NCBI RefSeq assembly: GCF_021117385.1
Contig: NZ_CP088252.1
Span: 992,001-1,056,000 of the forward strand
Reading direction: 5' to 3'
Source of the DNA: Frateuria soli
GTDB lineage: Bacteria > Pseudomonadota > Gammaproteobacteria > Xanthomonadales > Rhodanobacteraceae
DNA length: 64,000 bases
In this document: positions 1 to 64,000 of the stretch, piece after piece
How the letters are laid out: the number at the start of each line of letters is the position of its first letter
Position numbering within the stretch: position 1 is the stretch's first letter
Notes under the pieces: model-generated
The model's input: only the letters and a program-made list of their open reading frames with translations
What the model was told of the DNA's origin: nothing
Databases searched by the model: none
Program-made: the position numbers and the translations under genes

Positions 1-1
1 G

Positions 2-412
2 ATCCTGCTCGGCTACGGATTGTGCTTCGCGGTGGTGCTGATCGTCGGCGCGTTGCTGCGATTCGTCGCACGGCGGATCCTGTCGGGCATCGGACTGGGC
101 GGGCTGGACCGGTTGCTGGGCATGCTGTTCGGTTTCGCACGGGGCGTGCTGCTGGTGACATTGGTGGTGTTCCTGGCCGGCTTCACCGCGCTCACCCGCG
201 AGGCGGGCTGGCAGCGCTCGCTGCTGCTGCCGCAGTTCACCGGCGCGGCCACCTGGCTGGGTGACCGGGTGCCGGAGAGCGTGCGTCGCTACCTGCATCC
301 CCCGGTGCAGCTGCCAAAGCTTCCGCCGGCCACGTTGCCGGTACTTCCGGGCGGTTCACCCGCGCCGGCGCAATCTGTCCTTTCGGCCGTGCGAACGGCC
401 GCGCTTTCCTGA
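2..412 (+). CDS. cvpA: CvpA family membrane protein, 3' part
   Basis: This is the C-terminal part of a CvpA (colicin V production protein) family inner-membrane protein; the 5' end lies before the window and the frame is open from base 2. The visible 137 residues contain two hydrophobic segments (around LCFAVVLIVGALLRF and ARGVLLVTLVVFLAGFTAL) joined by a Gly/Leu-rich stretch, as in the CvpA family, followed by a proline-rich tail. It lies 60 bp upstream of purF on the same strand; the cvpA-purF pair is a common proteobacterial operon. The molecular role of CvpA is poorly understood, so the name is by family and context only. Confidence 0.85.
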   Translation: MLLGYGLCFAVVLIVGALLRFVARRILSGIGLGGLDRLLGMLFGFARGVLLVTLVVFLAGFTALTREAGWQRSLLLPQFTGAATWLGDRVPESVRRYLHPPVQLPKLPPATLPVLPGGSPAPAQSVLSAVRTAALS

Positions 413-472
413 CAACGCCTTACACCATCGGGCCTTGCACCATCGGGCTCAACGACCTCAGGGCATCAAACC

Positions 473-1948
473 ATGTGCGGAATCATCGGCATCGTCGGTA
501 CCACCGAAGTGGCATCGGCGCTTTATGACGGACTCACGGTGCTGCAACACCGGGGCCAGGACGCGGCCGGCATCGTCACGGTCGATGGCGCGCACCTGCG
601 CCTGCACAAGGGCAACGGCCTGGTGCGCGACGTGTTCGGCGAGGACTCGATGAGCCGCCTGCGGGGCAGCATCGGCATCGGCCACTGTCGCTACCCGACG
701 GCCGGTTCGGACAATGCCGACGAAGCGCAGCCGTTCTACGTCAATTCGCCGTACGGCATCGCGTTCGCGCACAACGGCAACCTGGTGAACACCGAAGCGC
801 TGCGGCGCGAGATGTTCCAGGACGATCGCCGGCACATCAACACCGATTCGGATTCGGAAGTGCTGCTCAACGTGCTCGCGCATGAGCTGCAGATCCAGGA
901 CCGCATGGCGCTGACGCCCGACCAGATCTTCAAGGCGGTGGCCGGCGTGCACGCCCGTGCCCGCGGTGGCTACGCCTGCCTGGCGCTGATCCAGGGCTAC
1001 GGCCTGCTGGCCTTCCGCGACCCGCATGGCATCCGCCCGCTGGTGCTGGGCGAGCGCGTGACCGCGGAAGGGCGCGAGTATGCGGTGGCGTCCGAATCGG
1101 TCGCGTTCGACGTTCTCGGCTTCAAGCGCGTGCGCGACGTGGCACCGGGCGAGGCGGTCTACATCACCGTGGACGGCCAGCTGCACGCGCGCCGCTGCGC
1201 CGAGGGCGCGATGCACGCGCCATGCATCTTCGAGTACGTCTACCTGGCCCGCCCGGATTCGATGATCGAGGACGTCTCGGTCTACAAGGCGCGCCTGCGC
1301 ATGGGCGAGAAGCTGGCGCAGAAGATCCTGCGCGAGTGCCCGGACCACGGCATCGATGCGGTGATCCCTATTCCCGACACCGCGCGCACCGCCGCCAGTT
1401 CGCTGGCCAACGCGCTGGGCGTGCCGTTCCGCGAGGGTTTCGTCAAGAACCGCTACGTGGGCCGGACCTTCATCATGCCGGGGCAGGGCGACCGCGTGAA
1501 ATCGGTGCGCCGCAAGTTGAACGCGATCGACCTGGAGTTCCGCAACAAGACCGTGTTGCTGGTCGACGACTCGATCGTGCGCGGCACCACGTCGAGGCAG
1601 ATCATCCAGATGGCCCGCGATGCCGGTGCGAAGAGGGTTTACTTCGCCTCGGCCGCGCCGCCGGTGCGTTATCCAAACGTTTACGGCATCGACATGCCCT
1701 CGGCCAGCGAGCTGGTCGCCGCCGGCAAGTCCGAGAAGGAAATCGAACAGTTGCTGGGCGCCGACTGGCTGATCTACCAGGACCTCGCCGACCTGATCTG
1801 GGCGGTGCAGGACGGCAACGAGGAGCTCAGGCAGTTCGACACGTCCTGCTTCTCCGGCGAGTACGTCACCGGTCTTGACCACGACTACCTGCAGCAGATC
1901 GAGATGCTGCGCTCCGATGACGCCAAGGCCGCCCGCCGCAGCGCCTAG
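473..1948 (+). CDS. purF: Amidophosphoribosyltransferase
   Basis: PurF catalyses the first committed step of purine synthesis: PRPP plus glutamine to 5-phosphoribosylamine. The 491-residue product starts MCGIIGIVG, so that removal of Met exposes the Cys nucleophile of the N-terminal Ntn glutaminase domain. The C-terminal phosphoribosyltransferase domain has the PRPP-binding loop [18 protein letters not shown] (about residues 360-377). Length matches the family (about 500 residues). The ATG at 473 is the only start that places Cys at position 2. It follows cvpA, as in many proteobacteria. No frameshift or missing motif is seen. Confidence 0.97.
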
Positions 1949-2006
1949 CTTTCGAGCACCCTCTCCCTTTCCCGGGGGAGGCGCGGGGCCCGCCGGAAAA
2001 CCCTCC

Positions 2007-2816
2007 ATGACTGATCTCCACGCCGCGGCCAAGGCCTGCCTTGCCGCCGCCGATCCGGCCGAAAAGCTCCGCCTCACCCACGCTGCCTGGCAGGCACTGC
2101 AGGCTGGCGAACTGCATCCGGATCCCACCGCCGCCGCGCCCGGGTCCATCGGCGTCCCGGGCCATCCCCCGCTTCCACGACTGGTGCCGCAACGCCAGGT
2201 ACCTCATCGCGGCCTGGGGACGCCCGAGGGCCGGGCGGCGCTGGTGCATGCCATCGCGCACATCGAGTTCAACGCGATCAACCTGGCGTGGGATGCTGTC
2301 TACCGTTTTCGCGGGTTCCCCGACGACTACTACCGCGACTGGGCCAGTTGCGCCAACGACGAGGCGCGCCACTTCGCCATGCTCGACCGACGACTGGCCG
2401 AACTGGGCCACGCCTACGGCGACTTCGACGCCCACAACGGCCTGTGGGAGATGGCCGAAAAGACCGCCCACAGCGACCTTGCCCGGATGGCGCTGGTGCC
2501 GCGCGTGCTGGAAGCCCGCGGGCTGGACGTGACGCCGGGCATGATCGAACGTCTGCGCGGCGTCGGCGACGAACGGACCATCGCCATCCTCGAGGTCATC
2601 CTGGGCGAGGAAGTCGCCCACGTCGCGGCAGGCACGCGCTGGTTCCGCTGGTGTTGCGAGCGCGACGGGCTGGAGCCGCGCGCGACGTTCGTGCAACTGC
2701 TTCACGACCATATGGGCGGCAACCTGCGCGGGCCGTTCAATCGTGACGCACGACTGGCGGCAGGTTTCGACAGCGAGGAGATGGACCAGTTGGCTGCGCT
2801 GGCCGTCTCCCTTTAG
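2007..2816 (+). CDS. DUF455 ferritin-like domain protein
   Basis: A 269-residue cytoplasmic protein of the DUF455 (COG2833) family, a ferritin-like four-helix bundle likely to bind a di-iron centre. Family features seen are AHIEFNAINLAWDAVYRF, the Glu/His pair in NDEARHFAML and a second pair in LGEEVAHVAAG. Together they supply the carboxylate and His ligands typical of di-iron ferritin-like proteins. The frame is open upstream to about 1875, but ATG 2007 gives the family-like N-terminus. The gene starts 58 bp after purF, and the gap holds a short G/C-rich hairpin. The biochemical reaction is unknown; some relatives are loosely compared with tRNA hydroxylases, which I do not assert here. Confidence 0.85.
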   Translation: MTDLHAAAKACLAAADPAEKLRLTHAAWQALQAGELHPDPTAAAPGSIGVPGHPPLPRLVPQRQVPHRGLGTPEGRAALVHAIAHIEFNAINLAWDAVYRFRGFPDDYYRDWASCANDEARHFAMLDRRLAELGHAYGDFDAHNGLWEMAEKTAHSDLARMALVPRVLEARGLDVTPGMIERLRGVGDERTIAILEVILGEEVAHVAAGTRWFRWCCERDGLEPRATFVQLLHDHMGGNLRGPFNRDARLAAGFDSEEMDQLAALAVSL

Positions 2817-2896
2817 TAGCGCACCGCACCGATGCGCATGCCAGGGCCCCTCGTACGAGCCCGCATGCCCTCGTGGGCGAAAAGGCACCAGGTCTT

Positions 2897-2957
2897 GTAG
2901 GAGCCCACTTGTGGGCGATGCTGTCGGCAGGAGCATCGCCCACAAGTGGGCTCCTAC
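2897..2957. repeat. REP-like perfect inverted repeat
   Basis: Two 26-bp arms (2897-2922 and 2932-2957) are exact reverse complements around a 9-base loop. They begin GTAGGAGCCCACTTGTGGG and end in its complement. Such palindromes with a GTAGGAGCC head are widespread as intergenic REP-like elements in Pseudomonas and Xanthomonadales-type genomes. It sits 80 bp after the DUF455 gene and could act as a bidirectional terminator or mRNA stabiliser, although it lacks a T-run. Confidence 0.75.
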
Positions 2958-3003
2958 GGGTATGCGGCGGATACGCCGGAACGGTCGGGGCCGCTCCAAA
3001 GAA

Positions 3004-3029
3004 AAAGGCCACCGCTAGCGGTGGCCTTT
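3004..3029 (-). terminator. Original terminator of the tRNA-Pro gene
   Basis: A 26-bp perfect palindrome (core GGCCACCGC/GCGGTGGCC) which, read on the minus strand, is followed by TTTTTCTTT. It lies 10 bp outside the attL repeat on the chromosome side. Before the element integrated it would have been directly downstream of the minus-strand tRNA-Pro gene, so it is inferred to be that gene's native intrinsic terminator. Confidence 0.7.
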
Positions 3030-3038
3030 CCACGAACC

Positions 3039-3087
3039 TTGGTCGGGGTGACATGATTCGAACATGCGACTTATACGTCCCGAACGT
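3039..3087 (-). other. attL: displaced 3' part of tRNA-Pro
   Basis: These 49 bases match 13117-13165 with one mismatch (A at 3073 for C at 13151). The matching segment is the 3' half of tRNA-Pro: anticodon loop, 3' anticodon-stem strand, variable region, T arm, acceptor 3' strand and CCA. Here it lacks the tRNA 5' half and is not a functional tRNA. It is the left attachment site left by integration. Confidence 0.9.
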
Positions 3088-3180
3088 GATTTTGGGGCCT
3101 TTGGCATCAGGCACTTATGCGCTAAGTCATTGATCTAACGTCCTACTGTGTTCCGTTCGATTTTGCGACATTCTCCCTTT

Positions 3181-3217
3181 TGCACTTACCATGCACTTAC
3201 GGCGGCCTGTAAGTGCA
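3181..3217. other. Left integrase arm-type sites
   Basis: TGCACTTAC occurs at 3181-3189 and again at 3192-3200, an 11-bp period, with an inverted copy GTAAGTGCA at 3209-3217. The same pair with the same spacing occurs at the other end of the element (13051-13070), as expected for integrase arm-binding sites. The sites lie immediately upstream of the integrase start and could also autoregulate it. Confidence 0.65.
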
Positions 3218-3232
3218 TCCTGGAGGCGGGGA

Positions 3233-4420
3233 GTGAAGGAAAAACTGATCGAGCGAACGGTTCGGACGGCCAAGCCCGAAGCCAAGCCCTACGAGATACG
3301 CGACACGGACCTAAAGGGCCTGCTACTGCGCGTGCAGCCATCCGGGGCCAAGTCGTTCATCGTGGAGTGGAAGCGCGGGCAGCGGCGCACGCTGGGGCGC
3401 TATCCGGTCATGACGCTGGAGGGCGCACGGCGAGCCGCACGGGCCGCCCTGGTGGAAGCAGACACGCACGGGGCACCGCTGGCGACCATCAACAAGCGTG
3501 CCACCAAACCGGGCACCTTTGGCGAGTTCATGCGCGAGCACTACGCGCCGCACGTCGAGGCGACCGCGAAGGCGGGCAAGTTCACCACCGCGCTGATTGA
3601 AAAACACTTCGGCTACCTGTACGACGAACCCCTGACGGCGATCACGCGCGCGGAGTTCGACCGGTTCAAGGCCAAGAGGCTGAAGGCGGGCACCAACCCA
3701 GCCACCGTCAACCGCGACCTGGACCGCATCAAGGCGGCACTATCCAAGGCCGTGGAGTGGGAGCTGCTGGAGGCTAACCCGCTGCTGGGCGTGAAGCGCA
3801 TCAAGCGCGAGATTGAGGAACGGGTGCGCTACCTGTCCCCCGAGGAAGAAAAGGCGCTCAGAGCCACGCTGGAGCTGCGAGAGGCGCGTTTCAGGCAGCG
3901 CCGGCTATCGGGCATTGCCTGGCGCAAGGAACGTGGCAGGGAGCCGCTGAAGCCGATCACCGGCTATGCCGACCACATCATGCCCATGACGCTGCTGGCG
4001 CTGAACACTGGCATGCGCCGGGGCGAGATCACGCAATTGACGTGGGCAGACGTTGACCTGAAGGCCAAGCGCGTCACCGTGCGGGCCGGCTATGCCAAGA
4101 GCGGCAAGGCCCGACACATCCCGCTCAACAGTGAGGCGGTGGCGGTGCTGAAGCAGTGGAAGAAGCAGCAACCGGTCGGGCGCCTGTTCAACCTGATCTG
4201 CACGGCCAAGGCGTGGGGCCGGCTCATGGAGAAAGCCAAGCTGGACGACTTCCGGTTCCACGACCTGCGGCACACGTTCGCGTCGAAGCTGGTCATGGCG
4301 GGCGTGGACTTGAACACCGTGCGCGAGCTGCTGGGCCACGGCGACATCAAGATGACCCTGCGCTATGCGCACCTTGCCCCGGAGCACAAGGCGGCGGCGG
4401 TGGAGATGCTGGTGCGCTAG
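3233..4420 (+). CDS. Tyrosine recombinase (integrase) of the island
   Basis: A 395-residue phage-type integrase for site-specific recombination at tRNA-Pro. The N-terminus (about 1-60) resembles the DUF4102-like arm-binding domain (LLLRVQPSGAKSFIVEW, RRTLGRYPVMTLEGAR), the SAM-like core-binding domain is about 92-190, and the catalytic domain about 200-390. Catalytic residues are visible: R262 (NTGMRRGEIT), K289, H343 and R346 (FHDLRHTFAS), H369 (LGHGDIKMT) and Y378 (LRYAHL). GTG 3233 is chosen because GGAGG lies 6 bp upstream; an in-frame upstream ATG at 3191 would run through the arm sites. All catalytic residues are intact, so the element may still be mobile. Confidence 0.93.
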   Translation: MKEKLIERTVRTAKPEAKPYEIRDTDLKGLLLRVQPSGAKSFIVEWKRGQRRTLGRYPVMTLEGARRAARAALVEADTHGAPLATINKRATKPGTFGEFMREHYAPHVEATAKAGKFTTALIEKHFGYLYDEPLTAITRAEFDRFKAKRLKAGTNPATVNRDLDRIKAALSKAVEWELLEANPLLGVKRIKREIEERVRYLSPEEEKALRATLELREARFRQRRLSGIAWRKERGREPLKPITGYADHIMPMTLLALNTGMRRGEITQLTWADVDLKAKRVTVRAGYAKSGKARHIPLNSEAVAVLKQWKKQQPVGRLFNLICTAKAWGRLMEKAKLDDFRFHDLRHTFASKLVMAGVDLNTVRELLGHGDIKMTLRYAHLAPEHKAAAVEMLVR

Positions 4421-4427
4421 AGGCGGG

Positions 4428-4991
4428 TCACGCAGACTTCAACAAAGGAAGAGCGTCCTTGTTGTCCGGTGAGGCTGGCGGCGCAATCAAATCGCGCAAG
4501 CGGTAAGGCGTTCTTGTGAGGCGGGGCGCCCCTGCCCAGCTTCCTTGCAGGGCCGACGACAGGGCGCGCCAATTGTCGATGACGAACTTGTCGGCTTCCA
4601 TCTTTTTCCGGCGCCTGACATCAGCGCCTTCATTCTCCAACTCGGCATAGTCGAGCGCGCCGAAGATGACTGCCATGGTTGCGCGGTCCTGATACTCAAG
4701 AAACCGCGGGCTTAACTCATAGAGGCTAAGCAAACGCGCGGCAATCGGTTGGGTTTCGATGCGCTCCACAACCTCTCGCGCCGTCATGCCGTTGCTTAGC
4801 GGATGGCTAGTCAAGAGCTGGGAAACAGCCAGCTCCACTGCGTTGCTGAGCGACAGGTTGTTGTCTGCGGCCAGGATCTCCAGTGCCAGCTTCGCATCAG
4901 GCCGCAATCGCACGCTGAACTGTGCGGGCTTCTCCGCCTTGGGCTTTGGCGGGCGTCCAGGCTTTCTGCCGACTTTTTTAGACGTGGTCAT
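4428..4991 (-). CDS. Ribbon-helix-helix regulator with AT-hook-like N-terminus
   Basis: A 188-residue protein with a basic N-terminus containing an AT-hook-like GRKPGRPPKPK, then a stretch FSVRLRPDAKLALEILAADN followed by LSLSNAVELAVSQLL that fits an Arc/CopG-type ribbon-helix-helix. The remaining C-terminal part is unfamiliar. It is transcribed away from the AlpA-like gene, and operator-like repeats lie between them, so it is probably the element's master repressor. The frame extends upstream on the minus strand to 5117, but ATG at 4991 leaves the divergent control region free. No good Shine-Dalgarno is seen. Function is inferred from fold and context. Confidence 0.6.
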   Translation of the reverse strand: MTTSKKVGRKPGRPPKPKAEKPAQFSVRLRPDAKLALEILAADNNLSLSNAVELAVSQLLTSHPLSNGMTAREVVERIETQPIAARLLSLYELSPRFLEYQDRATMAVIFGALDYAELENEGADVRRRKKMEADKFVIDNWRALSSALQGSWAGAPRLTRTPYRLRDLIAPPASPDNKDALPLLKSA

Positions 4992-4998
4992 GGGTGGA

Positions 4999-5077
4999 GT
5001 TTCGCAGTTTGAAAAAACTGTTGCAACCTCCAACGGGACGCGATACCGTTCGTGCAGGTTTCGCAGTGTGCGAAAAC
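4999..5077. promoter_or_regulatory. Divergent control region with two operator-like repeats
   Basis: Between the minus-strand RHH gene and the plus-strand HTH gene, GTTTCGCA followed by a 3-base gap and an inverted TGCGAAAAC occurs at 5058-5077. A variant (GTTTCGCA gtt TGAAAAAAC) occurs at 4999-5018. Each copy abuts one of the two start codons. This is the arrangement expected of a switch controlled by one or both flanking regulators. Confidence 0.55.
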
Positions 5078-5100
5078 CGTGCAACCCAAGAGGACCGCCG

Positions 5101-5304
5101 ATGAATCCCAGCACCAAACTCGCCTACGGCATCGAGCAAGCCGCCGACGCCCTGGGCATCAGCCGCAGCCGCGCCTATCAGGCCATCGCCACCGGCGAGC
5201 TGAGCACCTACAAAGACGGCCGCCGCCGCATGGTCAGTGCCAAGGCGCTGGAGGCGTATGTCGCCAAGAAGGAGCGCGAGAGCCAGGGGAGGCACGCCGC
5301 ATGA
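5101..5304 (+). CDS. AlpA/excisionase-like helix-turn-helix protein
   Basis: A 67-residue protein of the HTH_17 (excisionase/AlpA) type: YGIEQAADALGISRSRAYQAI followed by GELSTYKDGRRRMVSAKALEAYV, which is a helix-turn-helix with a wing and the family-typical conclusion. Such proteins act as excisionases or as activators of satellite early operons. ATG 5101 follows the operator at 5058-5077 by 23 bp. Its stop overlaps the next start (ATGA), so it heads a translationally coupled operon. Whether it is Xis, AlpA or both cannot be told from sequence. Confidence 0.75.
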   Translation: MNPSTKLAYGIEQAADALGISRSRAYQAIATGELSTYKDGRRRMVSAKALEAYVAKKERESQGRHAA

Positions 5305-5633
5305 GCGCCGTTGCCGAACCCGTAGTCGTCCGCGTTGAGGACGCCCCCAAGCCCCGGCCGTTCTACGCCTTCAATGCCCGCTACACGGTGGAGCCGGGGG
5401 CCAAACCGGACGCGCTGCTGGACGATGCCGGCTGCTGGCTGGAGGCGATAAGCGCCAGCGTCAACAACCTGGCTATGGAGCTAGGGAGCCGTGACAGCAC
5501 CTTGCAGGCCAACCCGGTGCTGGCCGGGCGCATGGCGTGGGGCGCCTACCACATGATCGAGATGGTGCGCGGAGCAGTGGAGGCCGCACAGGTTGCCATG
5601 CTCAGTGAATCCAACCGCGACAACGCCGCCTGA
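5301..5633 (+). CDS. Unknown island protein (110 aa)
   Basis: I do not recognise this 110-residue protein. It starts in an ATGA overlap with the AlpA-like gene, has a Pro-rich N-terminus (VEDAPKPRPFYAFNARYTVEPG) and then a helical, acidic C-terminal two thirds (DDAGCWLEAISASVNNLAMELG, VRGAVEAAQVAML). The codon pattern is consistent with coding, and it sits in a row of tightly packed genes, which supports it being real. Confidence 0.6.
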   Translation: MSAVAEPVVVRVEDAPKPRPFYAFNARYTVEPGAKPDALLDDAGCWLEAISASVNNLAMELGSRDSTLQANPVLAGRMAWGAYHMIEMVRGAVEAAQVAMLSESNRDNAA

Positions 5634-5647
5634 TAGGGGGAGCGACG

Positions 5648-5974
5648 ATGAACGACGAAACGGAAAAGCAGCCGACCCAGAACCCGCTCAACAATCACTT
5701 CTGGATGAGGGAGCACTTCCCCGGGGCTGACTACTCGCTAGCGAACCTGGGCGAGAAGCTTTCCGGCATCGATGCGCTGGCGCGCGTGCTGGCCAACAAC
5801 ATGAGTCTGGCGATCGACGCCCGCGACAACCCGGAGTCAACGGACGTCCAACCGCTCAACGAGAACATCGTGGGCGGCCTGTTCAGCGCCCTGACCGCGC
5901 TCACCGGCGCCGCGTTCGGCAGCGTTTGGGACATGGTGGAGCGTAGCCACAAGGCAAAGGAGGCCGCCGCATGA
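5648..5974 (+). CDS. Unknown island protein (108 aa)
   Basis: A 108-residue protein that I do not recognise, with a good ribosome-binding site (GGGGGAG about 7 bp before ATG). It has a polar N-terminus, then IDALARVLANNMSLAIDARDN and FSALTALTGAAFGSVWDMVERS, which look helical. Its C-terminus overlaps the next gene by 4 bp (ATGA), so it belongs to the same early operon. It shares a loose pattern (small, helical, 'a-NN-sLAI') with the preceding 110-residue protein and could be a distant paralogue. Confidence 0.6.
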   Translation: MNDETEKQPTQNPLNNHFWMREHFPGADYSLANLGEKLSGIDALARVLANNMSLAIDARDNPESTDVQPLNENIVGGLFSALTALTGAAFGSVWDMVERSHKAKEAAA

Positions 5975-6540
5975 CTGGAGCCAGCCTAATCGCCAAAACC
6001 GCCGAGCTGGACGAGCTGGCTATCAGCATCCGCGATTGTGTTGAATCGGCGGAACGCTACGCGGGGCAGGCCGTTTGCGAGGCGGTCAGTGCGGGGCGCT
6101 TGCTCGCTCGTGCGAAACAGATAGTGCCGCGCGGCGAGTGGGTGACGTGGGTTACCGCGAACACGCCGCTGGCCGTCCGCACGGCACAGGCATATATGCG
6201 GCTGTCGTCGAAGCTGGCCTCGCTTCCTGATGAAGAAGCGCAACGCGTTGCGCTTTTGCCGATACGCGAGGCAATGAAGGCGATCACCACGGACCCGACT
6301 GCGCCGACCGCGATGCCGCCTATGTTCGTGAGTGCGAGGGAGCCGCGCGAGAGGTACGTCAGCCAGCTAAAGCAGACCATGCGGGGCATGAACGCGTTCA
6401 TCACTCGCGTGAACATCGGTGAGCTGAGGCACACGGAAATCGAGAAGACCCGCCACAGCCTTACCACCGCCCTGGCTACCCTCGACATGCTGGAAGCCGA
6501 GTTCTCCGCGCTGTCTTCCGAACTGGAGCGTGCCGCATGA
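5971..6540 (+). CDS. DUF3102-like protein
   Basis: A 189-residue protein whose region at about 38-78 (AGRLLARAKQIVPRGEWVTW ... TAQAYMRLSSKL) matches the DUF3102 pattern of phage and mobile-element proteins: a GEW motif followed by a helix-turn-helix-like RTAQxYMRL segment. The C-terminal half is helical (KTRHSLTTALATLDMLEAEFSALS) and may form a coiled coil. It overlaps both neighbours by 4 bp in ATGA junctions. DUF3102 proteins are of unknown function; a DNA-binding role is plausible. Confidence 0.6.
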   Translation: MTGASLIAKTAELDELAISIRDCVESAERYAGQAVCEAVSAGRLLARAKQIVPRGEWVTWVTANTPLAVRTAQAYMRLSSKLASLPDEEAQRVALLPIREAMKAITTDPTAPTAMPPMFVSAREPRERYVSQLKQTMRGMNAFITRVNIGELRHTEIEKTRHSLTTALATLDMLEAEFSALSSELERAA

Positions 6541-6761
6541 CTGGCGACCTTGACCCGCAGCGGCGCATGTACGCCACGCCCAACGCTGCCGAGCTACAGG
6601 CAGCCTTGCCGGCGCTGGCAGAGCGCATCCGAACCGACCTGGAGGCCCTTGTATTCGACCCGAGCCCGAGCCGGTGCGACGGGGTTGCTCTGACCCTGTA
6701 CGGGGCGCAGACGCACGTTCTGCGGCTCAGGATGGCGACGGGGGCGGCGGCCAATGACTGA
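6537..6761 (+). CDS. Unknown small island protein (74 aa)
   Basis: A 74-residue protein with no recognised family. It overlaps the DUF3102-like gene by 4 bp and the next gene by 8 bp, which supports it as a member of the early operon. A helix around NAAELQAALPALAERIRTDLEAL is followed by short beta-like segments (GVALTLYGAQTHVLRLRMA). Confidence 0.5.
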   Translation: MTGDLDPQRRMYATPNAAELQAALPALAERIRTDLEALVFDPSPSRCDGVALTLYGAQTHVLRLRMATGAAAND

Positions 6762-6966
6762 CCGTGATCCCGCCTATGCAAGGGGCTACAGGGAGCGCGT
6801 ACACGGGGCTCCCGTGGCAACCGTGACCACCACCAGCCAGTGCAGCTTCGTGCCCTTTACGCCGCTTCCTGCGGCCTATGAGGGGCGTCGCGTGGCCCTG
6901 GTGCTGCTGGACGCCGGAGACACGGACTTCGCCAATGAAAAAGCCCGCTCTGCGAAAGCGGGCTGA
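6754..6966 (+). CDS. Unknown small island protein (70 aa)
   Basis: A 70-residue unknown product overlapping the previous gene by 8 bp. Its 3' end runs into a terminator-like hairpin (6942-6964), so the last eight or so residues (EKARSAKAG) are encoded by the hairpin itself. That is unusual but seen where genes are tightly packed. Evidence is length, spacing and frame only. Confidence 0.45.
   Translation: MTDRDPAYARGYRERVHGAPVATVTTTSQCSFVPFTPLPAAYEGRRVALVLLDAGDTDFANEKARSAKAG
6942..6964 (+). terminator. Hairpin ending the early operon
   Basis: AGCCCGCT (6942-6949) pairs with AGCGGGCT (6957-6964) around a 7-base loop and is followed only by GATTCG, so the T-run is poor. It overlaps the last codons of the preceding small gene. 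It may attenuate rather than end transcription before the replication-type gene at 7028. Confidence 0.45.
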
Positions 6967-7027
6967 TTCGAACTTGCTAACCACCGTGTGCGGCCAGCTT
7001 AGGGGCTGGCCTGAGAGGAAGCAATAG

Positions 7028-7492
7028 ATGGCAAAGAAAGGTTCTGACTGGAAGGACATTGACGGCAAGGCAGCGTTCGTCATTCCGATGACGCTGCTAC
7101 GCCATCCCAACATGGCCCACCTGTCGCCCTATGGGCACAAGCTGATCCACGACCTTGGCAAGCAGTACACGGGCTTCAACAACGGCTATCTGTGCGCCGC
7201 GTGGTCCCTCATGGAGGGGCAGGGGTGGCGTTCCTCCCTGACGCTGCACAAGGCCGTGCTTGAGTGTGAGTACTACGGCCTGATCCTGCGGACCCAGCAC
7301 GGGGGCAGGAACAAGCCCAACCTGCACGCCTTCACCTGGCGAAGGATTGACGAGAAGGAGGGGCGGCCTTTGCAGGTTTACCCGGGCGGCGCGCCGTCAA
7401 ACGCCTGGAAGGAAGTCCGCGAGAAGTGGGTGTATGAGCCGCCCAAGGTGAGCCAGTCCCACCGCTCACGGAAGCTAAGGAAGGCAGCCTGA
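7028..7492 (+). CDS. Putative winged-helix replication-associated protein
   Basis: A 154-residue protein resembling a family of phage/plasmid-associated winged-helix proteins. Visible features are SDWKDIDGKAAFVIPMTLLRHPN, then FNNGYLCAAWSLMEGQGWRS and a helix-wing part LHKAVLECEYYGLILRTQHGGRNKPNLHAFTWRRIDE. This layout is like the N-terminal DNA-binding domain of replication initiators. The four palindromic repeats that start 12 bp after its stop codon support a replication or copy-control role. The Shine-Dalgarno GAGGAAG is good. No catalytic motif is visible, and it could instead be a transcriptional regulator acting on those repeats. Confidence 0.5.
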   Translation: MAKKGSDWKDIDGKAAFVIPMTLLRHPNMAHLSPYGHKLIHDLGKQYTGFNNGYLCAAWSLMEGQGWRSSLTLHKAVLECEYYGLILRTQHGGRNKPNLHAFTWRRIDEKEGRPLQVYPGGAPSNAWKEVREKWVYEPPKVSQSHRSRKLRKAA

Positions 7493-7503
7493 AAACAGAA
7501 TCC

Positions 7504-7640
7504 TTAATTCACCTGGTGAACGAACCTTGTTCACTACGTGAATTAGTGAGGGCCGCCGAGAGCCTGAGAGGCCGATCTTTAATTCACCTGGTGAACTAGT
7601 CGTGCCGTTTTGGGCCGTCTAGTTAATTCACCTAGTGAAC
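7504..7640. repeat. Iteron-like palindromic repeats, possible replication origin
   Basis: TTAATTCACCTGGTGAAC occurs at 7504-7521 and 7579-7596, with a one-base variant (CCTAGTG) at 7623-7640. A further copy lies in reverse orientation at 7529-7545 (GTTCACTACGTGAATTA). Each centre TTCACCTGGTGAA is itself a perfect 13-bp palindrome. They lie in a 273-bp gap after the replication-type gene and are locally AT-richer. Origin iterons or a cooperative operator array are both possible. Confidence 0.65.
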
Positions 7641-7765
7641 ACCTTAAAAGATTGCCAGGGGGTTAGGGGTGCTTCTTTAGCTCTTGATCCTCGCTTCAAG
7701 GGCTCTAAAACGCCGGCGGCCCATCTCGAAACCCAGCGAAACCCATCCGGTTTCGGAGACAACCC

Positions 7766-7969
7766 ATGAACACGAACGATGACCTGGACAACCTGCTGGC
7801 GCTGGCTGAGCGGACGCCGGGCTGGAACTTCCGCGAGTACCCGCCGCAACGGGCACGCCTGCGGGGCAACTGCGAGCTGATCGTGGTCCCGCCCTGGCTA
7901 TGGCGCTCCCGCTACCGTGGGCCAGTGGGGCAGACCCGCCCGCCCGTGAAGCTGCGGCGCGTGGTCTAG
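7766..7969 (+). CDS. Unknown small island protein (67 aa)
   Basis: A 67-residue protein with an N-terminal acidic helix (NTNDDLDNLLALAERTPGW) and a basic, Arg/Pro-rich C-terminus (WLWRSRYRGPVGQTRPPVKLRRVV). It is not recognised. Only 9 bp separate it from the next gene. The preceding gap (7641-7765) shows no gene. Confidence 0.4.
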   Translation: MNTNDDLDNLLALAERTPGWNFREYPPQRARLRGNCELIVVPPWLWRSRYRGPVGQTRPPVKLRRVV

Positions 7970-7978
7970 GCGGCCAGC

Positions 7979-8707
7979 ATGGGAACCCTTGGCGGAGGGG
8001 ATGAGGAAGCACGGGACGCGGGATGCGGCCTGACCATCTATGCAGGCGTCACCCTGGACACGGATGCCGGCGGGGCACCTGTCCTGCGCTGGCACGGCGA
8101 CAAGGCCACAGGCGAGCACATACCGGCGCAGCCTAGCCGGTGGACTGAGGCGGCGGCGCTGAGCCTTACCGCAACGTCACGCCACGACATACGGCCTTGC
8201 CTGCTGGCTCTGGTGCGCTGGCAAAGCGTGGGGGAGCTAGAACCCTGTATTGCGTATGGGCGGCGCTACCTAGGCGCGTGGCTGGATCGCACGGGAGGCC
8301 GCCAGCACCCTATAAAGGTGCTGGAGGCCGCTGCTACGGATGCGCTGGCCATCGTCTGTGCGGGCCGCATGACTAGGCGAGGAAAGCGCGTGACGGTGGC
8401 TGAGCGGGCGCGAGAGCTTCGCATCGGCAGCGACACGTTCAACCGCCTGCGCAAGCGCATGGTGAAGGTTTACGGCTGGCGCCTGGCCGAAGCCGTTCGG
8501 CGGTTCAAGGTGGCGCACGACGATCTGCCGCCAAGGCACGCGCGGCAATCTAAAGTAGACGGATTTAGAAACCGTCCGTTCTGGAATCCGGCGAACGCGA
8601 TTCCCGGCCCAATCAAACAGATTAACTCCTTCGGATTGCCATTATGGCGGGTAAGAGGAACCGCAACCGCCATTGACGATTCCGCTTCGCGCCCCCGTGC
8701 CGCGTAA
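7979..8707 (+). CDS. Unknown island protein with possible HTH (242 aa)
   Basis: A 242-residue protein placed between the replication region and the capsid gene. The segment at about 135-175 (RVTVAERARELRIGSDTFNRLRKRMVKVYGWRLAEAVRRF) looks like a helix-turn-helix. Its size, position before the late genes and this motif recall phage late regulators or antiterminators, but I cannot assign a family. The last 50 residues have a different composition (Asn, Pro and Phe rich), suggesting a junction. The following 169-bp gap (8708-8876) could hold the late promoter; I see no clear one. Confidence 0.45.
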   Translation: MGTLGGGDEEARDAGCGLTIYAGVTLDTDAGGAPVLRWHGDKATGEHIPAQPSRWTEAAALSLTATSRHDIRPCLLALVRWQSVGELEPCIAYGRRYLGAWLDRTGGRQHPIKVLEAAATDALAIVCAGRMTRRGKRVTVAERARELRIGSDTFNRLRKRMVKVYGWRLAEAVRRFKVAHDDLPPRHARQSKVDGFRNRPFWNPANAIPGPIKQINSFGLPLWRVRGTATAIDDSASRPRAA

Positions 8708-8876
8708 TGCACGGGAAACCAATTGAAGCGAAGGCGTCTGCGAAAGCTAGACACGTCTAACCGGCTCGCGTGATGCAGCTGGGGAACGGTGCGCGTGATG
8801 CCACCGGACGCACCCGAGCGTGATGCCGGGGAGTGCTGGCCTGCGCGACGACTGAGCAACCGACCGAGGAATACCG

Positions 8877-10202
8877 ATGACCCTGGAAACCAATCCAGCA
8901 AGGGCAATCGAGAACGTATTGCGGAGCCAAGGCTATAGCGCCGGGCAGGCAAAGACTCTCGTTTCCCAATGCCGCGCTGAACTACAGCAGCAGGCAAACG
9001 CCGAAAATCAATTCGAAGGAATCAAAATGGAAAACACCAACGTTGCCGAGCTGGTGGGCCAGCTCAATAACGCCTTTGCCGAGTTCAAGGCGTCGCACAA
9101 TGCCGACGTGTCCGCGCTGCAAAAGGCCGTGGATGACATGGCAATCAAGGCCGCTGCCGATGAAATGACCGGCCCGAGCAAGAAGGCGACCGCCGTGGAG
9201 CCTGTGCACGCCGCCACTGGCCTGCGCGGTTCTGACGCCATCCGTGCGCACTACACCAAGCGCGCCGAGGAGCTGGGCGAGGGCAAGGACGCGCCGACGC
9301 TGGCCGAGTTCGTGCGTGGCGTGGCCGGCATGAAGACGACCGAGCGCGCGATGGCTTCGCTTGCGGTGGGCACCGATACCGCTGGCGGCTACGCGGTCCC
9401 TGTGGTGACCATGCCGAAGATCCTTGACGCCCTGGCCGAGCGTTCGGCCCTGCTGCGGGCTGGCGCGAGCATCCTGCCGATGGAGGGCGCCAAGAGTGTC
9501 ACCACGGCGGCGGTGAACACGATCCCGACCCCGAGCTGGCGCAATGAGCTGGGCAACGTAGCCGAAGCGTCCCCGACCTTCCGCCCGGTCACCATGACCC
9601 CGCGTTCGCTGGCCTTCATCATCCGCGTCTCGCGCGAGCTGCTGATGGATGCCCCGGACATGGATCGCGCGCTGCGCACGGTCATTGCTCAGGCGTTCGC
9701 TGCGGAGCTGGATCGCGTGGGCCTGGTGGGCAGCGGCACCGCTCCCGAGCCGCACGGCATCTACGGCCTGTCCGGCGTCAATACCGTGGCACAGGTGGGC
9801 ACGAGCCTCGCCTACACGGACCTGCTGGCGGGCTATCAGGCCATTCTGGAAAAGCACGGCCCCGCGCCTACTGCCGCCATCGTCGCGCCGCGCACGCTCA
9901 TCGAGCTGGCGGGCAAGCCGGATGCGAACGGCCAGCCGCTCAACCTGCCGCCACTGCTGGACGCCGTGCGGATGATTCCGACCACCGGCGTACCGACCAA
10001 CCTGGGCACCGGCACGGACGAATCGCTGGTGTTCCTGGGCGACTTCCGCACGGTGCAGTTCGGGATGCGCGAATCGCTGAGCATCCAGCTCTTGCGCGAG
10101 GCGTACAGCTCCACGGGTGAAATTGGCTTCCTGTGCCATGCCCGCGCAGACGTGGCGGTCAACTACCCGGGCGCCCTGAGCATCGTCACCGGCGTGAAGT
10201 AA
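8877..10202 (+). CDS. HK97-type major capsid protein
   Basis: A 441-residue major capsid protein of the HK97 fold. Residues about 50-100 form a helical scaffolding-like delta segment (VAELVGQLNNAFAEFKASHN). From about residue 160 the sequence has family landmarks: LAVGTDTAGGYAVPV, the P-domain/E-loop region, RVSRELLMDAPDMDRALR, GLVGSGTAPEPHGIYGLSGV and FLGDFRTVQFGMRESLSIQLL. A second start at ATG 9028 has its own Shine-Dalgarno (GAAGGA) and would give a 391-residue protein. The first 50 codons resemble the C-terminal tail of an HK97 prohead protease. No portal, protease or large terminase accompanies it. Confidence 0.9.
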   Translation: MTLETNPARAIENVLRSQGYSAGQAKTLVSQCRAELQQQANAENQFEGIKMENTNVAELVGQLNNAFAEFKASHNADVSALQKAVDDMAIKAAADEMTGPSKKATAVEPVHAATGLRGSDAIRAHYTKRAEELGEGKDAPTLAEFVRGVAGMKTTERAMASLAVGTDTAGGYAVPVVTMPKILDALAERSALLRAGASILPMEGAKSVTTAAVNTIPTPSWRNELGNVAEASPTFRPVTMTPRSLAFIIRVSRELLMDAPDMDRALRTVIAQAFAAELDRVGLVGSGTAPEPHGIYGLSGVNTVAQVGTSLAYTDLLAGYQAILEKHGPAPTAAIVAPRTLIELAGKPDANGQPLNLPPLLDAVRMIPTTGVPTNLGTGTDESLVFLGDFRTVQFGMRESLSIQLLREAYSSTGEIGFLCHARADVAVNYPGALSIVTGVK

Positions 10203-10320
10203 CCGAGTCGGGCCGGGGTTCCCTTGAGCCCCGGCAGCGGACAAGCCGGCGAGTGTCCGCTACATGAAACAACCCCGGCAGCGTGGGCCTTCCTAATGAG
10301 GTGGGGTGACCACGCAACCC

Positions 10321-10352
10321 GGCCCCGCCCTAACCGGCGGGGCCTTTCTTTT
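10321..10352 (+). terminator. Intrinsic terminator after the capsid gene
   Basis: GGCCCCGCC (10321-10329) pairs with GGCGGGGCC (10336-10344) around a 6-base loop, followed by TTTCTTTT. This is a strong rho-independent terminator. It separates the capsid gene from the cold-shock-domain gene, allowing high, separate expression of the capsid protein. Confidence 0.85.
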
Positions 10353-10373
10353 ACGGCTACCGGAAATAGACCT

Positions 10374-10598
10374 ATGAACGAACGGATGGAGGAAGGAACG
10401 GTCACGCATTGGCTGGACGGGCGCGGCTATGGATTCATTCGCCCCGACCTGGGCGGCGATGACGTATTCGTCAACGTGCGGCAGGTAGAGGGGGAGAGTT
10501 ACCTGCGCGAGGGTGACCGCGTGCGCTTTGAGTCGCGCCCCACTGAGCGCGGCCTGCGTGCCTTCCAAGTGCGCCGCATCGTGGAGGAAGCCGCATGA
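10374..10598 (+). CDS. Cold-shock-domain protein
   Basis: A 74-residue single cold-shock domain: GTVTHWLDGRGYGFIRPD carries the RNP1-like KGFGFI/GYGFI motif and DVFVNV the RNP2 motif. It binds single-stranded nucleic acid or RNA, judging from the family. The frame is open to 10224, but ATG 10374 starts exactly at the domain. It overlaps the next gene by 4 bp (ATGA), so it leads a four-gene coupled unit. A CSD gene inside a capsid module is unusual; it could be an antiterminator-like or translation factor. Confidence 0.8.
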   Translation: MNERMEEGTVTHWLDGRGYGFIRPDLGGDDVFVNVRQVEGESYLREGDRVRFESRPTERGLRAFQVRRIVEEAA

Positions 10599-11020
10599 GC
10601 GCCTGCACCCTTGTTGCCTGCACGAACCCGCTCCAACCGTCTGAACGCATGTTCGCCCACGTCCCCGCGGGGCAGACCCTCGCGCAAATGCTGGGCGAGA
10701 ACGCCTCGCACTCGCTTAGCGTCGAAGTGGGCGGCTACAACGTGCCGCGCCAGCTTTGGGGCGGGGTGCGACCCAAGCCTGGACAGACCATCCACGCGAC
10801 CAACTACCCGCAAGGCGGCCAGAGCGGCAGCAAGTACACGCGCCTCGCCCTGACGATGATGCTCATGTACTTCACCTACGGCCAAGGCGGCTGGGCCGAA
10901 TCGTTGGCAGGCGAGGGCGCAACGGCTAGCACAGTTGGCATGTACGGCGCGGGCATCATGGCTATCGGCCAGCTCGCCATCACGCCAATGATTGGCCACG
11001 CGCGGGAGGTGAGGGCATGA
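10595..11020 (+). CDS. Short protein resembling the N-terminus of tail-tip J proteins
   Basis: A 141-residue protein. The first 60 residues (NPLQPSERMFAHVPAGQTLA ... YNVPRQLWGGVRPKPGQTI) resemble the small N-terminal domain of phage host-specificity (J/TipJ-like) tail proteins. These are followed, as in J, by a Gly/Ala-rich hydrophobic segment (LALTMMLMYFTYGQGGW and GMYGAGIMAIGQLAI). J proteins are normally about 1000 residues; here the gene stops immediately after that region and the next gene overlaps by 4 bp, so this is not a fresh frameshift. Assignment is by pattern recognition only. Confidence 0.4.
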   Translation: MSACTLVACTNPLQPSERMFAHVPAGQTLAQMLGENASHSLSVEVGGYNVPRQLWGGVRPKPGQTIHATNYPQGGQSGSKYTRLALTMMLMYFTYGQGGWAESLAGEGATASTVGMYGAGIMAIGQLAITPMIGHAREVRA

Positions 11021-11721
11021 GCTTGCTCAACGTCTACATGGAGCGCGACCGCGCGCTGGTCGCCTTCGACACGCTTGCCGGAAGCATGACGGGCGCGGGC
11101 CATGACGTCGGAACCGTTGCCAACGTGGTCGAGGCACTAGAACGCCTTGCTGCCGGGATGCACACAAGCAAATGCGGGTTCTTGCCGCACATCAACGCGG
11201 TAATGGCGTCGCGGGGCGATGCGGCGTTTGCCGGACTTGCGCTGTACTGCTTGCAGCAATCTATGCCGCAGACATTCGATGAGGCGGTGCGGCACATGCC
11301 TGCCCTGCTAGGTCATACGCACGCGCAAGTGACCGCCTTGCGCAAGCAGCACATGGGCGTCGATGACTTCCCTGGGGCTGAGATTGTCCTAGTGGGCTGG
11401 TCGCCCATCCTGAAGCGCATGGAGGGCGTGCGCTGGGTGCGCTGGCCGCATGACAAGGGCTTCAACGCCTCGCCTGTGAGAAGCCCGCTATTGCTGCCTA
11501 GTGAGGCATGGGAGCAGCAGCCGGAAGCGCCTGACACGCCCGAGAAGATGGAAGCCATCGCACGGGATCAAGTGGCCTATGTGCGGCGCGAGCATCACGG
11601 CCTTCAATGCGGTGGGCGGCTGATGCTGGCTGAGCTGACGCGGGACACGCTGAGCGTGCGGACGGTGTGCGACCTGGAGGTGACGGCAGATGAATCGCCC
11701 GAGTTGGCAGAAGGACAGTAA
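11017..11721 (+). CDS. Unknown protein, possibly NTN-hydrolase-like (234 aa)
   Basis: A 234-residue protein. ALVAFDTLAG near the start, KCGFLPHINAVMASRGDAAF and IVLVGWSPILKRMEGV recall the proteasome-like (NTN hydrolase) proteins that some siphophages encode near their tail-tip genes. The catalytic residue is not evident, so activity is unproven. It overlaps the J-like gene by 4 bp and the HNH gene by 32 bp. Its pairing with the J-like gene fits a shared phage-tail origin. Confidence 0.4.
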   Translation: MSLLNVYMERDRALVAFDTLAGSMTGAGHDVGTVANVVEALERLAAGMHTSKCGFLPHINAVMASRGDAAFAGLALYCLQQSMPQTFDEAVRHMPALLGHTHAQVTALRKQHMGVDDFPGAEIVLVGWSPILKRMEGVRWVRWPHDKGFNASPVRSPLLLPSEAWEQQPEAPDTPEKMEAIARDQVAYVRREHHGLQCGGRLMLAELTRDTLSVRTVCDLEVTADESPELAEGQ

Positions 11722-11986
11722 CGCTCCCAAGCGTCTCACGGGCCGCGCCCTTCAGCGCCGCAACGTAGCCATCGCCCTACGCGATGGTTACGCCTGCTAC
11801 GTGTGCGGTCGGGTGACCACTGAAGGTGAGGTAGACCACAAGCTCCCTCTATCCAAGGGCGGGACGGACGACCACGCCAACCTTGGGTGGATATGCAGGA
11901 CGCCATGCCACGAGGACAAGAGCCGCGCGGAGCGAGGGCAGCGCCCTGGGCCTAGGGCGTGCGGCGTGGACGGCTTCCCCCTCTGA
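11690..11986 (+). CDS. HNH endonuclease
   Basis: A 98-residue HNH nuclease: zinc cysteines C36 and C39 (CYVCG) and C69 and C73, the catalytic DH at 49-50 (EVDHKLPLSKGG), N64 and H74 (CHEDK). In HK97-type phages and capsid-forming satellites a small HNH protein is encoded beside the terminase and assists packaging cleavage. Here it precedes the small terminase by 97 bp. All motif residues are present. The start overlaps the previous gene by 32 bp; a later Met is not available. Confidence 0.88.
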   Translation: MNRPSWQKDSNAPKRLTGRALQRRNVAIALRDGYACYVCGRVTTEGEVDHKLPLSKGGTDDHANLGWICRTPCHEDKSRAERGQRPGPRACGVDGFPL

Positions 11987-12083
11987 CGGGTAGGGGGGGC
12001 AATCAAAAGCCTAGGTCGGTCGCATGGGAATCCGAGTGCACCCTGTTACACGCGCATCCACACTTCAGATATAGGTCTTTCTC

Positions 12084-12470
12084 ATGGCAAACAATCGCTT
12101 ACCGCCCTCTAAGGCGAGGGTGTCGGGCGCGGCTGCAAAGAATCCGGGCCGCTACGCTGGCCGAAGTGCACCGGGCAACCGGAAACCCATCGGGGAGCCT
12201 TTCCCGGCGATGACCCCGGCTGAGGTAGAGGTGTGGCGCGAGTGCGCCGAAACGATGCCCTGGCTGAGTGCTGCCCATAGGGTGCTGCTGCGCCTTGTAT
12301 GCAAGCTGGCCGCGCGCATGAACGAGGGCGAGCTAGGTGTGCAGGCGAGCAGCGTGCTATCTGGCCTGCTTTCCAAGCTTGGGGCAACGCCCGTGGATGA
12401 GAGCCGCGTGTTTCTGGCTGGCGAGGACGACGACCCTGACGAGGAGTTTTTCAGCGGGCGGTCGCACTAG
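12084..12470 (+). CDS. P27-like small terminase subunit
   Basis: A 128-residue protein of the phage terminase small subunit P27 family. It has a basic N-terminus (NNRLPPSKARVSGAAAKNPGR), the family's GNRKPIGEPFPAMTPAEVEVW block, helices WLSAAHRVLLRLVCKLAARM, then SVLSGLLSKLGATPVDESRV and an acidic tail DDDPDEEFF. It recognises the pac/cos site and directs packaging. No large terminase follows, so in a satellite it would redirect a helper phage's motor to the satellite genome. Confidence 0.82.
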   Translation: MANNRLPPSKARVSGAAAKNPGRYAGRSAPGNRKPIGEPFPAMTPAEVEVWRECAETMPWLSAAHRVLLRLVCKLAARMNEGELGVQASSVLSGLLSKLGATPVDESRVFLAGEDDDPDEEFFSGRSH

Positions 12471-12481
12471 CCGGAAAAGAG

Positions 12482-12507
12482 AAGCCCGCGCTTGGCGGGC
12501 TTTTCTT
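12482..12507. terminator. Bidirectional terminator
   Basis: AGCCCGC (12483-12489) and GCGGGCT (12495-12501) form a stem followed by TTTTCTT on the plus strand and preceded by an A-rich run (GGAAAAGAGA), so it can end both the small-terminase gene and the convergent minus-strand gene. Confidence 0.75.
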
Positions 12508-12508
12508 G

Positions 12509-12967
12509 TCACTCGGCTATGCTCGATTCCACGTCAAGGTTTGACTCTGCCTTGCGGTACGCGACGGCTTCATCGGTGTTCCGATCATCGCCGCCGTCAG
12601 TAGTGACCTTCAGGTAAGCGAAGTAGGCGACAAGCAAATCCTTGCCCGCCTGTTTCATGTCCGATGAGGCGGTTTGTGCTGCGAACGCCTTGTACGCATC
12701 CGCCGCCTTGCTCTTGGCGTCTGCGAGGCACTGGCTGATCTTGGCATTGGTCGCGCTGTTGTCTGGCGACGGCGTGCGCTCACCGAACCTTGCGTTGATC
12801 CGCGCCTGGTCCCGCTGTAGCTGTTCGTCCAAGTTCGCCTTGTAACGGAGCGTATGACAGGGCACCACGGCATCGCGCAGCGCGTGCGCGTAAGTCTTGC
12901 TCGCATCACTGGCTTGGGCAGTCCCCGCGAAGCCAAGTGCAGCCACCGCAACTAGCATCCACTTCAT
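12509..12967 (-). CDS. Exported protein, probable cargo (moron) gene
   Basis: A 152-residue protein with a clear signal peptide (MKWMLVAVAALGFAGTAQA, cleavage after AQA). It would be a periplasmic protein of about 133 residues, helical and rich in Ala, Asp and Lys, with two Cys in the mature form (VVPCHTLR, ISQCLAD) that may form a disulfide. It is the only late-side gene read from the minus strand, sits at the very end of the element and has its own good ribosome-binding site (GGAGGGGAAG). That position and orientation fit an accessory gene expressed from the integrated state. No family is recognised. Confidence 0.7.
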   Translation of the reverse strand: MKWMLVAVAALGFAGTAQASDASKTYAHALRDAVVPCHTLRYKANLDEQLQRDQARINARFGERTPSPDNSATNAKISQCLADAKSKAADAYKAFAAQTASSDMKQAGKDLLVAYFAYLKVTTDGGDDRNTDEAVAYRKAESNLDVESSIAE

Positions 12968-13050
12968 GGCCTTCCCCTCCTCCTGTTGAGTGGGGCGAGT
13001 CTGCCACGGCTAACGCCCTGCGTCCTAGGAGCCGTGAGCGCGGGCATCTT

Positions 13051-13070
13051 TGCACTTACCACGCACTTAC
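13051..13070. other. Right integrase arm-type sites
   Basis: TGCACTTAC at 13051-13059 and CGCACTTAC at 13062-13070 have the same sequence and 11-bp period as the pair at 3181-3200. Conservation of both sequence and spacing at opposite ends of the element supports integrase arm binding. Confidence 0.65.
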
Positions 13071-13078
13071 AAACGAAA

Positions 13079-13102
13079 TAGGCCACCGGTGAAGGTGGCC
13101 TA
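13079..13102 (-). terminator. Element-supplied terminator for tRNA-Pro
   Basis: AGGCCACC (13080-13087) and GGTGGCCT (13094-13101) form a stem which, read on the minus strand, is followed by ATTTCGTTT. It lies 15 bp downstream of the restored tRNA-Pro 3' end and shares its stem core GGCCACC/GGTGGCC with the native terminator at 3004-3029. The element thus appears to bring a replacement terminator. Confidence 0.65.
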
Positions 13103-13116
13103 AGTCGTTGTTTCTA

Positions 13117-13165
13117 TTGGTCGGGGTGACATGATTCGAACATGCGACTTCTACGTCCCGAACGT
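13117..13165 (-). other. attR: junction restoring tRNA-Pro
   Basis: This 49-bp segment matches attL at 3039-3087 except C13151 versus A3073. It supplies the element-derived 3' half of the intact tRNA-Pro gene. Confidence 0.9.
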
Positions 13166-13194
13166 AGCGCTCTACCAGGCTGAGCTACACCCCG
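13118..13194 (-). tRNA. tRNA-Pro (CGG anticodon)
   Basis: A 77-nt gene on the minus strand including an encoded CCA. The acceptor stem CGGGGTG pairs with CACCCCG, the D arm contains AGCTCAGCCTGGTAGAGC, the anticodon stem CTACG/CGTAG encloses the loop TTCGGGA with anticodon CGG, and the T arm contains TGTTCGAATCATG-type sequence (GTTCGAATC). The 3' half is duplicated at attL. CGG reads the proline codon CCG, which is heavily used in this GC-rich genome. Confidence 0.95.
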
Positions 13195-13205
13195 TGGAGC
13201 CGCGT

Positions 13206-13234
13206 ATCTTAGTGAGCCGGCACGGGCTTGGCAA
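13206..13234 (-). promoter_or_regulatory. Sigma-70-type promoter of tRNA-Pro
   Basis: On the minus strand TTGCCA (13229-13234) and TAAGAT (13206-13211) are separated by exactly 17 bp, and the -10 box ends 11 bp before the tRNA 5' end at 13194. The spacing and position fit a housekeeping promoter for the tRNA. Confidence 0.65.
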
Positions 13235-13356
13235 CAACCCCGGGGCTTTTTTTCGGCGCTTCGCACGCCGGGACGGACGTGCCCATCTGCTAACCTAGGC
13301 GGCTGCCGTCGCGCGGTCCTGCGCGCCGCTTCCGTTACCCGCAAGCAGAGGATTCC

Positions 13357-14733
13357 ATGGCGCTTACCCCGGCCCGCACCATGCCTGGCGTGCTCGAGCT
13401 GCTGCCGCTGGACCAGATCGTGTTCCAGCGCATGCTCGGCACTATCCGCCGCAACTTCGAGCGCTTCGGTTTCCTGCCGGTGGAAACGCCGGCGATCGAG
13501 TTCGCCGACGTATTGCTGACCAAGACTGGCGGCGAGACCGAGCGACAGGTGTACTTCGTGCAGTCGACCGGCGCGCTGGAACAGGGCGAGAAGCCGGACC
13601 TGGCGCTGCGCTTCGACCTCACGGTGCCGCTGGCACGCTACGTCGCCGAGCACGAGCACGACCTCAACTTCCCGTTCCGCCGTTACCAGATGCAGCGGGT
13701 ATACCGCGGCGAGCGCGCGCAGCGCGGGCGCTTCCGCGAGTTCTACCAGTGCGACATCGACGTGATCGGCAAGGACAACCTGTCGACCCGCTACGACGCC
13801 GAGTTGCCGGCGGTGATCTACAGCGTGTTCCGCGAACTGGACATCGGCGCCTTCACCATCCAGCTCAACAACCGCAAGCTGATGCGCGGCTACTTCGAGA
13901 GCCTCGGGATCGTCGACAGCGAGCAGCAGATGCTGGTACTGCGCGAGGTGGACAAGCTGGACAAGCGGGGCGCCGACTACGTGCGCGATACGCTGACCGG
14001 CGAGGCCTTCGGACTCGCGGCGGATGCCGCGGCGAAGATCCTCGACTTCGTACAGGTGCGTTCGACCTCGCTGGACGACGCCTTCGCCAGGCTCGATGCG
14101 CTGGGCAGTGGCTCCGGAGCCCTGGAGGAGGGCAGGGCCGAACTGAAGGAAGTGCTCGGCCTGATCCGCGACTTCGGGGTGCCCGAGACGCACTTCGCGC
14201 TGAATCTCTCGATCGCCCGCGGCCTGGACTACTACACCGGCACCGTCTACGAAACCACGCTCAACGACCACCCGCAGATCGGCTCGATCTGCTCCGGCGG
14301 CCGCTACGAGAACCTGGCCAGCCAGTACACCAGGTCGAAGCTGCCGGGGGTAGGCATCTCCATCGGCCTGACCCGCCTGTTCTGGCAGCTGCGCGACGCC
14401 GGGCTGCTGGGTAGCGCGCGCAGCACGGTGGACGTGCTGGTGACGCAGATGGACGCGGCGCAGCTTCCGGCCTACCTGGGGATCGCCAACGAGCTGCGCG
14501 CGGCCGGTATCGCCACCGAGGTGGTGCTCGAAAGCGGCAAGCTCGGCAAGCAGTTCAAGTACGCCGACCGTGCCGGCATCCGCTTCGCGGTCGTGCTGGG
14601 CGAGGACGAACTGGCCAAGGGCGTGGTGACGGTCAAGGACCTGCGCCGCGGCGACCAGTTCGAGGTGGCGCGCGGCGAGCTGGTCAAGGCGCTGCGTGTG
14701 GAACTGGAACAGGCAGCTGCCATGGGGCAGTGA
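13357..14733 (+). CDS. hisS: Histidyl-tRNA synthetase
   Basis: A 458-residue class II aminoacyl-tRNA synthetase charging tRNA-His. Motif 2 is [20 protein letters not shown] followed by REFYQCDID; the histidine-specific motif is [13 protein letters not shown], and motif 3 is [13 protein letters not shown]. The C-terminal anticodon-binding domain covers about residues 360-450 (VDVLVTQMD ... [20 protein letters not shown]). The N-terminus [17 protein letters not shown] is like the longer HisS type found in Bacteroidetes, some proteobacteria and eukaryotes. It is followed by the HutH-like gene after 35 bp. Confidence 0.95.
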
Positions 14734-14768
14734 GTCGCGGACTCACCCCCTGACACGACGGAGCACCG

Positions 14769-16697
14769 GTGGACAAGATCATTCTCGACGGCCGCAGCCT
14801 CACCCGCGCCCAGCTGGTCGCCGTCGCGCGCCATGGCGCGTCGGCGGAACTGGACCCCGGACAGCTCGGACGCGTGCAGCACGCGGCCGATTTCCTGGCC
14901 GGCAAGGTCAGCTGCGGCGAGCCGACCTACGGCGTCACCACCGGCTTCGGCAGCAACGCGGACAAGTTGCTGGGCGGGCATCGCCTGCGCGACGAGCTGG
15001 TGATGCAGGACTCGCCCCAGGGCGGCGCGGACCTGATGGAGGAACTGCAGCACAACCTCATCGTCACCCACGCGGTCTGCGTGGGCAAACCGTTCGCGCC
15101 CGAAGTGGTGCGGGCGATGCTGGTGATCCGCATCAACACGTTGATGCGGGGCCATTCCGGTGTCCGGGTGTCGACCCTGCAGGCGCTCACCGCGATGCTC
15201 AACCGCGGCGTGGTGCCGGTCGTGCCGGAAAAGGGCTCGGTCGGCGCCAGCGGCGACCTGGCGCCGCTCTCGCATCTGGCAATCGTGCTGCTGGGCGGTG
15301 GCGAAGCCTTCTTCGAAGGCGAGCGCATGCCGGGCGGCGAGGCACTCAAGCGCGCGGGTCTGGAACCGATCCGGCTGTCGTTCAAGGAAGGCCTGGCGCT
15401 CAACAACGGTACGGCGCAGATGCTGGCCACCGCGGTGCTGGCGCTGGACGAGCTGGAGTACCTGCTGGACGTGGCCGACCTCGCCGCCTCGATGACGCTG
15501 GACGCCTTCGCCGGCCGCAGCGGCGCGCTGCGGCCGGAAGTGCACGCGCTTCGCCCGCACCCGGGACAGGTCGAGACCGCGTCGCACGTATGCCAGTTGC
15601 TGGCCGGTTCCACGCTGATCGACATCCCCTATCACCTGGTGCCGCGCTTCAAGCCGTGGTCGGCCGAGGCGTGGACGCTGCCGGAGGATCAGGCGCTCTC
15701 CTTCGACATCGGCTGGGACTGGGTGCCGGCCAACCAGCGCCACGGTCGCGAGGCCTTCTACGCCCGCTTCCTGCCGTTCAAGGGTGGCAAGAAGCACCAG
15801 CCGCAGGACGCCTACTGCCTGCGCTGCATGCCGCAGGTGCACGGCGCGGTGCGCGACGCCTGGGCGCAGGCCTGCCGCGTGATCGACGTGGAGCTCAATT
15901 CGGTTACCGACAACCCGCTGATCTTCCCGGATGCCGAAGGCGCGCAGTTCATCGAGGAGCAGGTGATCTCGGCCGGCCACTTCCACGGCATGCCGCTGGC
16001 GCTGGCCATGAGCTACGTGAAGGCGGCGATTCCGGTGCTGGCATCGATCTCCGAACGCCGCCTCAACAAGCTGGTCGATCCGGCCACCAACGACGGCCTG
16101 CCGGCCTTCCTCACCGGCAACGAGGACGGCACCGATTCCGGTTTCATGATCGTGCAGTACACCGCCGCGGCGCTGGTCAACGACCTGGCCACCCGCGCGC
16201 ATCCGGCAAGCGTCTACTCGATCCCGACCAGCGCCAATGCCGAGGATCACGTCTCGATGGGCGCCAACGAGGCGCGTCACGTGCTGGAGATGATGGAGGA
16301 CCTGGGCCACGTGCTGGCGCTGGAGCTCTACACCGCCGCGCAGGCGCTCGATTACCGCCGCGAAATGCTCAACGCCGCGCGCCGCCTGGCCGCGCGCGGT
16401 GACTGGCGCGCGCTGGCCGCCAAGATCGGCAACGCCCCGCGCGAGGATCACCCGCAGCATGCCCAGTTCGAGCGGGAGGTCGGCCAGTTGATGGCGGCGC
16501 TCGCGGCCAGCGAGGAGTTCCACGCCGGCAGCGCCGTGCAGGCGGCCCACGGCCTGCTGCGCGAGCGGATCGCCTTCATGCATCGCGATCGAGCCATGGA
16601 CGGCGACATCCGCGCCGTGTGCGCCCTGCAGCAGCAACGCGCGTTCGCCGCCGCGGCCCACCCGTGGCTGGTCGCCGACGTCGTCGACTATCCCTGA
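14769..16697 (+). CDS. hutH: MIO-type aromatic ammonia-lyase, HutH-like, with insertion
   Basis: A 642-residue ammonia-lyase of the HAL/PAL family, predicted to convert histidine to urocanate and ammonia. The MIO cofactor forms from Ala160-Ser161-Gly162 (KGSVGASGDLAPLSH). The active-site Tyr54 lies in EPTYGVTTGFG. The selectivity pair is T100-H101 (NLIVTHAVCVG), closer to the Ser-His of HAL than to the Phe-Leu of PAL or His-Leu of TAL. It is about 130 residues longer than usual HutH, with an extra segment around 285-345 (PRFKPWSAEAWTLPEDQALS) and a longer C-terminus. No hutU, hutI or hutG is adjacent, so the substrate is uncertain. The start is GTG with a weak site. Confidence 0.8.
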   Translation: MDKIILDGRSLTRAQLVAVARHGASAELDPGQLGRVQHAADFLAGKVSCGEPTYGVTTGFGSNADKLLGGHRLRDELVMQDSPQGGADLMEELQHNLIVTHAVCVGKPFAPEVVRAMLVIRINTLMRGHSGVRVSTLQALTAMLNRGVVPVVPEKGSVGASGDLAPLSHLAIVLLGGGEAFFEGERMPGGEALKRAGLEPIRLSFKEGLALNNGTAQMLATAVLALDELEYLLDVADLAASMTLDAFAGRSGALRPEVHALRPHPGQVETASHVCQLLAGSTLIDIPYHLVPRFKPWSAEAWTLPEDQALSFDIGWDWVPANQRHGREAFYARFLPFKGGKKHQPQDAYCLRCMPQVHGAVRDAWAQACRVIDVELNSVTDNPLIFPDAEGAQFIEEQVISAGHFHGMPLALAMSYVKAAIPVLASISERRLNKLVDPATNDGLPAFLTGNEDGTDSGFMIVQYTAAALVNDLATRAHPASVYSIPTSANAEDHVSMGANEARHVLEMMEDLGHVLALELYTAAQALDYRREMLNAARRLAARGDWRALAAKIGNAPREDHPQHAQFEREVGQLMAALAASEEFHAGSAVQAAHGLLRERIAFMHRDRAMDGDIRAVCALQQQRAFAAAAHPWLVADVVDYP

Positions 16698-16711
16698 TTC
16701 CCGGAGTTTCC

Positions 16712-17116
16712 ATGAGCCTCATCCAAGTCCCGGTTTCCTACGGCGAGCTGATCGACAAGATCACCATCCTGGAGATCAAGGCGCGCCGGATCAGCGATCC
16801 GGCCAAGCTTGCCAACGTTCGCAACGAGCTGGACCTGCTCAACGCGACCTGGGCGAACGACGCCGCGTCGCAGACCGACATCACCGGCGAGCGCACGCGG
16901 TTGCTCGCCGTGAACGAAGCGCTGTGGGACATCGAGGACCGCATCCGCCTGAAGGAGAAGGCGCAGGCCTTCGATGGCGAGTTCATCGAGCTGGCGCGTT
17001 CGGTGTACTTCCGCAACGACGAGCGCGCGGCGGTCAAGCGCGAGATCAACCTCAAGCTGGGCTCGCAACTGGTGGAAGAGAAGTCCTACCAGGACTACCG
17101 CCCGTCCGGCGCCTGA
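16712..17116 (+). CDS. DUF6165 family protein
   Basis: A 134-residue protein that I recognise as DUF6165: VPVSYGELIDKITILEIKARRI, a helical middle, and YFRNDERAAVKREINLKLGSQLVEEKSYQDY. It is cytoplasmic with no membrane segment and no known function. ATG 16712 is preceded by CCGGAG. It follows the ammonia-lyase by 14 bp and may be cotranscribed, but the pairing does not suggest a specific job. The 149 bp after it (17117-17265) hold no gene. Confidence 0.75.
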   Translation: MSLIQVPVSYGELIDKITILEIKARRISDPAKLANVRNELDLLNATWANDAASQTDITGERTRLLAVNEALWDIEDRIRLKEKAQAFDGEFIELARSVYFRNDERAAVKREINLKLGSQLVEEKSYQDYRPSGA

Positions 17117-17265
17117 GTCCTCCGACTCCGGCGCCGCGCGCCTGCACCCGGCGCATGCGGTCGCAAGGATCCATTGCGCCGAGCGCACCCCGCAGGGCGG
17201 GAATCGAAGCACCCTGCCCGGACCCGTGCACGCATCCCCTCCGGGAGGGGATGTCACCGGATGCG

Positions 17266-18540
17266 TCAGCCTTCGGCCCAGTGCCGCACCGCCTCGGCGA
17301 AGGCAAGGCAGTCGACGTGGCGGTTGTAGAGCGGGGCGGGGGAAATGCGGATGACATCCGGCTCGCGCCAGTCGCCGATGATGCCGTTGGCCATCAGGTA
17401 CTCGAACAGCGCCCGCCCGCGGGCACGGCCGCCAAGCACGCGGATCGACAATTGCGCGCCGCGGCGTGCGGGATCGGCGGGCGTGACGATATCCAGCACG
17501 TCGGACAACCGTGTGCGGACCAGCCATTCCAGGTAGCCAGTCAGCCTCAGCGATTTTTCGCGCAGCCGCTCCATGCCGGCGCGGCGGAACAGTTCCAGCG
17601 ACACGCGCAGCGGCACCAGCGCGAGGATCGGCGGGTTGGACAACTGCCAGCCATCCGCGCCGGGCGTGGGCACGAATTGCGGCCCCATCTGGAAGCGGGT
17701 GGTCTTGTCGTGGCCCCACCATCCGGCGAAACGCGGTAGCGCAGCCCGCGCGTGGCGCTCGTGCACGAAGGCGCCGCCGACCGCACCCGGGCCCGCATTG
17801 AGGTACTTGTAGCTGCACCAGATGGCGAAATCCGCGTCGCTGTCGTGCAACTGCAACGGCAGGTTGCCGACCGCGTGCGCCAGGTCGAAACCAACCCGGC
17901 AGCCCTGTGCATGCGCCAGCCGCGCAATCGCCTTGAGGTCGAATGCCTGGCCGGTGCGGTACTGCACGCCCGGCAGCATCACCAGCGCGGTGCGCGCGCC
18001 GTGCTCGGCCAGGGCGCGCTCGAAGGCCGCGTCCGAAATCGTGCCGTTCGGTTCGTCAGCCTCCAGTTCGATCAGCGACGTGACCGGATCGTAGCCGTGG
18101 AAGCGGATCTGCGACTCGACCGCATAACGGTCGGTGGGGAAGGCGCCAGCCTCGATCAGGATGGCGTGGCGCTCCGGCGTGGGCCGGTAGAAGCTCACCA
18201 TCATCAGGTGCAGGTTGACGCCCAGCGTGTTCATCGCGACCACTTCGGAGGGCAGTGCCCCGACCACCTGCGCCAGGTCGTCGCGCACGAACTCGTGGTA
18301 GTCCATCCAGGGCAGGCGGCCCTTGAAGTGGCCCTCGACGCCCAGCTCGCCCCAGTAGTCAAGTTCCGTCGCGATCGCCTCGCGCACCGCGCGCGGCTGC
18401 AGGCCGAGCGAATTGCCGCAGAAGTAGTTCGAATCGCGGCCTTCGTGCGGAGGGACCAGGAATTCGTCGCGGAACGAGCGCAGCGGATCGGCTTCGTCGG
18501 CGGCGGCGGCCCACGCGGCGGAGGCCTGGTAATCGGTCAT
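17266..18540 (-). CDS. kynU: Kynureninase
   Basis: A 424-residue PLP enzyme cleaving kynurenine to anthranilate and alanine (or 3-hydroxykynurenine to 3-hydroxyanthranilate). Family landmarks are YFCGNSLGLQPRAVREAI, GFDLAHAVGNLPLQLHDSDADFAIW, and the PLP-binding Lys245 in WCSYKYLNAGPGAVGG. The C-terminal part has GIIGDWREPDVIRISPAPLYN. Length matches KynU. It is the last gene of a minus-strand operon with ACMSD, 10 bp after the preceding gene. Confidence 0.95.
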   Translation of the reverse strand: MTDYQASAAWAAAADEADPLRSFRDEFLVPPHEGRDSNYFCGNSLGLQPRAVREAIATELDYWGELGVEGHFKGRLPWMDYHEFVRDDLAQVVGALPSEVVAMNTLGVNLHLMMVSFYRPTPERHAILIEAGAFPTDRYAVESQIRFHGYDPVTSLIELEADEPNGTISDAAFERALAEHGARTALVMLPGVQYRTGQAFDLKAIARLAHAQGCRVGFDLAHAVGNLPLQLHDSDADFAIWCSYKYLNAGPGAVGGAFVHERHARAALPRFAGWWGHDKTTRFQMGPQFVPTPGADGWQLSNPPILALVPLRVSLELFRRAGMERLREKSLRLTGYLEWLVRTRLSDVLDIVTPADPARRGAQLSIRVLGGRARGRALFEYLMANGIIGDWREPDVIRISPAPLYNRHVDCLAFAEAVRHWAEG

Positions 18541-18550
18541 TCGCCGGACC

Positions 18551-19063
18551 TCATCGAGCCAGATCGGCGGCGACCGCGTCGCAGCCCTTGTCGAACGCCG
18601 CCGTCCACGCGGCGCCTGCCTCGCTGCGCGCCGGCCGCGCGCAGCGCAGACGGACCGCATGGTTGTTCTTGAACCAGTAGCGTTCGTCGTAGTGGTAGGC
18701 CGTACCGTGGTCCTGCGCGGCATAGGCGTGGCTGTTGGGGCCCTCCGGCGTGCCGATCGCCCGGTAACCGTCCAGCGCCTTGGCCTTGCGCGTGGCGTTG
18801 TCCACGTACCGCGCGAAGGCGGCCAGGTCGCCGACCGGCTCCACTTCCACCGTGACCGAGGCCAGGTTGTCGCGGGCGGTGGGCGAGGGATCGGGCACCT
18901 GGAACACGCGCATTTCCGGCAGGCCCTGGGTTTCCATGATGGTGACCCAGTTGTCCGGCGTGCTGAAGGCGACCTCGCCGCCGGCCATGCGGACATCGGT
19001 GGCACAGGCGGTGCCGGCCAGCAGCAGGGCGCCGGTCAGGAAGAAGCTGCGCAAAAGGGTCAT
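18551..19063 (-). CDS. Exported protein of unknown function in kynurenine operon
   Basis: A 170-residue protein with an N-terminal signal peptide (MTLLRSFFLTGALLLAGTAC, probable cleavage after ACA). The mature part has a beta-rich pattern (EVAFSTPDNWVTIMETQG, NLASVTVEVEPVGDLAAFARYV) and a Cys pair near the C-terminus. It overlaps the ACMSD stop by 4 bp (TCAT junction), so it is translated with that operon, although an exported protein has no obvious role in a cytoplasmic catabolic pathway. The family is not recognised. Confidence 0.75.
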   Translation of the reverse strand: MTLLRSFFLTGALLLAGTACATDVRMAGGEVAFSTPDNWVTIMETQGLPEMRVFQVPDPSPTARDNLASVTVEVEPVGDLAAFARYVDNATRKAKALDGYRAIGTPEGPNSHAYAAQDHGTAYHYDERYWFKNNHAVRLRCARPARSEAGAAWTAAFDKGCDAVAADLAR

Positions 19064-20094
19064 GAACGCTCCGAATGAGGTGCCTGATTGACGAATCGCT
19101 GCAAGGGCAGGCCCAGCCATTCCAGTGCGGTGCCGTGGAACAAGCGGGCACGGTCCGCTTCACCGAGCCCCAGCTCCTCGATGCCGCTGCCGGGCTCCTG
19201 TTCGCCCAGCGGGAAAGGATAATCGGTGCCCAGCATCACGCGATCGACGCCGGTCACATCCAGGAGATAACGCAGCGCCCGCTCGTCATGCACGCAGGAG
19301 TCGAAATACAGGCGTTTGAGGTATTCGCGCGGGTTGCGCGGATTGTCGGTGGCGACCAGGTCCGGCCGCATGCGGAAGCCGTGCTCGATGCGCCCGATCG
19401 ACCAGGGAAAGCTGCCGCCGCCGTGAGCCAGCATGATGCGCAGCTTCGGCAGCCGCTCCAGCACTCCGCCGAAGGCCAGGCAGCAGCCGGCGCGCGATTG
19501 CTCGGCCGGCATGCCGACCAGCCAGGGCATCCAGTACTTGGGCATGGTCTCGGTACCCATCATGTCCCACGGATGCACCAGGATCGCCGCGCCCATGTCC
19601 GCCGCGGCCTCGAAGAAGGGGAACAGCTCCGGCGCGTCCAGGTTCCAGTCGTTGCAGTGCGAGCCGATCTGCACGCCCTGCAGGCCCAGCTCGTCGATGC
19701 AGCGCTCCAGTTCGCGGATGGCCAGTTCCGGCGCCTGCAACGGTACGGTGCCTATGCCGGCGTAGTGGCGCGGGAAGTCGTGGCACATCCGCGCCATGTG
19801 GTCGTTCAGGTGGCGATGCAGTTCCAGCGCCTGGTAGCCCGGCGCCCAGTAGGAGAACAGCACCGGTACGGTCGAGATCACCTGCACGTCGACGCCGAAG
19901 CGGGCGTAGTCGTCGATGCGGGTCTGCGGATCGAATGCCGAATCCCACACTTCGCGGAAGAACTTGCCGTCCTTGTAGATGCGGTGGCGGCCGTCGGTGT
20001 GCGTCATCACCGGGAAGCGGTCGTTGCCGTATTTGGCGGCCAGGTTGGGCCAGTCGCGGGGCAGGATGTGCGCGTGGGTGTCGATCTTGAGCAT
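19060..20094 (-). CDS. 2-amino-3-carboxymuconate-6-semialdehyde decarboxylase
   Basis: A 344-residue amidohydrolase-superfamily decarboxylase (ACMSD) that diverts the tryptophan/kynurenine pathway from quinolinate towards complete oxidation. Zinc ligands are visible: H7 and H9 (IDTHAHILP), H174 (ILVHPWDMMG), H224 (MLAHGGGSFPW) acting in catalysis, and D291 (LGTDYPFP). Length agrees with bacterial ACMSD. It is first in the minus-strand operon followed by the exported protein and kynU. The other pathway genes (KMO, HAAO) are not in the window. Confidence 0.92.
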   Translation of the reverse strand: MLKIDTHAHILPRDWPNLAAKYGNDRFPVMTHTDGRHRIYKDGKFFREVWDSAFDPQTRIDDYARFGVDVQVISTVPVLFSYWAPGYQALELHRHLNDHMARMCHDFPRHYAGIGTVPLQAPELAIRELERCIDELGLQGVQIGSHCNDWNLDAPELFPFFEAAADMGAAILVHPWDMMGTETMPKYWMPWLVGMPAEQSRAGCCLAFGGVLERLPKLRIMLAHGGGSFPWSIGRIEHGFRMRPDLVATDNPRNPREYLKRLYFDSCVHDERALRYLLDVTGVDRVMLGTDYPFPLGEQEPGSGIEELGLGEADRARLFHGTALEWLGLPLQRFVNQAPHSERS

Positions 20095-20266
20095 GCGGGC
20101 GAGTCTAGCAGGCGGTCACGGAGGCCCATGTAGTGCGCAAACCCGGGCCGCTTCCCGTCGTTGCCGGGGCTTTGGCCTATACTTTTCCGGGCGGCCGCGC
20201 TTGGCCGCGATCCGGGGACGCGAGTCGTCGTCCCGGTTACCGGGGCGGGAAGGGACCACCAGATCC

Positions 20267-20827
20267 GTGAATACCAGTGTCGACGTGACGCGACTGCTGC
20301 ATTCGGCGCAGGCGGGCGATACCGCCGCGCTGGAGGAAGCGCTGCGCCAGATGTACGCGGCGCTGCACCGGCTGGCCGGCGCGCAACTGCGGCGCAACAC
20401 CAGCGAGCGCACCTTGAGCGCCACTGCGCTGGTCAACGAAGCCTATCTGAAGGTGTTCGGCGGCAACTGCCCGCCGAAATGGGAAAGCCGCGGTCATTTG
20501 CTTGGCGTCGCGGCGCGGGCCATGCGCGAGGTGCTCGTCGATTCGGCCCGGCGCCGCCAGGCGGCCAAGCGTCCGCAGGATTGCGACCGGATCGAACTGT
20601 CCGAAATCTCCGGCTCGCTGATGCCGGACGTCGATTATGTCGGTCTGCTGGATGCCCTGGACGCGCTCGAGCAGATCGACCCGCGCCAGGCCAGCATCGT
20701 CTCGATGCGATTCTTCGTCGGCCTGAGCGCCGAGCAGATCGCGGCCGCCCTCGGGATCTCGGCCACCACCGTGCAACGCGAGTGGCGCCTGGCCCGCGCC
20801 TGGTTGCAGCGCGAGCTGCAGGCCTGA
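20267..20827 (+). CDS. ECF sigma factor of the T6SS locus
   Basis: A 186-residue ECF sigma factor of the type associated with Ser/Thr kinases (TIGR02999-like, ECF43-like). Region 2 has MYAALHRLAGAQLRRN and ALVNEAYLKVFGG, with ESRGHLLGVAARAMREVLVDSARRRQAAK; region 4 has IDPRQASIVSMRFFVGLSAEQIAAALGISATTVQREWRLARAWL. Where most ECF factors have acidic residues before the LVQE motif, this one has T49, S51 and T53. In characterised relatives in Xanthomonas and Vibrio, phosphorylation at this region by a cognate kinase activates the factor and T6SS genes. GTG 20267 is chosen because it begins the domain and AGGGA lies upstream. Confidence 0.88.
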   Translation: MNTSVDVTRLLHSAQAGDTAALEEALRQMYAALHRLAGAQLRRNTSERTLSATALVNEAYLKVFGGNCPPKWESRGHLLGVAARAMREVLVDSARRRQAAKRPQDCDRIELSEISGSLMPDVDYVGLLDALDALEQIDPRQASIVSMRFFVGLSAEQIAAALGISATTVQREWRLARAWLQRELQA

Positions 20828-20911
20828 GTTTCCGGGTTTGACCCGGGCAAAACCTGCGTCTTCATTTCGTGAACGCTAGCTGAACGCGCTGTTCATCTGT
20901 GTGGTCGATCC

Positions 20912-20934
20912 GTGAAGAGGCCCACGCACTAGAA
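20912..20934 (+). promoter_or_regulatory. Candidate T6SS promoter element upstream of tssB
   Basis: GTGAA (20912-20916) followed after 7 bp by ACGCACTAGAA (20924-20934). The same GTGAA and 11-mer recur upstream of tssK (39231-39250). The 300-bp gap 20828-21127 between the sigma gene and tssB contains no gene. Besides this motif it has a small CCGGGT/ACCCGG hairpin at 20832-20846 and a strong AGGAGA ribosome-binding site for tssB. Whether the ECF factor uses the motif is untested. Confidence 0.35.
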
Positions 20935-21127
20935 CAGTGGGAAGGCGTTCAGCCCGCCCTTTGCCACGCCAGTCGAACCGAGCCCCGAGCGGAAACGATC
21001 CCCGCGGCGTCCGTGTCGGCCGATGCGCTTGCAGGGAGGTGCGCACGCCTGCGCCGCGTATGCGCGGACGTGCCCTCAAGGCGTCGCGTTCCAACCGGAA
21101 GACCTCAAGTCCCAGGAGACAGCCGCA

Positions 21128-21634
21128 ATGGCCAAGCAAAGCAGTCAGAAGTTCATCGCGCGCAACCGCGCGCCGCGGGTGCAGATCGAATACGACGTCG
21201 AGGTCTACGGCGCGCAGAAAAAGGTGCAGGTGCCGTTCGTGATGGGCGTGATGTCCGACCTGTCCGGAGCCAACAACGCGGAGCTTCCGCCGATCGAGGA
21301 GCGCAAGGCGCTGGAGATCGACGTCGACAACTTCGACAACCGCCTGCAGTCGATGAAGCCGCGGGTCTCGTTCGCGGTGCCCAACACGCTCACCGGCGAG
21401 GGCAACCTGAGTGTGGACATCACTTTCGAGAGCATGGACGACTTCTCGCCCGCCGCCGTGGCGCGCAAGGTCGCCCCGGTCGCCAAGCTGCTCGAGGCGC
21501 GCACCCAACTGGCGAACCTCAATACCTACATGGACGGCAAGGCGGGCGCCGAGAAGCTGATCGCCCAGGCGATCAACGACCCGGCCCTGCTGCAGTCGCT
21601 GGTTTCGGCCGCCAAGCCTTCCGACGCGGAGTAA
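21128..21634 (+). CDS. tssB: T6SS contractile sheath small subunit
   Basis: TssB (VipA) of 168 residues, which with TssC forms the contractile sheath around the Hcp tube. Family motifs are QKFIARNRAPRVQIEYDVE, VPFVMGVMSDLSG and RKALEIDVDNFDNRLQSMKPR, with a C-terminal SLDGK-like LNTYMDGKAGAEKLI segment. ATG 21128 has AGGAGA upstream; the frame is open further but without a comparable site. It is the first gene of the T6SS structural operon. Confidence 0.97.
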   Translation: MAKQSSQKFIARNRAPRVQIEYDVEVYGAQKKVQVPFVMGVMSDLSGANNAELPPIEERKALEIDVDNFDNRLQSMKPRVSFAVPNTLTGEGNLSVDITFESMDDFSPAAVARKVAPVAKLLEARTQLANLNTYMDGKAGAEKLIAQAINDPALLQSLVSAAKPSDAE

Positions 21635-21640
21635 GCACAC

Positions 21641-23131
21641 ATGTCCACCGAAACCGTTGCCGAACGCGGCCAAGCCACCGGAACCCTCGAAGCCGGCGAT
21701 TTCGCCGCCCTGCTGAGCCGCGAATTCAAGCCCAAAAGCGACCGCGCCAAGGACGAAGTCGAATCGGCCGTCCGCACGCTGGCCGAGCAGGTGCTGAGCA
21801 AGTCGGACATCGTGTCCGAAGACGTCGCCCAGACGATCAACGCCTACATCGCCGAGATCGACCGCAAGCTCAGCGAGCAGGTCAACCAGATCATGCACCA
21901 CGCCGATTTCCAGAAGCTGGAGAGCGCCTGGCGCGGCCTGCACTACCTGGTCAACAACACCGAGACGGACCAGCAGCTGAAGATCCGCGTCATGAACATC
22001 TCCAAGAAGGAGTTGGGCAAGACGCTCAAGCGCTACAAGGGCACGGCCTGGGACCAGAGCCCGATCTTCAAGAAGATGTACGAGGAGGAGTACGGCCAGC
22101 TCGGCGGCGAGCCTTACGGCTGCCTGGTCGGCGACTACTACTTCGACCATAGCCCGCAGGACGTCGAGCTGCTGGGTGGCATCGCGCAGGTGGCCGCCGC
22201 CGCCCACGCGCCGTTCCTGGCCGCCGCCAACTCCTCCCTGATGGGCATGGAGAGCTGGAACGAACTGTCCAACCCGCGCGACCTGTCCAAGATCTTCTCC
22301 ACGCCCGACTACGCCGCCTGGCGTTCGCTGCGCGAGTCGGACGACGCCAAGTACCTGGGCCTGGCGATGCCGCGCACGCTCTCGCGCCTGCCCTACGGCG
22401 CCGCCACCAACCCGGTGGAGGAGTTCGACTTCGAGGAAGACACCGCCGGTGCCGATTCCTCCAAGTACACCTGGCAGAACGCCGCCTACGCCATGGCGGT
22501 GAACATCAACCGTTCGTTCAAGACCTACGGCTGGTGCTCGCGCATCCGTGGCATCGAGTCCGGCGGCGCGGTGGAAGGCCTTCCGGTACACGCCTTCCCG
22601 AGCGACGACGGTGGCGTGGACATGAAATGCCCGACCGAAATCGCCATCACCGACCGCCGGTCGGCGGAACTGGACAAGATGGGGCTGATGCCGCTGGTGC
22701 ATCGCAAGAACTCGGACATGGCCGCCTTCATCAGCGCCCAGTCGCTGGCCAAGCCCGAGGAGTACGACGACCCGGACGCCACCGCCAACGCCGCACTGGC
22801 GGCGCGCCTGCCGTACATGTTCGCCTGCTGCCGCTTCGCGCATTACCTCAAGTGCATCGTGCGCGACAAGATCGGTTCGTTCAGCAGCCGCGAGCAGATC
22901 GAAAAGTGGCTGACCAACTGGATCCTCAACTACGTCGATGGTGACCCGGCCAACTCCAGCGAGGAGTACAAGGCCAGCCACCCGCTGGCTTCGGCCGAGG
23001 TGGTGGTCGAGGAGGTCGAGGGCGCGCCGGGCTACTACAGCTCGAAGTTCTTCCTCAAGCCCCACTACCAGCTCGAGGGACTGACGGTGTCCCTGCGCCT
23101 GGTATCGCGTTTGCCATCCGAGAAGGCCTGA
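21641..23131 (+). CDS. tssC: T6SS contractile sheath large subunit
   Basis: TssC (VipB), 496 residues, in the typical 490-500 range. Recognisable stretches include KLESAWRGLHYLVNNTETD, PYGCLVGDYYFDH, GIAQVAAAAHAPFLAAANSSL, RLPYGAATNPVEEFDFEED and the C-terminal KLTVSLRLVSRLP-like end (LEGLTVSLRLVSRLP). It starts 6 bp after tssB. Nothing is missing or truncated. Confidence 0.97.
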   Translation: MSTETVAERGQATGTLEAGDFAALLSREFKPKSDRAKDEVESAVRTLAEQVLSKSDIVSEDVAQTINAYIAEIDRKLSEQVNQIMHHADFQKLESAWRGLHYLVNNTETDQQLKIRVMNISKKELGKTLKRYKGTAWDQSPIFKKMYEEEYGQLGGEPYGCLVGDYYFDHSPQDVELLGGIAQVAAAAHAPFLAAANSSLMGMESWNELSNPRDLSKIFSTPDYAAWRSLRESDDAKYLGLAMPRTLSRLPYGAATNPVEEFDFEEDTAGADSSKYTWQNAAYAMAVNINRSFKTYGWCSRIRGIESGGAVEGLPVHAFPSDDGGVDMKCPTEIAITDRRSAELDKMGLMPLVHRKNSDMAAFISAQSLAKPEEYDDPDATANAALAARLPYMFACCRFAHYLKCIVRDKIGSFSSREQIEKWLTNWILNYVDGDPANSSEEYKASHPLASAEVVVEEVEGAPGYYSSKFFLKPHYQLEGLTVSLRLVSRLPSEKA

Positions 23132-23167
23132 GGCCCAAAGCCTCGGGCGCCCGGTCGGCGGCCTTGG

Positions 23168-23190
23168 GAGCGCGGCAGGTCGCCGCGCTC
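23168..23190 (+). other. Intergenic hairpin between tssC and hcp
   Basis: GAGCGCGGC (23168-23176) and GCCGCGCTC (23182-23190) form a 9-bp stem with a 5-base loop and no T-run. It lies 49 bp before hcp and could protect or process the mRNA so that Hcp is made in excess. Confidence 0.5.
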
Positions 23191-23238
23191 CGTAAAGCAC
23201 CATCCCGTTCCATCAAGTCACCTTAAGGAGTCTGTTTC

Positions 23239-23736
23239 ATGGCATTCGACATGCACATCAAGTTCGAGGGCGGCTCGGTCACCATCGAGGGCAGTTCCCT
23301 CCACAAGAAGCACGCCAAGGAAGTGCCGGTGCTGGCGTGGTCCTGGGGCGCCAGCAACAGCGCCGACCTGCACAACAGCAAGACCGGCGGTGGCGGCAAG
23401 GCCCACGTGCAGGACATCTCCATCACCAAGTACGTCGACAGCAGCTCGCACGCGCTGCTGCAGGCGTGCTGCACCGGCGCACGACTGGAGAAGGCCACCC
23501 TTTCGGTGACCAACGCCACCGGCGAGCAGACCGACTACCTCACCATCGAGCTGAGCGAAGGCGTGATGGTCACCTCCGTCTCCACCGGCGGCTCCGGCGG
23601 CGAGGATCGCCTGACCGAGAACATCACCCTGCACTTCGGCAAGTTCCTCTACAAGTTCCAGCCGCAGAAGCCCGATGGCTCGGCCGACGGCGCACCGAAG
23701 CCGTTCACCTACAACATGCAGGCAGTGTCGGCCTGA
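23239..23736 (+). CDS. hcp: T6SS inner tube protein Hcp
   Basis: Hcp (TssD), 165 residues, forms the hexameric inner tube. It begins AFDMHIKFEGGSVTIEGSSLHKKHAKEVPVLAWSWGAS in the usual pattern and contains DISITKYVDSSSHALLQACCTGARLEKA and VMVTSVSTGGSGGEDRLTENITLHFGKF. A strong AAGGAG sits 9 bp before ATG 23239, consistent with abundant expression. Confidence 0.96.
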   Translation: MAFDMHIKFEGGSVTIEGSSLHKKHAKEVPVLAWSWGASNSADLHNSKTGGGGKAHVQDISITKYVDSSSHALLQACCTGARLEKATLSVTNATGEQTDYLTIELSEGVMVTSVSTGGSGGEDRLTENITLHFGKFLYKFQPQKPDGSADGAPKPFTYNMQAVSA

Positions 23737-23774
23737 CCACCTGACCGGCACGGGACGCGCCACCGGGGGAGCAC

Positions 23775-24569
23775 ATGATGGGCATCACAGCAGATGGCCT
23801 GCTCAAGGCAGGCCAGGTCGAGGAGGCCAGGCAGGCGCTGGTGGCCCAGGTGCGCAAGGACCCTGGCGACGCACGCGCCAGGGTCTTCCTGTTCCAGTTG
23901 CTGGCCGTGCTGGGGCAATGGCGGCGGGCTGGCGAACAGCTCGTCGCCAGTCGCGAACTCGACCCGGCCAACGTGCTGCTGGCGCAGACCTATGGCGTGC
24001 TGGCACGGGCCGAGATCGATCGCGCGGCGGTGTTCGCCGGGCAGCACCTGCCGACCGTGGTGGGTGAGCCGGCCGCGTGGCTCGCGCAACTGCTGCAGAC
24101 GCTGAAGCTTTCGCTGGATGGCAATACGGAGGCGGCGGCGAAGCTGCGCGCGCAGGCCCTGGAGGAAGCGCCGGCCATCGCTGGTCGCATCGACGAGATC
24201 CCCTTCGAATGGATCGCCGATGCCGACATGCGTTTCGGACCTTGCCTGGAAGCGGTGATCAACACCGGTTACGTATGGGTGCCGCTGTCGCAGCTGAAGG
24301 AGATCCGTTTCGAGGCCCCCAGCGACCTGCGGGACATGGTGTGGCTGCCGGTGGAGCTGGTGTGGCGCCACGGCGGGCGCACGGTCGGCTTCGTGCCGGT
24401 GCGTTATCCGGGCAGCGAGTGCAGCGAGGAGGGCGATCTGCTGCTGGCCCGGCGCACCCAATGGCAGGAGATCGGCGACGGGGAATACATCGGGCTGGGC
24501 CAGCGGATGTTCGCCACCGATGCCGGCGAGCACTCGCTGCTGGACACGCGCCTGATCACTTTCGAGTAG
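23775..24569 (+). CDS. tagJ: T6SS accessory protein TagJ (ImpE family)
   Basis: TagJ/ImpE, 264 residues: an N-terminal TPR-like helical part (LLKAGQVEEARQALVAQVRK and following) and a C-terminal ImpE domain (FEWIADADMRFGPCLEAVIN, VWVPLSQLKEIRFEAPSDLRDMVWLPVELVW). In T6SSs where it occurs it binds the TssB N-terminus and modulates sheath recycling by ClpV. Two adjacent Met codons (23775 and 23778) both fit. Confidence 0.93.
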   Translation: MMGITADGLLKAGQVEEARQALVAQVRKDPGDARARVFLFQLLAVLGQWRRAGEQLVASRELDPANVLLAQTYGVLARAEIDRAAVFAGQHLPTVVGEPAAWLAQLLQTLKLSLDGNTEAAAKLRAQALEEAPAIAGRIDEIPFEWIADADMRFGPCLEAVINTGYVWVPLSQLKEIRFEAPSDLRDMVWLPVELVWRHGGRTVGFVPVRYPGSECSEEGDLLLARRTQWQEIGDGEYIGLGQRMFATDAGEHSLLDTRLITFE

Positions 24570-24584
24570 GCCGGGAAGCGCATC

Positions 24585-25088
24585 GTGGCCGAACTCACCA
24601 CCCAGGAGCGCCTGCAGCCCTCGCTGCTCGACCGGCTGACCGACGACGAGCCGGGCAAGGCCGACGAGAGCCGCGAGAAGCGGGTGATCTCGGCTTCCCG
24701 GTTGCGCGATTGCGTTTCCCGGGACATCTCCTGGTTGCTCAACTGCGTGAACCTGGGTACCAGCGTGCCACTGGACGAGTATCCGGATGTCGCCCGGTCG
24801 GTACTCAACTTCGGCATTCCCGACCTCACTGGCGCGGCGCTTTCGGGGATCGACGCCGACGCGCTGCAGCGGTTGATCCGCGAAGCGATCCTTGCCTTCG
24901 AGCCCCGCCTGACCGCGAGCACGCTGCAGGTCTCGGCGAAGGTCGATAGCGAACGCATGGATGGCCAGTCGCTGACCTTCCACATCGATTCGGAGATGTG
25001 GGCCCAGCCGATCCCGCTGAATCTCTACCTGAAGACCGAGGTGGACCTGGAGACGGGCAACTTCCGTGTCTCGGAGGGCTTCGGTTGA
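24585..25088 (+). CDS. tssE: T6SS baseplate protein TssE
   Basis: TssE (gp25-like), 167 residues. Seen are LQPSLLDRLTDDEP near the N-terminus, SVLNFGIPDLTG in the lysozyme-like gp25 core, IREAILAFEPRL, and the C-terminal IDSEMWAQPIPLNLYLKTEVDLETG with the Leu-x-Leu pattern. The start is GTG 24585 with GGGAAG upstream, 15 bp after tagJ. Confidence 0.94.
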   Translation: MAELTTQERLQPSLLDRLTDDEPGKADESREKRVISASRLRDCVSRDISWLLNCVNLGTSVPLDEYPDVARSVLNFGIPDLTGAALSGIDADALQRLIREAILAFEPRLTASTLQVSAKVDSERMDGQSLTFHIDSEMWAQPIPLNLYLKTEVDLETGNFRVSEGFG

Positions 25089-25095
25089 AGCGCCC

Positions 25096-26979
25096 ATGAA
25101 CCCCCACCTCCTGCGCTACTATAACCGGGAACTGCAGCACGTCCGCGAGATGGGCGCGGAGTTCGCGCGCGAGTACCCCAAGATCGCCGGCCGCCTCGGC
25201 ATGGAAGGCTTCGAGTGCGCCGACCCATACGTCGAGCGCCTGCTGGAAGGTTTCGCCTTCCTGGCCGCGCGGGTGCAGCTGAAGCTGGACGCGCAGCAGC
25301 CGGTCTTCACCCAGCACCTGATGGAAATGGTCTATCCGCACTACCTCGCGCCGGTGCCTTCGATGGCGGTGGTGGAGCTGGCGGCCGACCTCAAGGACAG
25401 CGCGCTGGCCACCGGCCATCTGGTACAGCGCCATACGGCGCTGCGCAGCCTGGTCGGCCGCGACGAGCGCACCGCCTGTGAATTCCGCACCGCGCACGAC
25501 GTCACGCTCTGGCCGCTGCGGATCACCGAGGCCAAGTATTTCGACACGCCCGCGGCCATCGCCGCGGCGGGCGTGGACATTCCTGCCGATGGAAAGGTGC
25601 GCGCGGGCCTGCGCCTGAAGTTCGCGGTCACCGCCGGTGCCCAGGCCGGCGAGCTCGCGCTGGACGAGCTTCCGGTATTCATCGCCGGTGCCGACGAGCT
25701 GCCCAAGCGGCTGTACGAGCAGTTGCTCGGCAACGCCGTCTCGGTGGTGGTGCGCGGCAAGGACGGCACGGGCATGCGCAGCACCGTGCTGCCGGCAAAC
25801 AGCATCCACCCCAAGGGTTTCGACGACGCCGAAGCGATGATCCCCTACAGCGGCCGCTCGTTCAGCGGCTACCGGCTGCTGCAGGAATATTTCGCCTGTC
25901 CGGAACGCTACCTGTTCGCGGCATTCACCGGGCTGCGCCGGGCGCTGTCCCGCGCGCAGGGTTCCGAGTTCGAGATCGTGGTGCTGTTCGACCGCAGCGT
26001 CAGTCGCCTGCACAACGCGGTGGACGCAGGCAACTTCCGGTTGTTCTGCACGCCGGCGGTGAACCTGTTCCCCCGCCGTGCCGACCGCATCCACCTGCAG
26101 CAGGGCAAGGCCGAGTACCACGTGCTCGCCGACCGCACGCGGCCGATGGACTTCGAGATCCACTCGATCGGACAGGTCGAGGGCTTCGGCGACAGCCAGG
26201 AGCCCGAGCAGCGGTTCCAGCCGTTCTACGGCTGCGACGAGCGCAGCTGGCAGAGCGGTCACGGTGCCTTCTATACATTGCGGCGCGAGCCGCGCCAGCT
26301 GTCCTCGCGGCAGAAGCTACATGGCGCGCGGTCGAGTTATGTCGGCAGCGAGCTGTTCATTGCGCTGGTCGACTCCAACGAAGCGCCCTACGCGAGCCGG
26401 TTGCGCCAGGTCGGCATGCAGCTGATGTGCACCAACCGCGACCTGCCGCTGCAGATGCCGGTAGGCAAGGGCACGACCGACTTCACCATGGAAGTGGGCG
26501 CGCCGGTCGAATCGATACGCTGCGTGGCCGGCCCGACCAAGCCGCGCGCGTCGGTCGCCAGCGGTGAAACCGCCTGGCGGCTGGTCAGCCACCTGCAACT
26601 CAACTACGTCTCGCTGCTGGGCGAGGGAAATGCCGAAGGCGCCGCCGCACTGCGCGAGATGCTGACGCTGTATTGCGACGAGTTCGACCCGGCGGCGCGC
26701 CGGCAGATCGATGGCATCAAGACCGTGACCTCGCAGTCGATCGTGCGGCGCATCCCGGTGCCCGGACCGATCAGCTTCGGCCGCGGGCTGGAGATCACGC
26801 TGACCTGCGACGACGGCGCCTTCGAAGGCACCGGCGCCTTCCTGCTCGGTTCGGTGATGCAGCATTTCTTCGCACGTTACGTTTCGATCAATTCCTTCAC
26901 CGAGACGGTGCTGCGCACCCTCGAACGCAACGAGGTAGCCCGATGGCCGGCACGGCTGGGCACGCGCCAGACGCTGTAG
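25096..26979 (+). CDS. tssF: T6SS baseplate protein TssF
   Basis: TssF, 627 residues, a baseplate wedge protein. It begins MNPHLLRYYNRELQHVREMG, the family's signature start, with EYPKIAGRLGMEGFECADPYVERLLEGFAFLAARVQLKLD next. Late features include PGPISFGRGLEITLTCDDGAFEGTGAFLLGSVMQHFFARYVSINSF. ATG 25096 is 7 bp after tssE; the frame is open to 25066 but MNPHL is the known start. It overlaps tssG by 37 bp. Confidence 0.95.
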   Translation: MNPHLLRYYNRELQHVREMGAEFAREYPKIAGRLGMEGFECADPYVERLLEGFAFLAARVQLKLDAQQPVFTQHLMEMVYPHYLAPVPSMAVVELAADLKDSALATGHLVQRHTALRSLVGRDERTACEFRTAHDVTLWPLRITEAKYFDTPAAIAAAGVDIPADGKVRAGLRLKFAVTAGAQAGELALDELPVFIAGADELPKRLYEQLLGNAVSVVVRGKDGTGMRSTVLPANSIHPKGFDDAEAMIPYSGRSFSGYRLLQEYFACPERYLFAAFTGLRRALSRAQGSEFEIVVLFDRSVSRLHNAVDAGNFRLFCTPAVNLFPRRADRIHLQQGKAEYHVLADRTRPMDFEIHSIGQVEGFGDSQEPEQRFQPFYGCDERSWQSGHGAFYTLRREPRQLSSRQKLHGARSSYVGSELFIALVDSNEAPYASRLRQVGMQLMCTNRDLPLQMPVGKGTTDFTMEVGAPVESIRCVAGPTKPRASVASGETAWRLVSHLQLNYVSLLGEGNAEGAAALREMLTLYCDEFDPAARRQIDGIKTVTSQSIVRRIPVPGPISFGRGLEITLTCDDGAFEGTGAFLLGSVMQHFFARYVSINSFTETVLRTLERNEVARWPARLGTRQTL

Positions 26980-27965
26980 CGCTCGAGCGCGCACTCGAAG
27001 AGCGGCCGGGCGACTTCGACTTCTTCGAGGCGATCCGGCAGCTCGAATGCGCGCATCCGGCACGACCACGGCTCGGTGAATCGACCAAGCCGTCTGAGGA
27101 TTTCGTGCGGCTGTGCCAGACGCCCTCGCTGGCGTTCGCGCCGCGCGCCATCGATCGCTACCAGCGGGCCGCCCATGGGCGCCCGGCGCGCCTGCATGCG
27201 CTGTTCTTCGGCCTGTTCGGGGTCAACGCGCCGTTGCCGCTGCACCTGACCGAGTACGCGCTCGATCGCGAACGCAATGCGCGCGACACCACGCTGAGCG
27301 CGTTTGCCGACATCTTCCACCATCGCATGGCCAGCCTGCTGTATCGCGCCTGGGCCGACGCCCAGCCCACCGTGCAGGCCGACCGGCCGGCACGGGATCG
27401 CTTCCGGCTGTATACCGGCGCGCTGGTGGGCATGGCCACGCCCGGCCTGGAAGGCCGCGATGCGCTGCCGGACGACTACAAGCGCTATTTCGCAGGACGC
27501 ATGGTCGCGCAGACGCGCAACGCCGAAGGCCTGCGCAGCCTGCTGCAGCAGTTCTTCGCCGTCCCCGTGCGGGTGATCGAGTTCGTCGCCGAGTGGATGC
27601 GCCTGCCGCGCGAGGCGCACCTGCGGCTGGGCCATTCGGTCGAGGTCGCCAGCCTGGGCCGCACGGCCGTCATCGGTGAGAGCGTCTGGGGCACGCAGCA
27701 ACGCTTCCGTCTGCGCCTGGGGCCGCTCAGCCGCAGGCAGTTCGAGCATTTCCTGCCGGGCGGCGCCGCGCTGGCGCAGTTGGTGGCCAGTGTGCGCAGC
27801 TACGTCGGCGACGAGAAGGCCTGGGACGTGCAGCTGGTGCTCGCGCACGACCACGTGCCGGCGATGCAGCTGGGGCAGGGCGGTCGACTGGGCCTCACCA
27901 CCTGGCTGGGCCGGCGTACCGCGCACACGGACGCCGAGGACGTCGTACTGAAACCGGTGGGCTGA
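26943..27965 (+). CDS. tssG: T6SS baseplate protein TssG
   Basis: TssG, 340 residues, partner of TssF in the baseplate wedge. Visible are FDFFEAIRQLECAHPARPRLGES, LFFGLFGVNAPLPLHLTEYALDRERN, FADIFHHRMASLLYRAWADAQP and the C-terminal FLPGGAALAQLVASVRSYVG. ATG 26943 starts inside the 3' end of tssF (37-bp overlap), which is usual for this pair. Confidence 0.94.
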   Translation: MAGTAGHAPDAVALERALEERPGDFDFFEAIRQLECAHPARPRLGESTKPSEDFVRLCQTPSLAFAPRAIDRYQRAAHGRPARLHALFFGLFGVNAPLPLHLTEYALDRERNARDTTLSAFADIFHHRMASLLYRAWADAQPTVQADRPARDRFRLYTGALVGMATPGLEGRDALPDDYKRYFAGRMVAQTRNAEGLRSLLQQFFAVPVRVIEFVAEWMRLPREAHLRLGHSVEVASLGRTAVIGESVWGTQQRFRLRLGPLSRRQFEHFLPGGAALAQLVASVRSYVGDEKAWDVQLVLAHDHVPAMQLGQGGRLGLTTWLGRRTAHTDAEDVVLKPVG

Positions 27966-28034
27966 CGCCCGCCATACCGGAACACCATCACCCGGGCCGC
28001 CACGCGGGCCGCAGAAGCGAAGGGAAGAGACACC

Positions 28035-30770
28035 ATGGCCGAGATCAGTCGCAGCGCCCTGTTCGGGAAACTCAACAAGCTCGCCTACCGGGGCATCGAA
28101 AGTGCCACGGTATTCTGCAAGCTGCGCGGCAACCCCTACGTGGAGCTGGTGCACTGGATCCACCAGATCCTGCAGTTGCAGGACTCGGACCTGCACCGCA
28201 TCGTCAAGCAGTTCAACATCAACCCGTCGAACCTGGCGCGCGACGTCACCGATGCGCTGGACAAGCTGCCGCGCGGTTCGACCAGCATCACCGACCTGTC
28301 CTCCAACGTCGAGGAAGCGGTCGAGCGGGGCTGGGTGTTCGCGACGCTGATGTTCGGCGAGGCGCAGGTGCGTACCGGTTACCTGATGATCGGCGTGTTG
28401 CGCACGCGCCACCTGCGCAACGCACTCGTCGCCATCTCGACCGAGTTCGACAAGATCAAGCCCGAGACGCTGGTGGAGAAGTTCGCCGAGGTGGTTGCCG
28501 GCTCTCCGGAAGACGGCCAGAGCGCCAGCGACGGCTTCCACATGGGGGGTGCCGTGCCCGGCGAGGCCAGCGGCGCGATGGGCCCGGCGCAGATGGGCAA
28601 GCAGGAGGCACTCAAGCAGTTCACCGTCGACCTCACGGCGCAGGCGCGCGAGGGCAAGATCGACCCGATCGTCGGCCGCGACGAGGAAATCCGCCAGGTC
28701 GTCGACATCCTGATGCGCCGCCGCCAGAACAATCCGATGCTGGTCGGCGAGGCGGGCGTGGGCAAGACCGCGGTGGTCGAAGGGTTTGCCTTGCGCATCG
28801 CCCAGGGCGACGTACCGCCGCAGTTGAAGGACGTCGAGCTGCGCACGCTGGACGTGGGCCTGCTGCAGGCCGGCGCCAGCATGAAGGGCGAGTTCGAGAA
28901 CCGGCTGCGCCAGGTCATCGAGGAAGTGCAGTCGAGCCCGAAGCCGATCATCCTGTTCATCGACGAGGCGCACACCCTGGTCGGCGCCGGCGGCGCCGCC
29001 GGCACGGGCGACGCGGCCAACCTGCTCAAGCCGGCGCTCGCGCGCGGCAACCTGCGCACGGTCGGCGCCACCACCTGGGCCGAGTACAAGAAGCACATCG
29101 AGAAGGACCCCGCGCTGACCCGCCGCTTCCAGACCGTGCAGGTCGACGAGCCGAGCGAGGAGAAGGGCATCCTGATGATGCGCGGCGTCGCCAGCGTGAT
29201 GGAAAAGCACCACCGCGTGCAGATACTGGACGAGGCGCTGGAAGCGGCAGTCAAGCTTTCGCACCGCTACATTCCCGCGCGTCAGTTGCCGGACAAGGCC
29301 GTCAGCCTGCTCGACACCGCCTGCGCTCGCGTGGCGATCAGCCAGCACGCGGTGCCGCCGGAAGTGGATGACACCCGCAAGCGCATCCAGGCGCTGGAAA
29401 CGGAACTTGCCATCATTGCCCGCGAGAAGACCGTCGGCGTGGACGTGGCCGAACGCGAGGCCGCCGCCGGCGAGAAGCTCGCCGAGGCCAGGGCGCGGCT
29501 GGAAACGCTGGAGATCAACTGGCAGGTCGAGAAGGGCCTGGTCGAGAAGATCCTCGCCATTCGCGCCCGCCTGCGTGGCGACGCCGCGCCGGTCGAGGGC
29601 ACCGGCAGCGCGCTGGAGCAGGCCGCCAGCGCCGAAGCCGGCGAGGTTGCCGTGGCCAGCGCCGCGCTGACCGATGCCGAGCGCGTTGCCGCGCTGGAAG
29701 AACTGAAGGGCCTGCAGGCGCAACTGTCCGAGCTGCAGGGCGAAAGCCCCCTGATCCTGCCCACCGTCGACTATGTGGCGGTCGGCTCGGTGGTTTCCGA
29801 CTGGACCGGCATCCCGGTCGGCCGCATGGTCAAGAGCGAACTCGAGACCGTGATGAACCTGGCCGGCCTGATGGGCAAGCGGGTGATCGGCCAGGACCAC
29901 GCGATGGAGATGATCGCCAAGCGCATCCAGACCAGCCGCGCCGGCCTGGACAACCCGAACAAGCCGATCGGCGTGTTCATGCTCGCCGGCACCTCCGGCG
30001 TCGGCAAGACCGAGACCGCGCTGGCGCTGGCCGAGGCGCTGTACGGTGGCGAGCAGAACATCATCACCATCAACATGAGCGAGTTCCAGGAAGCGCACAC
30101 CGTCTCCACGCTCAAGGGCGCGCCCCCGGGCTACGTCGGCTACGGCGAAGGCGGCGTGCTGACCGAGGCGGTGCGCCGCAAGCCGTACTCGGTGGTGCTG
30201 CTGGACGAGGTGGAGAAGGCCCACCCGGACGTGCACGAGATCTTCTTCCAGGTGTTCGACAAAGGCGTGATGGAAGACGGCGAAGGCCGCCAGATCGACT
30301 TCAAGAACACCCTGATCCTGCTCACCACCAACGCAGGCACCGACATGATCGCCAGCCTGTGTGCCGACCCCGAACTGATGCCCGAGCCCGACGGCATGGC
30401 CAAGGCGCTGCGCGAGCCGCTGCTTAAGGTATTCCCACCCGCCTTGCTCGGCCGCCTGGTGACGATCCCGTACTACCCGCTCAGCCCGGAAATGCTGGGC
30501 GAGATCGTGAAGCTGCAGCTCAATCGCATCAAGAAGCGGATCGAGGCGCGCTACCGCATTCCGTTCGAGTACGACCAGGACGTCGTCAGGCTCGTGGTCA
30601 GCCGCTGCACCGAGAGCGAATCGGGCGGCCGCATGATCGACGCCATCCTGACCAACACCATGCTGCCGGACATCAGCCGCGAGTTCCTCAACCGGATGAT
30701 CGAAGGGCGCCCGGTGGCCGGCGTCCAGGTGGGCGTGAAGGAAGGCGACTTCGACTACGCCTTTGCCTGA
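28035..30770 (+). CDS. tssH: T6SS sheath-disassembly ATPase ClpV
   Basis: ClpV (TssH), 911 residues, an AAA+ unfoldase recycling contracted sheath. The N-terminal Clp-N-like domain starts RSALFGKLNKLAYRGIESAT. AAA1 has GEAGVGKTAVVEG (about residue 238), AAA2 has GTSGVGKTETALALAEALYGG (about 653) with the pore-loop segment PPGYVGYGEGGVLTEAVR. A middle coiled-coil domain lies at about 440-580. Length is typical for ClpV. A GGGAAGAGA site precedes ATG 28035. Confidence 0.96.
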   Translation: MAEISRSALFGKLNKLAYRGIESATVFCKLRGNPYVELVHWIHQILQLQDSDLHRIVKQFNINPSNLARDVTDALDKLPRGSTSITDLSSNVEEAVERGWVFATLMFGEAQVRTGYLMIGVLRTRHLRNALVAISTEFDKIKPETLVEKFAEVVAGSPEDGQSASDGFHMGGAVPGEASGAMGPAQMGKQEALKQFTVDLTAQAREGKIDPIVGRDEEIRQVVDILMRRRQNNPMLVGEAGVGKTAVVEGFALRIAQGDVPPQLKDVELRTLDVGLLQAGASMKGEFENRLRQVIEEVQSSPKPIILFIDEAHTLVGAGGAAGTGDAANLLKPALARGNLRTVGATTWAEYKKHIEKDPALTRRFQTVQVDEPSEEKGILMMRGVASVMEKHHRVQILDEALEAAVKLSHRYIPARQLPDKAVSLLDTACARVAISQHAVPPEVDDTRKRIQALETELAIIAREKTVGVDVAEREAAAGEKLAEARARLETLEINWQVEKGLVEKILAIRARLRGDAAPVEGTGSALEQAASAEAGEVAVASAALTDAERVAALEELKGLQAQLSELQGESPLILPTVDYVAVGSVVSDWTGIPVGRMVKSELETVMNLAGLMGKRVIGQDHAMEMIAKRIQTSRAGLDNPNKPIGVFMLAGTSGVGKTETALALAEALYGGEQNIITINMSEFQEAHTVSTLKGAPPGYVGYGEGGVLTEAVRRKPYSVVLLDEVEKAHPDVHEIFFQVFDKGVMEDGEGRQIDFKNTLILLTTNAGTDMIASLCADPELMPEPDGMAKALREPLLKVFPPALLGRLVTIPYYPLSPEMLGEIVKLQLNRIKKRIEARYRIPFEYDQDVVRLVVSRCTESESGGRMIDAILTNTMLPDISREFLNRMIEGRPVAGVQVGVKEGDFDYAFA

Positions 30771-30858
30771 CCGGTCGGGCGGCGCGCCGCCGGCCGCCCC
30801 GCTGTCCATCTGCCCACCTCCGGACCACCGGATTGCGCCGTTCGCGAAAGGAAGAACC

Positions 30859-31575
30859 ATGTCCAACGTTGTCCTCTGGACCGAGACCGACCACAAGGCC
30901 CGCGCCGAGCTGCTCGCTCAGACCTGCAACACCCGGGCCATCGACTTCAAGACCACCGCGCCGACGACGCTGCAGGGGCTCGATACCCTGACGTTCTGGG
31001 GGCACGGTTTCGCCGACTCGTTCTGTGGCTTGAACGTGGATGAGTTCGTCGGGATCGTCTCGGACTGGGTCAAGGCGAACAAGGGCGTCCGGACGGTCGA
31101 GATGATCTCCTGCAACCTGCGGCACCGTCAGGGCTCGCACCCGGATTCGTTCACCACCAAGCTGGTCTCGCGGCTGAAGAAGAAGCACGCGAAGATCGCC
31201 TTCAAGGCGCTGCCGGTGGCCAGGACCAGGCTCGGCGTGACCTGCGAATTCTCGATCCTGCAGTGGCATCCGCGCAGCCGGACATGGGCCTATTGCGCCG
31301 CTCCGGGCCGGGACGACAAGTACATGTTCGGCGTATGCCTGGTGCTGCAGGACCACATGCCGCCGCGGGGTACCCACGATGGCTTCTTCCGTGCCTACAA
31401 CAGCGTCCTGGGCAGCGGCTACCTGCAGACCCACAAGATCGGCAGGGACGACACCGGCAGCACCAGGATCGAGGCGTGCCGCATGAACGACATGCTGTGC
31501 ATCGCCAACAACGCCTACATGCTGGCGGGTGCGATCGGCTCGCTGCGCTGGCACCTGGTCGACATCCGCGCCTGA
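30859..31575 (+). CDS. Putative caspase-like (clan CD) cysteine peptidase, candidate effector
   Basis: A 238-residue protein with no signal peptide or membrane segment. The segment LDTLTFWGHGFADSFCGLNV followed about 35 residues later by VRTVEMISCNLRH resembles the His-Cys dyad of clan CD peptidases (caspase, C80 and gingipain type): a beta-strand ending in GHG (H49) and another ending in SCN (C85). The C-terminal half is Cys-rich and not recognised. It follows tssH by 88 bp and precedes a metalloprotease gene in the effector zone between tssH and vgrG. Peptidase activity and effector status are inferences. Confidence 0.5.
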   Translation: MSNVVLWTETDHKARAELLAQTCNTRAIDFKTTAPTTLQGLDTLTFWGHGFADSFCGLNVDEFVGIVSDWVKANKGVRTVEMISCNLRHRQGSHPDSFTTKLVSRLKKKHAKIAFKALPVARTRLGVTCEFSILQWHPRSRTWAYCAAPGRDDKYMFGVCLVLQDHMPPRGTHDGFFRAYNSVLGSGYLQTHKIGRDDTGSTRIEACRMNDMLCIANNAYMLAGAIGSLRWHLVDIRA

Positions 31576-31651
31576 GCACGTCGCCGGCGGCGGTCCCCGC
31601 AACCCTTCCCATCATCGGCCGCCCAGGGCCGGCTTCACGAGGATTCCGATC

Positions 31652-32671
31652 GTGGCAACCCTTTTCTCCGAAGCGTACGAGGATGTCGTCGAGGGCCTGG
31701 CGAGCCGCGCCTTTTCCGCCGACAGCGACTGGCAGAAGCTGCTCGTGCGTGCGCGCAAGATGGCCGGCGCGCAGGGGTTCGAGGCGAACGAGGCCAGCCT
31801 GGCCGAGGACCTGCGCAAGAAACTGCGCAAAGCCTGCGCCTCGGGCGTGAGCGAAGCCGCGTCGCTGTTCGCCGGTGCCGGCGAGAACCTCAGCGGCAAG
31901 GGCGCCAACCCGCTCGTCGATGGCGAACTGGCCAAGCGTCTGGGCGCGCTGAAGACCCTGCGCCACACCTACTTCCTCAAGCGGTTCGGCGGGCACAAGG
32001 TGTGGTGCGTGGACATCCCTCCCGCGTTCGCCGATTGGCCGTGCCTGGCGCTGCGCGGCGAGCTGGGCGCGACGACCACCTGCCTGAATGCGCGCGACGA
32101 GCGGTTTGCGGACGAACGCCGCAAGCATCTGGCCAACGCCTCGCAGGAAGCCCTCAAATGGGTACACAAGGCCATGCTGGTGACTTCGGGCACCGGCAAG
32201 TCCGGGAACTTCGAGCTGGTCGCGCGCTGGTTCGCCGACGGCGCGAGCAAGGACAAGGACGTGCTGGACGCGGCAGCCACGCTCGCCAAGGGCCTGAAGA
32301 AGATCGCCACCACCCTCAAGTCCGGCCGGCTCATCTACTGCGACTCCGTCTCCGAACGTGGCAGTCCCGAGCTCGACGGCGTGGAGGCGTTCGTGTGGGG
32401 CGATCCGCTGGACGTGGTCTATATCGAGGAGGAGTTCTTTGGCAACCGCAACACGCTGCAGGGGCTCACCAACTGGGCGCGCATCGTGGTACACGAGCTG
32501 ACTCACCGCGACATCAAGACCAAGGACCACGCCTATGAGCACCAGGGCATCAACCCCATCAAGCTCACGGCGGCCAAGGCCATCGAGAACGCCGACAGCT
32601 GGGCCTGGTTCTGCGCCGACTGCGCCGGCGCGCTCACCAGCGGGCAGGTCAGGAATGCGCTCGACCGCTAA
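31652..32671 (+). CDS. M35-like (aspzincin) metalloprotease, candidate T6SS effector
   Basis: A 339-residue protein whose C-terminus has a zinc-protease motif HELTH (residues 281-285), followed by TKDHAYEHQGI (D292 as third ligand) and AIENADSWAWFCAD, the order found in aspzincins/lysine-specific metallo-endopeptidases. The N-terminal 230 residues are helical and unfamiliar. GTG 31652 is chosen because CGAGGA lies upstream and the upstream in-frame sequence is Pro/Arg-rich spacer. There is no signal peptide, as expected for cargo delivered by the T6SS. It overlaps the next gene by 17 bp, a pattern common for toxin-immunity pairs. Confidence 0.65.
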   Translation: MATLFSEAYEDVVEGLASRAFSADSDWQKLLVRARKMAGAQGFEANEASLAEDLRKKLRKACASGVSEAASLFAGAGENLSGKGANPLVDGELAKRLGALKTLRHTYFLKRFGGHKVWCVDIPPAFADWPCLALRGELGATTTCLNARDERFADERRKHLANASQEALKWVHKAMLVTSGTGKSGNFELVARWFADGASKDKDVLDAAATLAKGLKKIATTLKSGRLIYCDSVSERGSPELDGVEAFVWGDPLDVVYIEEEFFGNRNTLQGLTNWARIVVHELTHRDIKTKDHAYEHQGINPIKLTAAKAIENADSWAWFCADCAGALTSGQVRNALDR

Positions 32672-33080
32672 CGCCCTTGCCATCCTCGCCATCCTTGCCT
32701 GCGCGACGTCCTGCGCGGCGCCCGTTTCCCAGGAGAGTCCTCCCATGACCCGATCGATCAGCAGGATCCCCGCGCCGCGCGTGCCGCCGGTGGTGCACGA
32801 CCGGGTGCGCTACGAACAGGTGGACAACGGGCTGGTGGCCGGACTGGACCAGATGGGTGGCTACCTGGCAGCCGTCGACCAGGCCAGCGGCGAGCGACTG
32901 TGGGTGCTGAAGGTCTACGACAACCGGCGCGAGCCGGGCCGGGAAGGGGACGCACAGGACGTGTTCTTCAGGACGATGACCTGGCAGCCCGACGGCACGC
33001 TGCTCATCGAGAACGAGCGCGGCGCGCGCTTCGCGGTCGATCCGGCCACGCGCACGGTCCGGCCGCTGCCGGCCGAGTGA
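32655..33080 (+). CDS. Exported small protein, possible immunity factor
   Basis: A 141-residue protein with an N-terminal hydrophobic signal (ANALAILAILACATSCAAP); the Cys could be lipidated but the preceding residues (A-T-S) are not a standard lipobox. The mature part has a short beta-rich domain with LWVLKVYDNRREPGREGDAQDVFFRTMTW. It begins within the metalloprotease gene (17-bp overlap). Location and export to the periplasm, where a T6SS peptidase might act, suggest an immunity protein; this is untested. Confidence 0.6.
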   Translation: MRSTANALAILAILACATSCAAPVSQESPPMTRSISRIPAPRVPPVVHDRVRYEQVDNGLVAGLDQMGGYLAAVDQASGERLWVLKVYDNRREPGREGDAQDVFFRTMTWQPDGTLLIENERGARFAVDPATRTVRPLPAE

Positions 33081-33140
33081 ATACCCCGCTCCGGCGGCAG
33101 GCCAGCCGAACGGATGCTTTCCATTCGAGAGGAGAACCCC

Positions 33141-34154
33141 ATGCCCACGACACCATTGAGCCGCGGCGAATTCCTGGCCATGGGCGAACTTGCCAAGGCG
33201 CGCCGGCAGTTGCTGGTGAACATGTTCGCCGGCACCCAGCTCAAGTTCGGCCTGGCGAGCCGGCTTTCCAGCGGCAAGCAACTGCTGACCAGCGGCAAGA
33301 AAGTCGTGTCTTCGACCGAGAAGCTGGTCAAGGGCGGCAACAAGGCCGGCAAGCTGGCCAGCCTGCCGGGCATGAGGGAGGCGGTCAGCGACTTCATCGT
33401 CGAGTGCGCCGACGTCTCCGGCATCGAGGACGTGATCGAGGCGGTGTCCGGTGAAGTGCTGTCCGAGCTGGTGGCCGAAATCACGCCGTTCCTGGGCGTG
33501 GTCACCAGCGGCGTGAAGCTGGTCAAGGCCGGCAAGGCCGTCGCCCAGGACGGCTACCACCTCTACAAGAGCGGGGACTACAAGCAGGGCTTTCGCCCCG
33601 GCGATCCCTATGCTGCGGCGGAGGCGATCCAGGCCATCATCAAGCGCGACCTGGCCCGGCATTCGGTCAAGCTGGGGCAGCAGAGCGTGGCCACCGGCGC
33701 CAAGATCGCCGGCCTGTTCGCCGACCTCGGTACCGCCACCACGGCCGGCATCGGCGCAGCCAATGCGCTGGCCAGCCTGGGTCTGCAGCTGTTCTCGCTG
33801 GGCCTGGACATCAAGGACATGCGCGCGGGCAACAAGCGCCTGTCCACGCCCAACACGCTGGACCTGACCGTGTTCAATGAATGCCCCGTGCTGGGCTGCT
33901 ACCTGCTGACCTGCGCCGACACCTCGTCGGTGGCCAACATGTTCGTCGCCGACATCGGCCTGCCGGGCTGGATGGACCGCGTGGAGCAGATGAAGAAGAA
34001 GCAGATGGACCCGATGCTGAAGATCGCCAGCAAGAACATCCAGGGTTCTCGCCTCCAGTTGGAGGGGCTCGGCAGCAACAAGGGCACGCATGTGAAGAAG
34101 GGGTTCTTCGCGGGCGTCAAGAGCAAGGCGCTCAAGCAGGTCGGGCTGGCCTGA
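33141..34154 (+). CDS. Unknown hydrophobic T6SS-linked protein (337 aa)
   Basis: An unrecognised 337-residue protein with a good AGGAGA ribosome-binding site before ATG 33141. Residues about 85-145 and 180-225 are Ala/Gly/Val-rich and could insert into membranes (FLGVVTSGVKLVKAGKAVAQ; AGLFADLGTATTAGIGAANA), separated by a charged region. The C-terminus is Lys-rich. It lies between the protease/immunity pair and the PAAR gene. A pore-forming effector or an adaptor is possible; there is no direct evidence. Confidence 0.6.
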   Translation: MPTTPLSRGEFLAMGELAKARRQLLVNMFAGTQLKFGLASRLSSGKQLLTSGKKVVSSTEKLVKGGNKAGKLASLPGMREAVSDFIVECADVSGIEDVIEAVSGEVLSELVAEITPFLGVVTSGVKLVKAGKAVAQDGYHLYKSGDYKQGFRPGDPYAAAEAIQAIIKRDLARHSVKLGQQSVATGAKIAGLFADLGTATTAGIGAANALASLGLQLFSLGLDIKDMRAGNKRLSTPNTLDLTVFNECPVLGCYLLTCADTSSVANMFVADIGLPGWMDRVEQMKKKQMDPMLKIASKNIQGSRLQLEGLGSNKGTHVKKGFFAGVKSKALKQVGLA

Positions 34155-34395
34155 GCCCGCGTGAAGAAGACGTGACCAGATTCGTCGCGTTTTTACGGAT
34201 TCACCTATAGGCAACGCTGGCCGGCCCGGCCGGCGTGCCGCCACCAGGGGGAGTCCGCCGGCGTCGATGGCGGCAAGGAATCCAGGCTGGAAGCCGTTCC
34301 CGGTGGATCCGGGCTGCCGATGGATGCCATCGGCGGCCCGGTGCGGCGCGTGATGGTCGCATTGCCGGGCCGGCAATCTTCAGCCGAGGAATCGC

Positions 34396-34683
34396 ATGCA
34401 GCCCGCCGCCCGCCTCACCGACATGCATGTCTGCCCGATGGTCACCGGCGTGGTGCCCCACGTGGGCGGTCCGATCGCCTCGCCCGGGGCGCCCAAGGTA
34501 CTGATCGGCGGCCTGCCGGCGGCGCGCCTGGGCGACATCGCCACCTGCGTGGGCCCACCCGACAGCATCGTCCTGGGGTCCCCGAAAGTCCTGATCTGCG
34601 GCCAGCCGGCCGCGCGCATGGGCGACAGCTGCGCGCACGGGGGCACGATCGTGCTCGGTTGCTTCACGGTGCTGATCGCCTGA
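34396..34683 (+). CDS. PAAR-domain spike tip protein
   Basis: A 95-residue single PAAR-domain protein: repeats of the type AARLTDMHVCPMV, GAPKVLIGGLPAARLGDIATC and KVLICGQPAARMGDSCAHGG that build the conical tip, with Cys/His zinc ligands. It sharpens the VgrG spike and carries cargo. Its stop overlaps the TPR gene start (TGATG). The 241 bp before it (34155-34395) contain no gene that I can support. Confidence 0.93.
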   Translation: MQPAARLTDMHVCPMVTGVVPHVGGPIASPGAPKVLIGGLPAARLGDIATCVGPPDSIVLGSPKVLICGQPAARMGDSCAHGGTIVLGCFTVLIA

Positions 34684-35315
34684 TGGCCATGGCCACCGCG
34701 CTCCCGCAGAACGTCACGCTCCGCCGCTCGGTCCGCGACTTCGGCGACATGCTCCGGCGCGCGCTGCGCGCGCACCAGGCGGGCGACCTGGAAACCGCCG
34801 AGCGGCTCTACCGCGAGGTGCTGGACATGCGGGCCGCCCAGCCCGACGCGCTGCATTACCTGGGCGTGCCGAGGCGCCAGCAGGGGAGCAGCGACGAGGG
34901 CGTGGAACTGATCCGCACCGCCTTGAAGATCACCCCGCGCCACCCGGATGCGCACAACAACCTCGGCAACATCCACAAGGAGCGTGGCCGGTTGGCGGAG
35001 GCGGAGGCCTGCTATCGACGCGCACTCGAATGCGCCCCCGGGCACCACAACGCGCAGGGCAATTTGGCGGTGGTGCTGGAGGTGCAGGGCCGCAGGCACC
35101 GGGTGGCCAGGGGATCGGGAATGCGGAAATGGAACATGGCGGCGGCATTCGCGGAAGGAGCGGGACATCCCGCCGACGGGAGTGGACGGGCGGCACGGCG
35201 GTCGTCCCTGCTGCCCGGCGTGCGCCGCCCTTATAGCAGTTTTCCTGCGGCCCTCGCGCCCGATGCGCATGTGGCAACCATCGAATCGCGCTGCGCGCGG
35301 AGGAAGGACCCATGA
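34683..35315 (+). CDS. TPR protein with aberrant C-terminus, probably truncated
   Basis: A 210-residue protein. Residues about 20-145 contain three tetratricopeptide repeats (AHQAGDLETAERLYREVLDM; EGVELIRTALKITPRHPDAH; ERGRLAEAEACYRRALECAP). After VLEVQGR the TPR pattern stops abruptly and the last 70 residues are Arg/Gly/Ser/Pro-rich with no structure, running into the vgrG start (ATGA overlap). This looks like a gene truncated by deletion or frameshift, with a read-through tail. In intact form it might have been a VgrG/PAAR-associated chaperone; that is speculative. Confidence 0.5.
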   Translation: MAMATALPQNVTLRRSVRDFGDMLRRALRAHQAGDLETAERLYREVLDMRAAQPDALHYLGVPRRQQGSSDEGVELIRTALKITPRHPDAHNNLGNIHKERGRLAEAEACYRRALECAPGHHNAQGNLAVVLEVQGRRHRVARGSGMRKWNMAAAFAEGAGHPADGSGRAARRSSLLPGVRRPYSSFPAALAPDAHVATIESRCARRKDP

Positions 35316-37333
35316 GTCAGCAGATCACGCTCTCCTCGCCGCAGTGCGAAGACCTGCTCTTCACCAGCATGGTGGCCGAGGAACAGCTCGGGCGCATGTT
35401 TTCCTACCACGTCGATTTCGTGAGCAACGACGAGAAGATCGACCTGAACGGCCTGCTCGGCACGGCGATGACGGTGGAGCTGGCAGCCGACGGCTTCTCG
35501 CGCCACTTCAACGGCATCGTCTGCGAGGCGGCGCAGACCCGCGCCGAGGTCATCGAGGGGCTGAACTACGCCCACTACACCGTGCGCCTGGTACCCAAGC
35601 CCTGGCTGCTGGTGGACAAGTTCGACTGCCGCATCTACGCCGACATGTCGGTGCCGGACATCGTCAAGCAGGTGCTCGCCGAGGCCGGTTACACCGACGT
35701 CAAGCTGAGCCTGAGCTCCAACTACGCCGCGCGCGACTACTGCGTGCAGTACCGCGAGAGCAGCCTGAATTTCATCAGCCGCCTGATGGAGCAGGAAGGC
35801 ATCTACTACTACTTCACACATGATGAGAGCACCCACACGATGGTGCTCGCCGACGGCGTCGGTGCGCATGCCAAGGCCGCGCACTTCGACAAGGTGGCGT
35901 ATTCGACCACCCGCGGCAGCGCGCTGAGCACCCGGGCGACGATCAGCGAGTGGGTGGCGTCGCGCGGTCGCGACGTGAGCAAGGTGCAGCTGACCGACTA
36001 CGACCCGCTCAGGCCCAAGGCCTCGTTGCTGGGCACCGGCAACGGCGGGGGGCACGGCGTGAAGGGCCCGGAGGGTTTCGACTTTCCCGGCGGGCATTTC
36101 GACGCCGGCGTCGGCCAGCACTTCGCGCAGGTGCGCGCCGAAGCGCTCAGCGCCTCGCGCTCCCACTACAACGGCAACACCAGTGCGTGCGGCATCGAGA
36201 TCGGTGGCCTGTTCTCGCTGAGCGGCTTCGCCCGTGGCGACCTCAACCAGGACTACCTGGTAATCGGCACCGCGATGCAGATCTATGGCGGCGGCTACGC
36301 ATCCGGTGACCAGGCCGATGCGCCATCGTTCAATTGCAGCTTCCAGGCGATCGAGAGCAATCGTCCGTTCCGCACCCTTCCCACGGCCGTAAAGCCATCC
36401 ATCGTCGGCTTGCAGACAGCGGTGGTCACCGGCAGCGACACCGACGAGGACATCGTGGTCGACGATCACGGCCGCGTGCAGGTGACCTTCCACTGGAACA
36501 AGCCGGACAAGCCCGATGCCAGGAGTTCCTGCCCGGTGCGCGTGGCCTCGGCCTGGGCCGGCAAGGGCTGGGGCGCGGTCAGCCTGCCGCGCGTGGGGCA
36601 GGAGGTGGTGGTCAGCTTCCTGGAGGGCGATCCGGATCGTCCGTTGATCATCGGCAGCGTCTACAACGGCGACAACACGCCGCCCTACGGCCTGCAGGCG
36701 ACCAAGACGCAGAGCGGCGTCAAGAGCCGCAGCCTGCTCGGCGGAGCCGCCGACTTCAACGAACTGCGATTCGAGGACAAGAAGGGCGAGGAGGATTTCT
36801 TCATCCATGCCCAGAAGGACATGCACGAGGAGGTCGAGAACGACCACGTCGTGACCATCGACCACGACGAAACGGTAACGGTCAAGCACGACCAGACCGT
36901 TACGGTGGAGAACGACCAGACCGGGACGATCAAGCACGACCGCAAGGTCACCGTGCAGAACGACGACAAGCTCGACGTCACCGGCAACGGCACCACCAGC
37001 ATCGGCCAGAAGTTCAAGCTCTCGGCCGGCACCGAGATCGAGCTGGTCACCGGTGCCTCAAGCATCGTGCTCAAGAGCTCCGGCGACATCGAGATCAAGG
37101 GCGTCAACATCAAGATCACCGGCAGCGTCGGCGTCAAGGTCGAAGGCCAGGTGGAGGTCGGCGTCAAGGCCGGCGCCACCATGGATCTGGGCGCCGGCGC
37201 CACGCTCAAGATGCATTCGGACGCCATGCTCGAAGTGGCCGGCGGCGCCATGGGCACCATCAAGGCACCCATGCTCACGCTCAAGGGCGACGGCATGAAC
37301 CAGGTGTCCGGTGGCCTGGTGATGATCGGGTAA
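35312..37333 (+). CDS. vgrG: T6SS spike protein VgrG
   Basis: VgrG (TssI), 673 residues: gp27-like N-terminal part (LLFTSMVAEEQLGRMFSYHV; VQYRESSLNFISRLMEQEGI), gp5 OB-fold part (DDHGRVQVTFHWNKPDKPDA; RVASAWAGKGWGAVSLPRVG; PDRPLIIGSVYNGDNTPPYG), a beta-helix with repeated T-V-T-V/ND-Q units (about 510-560), and a DUF2345-like C-terminal region ending GDGMNQVSGGLVMIG. No large extra effector domain is fused, so cargo is probably carried through PAAR or adaptor proteins encoded nearby. Confidence 0.96.
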   Translation: MSQQITLSSPQCEDLLFTSMVAEEQLGRMFSYHVDFVSNDEKIDLNGLLGTAMTVELAADGFSRHFNGIVCEAAQTRAEVIEGLNYAHYTVRLVPKPWLLVDKFDCRIYADMSVPDIVKQVLAEAGYTDVKLSLSSNYAARDYCVQYRESSLNFISRLMEQEGIYYYFTHDESTHTMVLADGVGAHAKAAHFDKVAYSTTRGSALSTRATISEWVASRGRDVSKVQLTDYDPLRPKASLLGTGNGGGHGVKGPEGFDFPGGHFDAGVGQHFAQVRAEALSASRSHYNGNTSACGIEIGGLFSLSGFARGDLNQDYLVIGTAMQIYGGGYASGDQADAPSFNCSFQAIESNRPFRTLPTAVKPSIVGLQTAVVTGSDTDEDIVVDDHGRVQVTFHWNKPDKPDARSSCPVRVASAWAGKGWGAVSLPRVGQEVVVSFLEGDPDRPLIIGSVYNGDNTPPYGLQATKTQSGVKSRSLLGGAADFNELRFEDKKGEEDFFIHAQKDMHEEVENDHVVTIDHDETVTVKHDQTVTVENDQTGTIKHDRKVTVQNDDKLDVTGNGTTSIGQKFKLSAGTEIELVTGASSIVLKSSGDIEIKGVNIKITGSVGVKVEGQVEVGVKAGATMDLGAGATLKMHSDAMLEVAGGAMGTIKAPMLTLKGDGMNQVSGGLVMIG

Positions 37334-37345
37334 GGGGAGAGCGCC

Positions 37346-37888
37346 ATGTCCGTCATCATTCAGGCCGCCGATCAGATGGAACTGGGTGCGCCCGCGCGCG
37401 CCCGGCTGGAACCCGGCATGGGGCCGCGCGAGGCCGTGCAGGTTCTGCTCGAAGGGGGCGAAACGCAGGATGCGCTCAAGCTGCTCGCGCGCCTGCTGCC
37501 CAAGCGCTATGCCGTGGCATGGGCCTGCCAGTGCGCGCGCGACGCGTCACTCCCGCTGGAGGACCGGGCCGGCGCCGCGCTCGCCGAACAGTGGGTGCGC
37601 GAGCCCGAGGAAGCGCATCGCCGCGCGGCGTTCGAGTTCGCCAATGCCGGCGGCTACCAGAACATCGGCGCCTGGCTGGCGGCCTGCGCGGGCTGGTCCG
37701 GCGGCAGCCTGGCGCCGGCGACCCAGGAAACCCCGGTGCCCCCGGCCGAACACCTGACCGCCTGCGCCGTGGTCGCGGCGATCAACCTCATGGCCGCGCT
37801 CGAACCCGAACGCTTCGAGCAGCGCCGCGCCGGCTTCATGGCACGCGCCATGAGCCTGCTCGGCGCGGGCGAGATGCAGACCAGCTGA
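37346..37888 (+). CDS. DUF6931 family T6SS-associated protein
   Basis: A 180-residue protein that I recognise as DUF6931-like, found beside vgrG in some T6SS loci. The middle has GETQDALKLLARLLPKRYAVAWACQCARDA followed by EPEEAHRRAAFEFANAGGYQN and a C-terminal helix AEHLTACAVVAAINLMAALEPERF. It is cytoplasmic and mostly helical. Its position between vgrG and tagH, 12 bp from each, suggests a chaperone/adaptor role, but function is unknown. Confidence 0.7.
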   Translation: MSVIIQAADQMELGAPARARLEPGMGPREAVQVLLEGGETQDALKLLARLLPKRYAVAWACQCARDASLPLEDRAGAALAEQWVREPEEAHRRAAFEFANAGGYQNIGAWLAACAGWSGGSLAPATQETPVPPAEHLTACAVVAAINLMAALEPERFEQRRAGFMARAMSLLGAGEMQTS

Positions 37889-37899
37889 AGGAGCCACGC

Positions 37900-39210
37900 G
37901 TGCCCACCCCACAGACACTCGTCCTGGCCGTGCTCGGCCCGCATGCGGCGCAGTTCGGCGCGCGCAGCCAGAAGGCCTTCGAGGGCCGCGACGGCAGCAT
38001 CGGCCGCGCGGAGGATTGCGACTGGGTACTCGGCGCCGCCGGCGTGTCGCGCGTGCACGCCATGGTGCGCTGCCTCAACGGCATGTACTTCATCGAGGAC
38101 CGCAGCACCAATGGCATGTTGCTCAACGGCCGCCCGCTGGTGAAGGGCGATCCGGCGTCGCTGAAGGACGGCGACCGCCTGCAGATCGACACCTTCGAAG
38201 TGGGCGTGCGGCTGCAGGCCGACAGCGCCATCCTGGCGCAGCCGGCCCAGGTGCAGGCGCCGGCGCCGGCGATGGCCGCGGCCGTGCCGCTGCCGGGAGG
38301 CGATTTCCTCGACGAGATGCTGGGCGGCCCGTTCGGCGCTCCGCAGACGCCTGCGCGCGGCATCCCGGACGAACCGCTGACCCCCCCCCCGGGGGGGCCG
38401 GCTGCCACGCTCGATCCGCTGGCTTTCCTGGACGAGCCGCTCGGCGCGGCCCCTGCGCCTGCACCGGGGGCGGTCCAGGCCGCCAGCTGGAACCATTCCA
38501 GCGGCATGGCCGATCACTTCCATCCGCCCGGCGTCGCCGGCCAGCGTCAGGCACTGCCGGAGAACTGGGACCTCACCATGGGCGACTTCGCGCCCAAGGC
38601 GTCGCCGGCTCCGGCGCCAGCCCCCGCGGCGCCGCCGCCCGCCCCGTCGGCGCCGCCGGCCATGCCTGCCGCCGCGATGGCGCCGGCCACCGGCGTGCCG
38701 CCCGAGCTGGACGCCATATTCCGCATCGTCGTCGATGGCGTGATGGATGTGCTGCGCGCCCGCGCCGAGATCAAGAACACCTTCCGCCTGCCGGTCACGC
38801 TGATCCAGCGCTCGGAAAACAATCCGCTGAAGTTCGCCCCCACCGCAGACGAGGCGCTGCAGAAGCTGCTCGCGCCTGCCAACGGCGCGTTCCTCTCCGG
38901 CACCGATGCCTTCCAGGACGCCTTCGACGACATCCGCTGCCACCAGATGGCGATGCTGGCGGGCGTGCGCGCGGGCTTCGAGGCCGTGCTGGCGCACTTC
39001 AACCCGGACCGGCTCGAACAGGAAGTGGATGGCAGCAAGCGCTCGGCCTTCGGCGGCAAGAGCCGCTACTGGGAGCGCTACCGGGAGAACTTCGAGGGCC
39101 TGGCCAAGGACCCGGACGAATGTTTCCGCCGCCTGTTCGGCGACGAGTTCGCGCGCGCCTATGAGGAACAACTGGCGCGACTGAAGTCGGCGCGGGTAAG
39201 GCAGCGGTGA
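37900..39210 (+). CDS. tagH: T6SS FHA-domain protein TagH (Fha)
   Basis: TagH, 436 residues. The N-terminal FHA domain (about 10-105) has GRAEDCDWVL, VSRVHAMVR and STNGMLLNGR, which bind phosphothreonine. A long Pro/Ala-rich linker (about 110-270) leads to the type VI C-terminal domain (FRIVVDGVMDVLRARAEIKN and QDAFDDIRCHQMAMLAGVRAG). GTG 37900 follows AAGGAG by 6 bp. It is the expected reader of the phospho-Thr marks written by the two kinases encoded downstream. A C10-G7 tract lies in the linker. Confidence 0.93.
   Translation: MPTPQTLVLAVLGPHAAQFGARSQKAFEGRDGSIGRAEDCDWVLGAAGVSRVHAMVRCLNGMYFIEDRSTNGMLLNGRPLVKGDPASLKDGDRLQIDTFEVGVRLQADSAILAQPAQVQAPAPAMAAAVPLPGGDFLDEMLGGPFGAPQTPARGIPDEPLTPPPGGPAATLDPLAFLDEPLGAAPAPAPGAVQAASWNHSSGMADHFHPPGVAGQRQALPENWDLTMGDFAPKASPAPAPAPAAPPPAPSAPPAMPAAAMAPATGVPPELDAIFRIVVDGVMDVLRARAEIKNTFRLPVTLIQRSENNPLKFAPTADEALQKLLAPANGAFLSGTDAFQDAFDDIRCHQMAMLAGVRAGFEAVLAHFNPDRLEQEVDGSKRSAFGGKSRYWERYRENFEGLAKDPDECFRRLFGDEFARAYEEQLARLKSARVRQR
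38381..38397 (+). repeat. Homopolymer tract C10-G7 inside tagH
   Basis: Ten C (38381-38390) directly followed by seven G (38391-38397) within the linker of tagH (codons about 161-166, PPPGG). The reading frame is open through it. Such tracts are prone to slippage in vivo and to sequencing error. Confidence 0.85.
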
Positions 39211-39223
39211 GCGCGCATGGCGC

Positions 39224-39250
39224 TTTTCACGTGAAAAACACGCACTAGAA
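39224..39250 (+). promoter_or_regulatory. Candidate regulatory region upstream of tssK
   Basis: TTTTCACGTGAAAA (39224-39237) is a perfect 14-bp palindrome, overlapping GTGAA, and is followed by ACGCACTAGAA (39240-39250), the same 11-mer found before tssB at 20924-20934. The 152-bp gap between tagH and tssK suggests an internal promoter for the tssK-tssL-tssM unit. Confidence 0.4.
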
Positions 39251-39362
39251 GAAGGGCCTCCTTCGCCCCGCATCCGGTTGCAGGAGCGCCCGCGGGCGCG
39301 ACCGGGGACTTCGGCACGCCCAGGGCACTGGCCCAGGGCAACCACCAGCAGACAGGTCGGTC

Positions 39363-40700
39363 ATGACGCAGAACAACAAAGTGGTATGGAGCGAGGGCCT
39401 GTTCCTGCGCCCGCAGCACCTGCAGCAGCAGGAGCGCTACTTCGAGCGCTTCGTCGAGCTGCGCGCCGGCGCCCTCAGGCCCTACGCCTGGGGCTTCCAG
39501 GAACTGGAGCTGGAACCCGACCTGCTGGCCATCGGCAAGCTCGGCATCCGCCGTGCGCGTGGCATCTTTCCCGACGGCACGCCGTTTTCCATGCCCGGCG
39601 ACGACCCGCTGCCGCCGCCGCTGGAGGTGGACGCCAACTGGCGCGACCAGACCGTCTACCTGACCCTGCCGCTGCGCTCGCCCACGCAGCCGGAAAGCGG
39701 CCGGCCGGAGGCTCCGGCCGAGCGACTGTTCCGCTACCGCGTACGCGAAACCGAAGTGCCGGACAGCTCCGGCAGCGCCGAAGGCCTGACGCCGCTGGAG
39801 GTGGGTGGCATGAGCACCCGCCTGCTGCCGCAGTCGCAGCCGATGGAGGGGCTGGCTCAGATCCCGGTCGCGCGCGTCGTCGAGTGCCGCGCCGACCGCC
39901 GCGTGATGCTGGACGAGGCGTTCATGCCCACCGGGCTTAGCTGCCAGGCGGTGCCGCGGCTGGTGACCTTCCTCACCGAGCTGCTCGGCCTGCTGCACCA
40001 GCGCGGCGAGGCACTGGCCAGCCGCGTGGCCTTGACCGACCGCGGCGGTGCCGCGGAGATCGCCGATTTCCTGATGCTGCAGGTGGTCAACCGCTGCCAG
40101 CCGCTGGTCGCGCACCTGGCCGAGGCGCCGCTGGAACACCCCGAAGCCTTCTACCGCACGCTGGTGGCGATGGCCGGCGAACTCACTACCTTCACCGCGC
40201 CGGGCAAGCGCCCGCCGATGTTCCCGCCGTACCGCCACGAGCTGCTGCGCGAGAGCTTCGAGCCGGTGATCGCCTCGTTGCGCGGCGCGCTCAGCGCGGT
40301 GATGGAACAGACCGCAACGCCGATCCCGCTGCAGCAGCGCAAGTACGGCGTGTGGGTGGCGATGGTGCCAGACCTCACCCTGATCGACACCGCCGCCTTC
40401 GTGCTCTCGGCGAAGGCCGACATGAAGTCCGAGGACCTGCGCCGGCAATTGCCCGCGCACGCCAAGATCGGTCCGACCGAGAAGATCCGCGACCTGGTCA
40501 ACCTGCAGCTGCCCGGCATCGCGGTGCAGCCGATGCCGGTGGCGCCGCGCCAGATTCCCTACAACGCGGGCTACCTTTACTTCGAGTTCGACAAGCACTC
40601 GCCGATGTGGCGCGAGCTGAAGACCTCCGGCGGCATAGCCTTCCATTTCGGCAGCGAGTTCGCCGGCCTCGACCTGCAACTGTGGGCCATCCGGAACTGA
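39363..40700 (+). CDS. tssK: T6SS baseplate protein TssK
   Basis: TssK, 445 residues, links the baseplate to the membrane complex. The start is typical: NNKVVWSEGLFLRPQHLQQQERYFE. Further family stretches are QIPVARVVECRADRRVMLDEAFMPTGLSC and the C-terminal GPTEKIRDLVNLQLPGI and PRQIPYNAGYLYFEFDKHSPMWREL. A 4-bp gap separates it from tssL. Confidence 0.96.
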   Translation: MTQNNKVVWSEGLFLRPQHLQQQERYFERFVELRAGALRPYAWGFQELELEPDLLAIGKLGIRRARGIFPDGTPFSMPGDDPLPPPLEVDANWRDQTVYLTLPLRSPTQPESGRPEAPAERLFRYRVRETEVPDSSGSAEGLTPLEVGGMSTRLLPQSQPMEGLAQIPVARVVECRADRRVMLDEAFMPTGLSCQAVPRLVTFLTELLGLLHQRGEALASRVALTDRGGAAEIADFLMLQVVNRCQPLVAHLAEAPLEHPEAFYRTLVAMAGELTTFTAPGKRPPMFPPYRHELLRESFEPVIASLRGALSAVMEQTATPIPLQQRKYGVWVAMVPDLTLIDTAAFVLSAKADMKSEDLRRQLPAHAKIGPTEKIRDLVNLQLPGIAVQPMPVAPRQIPYNAGYLYFEFDKHSPMWRELKTSGGIAFHFGSEFAGLDLQLWAIRN

Positions 40701-40704
40701 TGCC

Positions 40705-42042
40705 ATGAGCAACGGACCGTTCGACGAGGACATGCGCGACGCCACCGTGGTGCGCCCGCGCGGCACGCCGGGACCGGCTGCGCCCGTGGCGCCTCCACCC
40801 GCCGCCCACGCGCCGCCGCCGGCCGCCGGTTACGCTGCCGCGGCCCAGCCCGCGCGCGAGGAGGACATCAGCGGCTTCCTCGGCGGCGGCATGAACCCGC
40901 TGGTGCAGGCCGCCAGCCCGTTGTTGCTGCTGGCGGTACAGCTGCGCCACAGCGCCACCGCGCCGGACGCCGCGCGCCTGCGCGAACAGGCCACCACGCA
41001 GGTACGCCGCTTCGAAAGCCGCGCGCAGGCTTCCAACCTGCCGCAACAGACCGTGCTGGCGGCGCGCTACGTGCTGTGCACCATGCTCGACGAGTCGGCG
41101 CTGAACGCTCCCTGGGGCGAGCACAGCGGCTGGGCGCAACAGACCCTGCTGGTGGCGTTCCACAGCGAGTCCTACGGTGGCGCGAAGTTCTTCCAGATCC
41201 TCGAGCGGCTGTGCGCGGACTTTTCCAGGCACATCGACCTGATCGAGCTGATGTACATCTGCCTGGCGCTGGGCTTCGGCGGGCGTTACCAGATCGAGGC
41301 GGGCGGGCGCGCCAGGCTGGCGGACATCCAGGAGGATCTTTACCGGCGCCTCAAGGAACAGCGCGCGCCGGCCGCGCAGGAACTGGCGCCGCACTGGCGT
41401 GGCGTGGAAGACCGGCGCAATCCGCTGGTGCGCTACGTGCCGCTGTGGGTGATCGCGACCGCCGCCGCCTGCGTGCTGCTGGCGACGTTCCTGTTCTTCT
41501 ACACCCGGCTCAACGATGCGGCCGCGCCGGTCAATGCGCAGCTCGCGCGGATCGGGCTGGAAGGCGCGGCCCCGCCGGATACCACGCGCCGTCCCGCGCC
41601 CGAGCGCAAGCGACTGAAGCAACTGCTGGCGCCGGAAGAGCAGGCGGGAATGCTCACCATCGATGAGCAGCCCGACGGGCAGGCGATGCTGCGCCTCGCC
41701 GGCAACGCGATGTTCGCCTCCGGCGGCGTCGAAGTGAACGCGCGCCAGTTGCCTCTGCTGCACAGGATCACCGCCGCGCTCAACCAGGTGCCGGGCCGCG
41801 TGATCGTGATCGGCCACACCGACGATCAGCCGATCCACTCGCTGAAGTTCAAGGACAACTTCGCGCTGTCGGCGGCGCGTGCGCAGTCGGTGCGGCAGAT
41901 CCTGACGCAGGGGCTGGACAACCCGGGCCGCATCGAATCGACCGGCGCCGGCGCCTCGCAGCCGATCGCGTTGCCGCCGGACCTGCCGGACAACCGCACG
42001 CGCAACCGCCGCGTCGAAATCAAGTTCATCCCGGAGGCCTGA
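40705..42042 (+). CDS. tssL: T6SS membrane protein TssL with OmpA-like domain
   Basis: TssL (DotU/IcmH), 445 residues. N-terminal tail 1-50 is Pro/Ala-rich and contains DATVVRPRG with Thr14, the same motif as in both kinases. Next is the DotU cytoplasmic domain (GMNPLVQAASPLLLLAVQLR; CTMLDESALNAPWG; LELMYICLALGFGGRY-like), a transmembrane helix at about 246-268 (VIATAAACVLLATFLFFYT), and a periplasmic OmpA-type peptidoglycan-binding domain (VIVIGHTDDQPI; NFALSAARAQSVRQIL). In Agrobacterium phosphorylation of TssL at Thr14 recruits Fha, so this residue is a strong regulatory candidate here. Confidence 0.95.
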   Translation: MSNGPFDEDMRDATVVRPRGTPGPAAPVAPPPAAHAPPPAAGYAAAAQPAREEDISGFLGGGMNPLVQAASPLLLLAVQLRHSATAPDAARLREQATTQVRRFESRAQASNLPQQTVLAARYVLCTMLDESALNAPWGEHSGWAQQTLLVAFHSESYGGAKFFQILERLCADFSRHIDLIELMYICLALGFGGRYQIEAGGRARLADIQEDLYRRLKEQRAPAAQELAPHWRGVEDRRNPLVRYVPLWVIATAAACVLLATFLFFYTRLNDAAAPVNAQLARIGLEGAAPPDTTRRPAPERKRLKQLLAPEEQAGMLTIDEQPDGQAMLRLAGNAMFASGGVEVNARQLPLLHRITAALNQVPGRVIVIGHTDDQPIHSLKFKDNFALSAARAQSVRQILTQGLDNPGRIESTGAGASQPIALPPDLPDNRTRNRRVEIKFIPEA

Positions 42043-42046
42043 CGCC

Positions 42047-45000
42047 GTGGCGAAGTTGCTGAGCCTTTTGAAATCCGCCTGGTTCGTCACGCTGATCGGC
42101 GTGCTGCTGCTGTCGGTGCTGGTGTGGCTGGGCGGCCCCTACCTGGGCATCGGGGATGCGCAGCCACTGGCCAGTCCGGTGGCGCGGCTGCTGCTGATCA
42201 TGCTGATCGTGCTGGCCTGGGGCGCCTGGTTGCAGGTGCAGGCACTGCGCGCGCGCAGCAAGGCCAACAAGATGTCCGGCGAACTGGCCGGGCAGGGCGG
42301 CGCGGCCCCTGCGGAAGGCGGCGACAACCACAGCGCCGGCGAGCGTTCGCAGCTGCAAGGCCGCTTTGCCGAGGCGATCGAGATGCTGCGCAAGCATCGT
42401 CGCGGCAACCTGTACGCGCTGCCGTGGTACGTGGTGATCGGGCCGCCGGGCTCGGGCAAGAGCACGCTGCTGCAGAACTCCGGGCTCAACTTCCCGCTGT
42501 CCGAGCGCTTCGGCAAGGAAGCGCTGCGCGGTGTAGGCGGTACCCGCAACTGCGACTGGTGGTTCACCGATGAAGCGGTGTTCCTCGACACCGCCGGCCG
42601 TTACACCACGCAGGATTCCGATCGTTCCGCCGACGCGAGCGCCTGGGGCGAGTTCCTCAAGCTCCTGCGCCGCTATCGCAAGCGCCGACCGGTCAACGGC
42701 GTGATCGTCGCGATGAGCCTGTCCGACCTGATGGTGCTGGACGAGGCCGCGCGGCAGGACCATGCCCGTGCCATCCGCCGCCGGCTGGACGAGCTGACGG
42801 AGCATCTGAAGATCGGCGTGCCGGTCTACCTGGTGCTGACCAAGTGCGATCTCGTCGCGGGCTTCGGCGAGTTCTTCGACGACATGAATCCCGAACTGCG
42901 CAGCCAGGTCTGGGGCGTGTCCTTCCCGCTGGGCAAGACCATGGACGGCAGCGCCGCCAAGGCCTTCGCCGACGAGTACCGGCTGCTGCTCGACCGGCTC
43001 AACACGCGCACGCTCGACCGCCTGCACACCGAACGCGACCGTGGCCGCCGCGCCGCCGTGCTGTCCTTCCCGCAGCAGCTGGCCTCGCTGGGCGAGACCG
43101 CGCGGCAGTTCGTCGAGGGCGTGTTCGCCGGCCACGCCTACGGCACGCCGCCGCTGTTGCGCGGCGTCTACCTTACCTCCGGCACCCAGGAAGGCACGCC
43201 GATCGACCGCATGATGGGCGCGGTCGCCCGAACCTTCGGCCTGGACGCCGCGCGGGTGAATCCGCAGGGCGCGCAGCGGCGCACCTTCTTCGTCGAGCGG
43301 CTGCTCAGGGAGGTGCTGTTCCGCGAATCCGGCCTCGCCGGCACCAACCCCGCGATCGAGCGGCGCAAGGTCGCCGTGCAGCTGGCCGCGTACGCCGGCA
43401 TGGCGCTGTTCACCGTGCTGCTGTGCTTCGGCTTCGCCACCAGCTACGCGCGCAACCGTGCGTACCTGGGACAGGTGCAGGACGCGCTGAAGGGCTACCC
43501 GGCAGGCATCGACCTTCCGGCCAGCGCCACGCCGAAGGAGTATTTCGCCAAGGTGCTCGACCGGCTCGAGGCGCTGTCGGCCGTACGCAAGACGGCCACG
43601 CCCGAAGGTGGCGCGCCGATGTCGATGCGGCTGGGCCTTTACCAGGGCAAGGCGGTGGGCGAGGACCTGCAGGCGGCCTACCTGCGCGAACTCAACGCGC
43701 TGCTGCTGCCCGGCGTGGGGGCGCAGTTCCGCGGTGGCCTGGCCGCCAGCGCATCCGATCCGCAGGCGCTGTACTACTACCTGAAGGGCTACCTGATGCT
43801 GGGCGAGCCCCGGCACCTGGATGCGGACGAACTGGGGGCGCTGGCCAACCTGGAATGGCGCAAGGTTTTCCCCGACGAGCCGGTGCTGCAGCAGGCGCTG
43901 GCCAGGCACTTCCAGGCGCTGGTCGAGGAGCCCGGCCAGTTGCGCGCCCTGTCTCTGGATGCTGCGCTGGTGGAGCAGGCGCGCACCACGCTGCGGACGG
44001 CCGACCTCTCCACGCTGGTCTACGGCAGCATGAAGCTCTCGGCCGAGAGTGCCGGCAAGCCGCTGCAACTGGACAAGGAGCTGGGGCTCCTGGGCAACGT
44101 GTTCCGTCGCCAGAGCGGCAAGCCGCTGTCCGAGCCGCTGCCGGCGGTGTTCACGCAACCAGTGTTCGCCATCGAGGCGGACAAGGGCGTGGAGGAAGCC
44201 GTCAGGCAGTTCGCCGCCGACGATTGGGTGTTCGGCGCCGAGCCGATCGACGCACTGGCGCAGGCACGCCTCTCGCGACAGGTGCTGGCGCTCTACGAGG
44301 CCGACTACATCAAGGCCTGGGACGCATTGCTGGGCGACCTGCAGCTGCAACCCGCAGCCAGTATCCAGGACGCCAGCACGATCGCTGCGAAACTTTCCGG
44401 CCCGAGCTCGCCGCTGAAGTCGCTGCTCAAGCTGGTACGCGACAACACCAGCGACATGCTGCGCGCGCCGGCGCCCGACGCTGGCGACAAGGCGCTGGAT
44501 GCGGCCAGGGACGCTGCCGCCAAGAAAGCCACGCAGAACGCGTTGGGCCGCGCGCTGGCAAAAGCCGGCGGCGGCGCCGCGGCCGACGAGGCGCCGCCCG
44601 GCAGCGTCATCAGCGCGCACTTCGACACCCTCAACAAGCTGGGCGACGGCGCGTCCGGTGCCGCGCCGATCGACCAGACGCTCGCCGCGCTCGACCAGTT
44701 GAGCAAGACCCTGCTCACCATGACCGATTTCAGCGACGCGGCCGGCCAGCCGAACCCGCAGTTGCTGATGGCGCAGCAGGCCGCCGCACAGTTGCCGCCG
44801 CCGGTGTCCGGCTGGGTCGCCTCGCTTACCGGCAAGAGCCAGGCACTGGTGGCCAGCGGCACCAAGGGCGCGCTGGACGAGCAGTTCCAGCAGGCGGCGT
44901 CGCAGGACTGCGCGGCTTTTACCGAGGGCCGTTTCCCGTTCTCGCCGAACAGCCGCAACGATATCCCGGTGCAGAACTTCGGCGAGATGTTCGGCTACGG

Positions 45001-45556
45001 CGGGCGCTACGACGGCTTCTTCAAGCAGACCCTCGCCAAGCTCGTGGACACCAGCGGGCGCACCTGGCGGTGGAAGAGCGGCCCGGGCGCGGTGAGCGGC
45101 TCGGCTTCGATGCTGGCGCAGATGCAGCTGGCCGACAGCATCAAGCAGATGTACTTCCGCAACGGCAGCCCCACGCCCGAGGTCGGCTTCACCTTGCTGG
45201 CGCCGGTGCTGGCGCCGGGCATCGGCCGCTTTGCCATCGTCATCGACGGGCAGACTTTCGACTACAAGCCCGGCGGCAGCACCAGCATGGCCATGAACTG
45301 GCCCGGGCCGACCCCGGGGCAGGTGAAGGTGTCGGCCTGGGACACCTCCGGCAACCTGCTCAGCAGCTACGACTACCAGGGCGACTGGGCATTCTTCCAC
45401 GCGCTGCAGGCGGCGAAGCTCTCGCGACAGTCGGACCTGCGCTACCAGGCAAACTTCGATTTCGGCGGCCGGGCGGTACAACTGGTCGTCCAGGCCAGCA
45501 ATCTGAAGAACCCCTTCCTCAACACGCAGGTACAGCGCTTCCGGTGCGGGAGCTAG
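42047..45556 (+). CDS. tssM: T6SS membrane complex protein TssM (IcmF)
   Basis: TssM, 1169 residues. Two N-terminal membrane helices (about 9-35 and 45-66), a cytoplasmic GTPase-like domain with Walker A GPPGSGKST (about 132-140) and DTAGRYTTQD, a third membrane helix at about 446-468 (GMALFTVLLCFGFATSYA), and a large periplasmic part with the IcmF-related and C-terminal domains (YDGFFKQTLAKLVDTSGRTW; TFDYKPGGSTSMAMNWPGP). The start is GTG 42047, 4 bp after tssL. Length is typical. Confidence 0.95.
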   Translation: MAKLLSLLKSAWFVTLIGVLLLSVLVWLGGPYLGIGDAQPLASPVARLLLIMLIVLAWGAWLQVQALRARSKANKMSGELAGQGGAAPAEGGDNHSAGERSQLQGRFAEAIEMLRKHRRGNLYALPWYVVIGPPGSGKSTLLQNSGLNFPLSERFGKEALRGVGGTRNCDWWFTDEAVFLDTAGRYTTQDSDRSADASAWGEFLKLLRRYRKRRPVNGVIVAMSLSDLMVLDEAARQDHARAIRRRLDELTEHLKIGVPVYLVLTKCDLVAGFGEFFDDMNPELRSQVWGVSFPLGKTMDGSAAKAFADEYRLLLDRLNTRTLDRLHTERDRGRRAAVLSFPQQLASLGETARQFVEGVFAGHAYGTPPLLRGVYLTSGTQEGTPIDRMMGAVARTFGLDAARVNPQGAQRRTFFVERLLREVLFRESGLAGTNPAIERRKVAVQLAAYAGMALFTVLLCFGFATSYARNRAYLGQVQDALKGYPAGIDLPASATPKEYFAKVLDRLEALSAVRKTATPEGGAPMSMRLGLYQGKAVGEDLQAAYLRELNALLLPGVGAQFRGGLAASASDPQALYYYLKGYLMLGEPRHLDADELGALANLEWRKVFPDEPVLQQALARHFQALVEEPGQLRALSLDAALVEQARTTLRTADLSTLVYGSMKLSAESAGKPLQLDKELGLLGNVFRRQSGKPLSEPLPAVFTQPVFAIEADKGVEEAVRQFAADDWVFGAEPIDALAQARLSRQVLALYEADYIKAWDALLGDLQLQPAASIQDASTIAAKLSGPSSPLKSLLKLVRDNTSDMLRAPAPDAGDKALDAARDAAAKKATQNALGRALAKAGGGAAADEAPPGSVISAHFDTLNKLGDGASGAAPIDQTLAALDQLSKTLLTMTDFSDAAGQPNPQLLMAQQAAAQLPPPVSGWVASLTGKSQALVASGTKGALDEQFQQAASQDCAAFTEGRFPFSPNSRNDIPVQNFGEMFGYGGRYDGFFKQTLAKLVDTSGRTWRWKSGPGAVSGSASMLAQMQLADSIKQMYFRNGSPTPEVGFTLLAPVLAPGIGRFAIVIDGQTFDYKPGGSTSMAMNWPGPTPGQVKVSAWDTSGNLLSSYDYQGDWAFFHALQAAKLSRQSDLRYQANFDFGGRAVQLVVQASNLKNPFLNTQVQRFRCGS

Positions 45557-45558
45557 CC

Positions 45559-47124
45559 ATGTCCGGGCCGACAGGGGGCGGGGCGGCGAGCGTGGGTTTC
45601 TTCGGCAAGTTGCCGGGGGCGGGGGATTTCGTGCAGCGGCGGTTGCCGGGCGCGTTCGTGGAACGCTGGGACCGGCATTTCGAGCAGGCGGTGTTCGCCA
45701 GCCGGGAGGCCTTGGGCGAAGACTGGGGCGCAGCCTATCGTGCCAGCCCTGCCTGGCGTTTCGTGCTGGCGCCGCAGGCTTGCGGCGAGGGCGCCTGGGC
45801 CGGCGTGTTCGGCCCCGCCGACGACCGTGTCGGCCGCAGCTTTCCGATGGTGCTTGCCGCGCCGGTCGCGCCTGCGCGGATCGAGCCGCTGTTGTCCGAG
45901 GGCACCGGCTGGTTCGACGCGCTGGCGCGCGTGCATGCGCGGGGACAGCGCGGCGCGCCGGTGGACGCCGAGGGCTTCGATGTCCTGGTCGCGGCGCTGC
46001 CAGCTCCGTCGACGATCGCGCCGGCGCCGATCGACCCGTGCGACGGGATCGACTTCAGCCGTGGGCCGCACTGGCGTCTGCCGCTGCCGGCACGCGCCAT
46101 CGACCCCGATGCGCTGGCCGCCCTGTGGCGACGGCTCGCCGGTCACGGCGGTCACTGGTGTCTGTGGTGGAGCGAGGGTGCCGGTCGCGTGCCGGCCGGG
46201 ATCCTTGCCACCCGCGGCCTGCCCGCGCCAGAGGCCTATGCCGGTTTCCTGGATGCATCCCGGTCCGGCGCGTGGCTGACGCCCGCGGGTACCGCCGCGC
46301 CGCTGCCCGAGCCGGTGGCGCCTGCCGCGACCGAGCTGGCTCCGCCGCCTTCATCGCCACCGGTGCCGGCTCCCCCGCACGAGCCGGATGACGATGTGAC
46401 CGTGCCGGGCTTCGTGCGCCAGGCGCAAGCGCCGGCGTCCCTCGTGGGGGCACCGACATTCAACACCGCGCTTTCGGTCCAGACGGCGCCCGGTGCCGCC
46501 GTGGTGCACCATCCGGCCTGCGCCCTGACCCTGGTGGCGGCGGACATGGGCCTGGCCGATCCGCGCCGCCGCGCGGCCTCCTCGGCCGCCAGTGTCGGCG
46601 CCGAAATGACCGCGGGGGACGAGGCGGCGCCCGGAACGCATGCGTTGCGCGCCCGCCTGATGGCGCTTCATCCGCTGCTGCGCCACGGGCGCGTCAGCGA
46701 AGACGGCGCCGTGGTCGCCGCCCGCGTTGCCGGTACCCAGGCGGGGTTGCTGCGCGTGGGGGCTGCGGGAGTCTGGCACTGGCGTGGCGGCCGGATTCGC
46801 CCGCTGTTCGCGGCGGCGCCGGCGCAGCCGTCGCCGCCCGGCGGCGACCTGGACGATCTGCTGTTCGGCGGCAACGACGCTCCCACCGCTCCCGGCCTCG
46901 GTGCCGAAGGCATGCCCGGCTGTGAGCAGATCGCCTGCGAACTCATGCCGGGCGACCGCCTGGTGCTGCTGGCCGGCGTGGCGCACGTGCAGCTCTCGCA
47001 GGCCGTGCTGGCCCAGGCGCTGGCCGCCGCCACGCCGGAGGATGCGCAGGCGCACCTGGCCCACGCACTGGGCTCCAACCCTTCGCGGCCCTGGCCGCTG
47101 GCCGTCATCGAGGTGCAGCCATGA
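45559..47124 (+). CDS. tagF: TagF fused to a degenerate PP2C-like domain
   Basis: A 521-residue protein. Residues about 10-225 are TagF (VGFFGKLPGAGDFVQRRLPGAFVERWDRHFEQAV; GEGAWAGVFGPADDRVGRSFPMVLA), a post-translational inhibitor of T6SS that binds Fha. After a Pro-rich linker the C-terminal 220 residues follow the outline of a PP2C phosphatase (LTLVAADMGLAD; GAVVAARVAGTQAGLLRVGAAGVWHWRGGRIRPLF; ELMPGDRLVLLAGVAH) but the metal-binding Asp residues (DG, DN) are absent. TagF-PppA fusions are known in other T6SSs; here an intact phosphatase follows as a separate gene, overlapping by 4 bp. Confidence 0.85.
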   Translation: MSGPTGGGAASVGFFGKLPGAGDFVQRRLPGAFVERWDRHFEQAVFASREALGEDWGAAYRASPAWRFVLAPQACGEGAWAGVFGPADDRVGRSFPMVLAAPVAPARIEPLLSEGTGWFDALARVHARGQRGAPVDAEGFDVLVAALPAPSTIAPAPIDPCDGIDFSRGPHWRLPLPARAIDPDALAALWRRLAGHGGHWCLWWSEGAGRVPAGILATRGLPAPEAYAGFLDASRSGAWLTPAGTAAPLPEPVAPAATELAPPPSSPPVPAPPHEPDDDVTVPGFVRQAQAPASLVGAPTFNTALSVQTAPGAAVVHHPACALTLVAADMGLADPRRRAASSAASVGAEMTAGDEAAPGTHALRARLMALHPLLRHGRVSEDGAVVAARVAGTQAGLLRVGAAGVWHWRGGRIRPLFAAAPAQPSPPGGDLDDLLFGGNDAPTAPGLGAEGMPGCEQIACELMPGDRLVLLAGVAHVQLSQAVLAQALAAATPEDAQAHLAHALGSNPSRPWPLAVIEVQP

Positions 47125-47846
47125 CCGTGCGCTACCTGTCCGCGGGGCATACCCACACCGGCAAGGTCCGCAGGCACAACGAGGACGCGATCCTGCTGCG
47201 CGAGGACGTCGGCCTGTGGGTCGTCGCCGATGGACTGGGCGGCCACTCGGCGGGCGATTACGCCAGTGGGCTCATCGTCGAGCGGCTGGGCTCGCTGCCA
47301 CGCGACGGCGACGTTTTCGAGTTCATCGAATCGATTGAGGACGCCCTCTCGCAGGTCAACAGCGAACTGCGCCAGGTGGCCACGGCGCGTGGCGTCGACC
47401 TGATCGGCTCGACCGTGGTGCTGCTGGTGTACGACCCGGACTTCATGCTCTGCGGCTGGGTCGGCGACAGCCGCGCCTACTGCTTCGAGGACGGCCATCT
47501 GCGCCAGATCACCCAGGATCACGTGCACGGCGTCAAGGACGAAGTCACCCAGTTCGCCGGCGGCCCGGCCCCTGCTCGTCCGCAGCCGGGCGCCGGCGTG
47601 CTGACCCGCGCGGTCGGGGCGGAGGAACGGCTGTTCGTCGACTGGGTGGTCGCCGGCAACCGCCCGGGCATGCAGTTCGTGCTGTGTTCCGACGGCATCA
47701 ACAAGGAAATGTCGGACGAGGAAATCGACGCGCAGTGCGCGCGTCCGCAGCCACCCGGCGACGTGCTGCAGGGACTGTTCGCGCTGGCCATGGCTCGCGC
47801 CGCGCGCGACAACGTGTCGGCCGTGGTCGTGCGGCTGCAGGACTGA
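47121..47846 (+). CDS. pppA: PP2C-family protein phosphatase
   Basis: A 241-residue PP2C (PppA/Stp-like) phosphatase. Metal-binding motifs are intact: VRRHNEDA, WVVADGLGGHSAGD, WVGDSRAY, FVLCSDGINKEM and ARAARDNVSAVVVRL. It should remove phosphates placed by the neighbouring Ser/Thr kinases, switching secretion off. It lies in an ATGA overlap with tagF and 10 bp before the first kinase gene. Confidence 0.93.
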   Translation: MTVRYLSAGHTHTGKVRRHNEDAILLREDVGLWVVADGLGGHSAGDYASGLIVERLGSLPRDGDVFEFIESIEDALSQVNSELRQVATARGVDLIGSTVVLLVYDPDFMLCGWVGDSRAYCFEDGHLRQITQDHVHGVKDEVTQFAGGPAPARPQPGAGVLTRAVGAEERLFVDWVVAGNRPGMQFVLCSDGINKEMSDEEIDAQCARPQPPGDVLQGLFALAMARAARDNVSAVVVRLQD

Positions 47847-47856
47847 CGCGACGACC

Positions 47857-50010
47857 ATGGCCACCTCCACGCTAAGCACCCTCATCGAGGCATACCAGGC
47901 CGGCGAGCTCACGTTGCCGGCGCTGCTGGTCGACGCACTGGCCGAGCGCGGCGCGGTGCCTGCGGGCCAGCACGCCGCCGAATTGCAACTGCTCGCGCGA
48001 ATGCGCGAGGAGGGCGGCCTCGACGCCGGTGTGGCGCAACTGGTGTCCGAGCGCCTGGAAGTGCTGCAGCGCGCCGGCGAGGAGGTGGCCGCGGTGCTGG
48101 TTGCGTCCGAAGCCGACGCGGCGGCCTGCGTTGCGCCGCCCCGGCCATCGATGCCGACCGCCGCTCCGGCGGACGAGGCCACCCGCGTCGCGCCTCCTGC
48201 GCGGCCGGCAACCGACGCCGCGCCCGCGGACCAGGCGACCGTGGTCAAGCCGGCGTCCGTCCGGCCGGAGGCGACCCGCACCGGCGTCACCGGTTCGCGC
48301 ACCGCCGGCGGCACCGGCAGCATCGACGCGGCCGGCTGGCAGCAACTGGCCGACGTTGCGGGCGGCGACCAGGCGACGATCGGCATGCTGCTCAAGGGGC
48401 GCTTCCTGATCGAGCGCGAGATCGGCCGCGGTGGCATGGGCGTGGTGTTCCTGGCCCGCGACGAGCGCAAGGTCGAAGCGCGCGACCGCGATCCGTACGT
48501 CGCGGTGAAAGTGCTCAACGACGAGTTCCGCCGCCACCCGGATTCGCTGATGGCGCTGCAACGCGAGTCGCGCCGTTCGCAGCAACTGGCGCACGACAAC
48601 ATCGTGCGCGTCTACGACTTCGACAAGGACGGAACCATCGTCTTCATGACGATGGAGTACGTCGACGGCTCCGACCTCAAGACACTGATCCGCGAGAGCG
48701 CCTTCCGCGGCCTGCCGCTGGCGAAGGCCAGGCCGCTGATCGAGGGCATGGCGCGTGCGCTCAAGCGCGCGCACGACGCCGGCGTGGTGCACTCGGACTT
48801 CAAGCCGGGCAACGTGATGGTCACCCGCGAGGGCAGCCCCAAGGTGTTCGACTTCGGCATCGCGCGCGCCGGCAAGCAACCGGACGATGCAGCCGAGGAC
48901 CAGACCGTGTTCGACGCGGGGCGGCTCGGCGCGCTGACGCCGGCCTACGCCAGCCTGGAGATGATTCAGGGCCGGCCGCCGCAGGCGACCGACGACATCT
49001 ACGCGCTGGGCTGCGTCGCGTTCGAGCTGCTTACCGGCAAGCATCCGTTCGACAGGCTGAGCGCCGAGGTGGCGCTGCGCGAGGGGCGCAAGCCGCCGCC
49101 GGTGCCGGGGCTTACCCGCCGCCAGTACCGGGCGTTGTGCGACGCCGTCGCCTTCACCGCCGACAAGCGCCTGAAGAGCGCGGACCTGCTCGTGGAGGGT
49201 TTGCGCGATGTCGGCCTGGGTGAACGGCTGGGCCGGCCGCTCGCATGGGCGCTGGTGGCTGTCCTGCTGCTGGCGGTCGCCGGCTGGGGCGCGTTCGGGC
49301 AGTGGCGTGCGCGTCAGGTAGCCGACGTCGCCGCACGCTTCCAGGCCACCGATCCGCAGCGCTTCGGCGACGAGGCCGAGGCGGCTGCCGCGCTCGAGCA
49401 ACTGGGCGAGGACGGACGCAAGCGGTTGATGCTCGACCAGGGCGATCGGGTGCAGCAATTCCTGCTCGACCGCGTCGACGCCTACTGGAATCCCGCACAG
49501 GGGCGGCGCGACTACGCCGCGGCCGAGCGCGTGTTCGAGTTGCCCGCGCGGCTTCATCTGTTCCTGCCGCGGCTGGATCTCAAGCGTGCCGCCGTGGAGA
49601 AGGAAAAGCAGGAACTGGAGCGTCCCGCCGTAGTGAGGACGTCGCCGCCAGCCTTACCGGTTCAGCCGCCGCAGGGTACGTCGATTCCAGCGTCGCACGC
49701 CCAGGAGGCGCCGGAACCGGCCAGGCGGCCGCCGGCATCGACGCAGGTGTCGGGTTCTCCCGGGGTGGCGCCGGCGGAAAAGCACGGAGCCGCTCCGCAG
49801 CCTGCCGTGCCTTCCAACCGCATGCAGGAGGTCGCCGCCGGCCTGCTGCGCGAGGGCGAGCGCAACTTCGCCCAGCAGAACTACTCGGCCGCCATCGCCA
49901 ACGCCAAGGCCGCGCTGCAGGTGAACCCGGGCGACGCGGCGGCCAGACGTCTCCTGCGCCGCGCCCAGAGGGCGCAGCAGCAGGCCATGAACAGCATCTC
50001 GATCAACTGA
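47857..50010 (+). CDS. ppkA: Membrane Ser/Thr protein kinase (PpkA-like)
   Basis: A 717-residue kinase. N-terminal region 1-160 ends in a Pro/Ala-rich stretch holding two copies of A-T-x-V-x-P (T109, T128). The kinase domain (about 180-445) has GRGGMGVVF, catalytic Lys218 (YVAVKVL), the catalytic loop HSDFKPGN (Asp314, with Ser replacing the usual Arg of HRD) and DFG at 332-334. A membrane helix lies at about 461-480, followed by a periplasmic part with a Pro-rich linker and a C-terminal helical repeat (NYSAAIANAKAALQVNPGDAAARRLLR). It is a close paralogue of the kinase at 50772. Confidence 0.92.
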   Translation: MATSTLSTLIEAYQAGELTLPALLVDALAERGAVPAGQHAAELQLLARMREEGGLDAGVAQLVSERLEVLQRAGEEVAAVLVASEADAAACVAPPRPSMPTAAPADEATRVAPPARPATDAAPADQATVVKPASVRPEATRTGVTGSRTAGGTGSIDAAGWQQLADVAGGDQATIGMLLKGRFLIEREIGRGGMGVVFLARDERKVEARDRDPYVAVKVLNDEFRRHPDSLMALQRESRRSQQLAHDNIVRVYDFDKDGTIVFMTMEYVDGSDLKTLIRESAFRGLPLAKARPLIEGMARALKRAHDAGVVHSDFKPGNVMVTREGSPKVFDFGIARAGKQPDDAAEDQTVFDAGRLGALTPAYASLEMIQGRPPQATDDIYALGCVAFELLTGKHPFDRLSAEVALREGRKPPPVPGLTRRQYRALCDAVAFTADKRLKSADLLVEGLRDVGLGERLGRPLAWALVAVLLLAVAGWGAFGQWRARQVADVAARFQATDPQRFGDEAEAAAALEQLGEDGRKRLMLDQGDRVQQFLLDRVDAYWNPAQGRRDYAAAERVFELPARLHLFLPRLDLKRAAVEKEKQELERPAVVRTSPPALPVQPPQGTSIPASHAQEAPEPARRPPASTQVSGSPGVAPAEKHGAAPQPAVPSNRMQEVAAGLLREGERNFAQQNYSAAIANAKAALQVNPGDAAARRLLRRAQRAQQQAMNSISIN

Positions 50011-50023
50011 GGAGGGACTCGCC

Positions 50024-50707
50024 ATGCAAAACGGATTCCGCGGTATCAGCCTGTTGGGTGCGGCCTGCGCGCTCGCGCTGGTGAGTGGTTGCGCGCAGAT
50101 GCCCAGCCTGGGCGCGCCAGCCGCCGACAGCGGCCAGACCGACGCCGGCACGGTGTCGGCCGAGTGCAATCCGGCCGTGGGTGGTGCGATCGGCGCACTG
50201 GCCGGTTCGATGTTCGGCAAGGGCAAGGGACACCTGGCCGGCGCGGCGATCGGTGCCGGCATCGGCGTGTTCGCCTGCATGGCCTACAACTACCACGCGC
50301 GCAAGGTGCGAGACGCACGCTCGGTCGAAGACCAGTACCGTCGCGACCGCGGCGCCTTGCCGGCGAACAACACCATCAGCGCCTACCAGACCGCGCTGCT
50401 GCCGGGCGAGACCATCCGCTCCGGCAGCAAGGCGGCGATGCAGTCGCGCGTCACGCTGGTACGCGGCACGCAGGACGCGGCCCCGCAACTCAAGGAACAG
50501 CTGACCCTGTTCGCTCCCGACGGCCGTCAGCTGACCACCGTTACCAAGGACGCCACCGCCATCGACGGCACCGGCGAGTACGAGACCAATTTCGACTTCA
50601 ACCTGCCCAAGGGCATCCAGGACGGCCGCTACACGATGCGCTCGGCGCTTTACATGGACGGGCAGCAGGTGCGTACCAACGAAGTTCCCATGCTGGTGGT
50701 CAGCTGA
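50024..50707 (+). CDS. Lipoprotein with glycine zipper, T6SS-linked
   Basis: A 227-residue lipoprotein: signal peptide with lipobox LVSGC (Cys23), then a glycine-zipper segment (GGAIGALAGSMFGKGKGHLA and following GAAIGAGIGVF), and a C-terminal beta-sandwich-like part (RVTLVRGTQDAAPQLKEQLTLFAPDGRQL ... YETNFDFNLPKGIQDGRY). It lies between the two kinase genes. It may be a sensor partner of the kinases' periplasmic parts, or a stand-in for the missing TssJ lipoprotein. It is longer than TssJ and I do not recognise it as one. Confidence 0.75.
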   Translation: MQNGFRGISLLGAACALALVSGCAQMPSLGAPAADSGQTDAGTVSAECNPAVGGAIGALAGSMFGKGKGHLAGAAIGAGIGVFACMAYNYHARKVRDARSVEDQYRRDRGALPANNTISAYQTALLPGETIRSGSKAAMQSRVTLVRGTQDAAPQLKEQLTLFAPDGRQLTTVTKDATAIDGTGEYETNFDFNLPKGIQDGRYTMRSALYMDGQQVRTNEVPMLVVS

Positions 50708-50771
50708 CCGGATCCAGCCATCGCACCGGCTGCCGCGGCTCCGCGGCAGCCGCCTCACGAAAGAGCTTTGC

Positions 50772-53700
50772 ATGAATACGCTTGCCGAACTGATCGCCGC
50801 CTTCCGCAACGGCCACCTGCCGCTCCCCATGCTGCTCGATACCCTGGGTCGCCGCGGTGCGGTACCGGAGGATCGCCACCACGACGAGCTCGCGCTGCTG
50901 CGCCGCCTGCACGACGGGGGCGACCTGGATGCCGAGATCGGCCGCGTGCTGCTGGAGCGGCTGATGGCCGCGCAAGCCGTAACCGCGGAACCGGGATTGT
51001 TCGAGGACGCCACCATGGTGGCGCCGGCCGGGGCGGCGTTCGTGGAACATGACGCCACGAGGGTGGCACCTGCGCCCGCCGTCCACGGCGTGCCGGGGGA
51101 CACCGGAGACGCGACCGTGGTCATGCCGGCCGCGCGCCCGCCGGCGCCGTCCTACCCGGTCGGCGACGCGACCGTGGTCATGCCCGCCTCGCGCGGGGGC
51201 GCGACCGGGGATGCCCAGTCCACTGGCACCCAATCCGGCACCGGGACGCATTCGGGCAACAGCGCCAGCTGGGAACGCCTGGCCGGCGCCGCGGGCGGTG
51301 ACCACGCACACGTCGGCATGTTGCTCAAGGGCCGCTTCATGCTCGAGCGCGAGATCGGCCGCGGCGGCATGGGCGTCGTTTTCCTCGCGCGCGACGAGCG
51401 CAAGGTCGAGGCGCGCGACCGCGATCCGTATGTCGCGGTGAAGGTGCTGAACGACGAGTTCCGTCGCCATCCCGATTCGCTGATCGCGCTGCAGCGCGAA
51501 TCGCGTCGCTCGCAGTCGCTGGCGCACGACAACATCGTGCGCGTCTACGACTTCGACAAGGACGGGACCATCGTCTTCATGACGATGGAATACGTCGACG
51601 GCTCGGACATGAAGGCGCTGATCCGCGAGCGTGCCTACAACGGCATGCCGCTGGCCAGGGCCCGCCCGCTGATCGAGGGCATGGCCTGGGCGCTCAAGCG
51701 CGCGCACGCCGCTGGCGTGGTGCATTCGGACTTCAAGCCCGGCAACGTGATGGTCACGCGCGATGGCGTGCCCAAGGTGTTCGACTTCGGCATCGCGCGT
51801 GCCGGTCAGCACATGGGCGAGGCGGTCGGCGAAGAGACGGTGTTCGATGCCGGCACGCTGGGCGCGTTGACGCCGGCCTACGCCAGCCTGGAGATGATCC
51901 AGGGCGGCGAGCCCTCGCCCAGCGACGACATCTATGCGCTGGGTTGCGTGGCGTTCGAGCTGCTTACCGGCAAGCACCCGTTCGACAAGGTGAGCGCCGA
52001 AGTGGCGATGCGCGAAGGGCGCAAGCCGCCGGCGGTACCGGGCCTGACCCGTCGCCAGTACAAGGCGCTGTGCGACGCGGTCGCGTTCCGTGGCGAGGAC
52101 CGCCTGCGCACCGCGCAGGAGTTCGTCGAGGGCCTGCGCGAGGTCGGCCTGCGCGAGCGGATCGGCCCGTACCTGGCGTGGGGCGCCGGCGCACTGGTCG
52201 TGCTGGTCGCCGGCGGCTGGGGCGGCGCGCACTACCTGCACCAGCGCAAGGTGGCGCAGGTGATCGCCCGCTTCGCGCCGGACGACGCGCACCACTACAC
52301 TGACGAAGCCCAGGCGCTGGCCGCGCTGGGCACCCTCGACGAGGAAGAGCGCAAGCGCCTCGTGCTCGACCAGGGCGACCTCATCCAGCGCTTCCTGCTG
52401 GCCCGCCTGGACGCCTACTGGAATCCCGCGCAGGGCCGCTACGACTATGCCCACGCGCAGCAGCTGTTCGCGCTGCGCGAACAGCTCAAGCTGTACTCGC
52501 CGGAACTGGACATCCGCCGCAGCGCGATGGACCAGCAGAAGAACGAACTGCTCAACAGCCTGGACACCCAGCTCTCCCAGCGCATCGAGGCCGGCGCGAT
52601 CTTTGCCGACCAGCCGGGCAGCGCGGTCGAGACGCTGCAGAAGATCCGCGCCATCGACCCGACCAGCAGCCTGCTCAGGAATGCCGAGCTCGAGCTCAAG
52701 TACGACATCGCCATCGGCGGCGCCTTGGCGCAGCACCACGGCGACCGGGCCGCCGCGCACCTGAAGCAGGCGCTGGCGCTGTTCCCCGATTCGGCACGCC
52801 TGCAACGCCGCCGGGCCCAGCTCGATGCGATGGCCGCCGGCAGCGCCGTGGCCGTTGCGCCGGTCGCCGCGGCCGCGACCAGCCTGCCCGAGGCGCGCAC
52901 CGCCCTGGCCGCGCTGATCGCCCACCCGGAAGCGAGCGCGGACTGGCAACGCCAGCTCGCTGCCGCGATGGCGCCGCTCAAGGGCGATGCTTCGCCACAG
53001 ACGCGCGCACTGGTCGAGCAGCTCGCCACCGCCATCGCCACGGCCGCCGGCCAGCAGACCGATCCGCTGCACCTGCCGCAGGACCTGGCGCTGGTCGAGT
53101 TCGGCTTGACCGTGGCGCCGCAGTCGCCAGCGCTCAAGGTCGCGCGCGATCGCCTCGCCGCGCTGGACAAGCAGCAGCAGGACCGGTTGGCACAGGAGAG
53201 CGCGGCGGCCGAGGTCACCGCGCGCATCGAGTCGGTCAAGCGCGCCGCCGCGGCGGGCGACACCACCAAGGCGCAGGAATCGCTGGCGCGGATCCGCACG
53301 CTGGCGCCGCAGCACACGTTCCTGGCCAGCGAAGGCCCGCAACTGCTAGCCGACGCCTATCTGGGGCAGGCCCGCGAAGCATTCCGCAAGGGCCGCTACC
53401 AGTCCGCCGCCGACGTGCTCACGCGCGCCATCGGCCTGCTCGGCCAGCGCGCCGATCTGGCCAGGGCCAGCGCCCGCTATGGGCTGGCGGCCGATCTGGT
53501 CAAGGCCCGCGGCCAGGTCGTCTCCTCGACCGACCTCGATCGCATGCGCCGCCAGCTGGCGCAGGTGCGCCACGCCGATGCCGATGCGCTGGCCGCGCTC
53601 GAGGCGGACATGAAGCTGCGGGGGCAGCTCGGTGAAGGCTCGCTGGCCGCCTTGCTGGATTCGCTCAGGCCAGCCGGTGCCACGTCGCCCACGCCGGTTT

Positions 53701-54473
53701 CGCCGGTCGCCACGCCGACGCCGACGGTCGGCAACACCACGCTGCCGGCCACCGCGCCCGCGATCGCGACCGGCCGGCTCGCCACCGCCGCGGCGGGAAA
53801 GGGCGGTGCCGCGGTGGTCCGCCCGGCGCCGGCCATTGCCACTGCCGGACCCATCTCCGACCCGTGCGGCGCGCCGGACCTGGTCGGCGCGGGCCGCGCC
53901 TGCTTCGACACCATCGACGGCAAGCGCGGTCCTGCGTTGGTGGTAGTACGCGCCGGCGGCAAGACGCTTGCGATGACCCGCTCGGAAATCACCATCAACG
54001 AATACAACCGCTACTGCGCCGCTACCGCCAAGTGCACCGCCATCGTGCCGGAGGATCGCTACGCAGGCAGCCTGCCGGTGAGCAACATCAGCCTGGAGCA
54101 GGCACGCGCGTACGCCGCATGGCTCGGCAGCGCCAGCGGCCATGTCTATCGCCTGCCCACCGACACCGAATGGCTGGCGGCCGCCCGTGCCGGCGGCAGC
54201 TGGAAGCAGGCGCCGGACAGCAACTGCATCCCGCCCACCGCGGGCGCCGACGATGGCAGCGGCGCGCCGATCGCGGCGCGCGGACGCAGCCCCAACCCGT
54301 GGGGCCTGATCAACCTGACCGGCAACGTCTGGGAATGGGTGGACGGCGGGGCCGCCGTCCGCGGCGGCAGTTACACCAGCTACTGGTCCGACTGCACCGT
54401 CGACAGCCGTCGCGGCGACGGCGGCGGTGCGCAGAAGGACGTCGGCCTGCGCCTGGTGAGGGAGGTGCCATGA
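50772..54473 (+). CDS. Ser/Thr kinase fused to FGE-sulfatase domain
   Basis: A 1233-residue membrane kinase. Residues 75-140 contain four A-T-x-V-x-P copies (T81, T96, T115, T134). The kinase domain is about 185-450: GRGGMGVVF, Lys224, HSDFKPGN with Asp320, DFG at 338-340. A membrane helix is at about 467-486, then a long helical repeat-rich periplasmic region (about 500-1000) and, after a Pro/Thr/Ala linker, a formylglycine-generating-enzyme-like (SUMF) domain from about 1062 (MTRSEITINEYNRYC; YRLPTDTEWLAAAR; GNVWEWVDGG). In Pseudomonas the periplasmic FGE-like TagR activates PpkA; here sensor and kinase are one protein. The kinase domain is nearly identical to the upstream one. Confidence 0.92.
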   Translation: MNTLAELIAAFRNGHLPLPMLLDTLGRRGAVPEDRHHDELALLRRLHDGGDLDAEIGRVLLERLMAAQAVTAEPGLFEDATMVAPAGAAFVEHDATRVAPAPAVHGVPGDTGDATVVMPAARPPAPSYPVGDATVVMPASRGGATGDAQSTGTQSGTGTHSGNSASWERLAGAAGGDHAHVGMLLKGRFMLEREIGRGGMGVVFLARDERKVEARDRDPYVAVKVLNDEFRRHPDSLIALQRESRRSQSLAHDNIVRVYDFDKDGTIVFMTMEYVDGSDMKALIRERAYNGMPLARARPLIEGMAWALKRAHAAGVVHSDFKPGNVMVTRDGVPKVFDFGIARAGQHMGEAVGEETVFDAGTLGALTPAYASLEMIQGGEPSPSDDIYALGCVAFELLTGKHPFDKVSAEVAMREGRKPPAVPGLTRRQYKALCDAVAFRGEDRLRTAQEFVEGLREVGLRERIGPYLAWGAGALVVLVAGGWGGAHYLHQRKVAQVIARFAPDDAHHYTDEAQALAALGTLDEEERKRLVLDQGDLIQRFLLARLDAYWNPAQGRYDYAHAQQLFALREQLKLYSPELDIRRSAMDQQKNELLNSLDTQLSQRIEAGAIFADQPGSAVETLQKIRAIDPTSSLLRNAELELKYDIAIGGALAQHHGDRAAAHLKQALALFPDSARLQRRRAQLDAMAAGSAVAVAPVAAAATSLPEARTALAALIAHPEASADWQRQLAAAMAPLKGDASPQTRALVEQLATAIATAAGQQTDPLHLPQDLALVEFGLTVAPQSPALKVARDRLAALDKQQQDRLAQESAAAEVTARIESVKRAAAAGDTTKAQESLARIRTLAPQHTFLASEGPQLLADAYLGQAREAFRKGRYQSAADVLTRAIGLLGQRADLARASARYGLAADLVKARGQVVSSTDLDRMRRQLAQVRHADADALAALEADMKLRGQLGEGSLAALLDSLRPAGATSPTPVSPVATPTPTVGNTTLPATAPAIATGRLATAAAGKGGAAVVRPAPAIATAGPISDPCGAPDLVGAGRACFDTIDGKRGPALVVVRAGGKTLAMTRSEITINEYNRYCAATAKCTAIVPEDRYAGSLPVSNISLEQARAYAAWLGSASGHVYRLPTDTEWLAAARAGGSWKQAPDSNCIPPTAGADDGSGAPIAARGRSPNPWGLINLTGNVWEWVDGGAAVRGGSYTSYWSDCTVDSRRGDGGGAQKDVGLRLVREVP

Positions 54474-54781
54474 ACGAGCGCGAACGCATCGTCAACCGAG
54501 ACCTGAACCTCCTCGACGAGGCTCACTACGGCGGACGCATCGCGCGCGCCGAGTACCGCGCGCGACGGCGCAACGTGCTGGCCGCCTTGCGGGACAGCCA
54601 CGGCATCACCGCCCGCAAGGCGCTGACGCGGACTGTCCGGACCGTCGAGGTGCCCGACAGCGACGTGCTGCCGGCCTTGCTGGAGCGGCCGACGCTCCCG
54701 AGCCGGATCCTGCTGGCGCTCTTCGCCGCAGGCGCGCTGGCCTGCGCCGTGCTGCTGGGGCTGCTGTTCTTCACCACCTGA
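54470..54781 (+). CDS. Small tail-anchored protein at the end of the T6SS locus
   Basis: A 103-residue protein starting in an ATGA overlap with the kinase-FGE gene. The N-terminal 75 residues are charged and helical (NERERIVNRDLNLLDEAHYG; EYRARRRNVLAALRDSHGIT) and the last 25 form a membrane helix (RILLALFAAGALACAVLLGL). It would be inner-membrane-anchored with a cytoplasmic domain. Translational coupling suggests it works with the kinase. The family is not recognised. Confidence 0.7.
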   Translation: MNERERIVNRDLNLLDEAHYGGRIARAEYRARRRNVLAALRDSHGITARKALTRTVRTVEVPDSDVLPALLERPTLPSRILLALFAAGALACAVLLGLLFFTT

Positions 54782-54982
54782 AATGTGAACGTGGAATGAG
54801 CATGGCGTGAACAAAATCGCCCCGGGATGGGCACTTTTGTTGACGAAGTTCGCATTACAGGGTGAGGCCGCGCGTTTGCGCCCGGCCATCCGCGGTGCCG
54901 AATCGGGACGCCGGTCGCCGCAACTGATGCGGCCCGGCAACAGGTGCCGCGCCAGGGAAACGGTCATCAAGGGGAACGAGTC

Positions 54983-56992
54983 GTGCGGATTGCTTGCCTC
55001 GCAGCAGCGGTGGCGCTTGCCTTGGCGGGCGGGAGCGCCCTAGCCCAGGCCTCGCCGTCGGCACCGGGCACGCCTGGCGTGCCGGCGCAGGACATCCTGG
55101 TCAGCGGCGTGCCGACCGAGGGGCCGCAGGCCGCCCAGGTCCAGGCACTGATCCAGTCCGAATACCAGCAGGCGCTGGCAACCGCGGGCGCCACCTCGCT
55201 CGACGCCGGGCAACTGCAGGCGGCCGCCGTGCTGATCACCACCCGGTTGCACGACGCCGGCTACCCCGATGCCCACGCCTACCTGCCGGGGCAGGTGCTG
55301 GCGGTGCACCTGGGTACCGGCACGACGCCCGCCGCGACCGTGGCACAGGCGCTGGCCACCCCTGCAGCGCCCGCCGCCGAACGGGCGCCCGCGCCAAACG
55401 TGCCGCCGCTGCGCGAGCGCGAGGCCGCCGCGGCGCAGGAGCAAACCCTGGCCGTGCAAGGCTTCCGTGTGCAGGGCGTGGGCAACCATCCGGAGGACGA
55501 CATCACCCCGGCGACCGTGCAGGCCATGGCGGACGAGCAGTTCGCCACCCTTTCCGGCGGCACCGGCAAACCGGTCCAGGCCAATTTCAGCCAGTTGCAG
55601 CACCTCGCCGACCGCATCACCGACCGGTACCGCAAGGCGGGCTATATCGTCGCCACCGCGTTCGTGCCGGCGCAGGAGGTGGGCAGCGACGGCATCGTGC
55701 GGCTGGATGTACTCGAGGGCACGATCGGCAAGGTCGTGGTCAAGGGCACCTCGCGCTACCGGCCGGGCGTGATCGCCGCACCGGCCGAGGCGCTCAACGG
55801 CCGGCCGCTGCGCAAGCAGGACATCGATTCGGCGCTGCTGTACGCGCGCGACCTGCCCGGCGTGACGGTGTCATCCACCTTCCAGCCCGGCGCCAGGACC
55901 GGCCAGACCGACCTGGTGATGGTCGCGCACGAGGCCAGGCGCCCGTTCACCTTCACCCTGGGCGGCAACAACTACGGCACCGAACTCACCGGCCGCTACC
56001 GTGCGCAGGCCGGCGCCGCGTGGAACAGTCCGCTCGGCATCGGCGACCAGCTCACGGCCAACGTCGACTACGCGCTGGACCCGCACAGCAACGTCTATTA
56101 CGCACTGGCCTACCGCGCCCCCACCGTGGTGGTGCCGGGCCTGGCCGGCGTGATCGGCGCCACGCGCAGCGAACTGCAGATCAGCAGCGGCGCCTTCGCC
56201 GATCTCCAGGTCGGCGGTCCCACCTCGTCCACGTTCGCCGGCGCCGACTGGAAGTTCGTCAACACCGACGACGTCTCGATGCAGACCTCGCTGCGCTACA
56301 TCCGCGAGAAGTCGCAACTGGGAGCGCTTGGCGTGAAACTCTCGGACGAACGTTTCGACGTGGCCGAACTGGGCTTTGGACTCCAGCGCACCGACCAGCG
56401 GCTGCGCGGCCTGGACGTGGTGCAAGGCAGCCTGCGCAAGTCCATCCGCGACGATTCGCTCGACCCGGACCTGGTCAGTCCCGACCACGACAGCAACTTC
56501 CTGCTGGCGCGGCTCTCCTACACCCGCCTGCAGTTCCTGACCCGTTCGCAGCGGCTGTACTTCAAGCTTGGCGGCCAGTACACGCGTGATGCGTTGCCGC
56601 CGCTGGAGCAGTTCGTGATCGGCGGCCCGGACAGCGTGCGCGCCTATCCGATCGCCGATGCGCTCACCGACCGCGGCTGGTACACCTCGCTGGAGTACCA
56701 CATCGACGCGCCGGGCCTGGGCGACCGCGTTTCGCCGTTCTACGACCGCCCGTGGCGAGAGCTGCTGGAAGTGGAAGTGTTCTACGACTTCGGTCGTGGC
56801 TACGCCTCGAACCATCGCGACGGCAACAACCCGATCGAAACGCTCGAAGGCATCGGCGCGGGCCTGATCTTCCGCATCCCGCGCTTCCACCATTTCGAAT
56901 TCCGCCTCGACGCCTCGGTGCCTACCGGCAGCCGCGACGCCTCGGACAAGCGCGGCTACCACGTCTATTCGCGCTTCGGCTTCACCTTCTGA
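54983..56992 (+). CDS. Two-partner secretion transporter (TpsB, ShlB/FhaC family)
   Basis: A 669-residue Omp85-superfamily outer-membrane transporter. A signal peptide (cleavage near ALAQA) is followed by a POTRA-like segment at about 35-100 (DILVSGVPTEGPQAAQVQAL ... AGYPDAHAYLPGQVLAVHL), a Pro/Ala linker, then two standard POTRA domains (about 155-260 and 260-325: YRKAGYIVATAFVPAQEV; RPLRKQDIDSALLYARDLPG), and a 16-strand barrel with GGPDSVRAYP (VRGYP-like motif) and a terminal Phe (SRFGFTF). GTG 54983 is chosen because AGGGGAA precedes it and it begins the signal peptide. It should secrete the exoprotein encoded 12 bp downstream. The 201-bp gap before it shows no gene. Confidence 0.9.
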   Translation: MRIACLAAAVALALAGGSALAQASPSAPGTPGVPAQDILVSGVPTEGPQAAQVQALIQSEYQQALATAGATSLDAGQLQAAAVLITTRLHDAGYPDAHAYLPGQVLAVHLGTGTTPAATVAQALATPAAPAAERAPAPNVPPLREREAAAAQEQTLAVQGFRVQGVGNHPEDDITPATVQAMADEQFATLSGGTGKPVQANFSQLQHLADRITDRYRKAGYIVATAFVPAQEVGSDGIVRLDVLEGTIGKVVVKGTSRYRPGVIAAPAEALNGRPLRKQDIDSALLYARDLPGVTVSSTFQPGARTGQTDLVMVAHEARRPFTFTLGGNNYGTELTGRYRAQAGAAWNSPLGIGDQLTANVDYALDPHSNVYYALAYRAPTVVVPGLAGVIGATRSELQISSGAFADLQVGGPTSSTFAGADWKFVNTDDVSMQTSLRYIREKSQLGALGVKLSDERFDVAELGFGLQRTDQRLRGLDVVQGSLRKSIRDDSLDPDLVSPDHDSNFLLARLSYTRLQFLTRSQRLYFKLGGQYTRDALPPLEQFVIGGPDSVRAYPIADALTDRGWYTSLEYHIDAPGLGDRVSPFYDRPWRELLEVEVFYDFGRGYASNHRDGNNPIETLEGIGAGLIFRIPRFHHFEFRLDASVPTGSRDASDKRGYHVYSRFGFTF

Positions 56993-57004
56993 CGGACCTT
57001 TGCC

Positions 57005-60000
57005 ATGCACACCACCCGCGCCACTTCCCGCAAGGACTCCCTCGCCAGCCTGCGCCGCAAGGCCTTGCCGCTGAGCCTGTCGCTGCTGCTGTGCGGTGCG
57101 CTCGCCAGCGGACCGGCCCGGGCTGCTGGCGGCGTGGCGCGGACCACCACGCCGACCGGCGGCACCATCGTCGGCGGCAGCGGCAGCATCCTTCAGGATG
57201 GCGCCAACGTGGTGATCAACCAGGCCAGCGACAAGCTGGTGCTGAACTGGCAGAGCTTCAACCTGGGCGAGGACGCCCTGGTGCGCTTCAACCAGCCGGG
57301 CAGCTCGGCGATCGCGCTCAACCGCATCCTCGACCAGAACCCGAGCCAGATCTTCGGCCAGATCAGCTCCAACGGGCAGGTGTTCCTGATCAACACCCAC
57401 GGGATCATCTTCGGCAGCACCGCGCAGGTGAACGTGGGCGGGCTGGTGGCCAGCACGCTGGACCTCACGCCCACCGACTTCCTCTCGAACCACTTCAACC
57501 TCGACGCCGTCGGCGGCGGCGCGGGGGTCGTCAACCACGGCACGATCGCGGCGGCCAGCGGCGGCTCGGTCAGCCTGATCGGCGGCAGCGTGGCCAACGA
57601 TGGCGTGATCCTGGCCAACTATGGCCGGATCAACCTCGACGGCGCCGAACATGCCGTGCTGGATTTCGACGGCAACGGGCTGATCAACGTCCAGATCACC
57701 GGCGAACTCAAGCAGCGCCTGGATGCCAGGGCCGCGGTGAGCAACGCCGGCAAGCTGCAGGCCGACGGCGGCACCGTGGTGCTCGAAGCGGCCGCGGCGC
57801 GCGACTTGTTCACCCACCTGGTCAACAACTCCGGCCTGATCGATGCCGGCGCGATCAGCCATGACGGCGGCGTGGTGCGGCTGGTCGCCCGCGGCGGCGA
57901 CACGACGAACAGTGGCAGCATCGACGTCAGCGGCACTCGCGGCGGCAGCGCGCAACTGCTGTCCGACCGCAACGTGGCCCTGACTGGCGATATCGATGCC
58001 TCCGGCACGCAAGGTGGCGGCCGCATCCGCGTCGGCGGTGGCGCGCAGGGCGGGGAAGGCCTGCTGCACGCCTCCACCAGCACGGTCGGCGCCGGTGCCC
58101 GCTTGAACGCCGACGCCACGCAGTCGGGCAAGGGCGGCTCGATCGTGGTGTGGAGCGACCACGACACGCAGGTCGCCGGCCAGTTCAGCGCCCGCGGCGG
58201 CGTCCAGGGCGGCGATGGCGGCTTCGTGGAAACCTCCGCCGAACACGTGCGGATCGACGACGCCGCGCACGTCAGCACGCTCGCGCCGCAGGGCCGCAAC
58301 GGCACGTGGTTGATCGACCCGACGGACTTCACCATCGGCTCGGGCGGCGACATGACCGCGGCGGCCGTAGAGAGCGCGCTCGGCAGCGGCAATCTCACCA
58401 TCCAGTCGACCGACGGCGGCACTGCCGGCTCGGGCAACATCTACGTCGAGGATGTCCTCGGCTGGAGCGCCAACACGCTCACGCTGACCGCCCTCAACGA
58501 CATCGACATCGACGCCGCGGTCACCACGACCGGCACCGCCGGCCTGGTGCTGAATGCTTCCACGGCGATCGGCGCGGCACCGGCCATCGCCGGCGGCCGG
58601 GTCAACCTCGCCGACACCCTGACGCTCGGCGGCAGCGGCGGGCTTACCGTGGCCGGCACCGTGCACAGCGTCAGCGGCACGCTCGACATCTCCGGCCTGA
58701 GCAGCGGCGCCAGCATCGGTGGCCTGGATGGCAACGGACTGGTCAACCTGGGCGGGAACGCGCTGACGTTGAGCAACGCGGACGGGGGCGTGTTCAGCGG
58801 CGTCATCAAGGGCGCCGGCGGCAGCCTGGTCATGGCCGGCGGTACGCAGACGCTGAGCGGCAGCAACAACTACGGCGGCGGCACCACGCTCGGCGGTGGC
58901 GTGCTGACGGTGGCCGGCGACGCCAACCTCGGCAAATCCACCGGCGGGCTGACCTTCAATGGCGGCACGCTCGCGACCAGCGCGGCTTTCACCAGCGCCC
59001 GCGACATCGTCATGCAGGGCAACGGCACCGTACAGGCCGGCGCCGCGCTTACCCTGTCCGGCACCATCAGCGGAAGCGGGCGGCTGACCAAGGCCGGCGC
59101 CGGCACGCTCACGTTGAGCGGCACCAACACCTATGGCGGCGGCACCACGATCAGCGCCGGTACGCTGAAGGTGTCCAGCGACGCCAACCTGGGCGCCACC
59201 ACCGGCGGAGTGACCTTCAACGGCGGCACGCTCAACAACACCGCCGCCTTTACCAGCGCGCGCGCAATCACGTTGCAGGGCGCCGGTACGCTGCAGACCG
59301 GAGCCAACCTCACCTTGTCGGGCGTGATCAGCGGCGGCGGTGGGCTCACCAAGACCGGCAGCAGCACGTTGACGCTTTCGGGCATCGAAACCTACACCGG
59401 CGCCACCGACATTGCCGCGGGCACGCTGGTCCTGTCGGGCGCCGGCAGCGTGGCCAGTTCCAGCGGCGTGACGGCCGACGGTACGTTCGATATCTCGGGC
59501 ACCACGGCCGGCGCGTCCATCGCCAGCCTGGCCGGCAGCGGCACGGTCACCCTGGGCAGCAAGACGCTGACGCTGAGCAATGCCTCGGGCAGCTTCGGCG
59601 GCGTGATCGGCGGCACCGGCGGGCTCACCCTCGCCGGCGGCAGCCAGACGCTTTCCGGCGTCAACACCTACAGCGGCGCCACCAGCATCAGCGCAGGCAC
59701 GCTGATGCTTTCCGGTGCCGGCAGCGTGGCCGGTTCCAGCGGCGTGGCGGCCAATGGCACGTTCGACATCTCCGGCACGACCGGCGCGACCATCGCCAGC
59801 CTGGGCGGCAGCGGCACGGTCACGCTGGGCAGCAAGACGCTGACGCTGAGCAACGCCTCGGGCAGCTTCGGCGGCGTGATCGGCGGCACCGGCGGGCTCA
59901 CTTTGGCCGGCGGCAATCAGACGCTCGGCGGCATCAACACCTACACCGGCAACACCACGCTCGAAGGTGGCGTGTTGACGGTATCGAGCGACGCCAATCT

Positions 60001-63000
60001 CGGCGGCGCGGCCGGCGATCTCGTCTTCGACGGCGGCACGCTCGCCATCTCCAGCGCATTCACCAGCGCGCGCGACATCATCCTGCAAGGCAACGGCACG
60101 CTGCAGACCGGCGCCAACCTTGGCTTGTCCGGCGTGATCAGCGGCAGCGGCGACCTCGCCAAGACCGGGAGCAGCAAGCTGACGCTCTCCGGCATCAACA
60201 CCTACACCGGCGCCACCGACGTCACTGCCGGCACGCTGGCCTTGTCCGGCGCCGGCAGCCTGGCCGACTCCAGCGGCGTCACGGCCGACGGCACGTTCGA
60301 CATCTCCGGCGCCACCGCAGGCGCGACCATCGCCAGCCTCGACGGCGCCGGCACCGTCAGCCTGGGCGGGAAAACGCTGACGCTGAGCAACGCCTCGGGC
60401 ACCTTCGACGGCGTCATCGGCGGCAGCGGCGGCCTCACCCTGGCCGGCGGGAACGAAACCCTGACCGGCGCGAACACCTACAGTGGCGGCACCACGATCA
60501 GCGGCGGCACGCTCTCGATTTCCAGCAACGCCAGTCTGGGCGCGACCACCGGCGCGTTGACCCTCGACGGCGGCACGCTGGAAAACACCGCCTCGCTGGC
60601 GCTGGACCGCACGCTGGCGCTGGGCACGGGCGGCGGCACCCTGCAGACCGGCGCGGGCACCAACCTCACCCTGTCCGGTGCCGTCAGCGGCACGGGTGGC
60701 CTGGCACAGACCGGCACCGGCTCGCTCACCCTGGGCGGTGACGTCACCACCGGGGGCAGCCAGAGCTACGGCAAGGTGTTCCTGGGCAACGATGTCACGC
60801 TTGCCAGCAGCACCGGTTCGGTGGATTTCGCCGGCACCGTGGACAACGCCGACGCGACCGCGCGCGCGCTGAGCGTGATCGCCAACAACGGCAGCATCGG
60901 TTTCGGCGGCGCGGTGGGCGGCGGTGCGAATGGCCGTCTGGCGGGCCTGACCACCAGCAGCCAGAGCTTCAGCGCCGGTGCGCTGGCGGTGGGCGGCAAC
61001 CTGTCGGTGACCACCACCAGTGGCGGCATCACCCAGGGCGGGGCGTTCCTGGTCGGCGGCAACGCCGGCTTCGACGCGGGCAGCAACCTCATTTCCCTGA
61101 CCAACGCCGGCAACGACTTCGGCGGCACCGTCGACCTGACCGGAGGCGCCACCGCCATCGGCGACGGCAACGGCCTGGTGCTCGGCACGCTCGCCACGGA
61201 CAGCCTCACCGCCATCAGCCACGGTCCGCTCGACCTGGGCAGCGGCAGCGTGACCGGGAACCTCAAGGCCACCAGCAATGACGGTGCGATCACCCAGTCC
61301 GGCGGTCTTGCCGTAACCGGCACCAGCACCCTCGACGCAGGCGCCAATGCGATCACCCTGAATGCCGCGGGCAACGATTTCCAGGGCACGGTGCGCCTGC
61401 TCAACAGCGGTGCGTACGACGTGGCGCTGGACAACGGCAGCCACGCGCTGTCGATGGGCGCGTCCACGCTGGGCACCGGCGCCTTGTCGCTGGCCGGCAA
61501 CGGCATCACCCAATCGGGCAGCATCGTCCAGGCCGCGGGCGCGGGTGCGGTGAACCTTCAGGCCGGCGGCGGTGCGCTGGTGCTGGCCGACAGCAGCAAC
61601 GACTTCACCGGCGCGGTCAGCGCGCAGGGTGCCGGAATCTCGCTGCAGACATTGGGCGACCTGCGCGTGGCCGCGCTGGATGCCGGCACCGACGGCTCGG
61701 TGAGCCTGGTCGCCGGCGGTACGCTGGATCTGGCCGCGCTGGGCGCGATCGATACCGGCAACGGCGACCTGACCCTGGGTGCCGGCGGCAGCTTCACCAC
61801 CAGCGCCGACCTGAGCGGCCGCAACGTGTCGCTGCGTGGCGACGGCGGCCTGATCCTCAGCAACAACGTCGCCGCCAGCGGCACGCTGGACCTCACCAGC
61901 AGCAATGCGACCATCACGCAGATCGGCGGCACGCTCGTCGCGGCGGGCGCCACGACGGTCGACGCCGGTACCGGCAGCATCGGGCTGACCGCGGGCACCA
62001 ACGATTTCCAGGGCGACGTCACGCTGACTGGTGGCGCCACCACCATCAACGACGCCAATCAGCTGACCCTGGCCGCGCAGGACACCGGCGATCTCTCCGT
62101 CACCAGCCATGGCAACCTGGTGCTGGGGGAGGGCACGGTCAACGGCGTGCTGACCGCGGGCAGCAGCGGCGGCACCATCAGCCAGGCCAGCGGCGGGCTG
62201 ACCGTGACCGGCACCAGCTCTATCGACGCCGGCGGCGGCGCAATCACGCTTACCGACGGCAACAACGATTTCGGCGATACCGTCGGTCTGAACGGCGGCG
62301 CCATCGCCATCACCGACAGGAACGCGTTGACCCTGGGAGGGCTCGCCACCGGCGCGCTGTCCGTCAGCAGCCACGGCAACCTGGCGCTGGGCGCCAGCAC
62401 CATCACCGGCACGCTCGATCTGGCCAGCAACGGCGGCGACATCACGCAGGCCGGTGCGCTAAGCGTCACCGGTGTCAGCACGATCGATGCGGACAGCGGC
62501 CTGATCACGCTGGGCCTGCTCAACGACTTCCAGGACACGGTGGACCTGACCGGTGGCGACAGCGTCATCACCGACACCAATGCGCTGGCGCTGGGTATCC
62601 TGGACACCGGTGCCCTCACCGTGACCAGCACCGGCAGCCTGGGCCTGGGCAGTGGCAGCATCGGTGGCGACCTGACCGCCACCAGCCAGGGCGGCGCCAT
62701 CACCCAGACCGGCGCGCTGGCCGTGCAAGGCATCAGCGTCCTCGATGCCGGCGCCGGCGCGATCACGCTCGGCAGCGCGGCCAACCATTTCACCGGAGCC
62801 GTCAGCCTCACCGGTGCCGGCATCGCTTTGCGCGATGCCGGCAACCTGACCGTGGCCGCGCTCGCCAACCAGCCCGACACCGGCATCAGCCTGATCGCCG
62901 GCGGCTCGCTGGTGCTCCCGGCCGGCGCCATCGACACCGGCACCGCCGACCTGGTGCTCGCCGCCAATGGCGGCACGCTCGGCACGACCGGCGCGCTCAG

Positions 63001-64000
63001 CGGCGCCAACGTCTCGCTGAGCGGACGCGATGGCCTTGCCCTGGCCGATGCCGTGACCGCGACGAATACCCTGACGCTTGCCAGCGCCGTGGGCGACATC
63101 ACGCAAACCGCCGGCGCGCTCACCGCCGCCCACCTGACCGGCAGTGCCGGCGGCACCGTCCTGCTCGGCCAGGTCAACGCCATCGGCCAGCTCGACGGCT
63201 TCAGCGCCGACGGCTTCACCTTGCTCAACAACGGCAACCTGACCATCGCCGGGCCGGTCGCCGGCGGCGCCACCGGCGTGGACATCACCAGCAGCAGTGG
63301 CCTGCTCTCCGTCGCCGGCGACGTCAGCGGCGGCAGCATCGCCCTGCAGGGCGTGGGCATCAGCCAGTCCGGCGGCAGCATCGACGCGGGCAGCGGGCAG
63401 GTCAGCCTGCAGTCCGGCGCGGGCATCGCACAGACGGGCGGCTCGATCACGGCCGGCACGCTCAGCGGCAGCACCGTGGGCGACGCCAGCCTGGCCGGCG
63501 CCAACCAGGTGGCCAACCTGGGCAGCTTCAGTGCGGCCAACCTGTCGCTCACCAACGCCGGTGGCATGACCCTGGCCGGCCCGGTCACGGTGACCGGCGC
63601 CGCCGCGCTGACCGTCGGCGGCGCCCTGGCCATCAACAATACGCTTAGCGCTGCCGCCACCACGCTCGACGTGAGCGGCGCGATCACCGAAGGCGCCGGC
63701 GGCAACCTCGCCACCGGCACGCTCAGCGGCCAGGCCAGCGGCAACGTCACCCTGACCCGCGGCAACCATGTCGGCACGCTGGGCAACTTCAACGCCACCA
63801 GCTTCGCGCTCGCCAACGGCCAGGCGCTCACGGTCAACGGCAACCTCGGCGTCGGCGCAGGCAGCATCGCGCTGACCAACACCGCCGGCGCGCTGAGCGT
63901 GAACTCGGCCCTCGGCGGCGGCAGCATCGCGCTGGATTCGGCCGCCGACCTCGTGCTGGGCAAGGCGATCAATGCCACCACGCTCAGCCTGAAGTCCGCC
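57005..64000 (+). CDS. Filamentous-haemagglutinin-type exoprotein (TpsA), 3' end beyond window
   Basis: A frame open from ATG 57005 to the window edge (2332 codons, no stop). The start is a long basic signal peptide (RKALPLSLSLLLCGALASGP, cleavage near ARA), followed by the TPS/haemagglutination domain (GSGSILQDGANVVINQASDK; NPSQIFGQISSNGQVFLINT; HGIIFGSTAQVNVGGLVAS). Residues about 620-1250 are autotransporter-associated beta-strand repeats of two kinds; from about 1250 on there is a second array with ITQxGGxxVxGxxxxDAG and NDFxGxVxLTG units. It should form a long surface beta-helix exported by the TpsB encoded just upstream. Long antisense frames over this region are composition artefacts. 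Confidence 0.9.
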   Translation, partial: MHTTRATSRKDSLASLRRKALPLSLSLLLCGALASGPARAAGGVARTTTPTGGTIVGGSGSILQDGANVVINQASDKLVLNWQSFNLGEDALVRFNQPGSSAIALNRILDQNPSQIFGQISSNGQVFLINTHGIIFGSTAQVNVGGLVASTLDLTPTDFLSNHFNLDAVGGGAGVVNHGTIAAASGGSVSLIGGSVANDGVILANYGRINLDGAEHAVLDFDGNGLINVQITGELKQRLDARAAVSNAGKLQADGGTVVLEAAAARDLFTHLVNNSGLIDAGAISHDGGVVRLVARGGDTTNSGSIDVSGTRGGSAQLLSDRNVALTGDIDASGTQGGGRIRVGGGAQGGEGLLHASTSTVGAGARLNADATQSGKGGSIVVWSDHDTQVAGQFSARGGVQGGDGGFVETSAEHVRIDDAAHVSTLAPQGRNGTWLIDPTDFTIGSGGDMTAAAVESALGSGNLTIQSTDGGTAGSGNIYVEDVLGWSANTLTLTALNDIDIDAAVTTTGTAGLVLNASTAIGAAPAIAGGRVNLADTLTLGGSGGLTVAGTVHSVSGTLDISGLSSGASIGGLDGNGLVNLGGNALTLSNADGGVFSGVIKGAGGSLVMAGGTQTLSGSNNYGGGTTLGGGVLTVAGDANLGKSTGGLTFNGGTLATSAAFTSARDIVMQGNGTVQAGAALTLSGTISGSGRLTKAGAGTLTLSGTNTYGGGTTISAGTLKVSSDANLGATTGGVTFNGGTLNNTAAFTSARAITLQGAGTLQTGANLTLSGVISGGGGLTKTGSSTLTLSGIETYTGATDIAAGTLVLSGAGSVASSSGVTADGTFDISGTTAGASIASLAGSGTVTLGSKTLTLSNASGSFGGVIGGTGGLTLAGGSQTLSGVNTYSGATSISAGTLMLSGAGSVAGSSGVAANGTFDISGTTGATIASLGGSGTVTLGSKTLTLSNASGSFGGVIGGTGGLTLAGGNQTLGGINTYTGNTTLEGGVLTVSSDANLGGAAGDLVFDGGTLAISSAFTSARDIILQGNGTLQTGANLGLSGVISGSGDLAKTGSSKLTLSGINTYTGATDVTAGTLALSGAGSLADSSGVTADGTFDISGATAGATIASLDGAGTVSLGGKTLTLSNASGTFDGVIGGSGGLTLAGGNETLTGANTYSGGTTISGGTLSISSNASLGATTGALTLDGGTLENTASLALDRTLALGTGGGTLQTGAGTNLTLSGAVSGTGGLAQTGTGSLTLGGDVTTGGSQSYGKVFLGNDVTLASSTGSVDFAGTVDNADATARALSVIANNGSIGFGGAVGGGANGRLAGLTTSSQSFSAGALAVGGNLSVTTTSGGITQGGAFLVGGNAGFDAGSNLISLTNAGNDFGGTVDLTGGATAIGDGNGLVLGTLATDSLTAISHGPLDLGSGSVTGNLKATSNDGAITQSGGLAVTGTSTLDAGANAITLNAAGNDFQGTVRLLNSGAYDVALDNGSHALSMGASTLGTGALSLAGNGITQSGSIVQAAGAGAVNLQAGGGALVLADSSNDFTGAVSAQGAGISLQTLGDLRVAALDAGTDGSVSLVAGGTLDLAALGAIDTGNGDLTLGAGGSFTTSADLSGRNVSLRGDGGLILSNNVAASGTLDLTSSNATITQIGGTLVAAGATTVDAGTGSIGLTAGTNDFQGDVTLTGGATTINDANQLTLAAQDTGDLSVTSHGNLVLGEGTVNGVLTAGSSGGTISQASGGLTVTGTSSIDAGGGAITLTDGNNDFGDTVGLNGGAIAITDRNALTLGGLATGALSVSSHGNLALGASTITGTLDLASNGGDITQAGALSVTGVSTIDADSGLITLGLLNDFQDTVDLTGGDSVITDTNALALGILDTGALTVTSTGSLGLGSGSIGGDLTATSQGGAITQTGALAVQGISVLDAGAGAITLGSAANHFTGAVSLTGAGIALRDAGNLTVAALANQPDTGISLIAGGSLVLPAGAIDTGTADLVLAANGGTLGTTGALSGANVSLSGRDGLALADAVTATNTLTLASAVGDITQTAGALTAAHLTGSAGGTVLLGQVNAIGQLDGFSADGFTLLNNGNLTIAGPVAGGATGVDITSSSGLLSVAGDVSGGSIALQGVGISQSGGSIDAGSGQVSLQSGAGIAQTGGSITAGTLSGSTVGDASLAGANQVANLGSFSAANLSLTNAGGMTLAGPVTVTGAAALTVGGALAINNTLSAAATTLDVSGAITEGAGGNLATGTLSGQASGNVTLTRGNHVGTLGNFNATSFALANGQALTVNGNLGVGAGSIALTNTAGALSVNSALGGGSIALDSAADLVLGKAINATTLSLKSA
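58870..60750 (+). repeat. Tandem beta-strand repeats of two types inside tpsA
   Basis: Seven units in the order B (58870), B (59131), A (59392), A (59668), B (59941), A (60202), B (60478). Type A is about 273-276 bp and carries GTFDISGTTAG and GSKTLTLSNASGSFGGVIGG; type B is about 255-273 bp and carries FNGGTL, AFTSARDI and QTGANLTLSGVISG. A units are highly similar to each other at DNA level (the first two nearly identical over long runs), indicating recent duplication or gene conversion. Confidence 0.85.
61020..63700 (+). repeat. Second, more diverged repeat array inside tpsA
   Basis: Units of roughly 200-260 bp begin with an I-T-Q or I-S-Q motif (for example near 61027, 61289, 61504, 61912, 62173, 62439, 62698, 63099 and 63358), followed by a VxGTSxxDAG strand, then NDFxGxVxLTG and a conserved TSxGxLxLGxG strand. 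They are protein-level repeats with weaker DNA identity than the 58870-60750 array. Confidence 0.75.

What the first reader, a model, noticed from the sequence alone, without database searches (positions are those of the whole stretch)
40705..51192. The same A-T-x-V-x-P motif repeated in TssL Thr14 and in the juxta-domain tails of both kinases
Seen: ATVVRP at TssL residues 13-18; ATRVAP and ATVVKP in kinase 1 (T109, T128); ATMVAP, ATRVAP, ATVVMP and ATVVMP in kinase 2 (T81, T96, T115, T134). All are in disordered Pro/Ala-rich segments. Known: in Agrobacterium TssL phosphorylated at Thr14 binds Fha. The shared motif suggests that the kinases autophosphorylate several Fha-binding sites, competing with or handing over TagH to TssL, a tunable multivalent phospho-switch that I do not know to be described.
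Basis: partly seen in the sequence, partly recalled or inferred. Interest (0 to 1): 0.78.

Follow-up and report, generated by a model that had tools for sequence, protein, structure and literature searches.

The report
Shared phospho-threonine motif in T6SS kinases
A short threonine-containing tag recurs in a membrane part of a bacterial molecular spear gun and several times in the tails of its two controlling kinases, is kept by evolution, and is probably what a reader protein grips once the kinases have phosphorylated it.

Summary
The host looks like a Frateuria.

The motif, [D/E][D/E]-[A/V]-T-x-V-x-P, is conserved. It is in 47 of 48 close T6SS-linked kinases (mean 2.4 copies) and 0 of 26 more distant unlinked kinases. 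In a class-wide sample the TssL tail has it in 23 of 28 loci with a canonical FHA protein and 0 of 9 without one. Some relatives carry it in Fha too.

Best reading: PpkA phosphorylates its own disordered tail and TssL, and the FHA domain of Fha/TagH reads both; the tail would work like the PknG tail that docks GarA. In Acidovorax, kinase-dead PpkA binds Fha less and gives fewer Fha foci, while Fha T640 and TssL are dispensable for foci.

Corrections: Agrobacterium T14 is LPTVVEIT, not ATVVRP. Several Xanthomonas and Stenotrophomonas lack the TssL site but keep kinase sites, so hand-over to TssL cannot be general. Phosphorylation and binding are untested.

The parts
40705..42042 (+). tssL, long form with OmpA-like C-terminus (445 aa)
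   Evidence: Pfam DotU E 3e-70 and OmpA 6e-10; NCBIfam TIGR03350 over cut-off
40741..40758 (+). TssL motif ATVVRP, residues 13-18, Thr14
   Evidence: DAT[VI]VRP in 32 of 34 family loci with a PpkA-type kinase
47857..50010 (+). Kinase 1 (PpkA-like): N-terminal helical domain, disordered linker, Hanks kinase domain
   Evidence: Pfam PF00069 7e-37; AF2 model of residues 1-448
48178..48195 (+). Kinase 1 motif ATRVAP, residues 108-113, Thr109
   Evidence: pLDDT < 50
48235..48252 (+). Kinase 1 motif ATVVKP, residues 127-132, Thr128
   Evidence: Thr in 29 of 30 aligned kinases while the median linker column has its commonest residue in 35%
48115..48138 (+). Eroded further site in kinase 1, DAAACVAP (residues 87-94), Thr replaced by Ala
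   Evidence: the aligned column holds one residue, Thr, in 28 of 30 rows; sister L070 has DEATCVAP
50772..54473 (+). Kinase 2 (PpkA-like with C-terminal FGE-sulfatase-like domain)
   Evidence: PF00069 1.9e-35, PF03781 5e-19
51009..51026 (+). Kinase 2 motif ATMVAP, Thr81
51054..51071 (+). Kinase 2 motif ATRVAP, Thr96
51111..51128 (+). Kinase 2 motif ATVVMP, Thr115
51168..51185 (+). Kinase 2 motif ATVVMP, Thr134
37900..39210 (+). Fha/TagH, the presumed reader: FHA domain, disordered linker, C-terminal helical domain
   Evidence: TIGR03354 348 bits vs cut-off 120; AF2 FHA domain pLDDT about 87-96 per block; Foldseek best hits GarA and FhaA FHA domains
38221..38244 (+). Eroded motif in Fha just after the FHA domain, DSAILAQP (Ile at the Thr position)
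   Evidence: sister species have DSATLVQP, DAATLVQP or DNATVVQP
47121..47846 (+). PP2C phosphatase (PppA-like)
   Evidence: PF13672 3e-15
45553..47124 (+). TagF with a long C-terminal extension
   Evidence: PF09867 6e-34, residues 15-130; TIGR03373 over cut-off

Best explanation
The repeated [D/E][D/E]-[A/V]-T-x-V-x-P element is a short linear phospho-threonine motif of the T6SS threonine-phosphorylation pathway. PpkA-type kinases phosphorylate the Thr in their own disordered N-terminal linker (several copies, so the local concentration is high) and in the cytoplasmic N-terminus of TssL. The FHA domain of Fha/TagH binds the phosphorylated copies. The kinase-tail copies act first of all as docking sites that hold Fha at the membrane kinase (as the autophosphorylated PknG tail holds GarA/OdhI), raising its local concentration for assembly. 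The TssL copy then lets the same FHA domain engage the membrane complex. PppA would reset the sites. Shown: the motif, its conservation, its near-restriction to TssL, PpkA and some Fha, its tie to a canonical Fha, the intact FHA pocket and kinase catalytic residues, and predicted disorder of the kinase 1 tail. Inferred: phosphorylation, who writes it, FHA binding, order of events.
For: Motif residues are conserved while spacers diverge: among five Frateuria-type genomes, window included, amino-acid differences are 0.17 (K1) and 0.18 (K2) at motif columns vs 0.40 at spacers; in kinase 2 the codons differ as often in both (0.61 vs 0.60), so selection there is on protein. T128 is kept in 29 of 30 kinases in a linker whose median column has its top residue in 35%. 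T6SS-linked kinases of at least 60% identity with an N-extension: 47 of 48 with motif, mean 2.44; unlinked under 60%: 0 of 26. Strict motif by gene in family loci: TssL 34/35, kinases 34/34, Fha 7/35, TssM 3/35, TssK 0/38, TagF 0/23, PppA 0/35, Gly-zipper lipoprotein 0/9. TssL motif 23 of 28 with canonical FHA vs 0 of 9 with divergent or no FHA (Fisher 1.6e-5). FHA pocket residues R36, S50, H53 and N71 are invariant wherever aligned. Kinase K218, D314, N319 and D332 are in 30 of 30. The kinase activation loop T-V-F-D (29, 28, 30 and 29 of 30) resembles the motif core acidic-x-T-V-[V/F], as expected if one kinase writes both. Literature: Fha binds pTssL in Agrobacterium; TssL is also reported as PpkA2 target in Vibrio alginolyticus (reviews); autophosphorylated PknG tail docks FHA proteins; in A. 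citrulli kinase-dead PpkA binds Fha less and gives fewer Fha foci, while Fha T640A and loss of TssL do not affect foci.
Against: No phosphorylation or binding was measured. FHA domains are usually read as selecting the +3 residue (Lin et al. refer to pT+3), but here +3 varies (K, Q, A, M in kinases; R in 26 of 31 TssL) while +2 V is nearly constant and +4 P is part of the search, so kinase preference rather than FHA reading may set the consensus. In kinase 1 the motif codons as well as the residues vary less than the spacers (0.33 vs 0.60), so that part does not separate DNA from protein constraint. The proven Agrobacterium site lacks +4 Pro and its Rhizobium relative's kinase has no tail motif. 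In A. citrulli Fha T640 itself is required for T6SS function, so Fha phosphorylation matters there. Kinases with an N-terminal kinase domain: 9 of 39 rows have T-x-[V/I/L]-x-P in the linker after it, only 4 with an acidic -2 (L220, which is L105's kinase, L223, L239, L240); of four kinases beside a motif-bearing TssL (L250-L253) three have none and one a non-acidic TPVEP. Ten loci with the TssL motif show no close-type kinase in the stretch; for L081 and L119 one lies just outside, L105 has a distant-type one, the rest were not settled. One close linked kinase (L156) and two mid-distance ones (L164, L165) lack strict copies, although L164/L165 have DKT or DET variants. Related species are not independent samples, and the family and named sets share some contigs.
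Confidence: 0.62

Rival explanations
1. The motif is only the kinase's substrate consensus: tail sites are autophosphorylation sites that tune kinase activity or dimerisation, TssL is one substrate among others, and Fha does not bind the kinase tail.
For: Near-constant +2 V with a free +3 fits a kinase preference; the activation loop (TVFD) resembles it.
Against: TssL motif presence follows a canonical Fha; kinase-dead PpkA binds Fha less in A. citrulli. Both are also compatible with other causes, such as co-loss of kinase and Fha.
Confidence: 0.22
2. One reading: tail sites and TssL compete for Fha, and Fha is handed from kinase to TssL as a tunable multivalent switch (a special case of the best explanation, not exclusive of it).
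For: Same motif in both; TssL has a distinct +3 residue (R in 26 of 31) from kinases (mostly K, Q, A, M), which could give different affinities.
Against: Several Xanthomonas and Stenotrophomonas loci keep kinase motifs without a TssL site; A. citrulli Fha foci do not need TssL.
Confidence: 0.25
3. The element is a phosphorylation-independent short motif that binds some other partner, such as TssM, the N-terminal helical domain of the kinases or the DotU domain.
For: Strong conservation alone does not prove phosphorylation.
Against: The central Thr is the most conserved residue of the kinase 1 linker (29 of 30) and TssL Thr14 phosphorylation is proven in Agrobacterium.
Confidence: 0.08
4. Chance in Pro/Ala/Thr-rich low-complexity tails, or a recent DNA duplication.
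For: Tails are Ala/Pro rich; T115 and T134 copies have identical 20-base cores.
Against: Shuffles, no tandem repeat array, conserved residues with diverged codons in kinase 2, conservation across families.
Confidence: 0.01

Closest known systems
PknG-GarA/OdhI FHA-substrate docking (Actinobacteria)
   Same: Disordered N-terminal kinase extension with several autophosphorylated Thr that anchor an FHA protein (PMC8546545, passages read)
   Different: Different kinase lineage and pathway; the PknG tail is described there as poorly conserved, whereas here a clear motif is kept; here the same motif is also in a secretion-machine subunit
Agrobacterium TssL pThr14-Fha interaction
   Same: Cytoplasmic N-terminal Thr of TssL, PpkA-dependent, read by the Fha FHA domain (PMC3953482, abstract and passages read)
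   Different: Sequence context LPTVVEIT lacks A(-1) and P(+4); the Rhizobium kinase in L199 has no motif tail
Acidovorax citrulli PpkA-Fha condensates
   Same: Active PpkA binds and localises Fha independently of Fha T640 (PMC12607579, abstract, passages and section 7 read)
   Different: Authors attribute this to catalytic residues stabilising the interaction; the word motif does not occur in the main text; [quoted passage not shown]
Xanthomonadales group 3 T6SS with tagF-pppA-ppkA-fha
   Same: The cluster type that the window resembles by gene content (PMC6653060, passages read)
   Different: That review leaves the pathway experimentally open; the window has two PpkA-like kinases

Membership tests
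T6SS threonine-phosphorylation pathway (PpkA-PppA-Fha-TagF) | Hanks-type kinase with catalytic residues | tested here: met
   PF00069 in K1 and K2; K218, D314, N319, D332 in 30 of 30 aligned kinases
T6SS threonine-phosphorylation pathway (PpkA-PppA-Fha-TagF) | TagH/Fha with intact pThr pocket | tested here: met
   TIGR03354 over cut-off; R36, S50, H53, N71 conserved wherever aligned; FHA fold, GarA/FhaA nearest
T6SS threonine-phosphorylation pathway (PpkA-PppA-Fha-TagF) | PP2C phosphatase and TagF in the locus | tested here: met
T6SS threonine-phosphorylation pathway (PpkA-PppA-Fha-TagF) | Thr phosphorylation of TssL or Fha | not testable with these tools
   needs phosphoproteomics
Agrobacterium-type TssL pT14 site | Thr at position 14 of the N-terminal tail | tested here: met
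Agrobacterium-type TssL pT14 site | Same flanking sequence (LPT[VI]VE[IL]) | tested here: not met
   window RDATVVRP vs DLPTVVEI and NLPTIVEL
PknG-type tail docking of an FHA protein | Disordered N-terminal extension with several candidate Thr | tested here: met
   K1 residues 88-155 pLDDT < 50 but for one residue; 2 and 4 motif copies in K1 and K2; K2 not modelled
PknG-type tail docking of an FHA protein | Autophosphorylation of the tail and FHA binding to it | not testable with these tools
   needs biochemistry
PknG-type tail docking of an FHA protein | Kinase is a PknG orthologue | tested here: not met
   NCBIfam best is PknB-type NF033483, below its cut-off; no PknG model was returned, though I did not check that one is held. 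It may work like PknG but is not filed as PknG

The most novel reading that the evidence does not exclude
One portable phospho-Thr code, [D/E][D/E]-x-T-x-V-x-P, is spread over kinase, scaffold (Fha) and membrane complex (TssL). Multivalent FHA reading of it nucleates a kinase-activity-dependent condensate at the membrane where a T6SS is then built, and lineages shift the code between TssL, Fha and PpkA. This would unify the species-specific reports of either Fha or TssL being the PpkA target.
Probability: 0.35. Interest if true: 0.78.

Novelty: new variant of a known kind. Interest (0 to 1): 0.6.

Why it matters
T6SS reports name either Fha or TssL as the PpkA target depending on species. The 2014 Agrobacterium paper found its TssL site conserved in Agrobacterium and Rhizobium but not in distant TssL proteins, while suggesting that TssL might still be a target elsewhere. 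A single motif that is present in 23 of 28 sampled loci with a canonical Fha, and in multiple copies in this clade's kinase tails, makes that testable with short peptides and offers a mechanism for the unexplained need for active PpkA in Fha focus formation. I found no paper describing such a motif or a PpkA tail docking site for Fha in searches (open-licence PMC only; listings, plus passages of the papers named here).

Tried and rejected
Viral contigs hold no confirmed TssL relative. Looking for the window motif in its own Fha: the only hit is TGVPP at T264, without an acidic -2. A strict trade-off between TssL and Fha motifs was considered: Xanthomonas L142 and L144 have DRTQVAP in Fha and no TssL motif, but of 82 loci many have both or neither, so no rule is claimed. 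A general juxtamembrane motif in kinases with an N-terminal kinase domain was considered: 9 of 39 rows, mostly kinases not shown to be T6SS-linked. Proteome-wide enrichment was considered: the DNA pattern exceeds its reversed control in only 12 of 61 genomes, own included, so the enrichment is local to the locus. Loci first scored as lacking Fha (L046, L052, L055, L057, L063, L071) have FHA hits just outside the fetched stretch, and L057's contig has a kinase about 6 kb upstream of TssL; they belong to the family sample, not to the counts. What was sampled: 40 of the 51 best family matches and 40 of the 49 best class matches were fetched; weaker matches were not. In one search three truncated loci (L090, L107, L115, one with motif) were set aside, and L080 was put in the FHA class from a Pfam hit about 12 kb away, against the hypothesis. 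In 'linked' means a tblastn hit to window TssL or TssM in the locus; only kinases with an N-extension of 40 aa or more were counted; for L139 the TssL hit looks like another OmpA-type protein, and the one unlinked close kinase with motif (of 3) is L163 on a 3-kb contig. The kinase 1 and kinase 2 rows scan the same best-hit kinases; best hits under 45% identity were left out there. Papers searched for kinase consensus motifs in Mycobacterium gave nothing.
Full report
What is there. The window lies in a 3.49 Mb, one-contig genome. The nearest named relative by the kinase domain is Frateuria terrea (90%; records of the genome itself may be hidden from that list), whose contig length equals that of G005, a genome of the window's own genus. 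The cluster is the genome's only one with a DotU domain. The relevant genes on the + strand are fha/tagH (37900-39210), tssK (39363-40700), tssL (40705-42042), tssM (42047-45556), tagF (45553-47124), a PP2C phosphatase (47121-47846), kinase 1 (47857-50010), a Gly-zipper lipoprotein (50024-50707) and kinase 2 (50772-54473). The genome has five Hanks kinases and three FHA matches; two kinases and one FHA are in this cluster.

The observation. All seven A-T-x-V-x-P sites are exactly as described. They exceed composition-preserving shuffles. Two non-T6SS kinases of the genome (L005, L006) and one non-T6SS FHA protein (L001), in the stretches read, show no T-x-[V/I/L]-x-P; the fifth kinase (L004) and the third FHA protein (L003) were not read. 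The DNA pattern for [D/E]-A-T-x-V-x-P has 14 matches in the genome, 6 of them in TssL, K1 and K2.

Conservation in the family. Of 197 genomes of the family, 90 have a DotU match; I fetched 40 of the 51 best matches, up to 20 kb each. In all 34 loci where a PpkA-type kinase was found, every such kinase has one to five T-x-[V/I/L]-x-P sites before its kinase domain. TssL carries D-A-T-[V/I]-V-R-P in 32 of these 34; L065 has DVTMVRP and L076 DATVVRA. Scored gene by gene with an acidic residue at -2 or -3, the motif is in TssL 34 of 35, kinases 34 of 34, Fha 7 of 35, TssM 3 of 35, and none in TssK, TagF, PppA or the lipoprotein.

Selection. Among five Frateuria-type genomes, window included, motif codons change amino acid in 0.17 (kinase 1) and 0.18 (kinase 2) of comparisons and spacer codons in 0.40; in kinase 2 codons differ equally (0.61 vs 0.60), in kinase 1 less at the motif (0.33 vs 0.60). 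In a 30-kinase alignment, T128 is Thr in 29 rows, with V130 in 23 and P132 in 25, while the median linker column has its commonest residue in 35%. There is no tandem repeat array.

Specificity to T6SS kinases. Of 79 named loci fetched by the kinase domain (the best 80 of 342), T6SS-linked kinases of at least 60% identity with an N-extension have the motif in 47 of 48 (mean 2.44 copies); linked at 40-60%, 2 of 4; unlinked under 60%, 0 of 26; unlinked over 60%, 1 of 3. The profile over 117 kinase sites is D(-3) 84, D/E(-2) 105, A/V(-1) 91, V/R(+1) 95, V(+2) 108, then mostly K/Q/A/M(+3), with P(+4) by definition. In TssL +3 is R in 26 of 31.

TssL across the class. In 40 loci from a class-wide sample (40 of the 49 best matches), 23 of 28 with a canonical FHA protein have T-x-[V/I/L]-x-P in the TssL tail, against 0 of 2 with a divergent FHA and 0 of 7 with none; 3 truncated loci were set aside (Fisher 1.6e-5, not corrected for kinship). 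Typical forms are DRTVIRPxPGGR and GDGTVVRPxPGGR. Near misses among the five without it include TITIP, TIIVKP and TVMRP. In Alphaproteobacteria, Leisingera (L204) has DKTVIKPNPGGR in TssL and EDATIIVP after the kinase domain; Azospirillum (L205) has EGTVVQP before it; Rhizobium L199 has LPTIVEL like Agrobacterium; Rhizobium L200, with an FHA protein but no kinase or phosphatase among the listed (incomplete) features of 29 kb, has no TssL motif.

Of 82 loci with a TssL tail and a complete Fha, 18 lack the strict TssL motif and 14 of these keep kinase sites. Xanthomonas L142 and L144, Stenotrophomonas L141 and L143, and L110 have no such Thr site in TssL yet keep one or two kinase sites. Xanthomonas L133, L136 and L137, whose Fha was outside the stretch, are alike; L134 and L135 have only a non-acidic TELEP or TQLDP. 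So the kinase sites have a role that does not need the TssL site. Eight further loci keep the Thr context without the Pro. Two Xanthomonas Fha proteins carry DRTQVAP, and seven Frateuria- or Dyella-type Fha carry forms such as DSATLVQP just after the FHA domain. The window's own Fha has lost this site (DSAILAQP), and kinase 1 has one eroded site (DAAACVAP, Ala in a column that is otherwise nearly all Thr).

Structure. AlphaFold2 of kinase 1 (residues 1-448; 30 sequences) gives a helical N-terminal domain (to about 89), a linker with pLDDT < 50 from 88 to 155 apart from one residue, and a confident kinase domain apart from its activation-loop region. Fha has a confident FHA domain, a mostly disordered linker (about 111-260) and a helical C-terminus. 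Its best Foldseek matches are GarA and FhaA FHA domains, including the PknB-GarA complex. Pocket residues R36, S50, H53 and N71 are invariant wherever the alignment covers them.

Mechanism. Precedents from papers: Fha binds the phosphorylated TssL peptide in Agrobacterium through its pThr pocket (PMC3953482, abstract and passages). The autophosphorylated, disordered PknG tail recruits the FHA protein GarA/OdhI (PMC8546545, passages). In Acidovorax citrulli, kinase-dead PpkA binds Fha more weakly and gives fewer Fha foci, while Fha T640A and loss of TssL do not affect the foci; T640 is nevertheless required for killing (PMC12607579, section 7). A phospho-tail on PpkA that docks Fha would explain the foci result; the authors propose that catalytic residues stabilise the contact, and I could not read that PpkA sequence. 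I therefore commit to: PpkA writes the motif on itself and on TssL, Fha reads it, and the kinase tail is mainly a docking platform. Competition or hand-over is possible but not supported as general.

Limits. No phosphorylation or binding data exist here. Counts are over related species, and the family and named sets share some contigs. The consensus could be set by the kinase rather than by the FHA domain. Kinases with an N-terminal kinase domain carry the motif only sporadically. Literature searches cover open-licence PMC papers only.

Noticed in passing
38221-38244 (+), Fha residues 108-115: The window's Fha has DSAILAQP where sister species have DSATLVQP or DNATVVQP: a lost copy of the motif just after the FHA domain.
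   Followed up: partly
48115-48138 (+), kinase 1 residues 87-94: Eroded further motif, DAAACVAP, with Ala in a column that holds Thr in 28 of 30 aligned kinases.
   Followed up: partly
L082, L084, L111, L113, L114, L116, L117, L118 (TssL N-termini): A second candidate TssL site, DKTVF[R/K/W]Q[P/S], upstream of the TVIRP site; it resembles the kinase activation loop TVFD.
   Followed up: no
45553-47124 (+): TagF has about 390 residues beyond the TagF_N domain with no Pfam or NCBIfam match.
   Followed up: no
50772-54473 (+), residues 1066-1230: Kinase 2 ends in an FGE-sulfatase (SUMF1-like) domain, presumably periplasmic.
   Followed up: no
50024-50707 (+): Gly-zipper lipoprotein-like gene between the two kinases; weak similarity to YiaD/OmpA lipoproteins.
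   Followed up: no
L201 20255-21653: Paraburkholderia plasmid T6SS where the phosphatase gene is followed by a short hypothetical gene and an integrase, with no kinase listed in the stretch, although TssL keeps the motif.
   Followed up: no
window; L059, L062, L070, L072; L054, L056, L066; L042, L043: Two PpkA-like kinases in one T6SS cluster, each with its own motif tail; the other kinase-bearing family loci fetched show one.
   Followed up: partly
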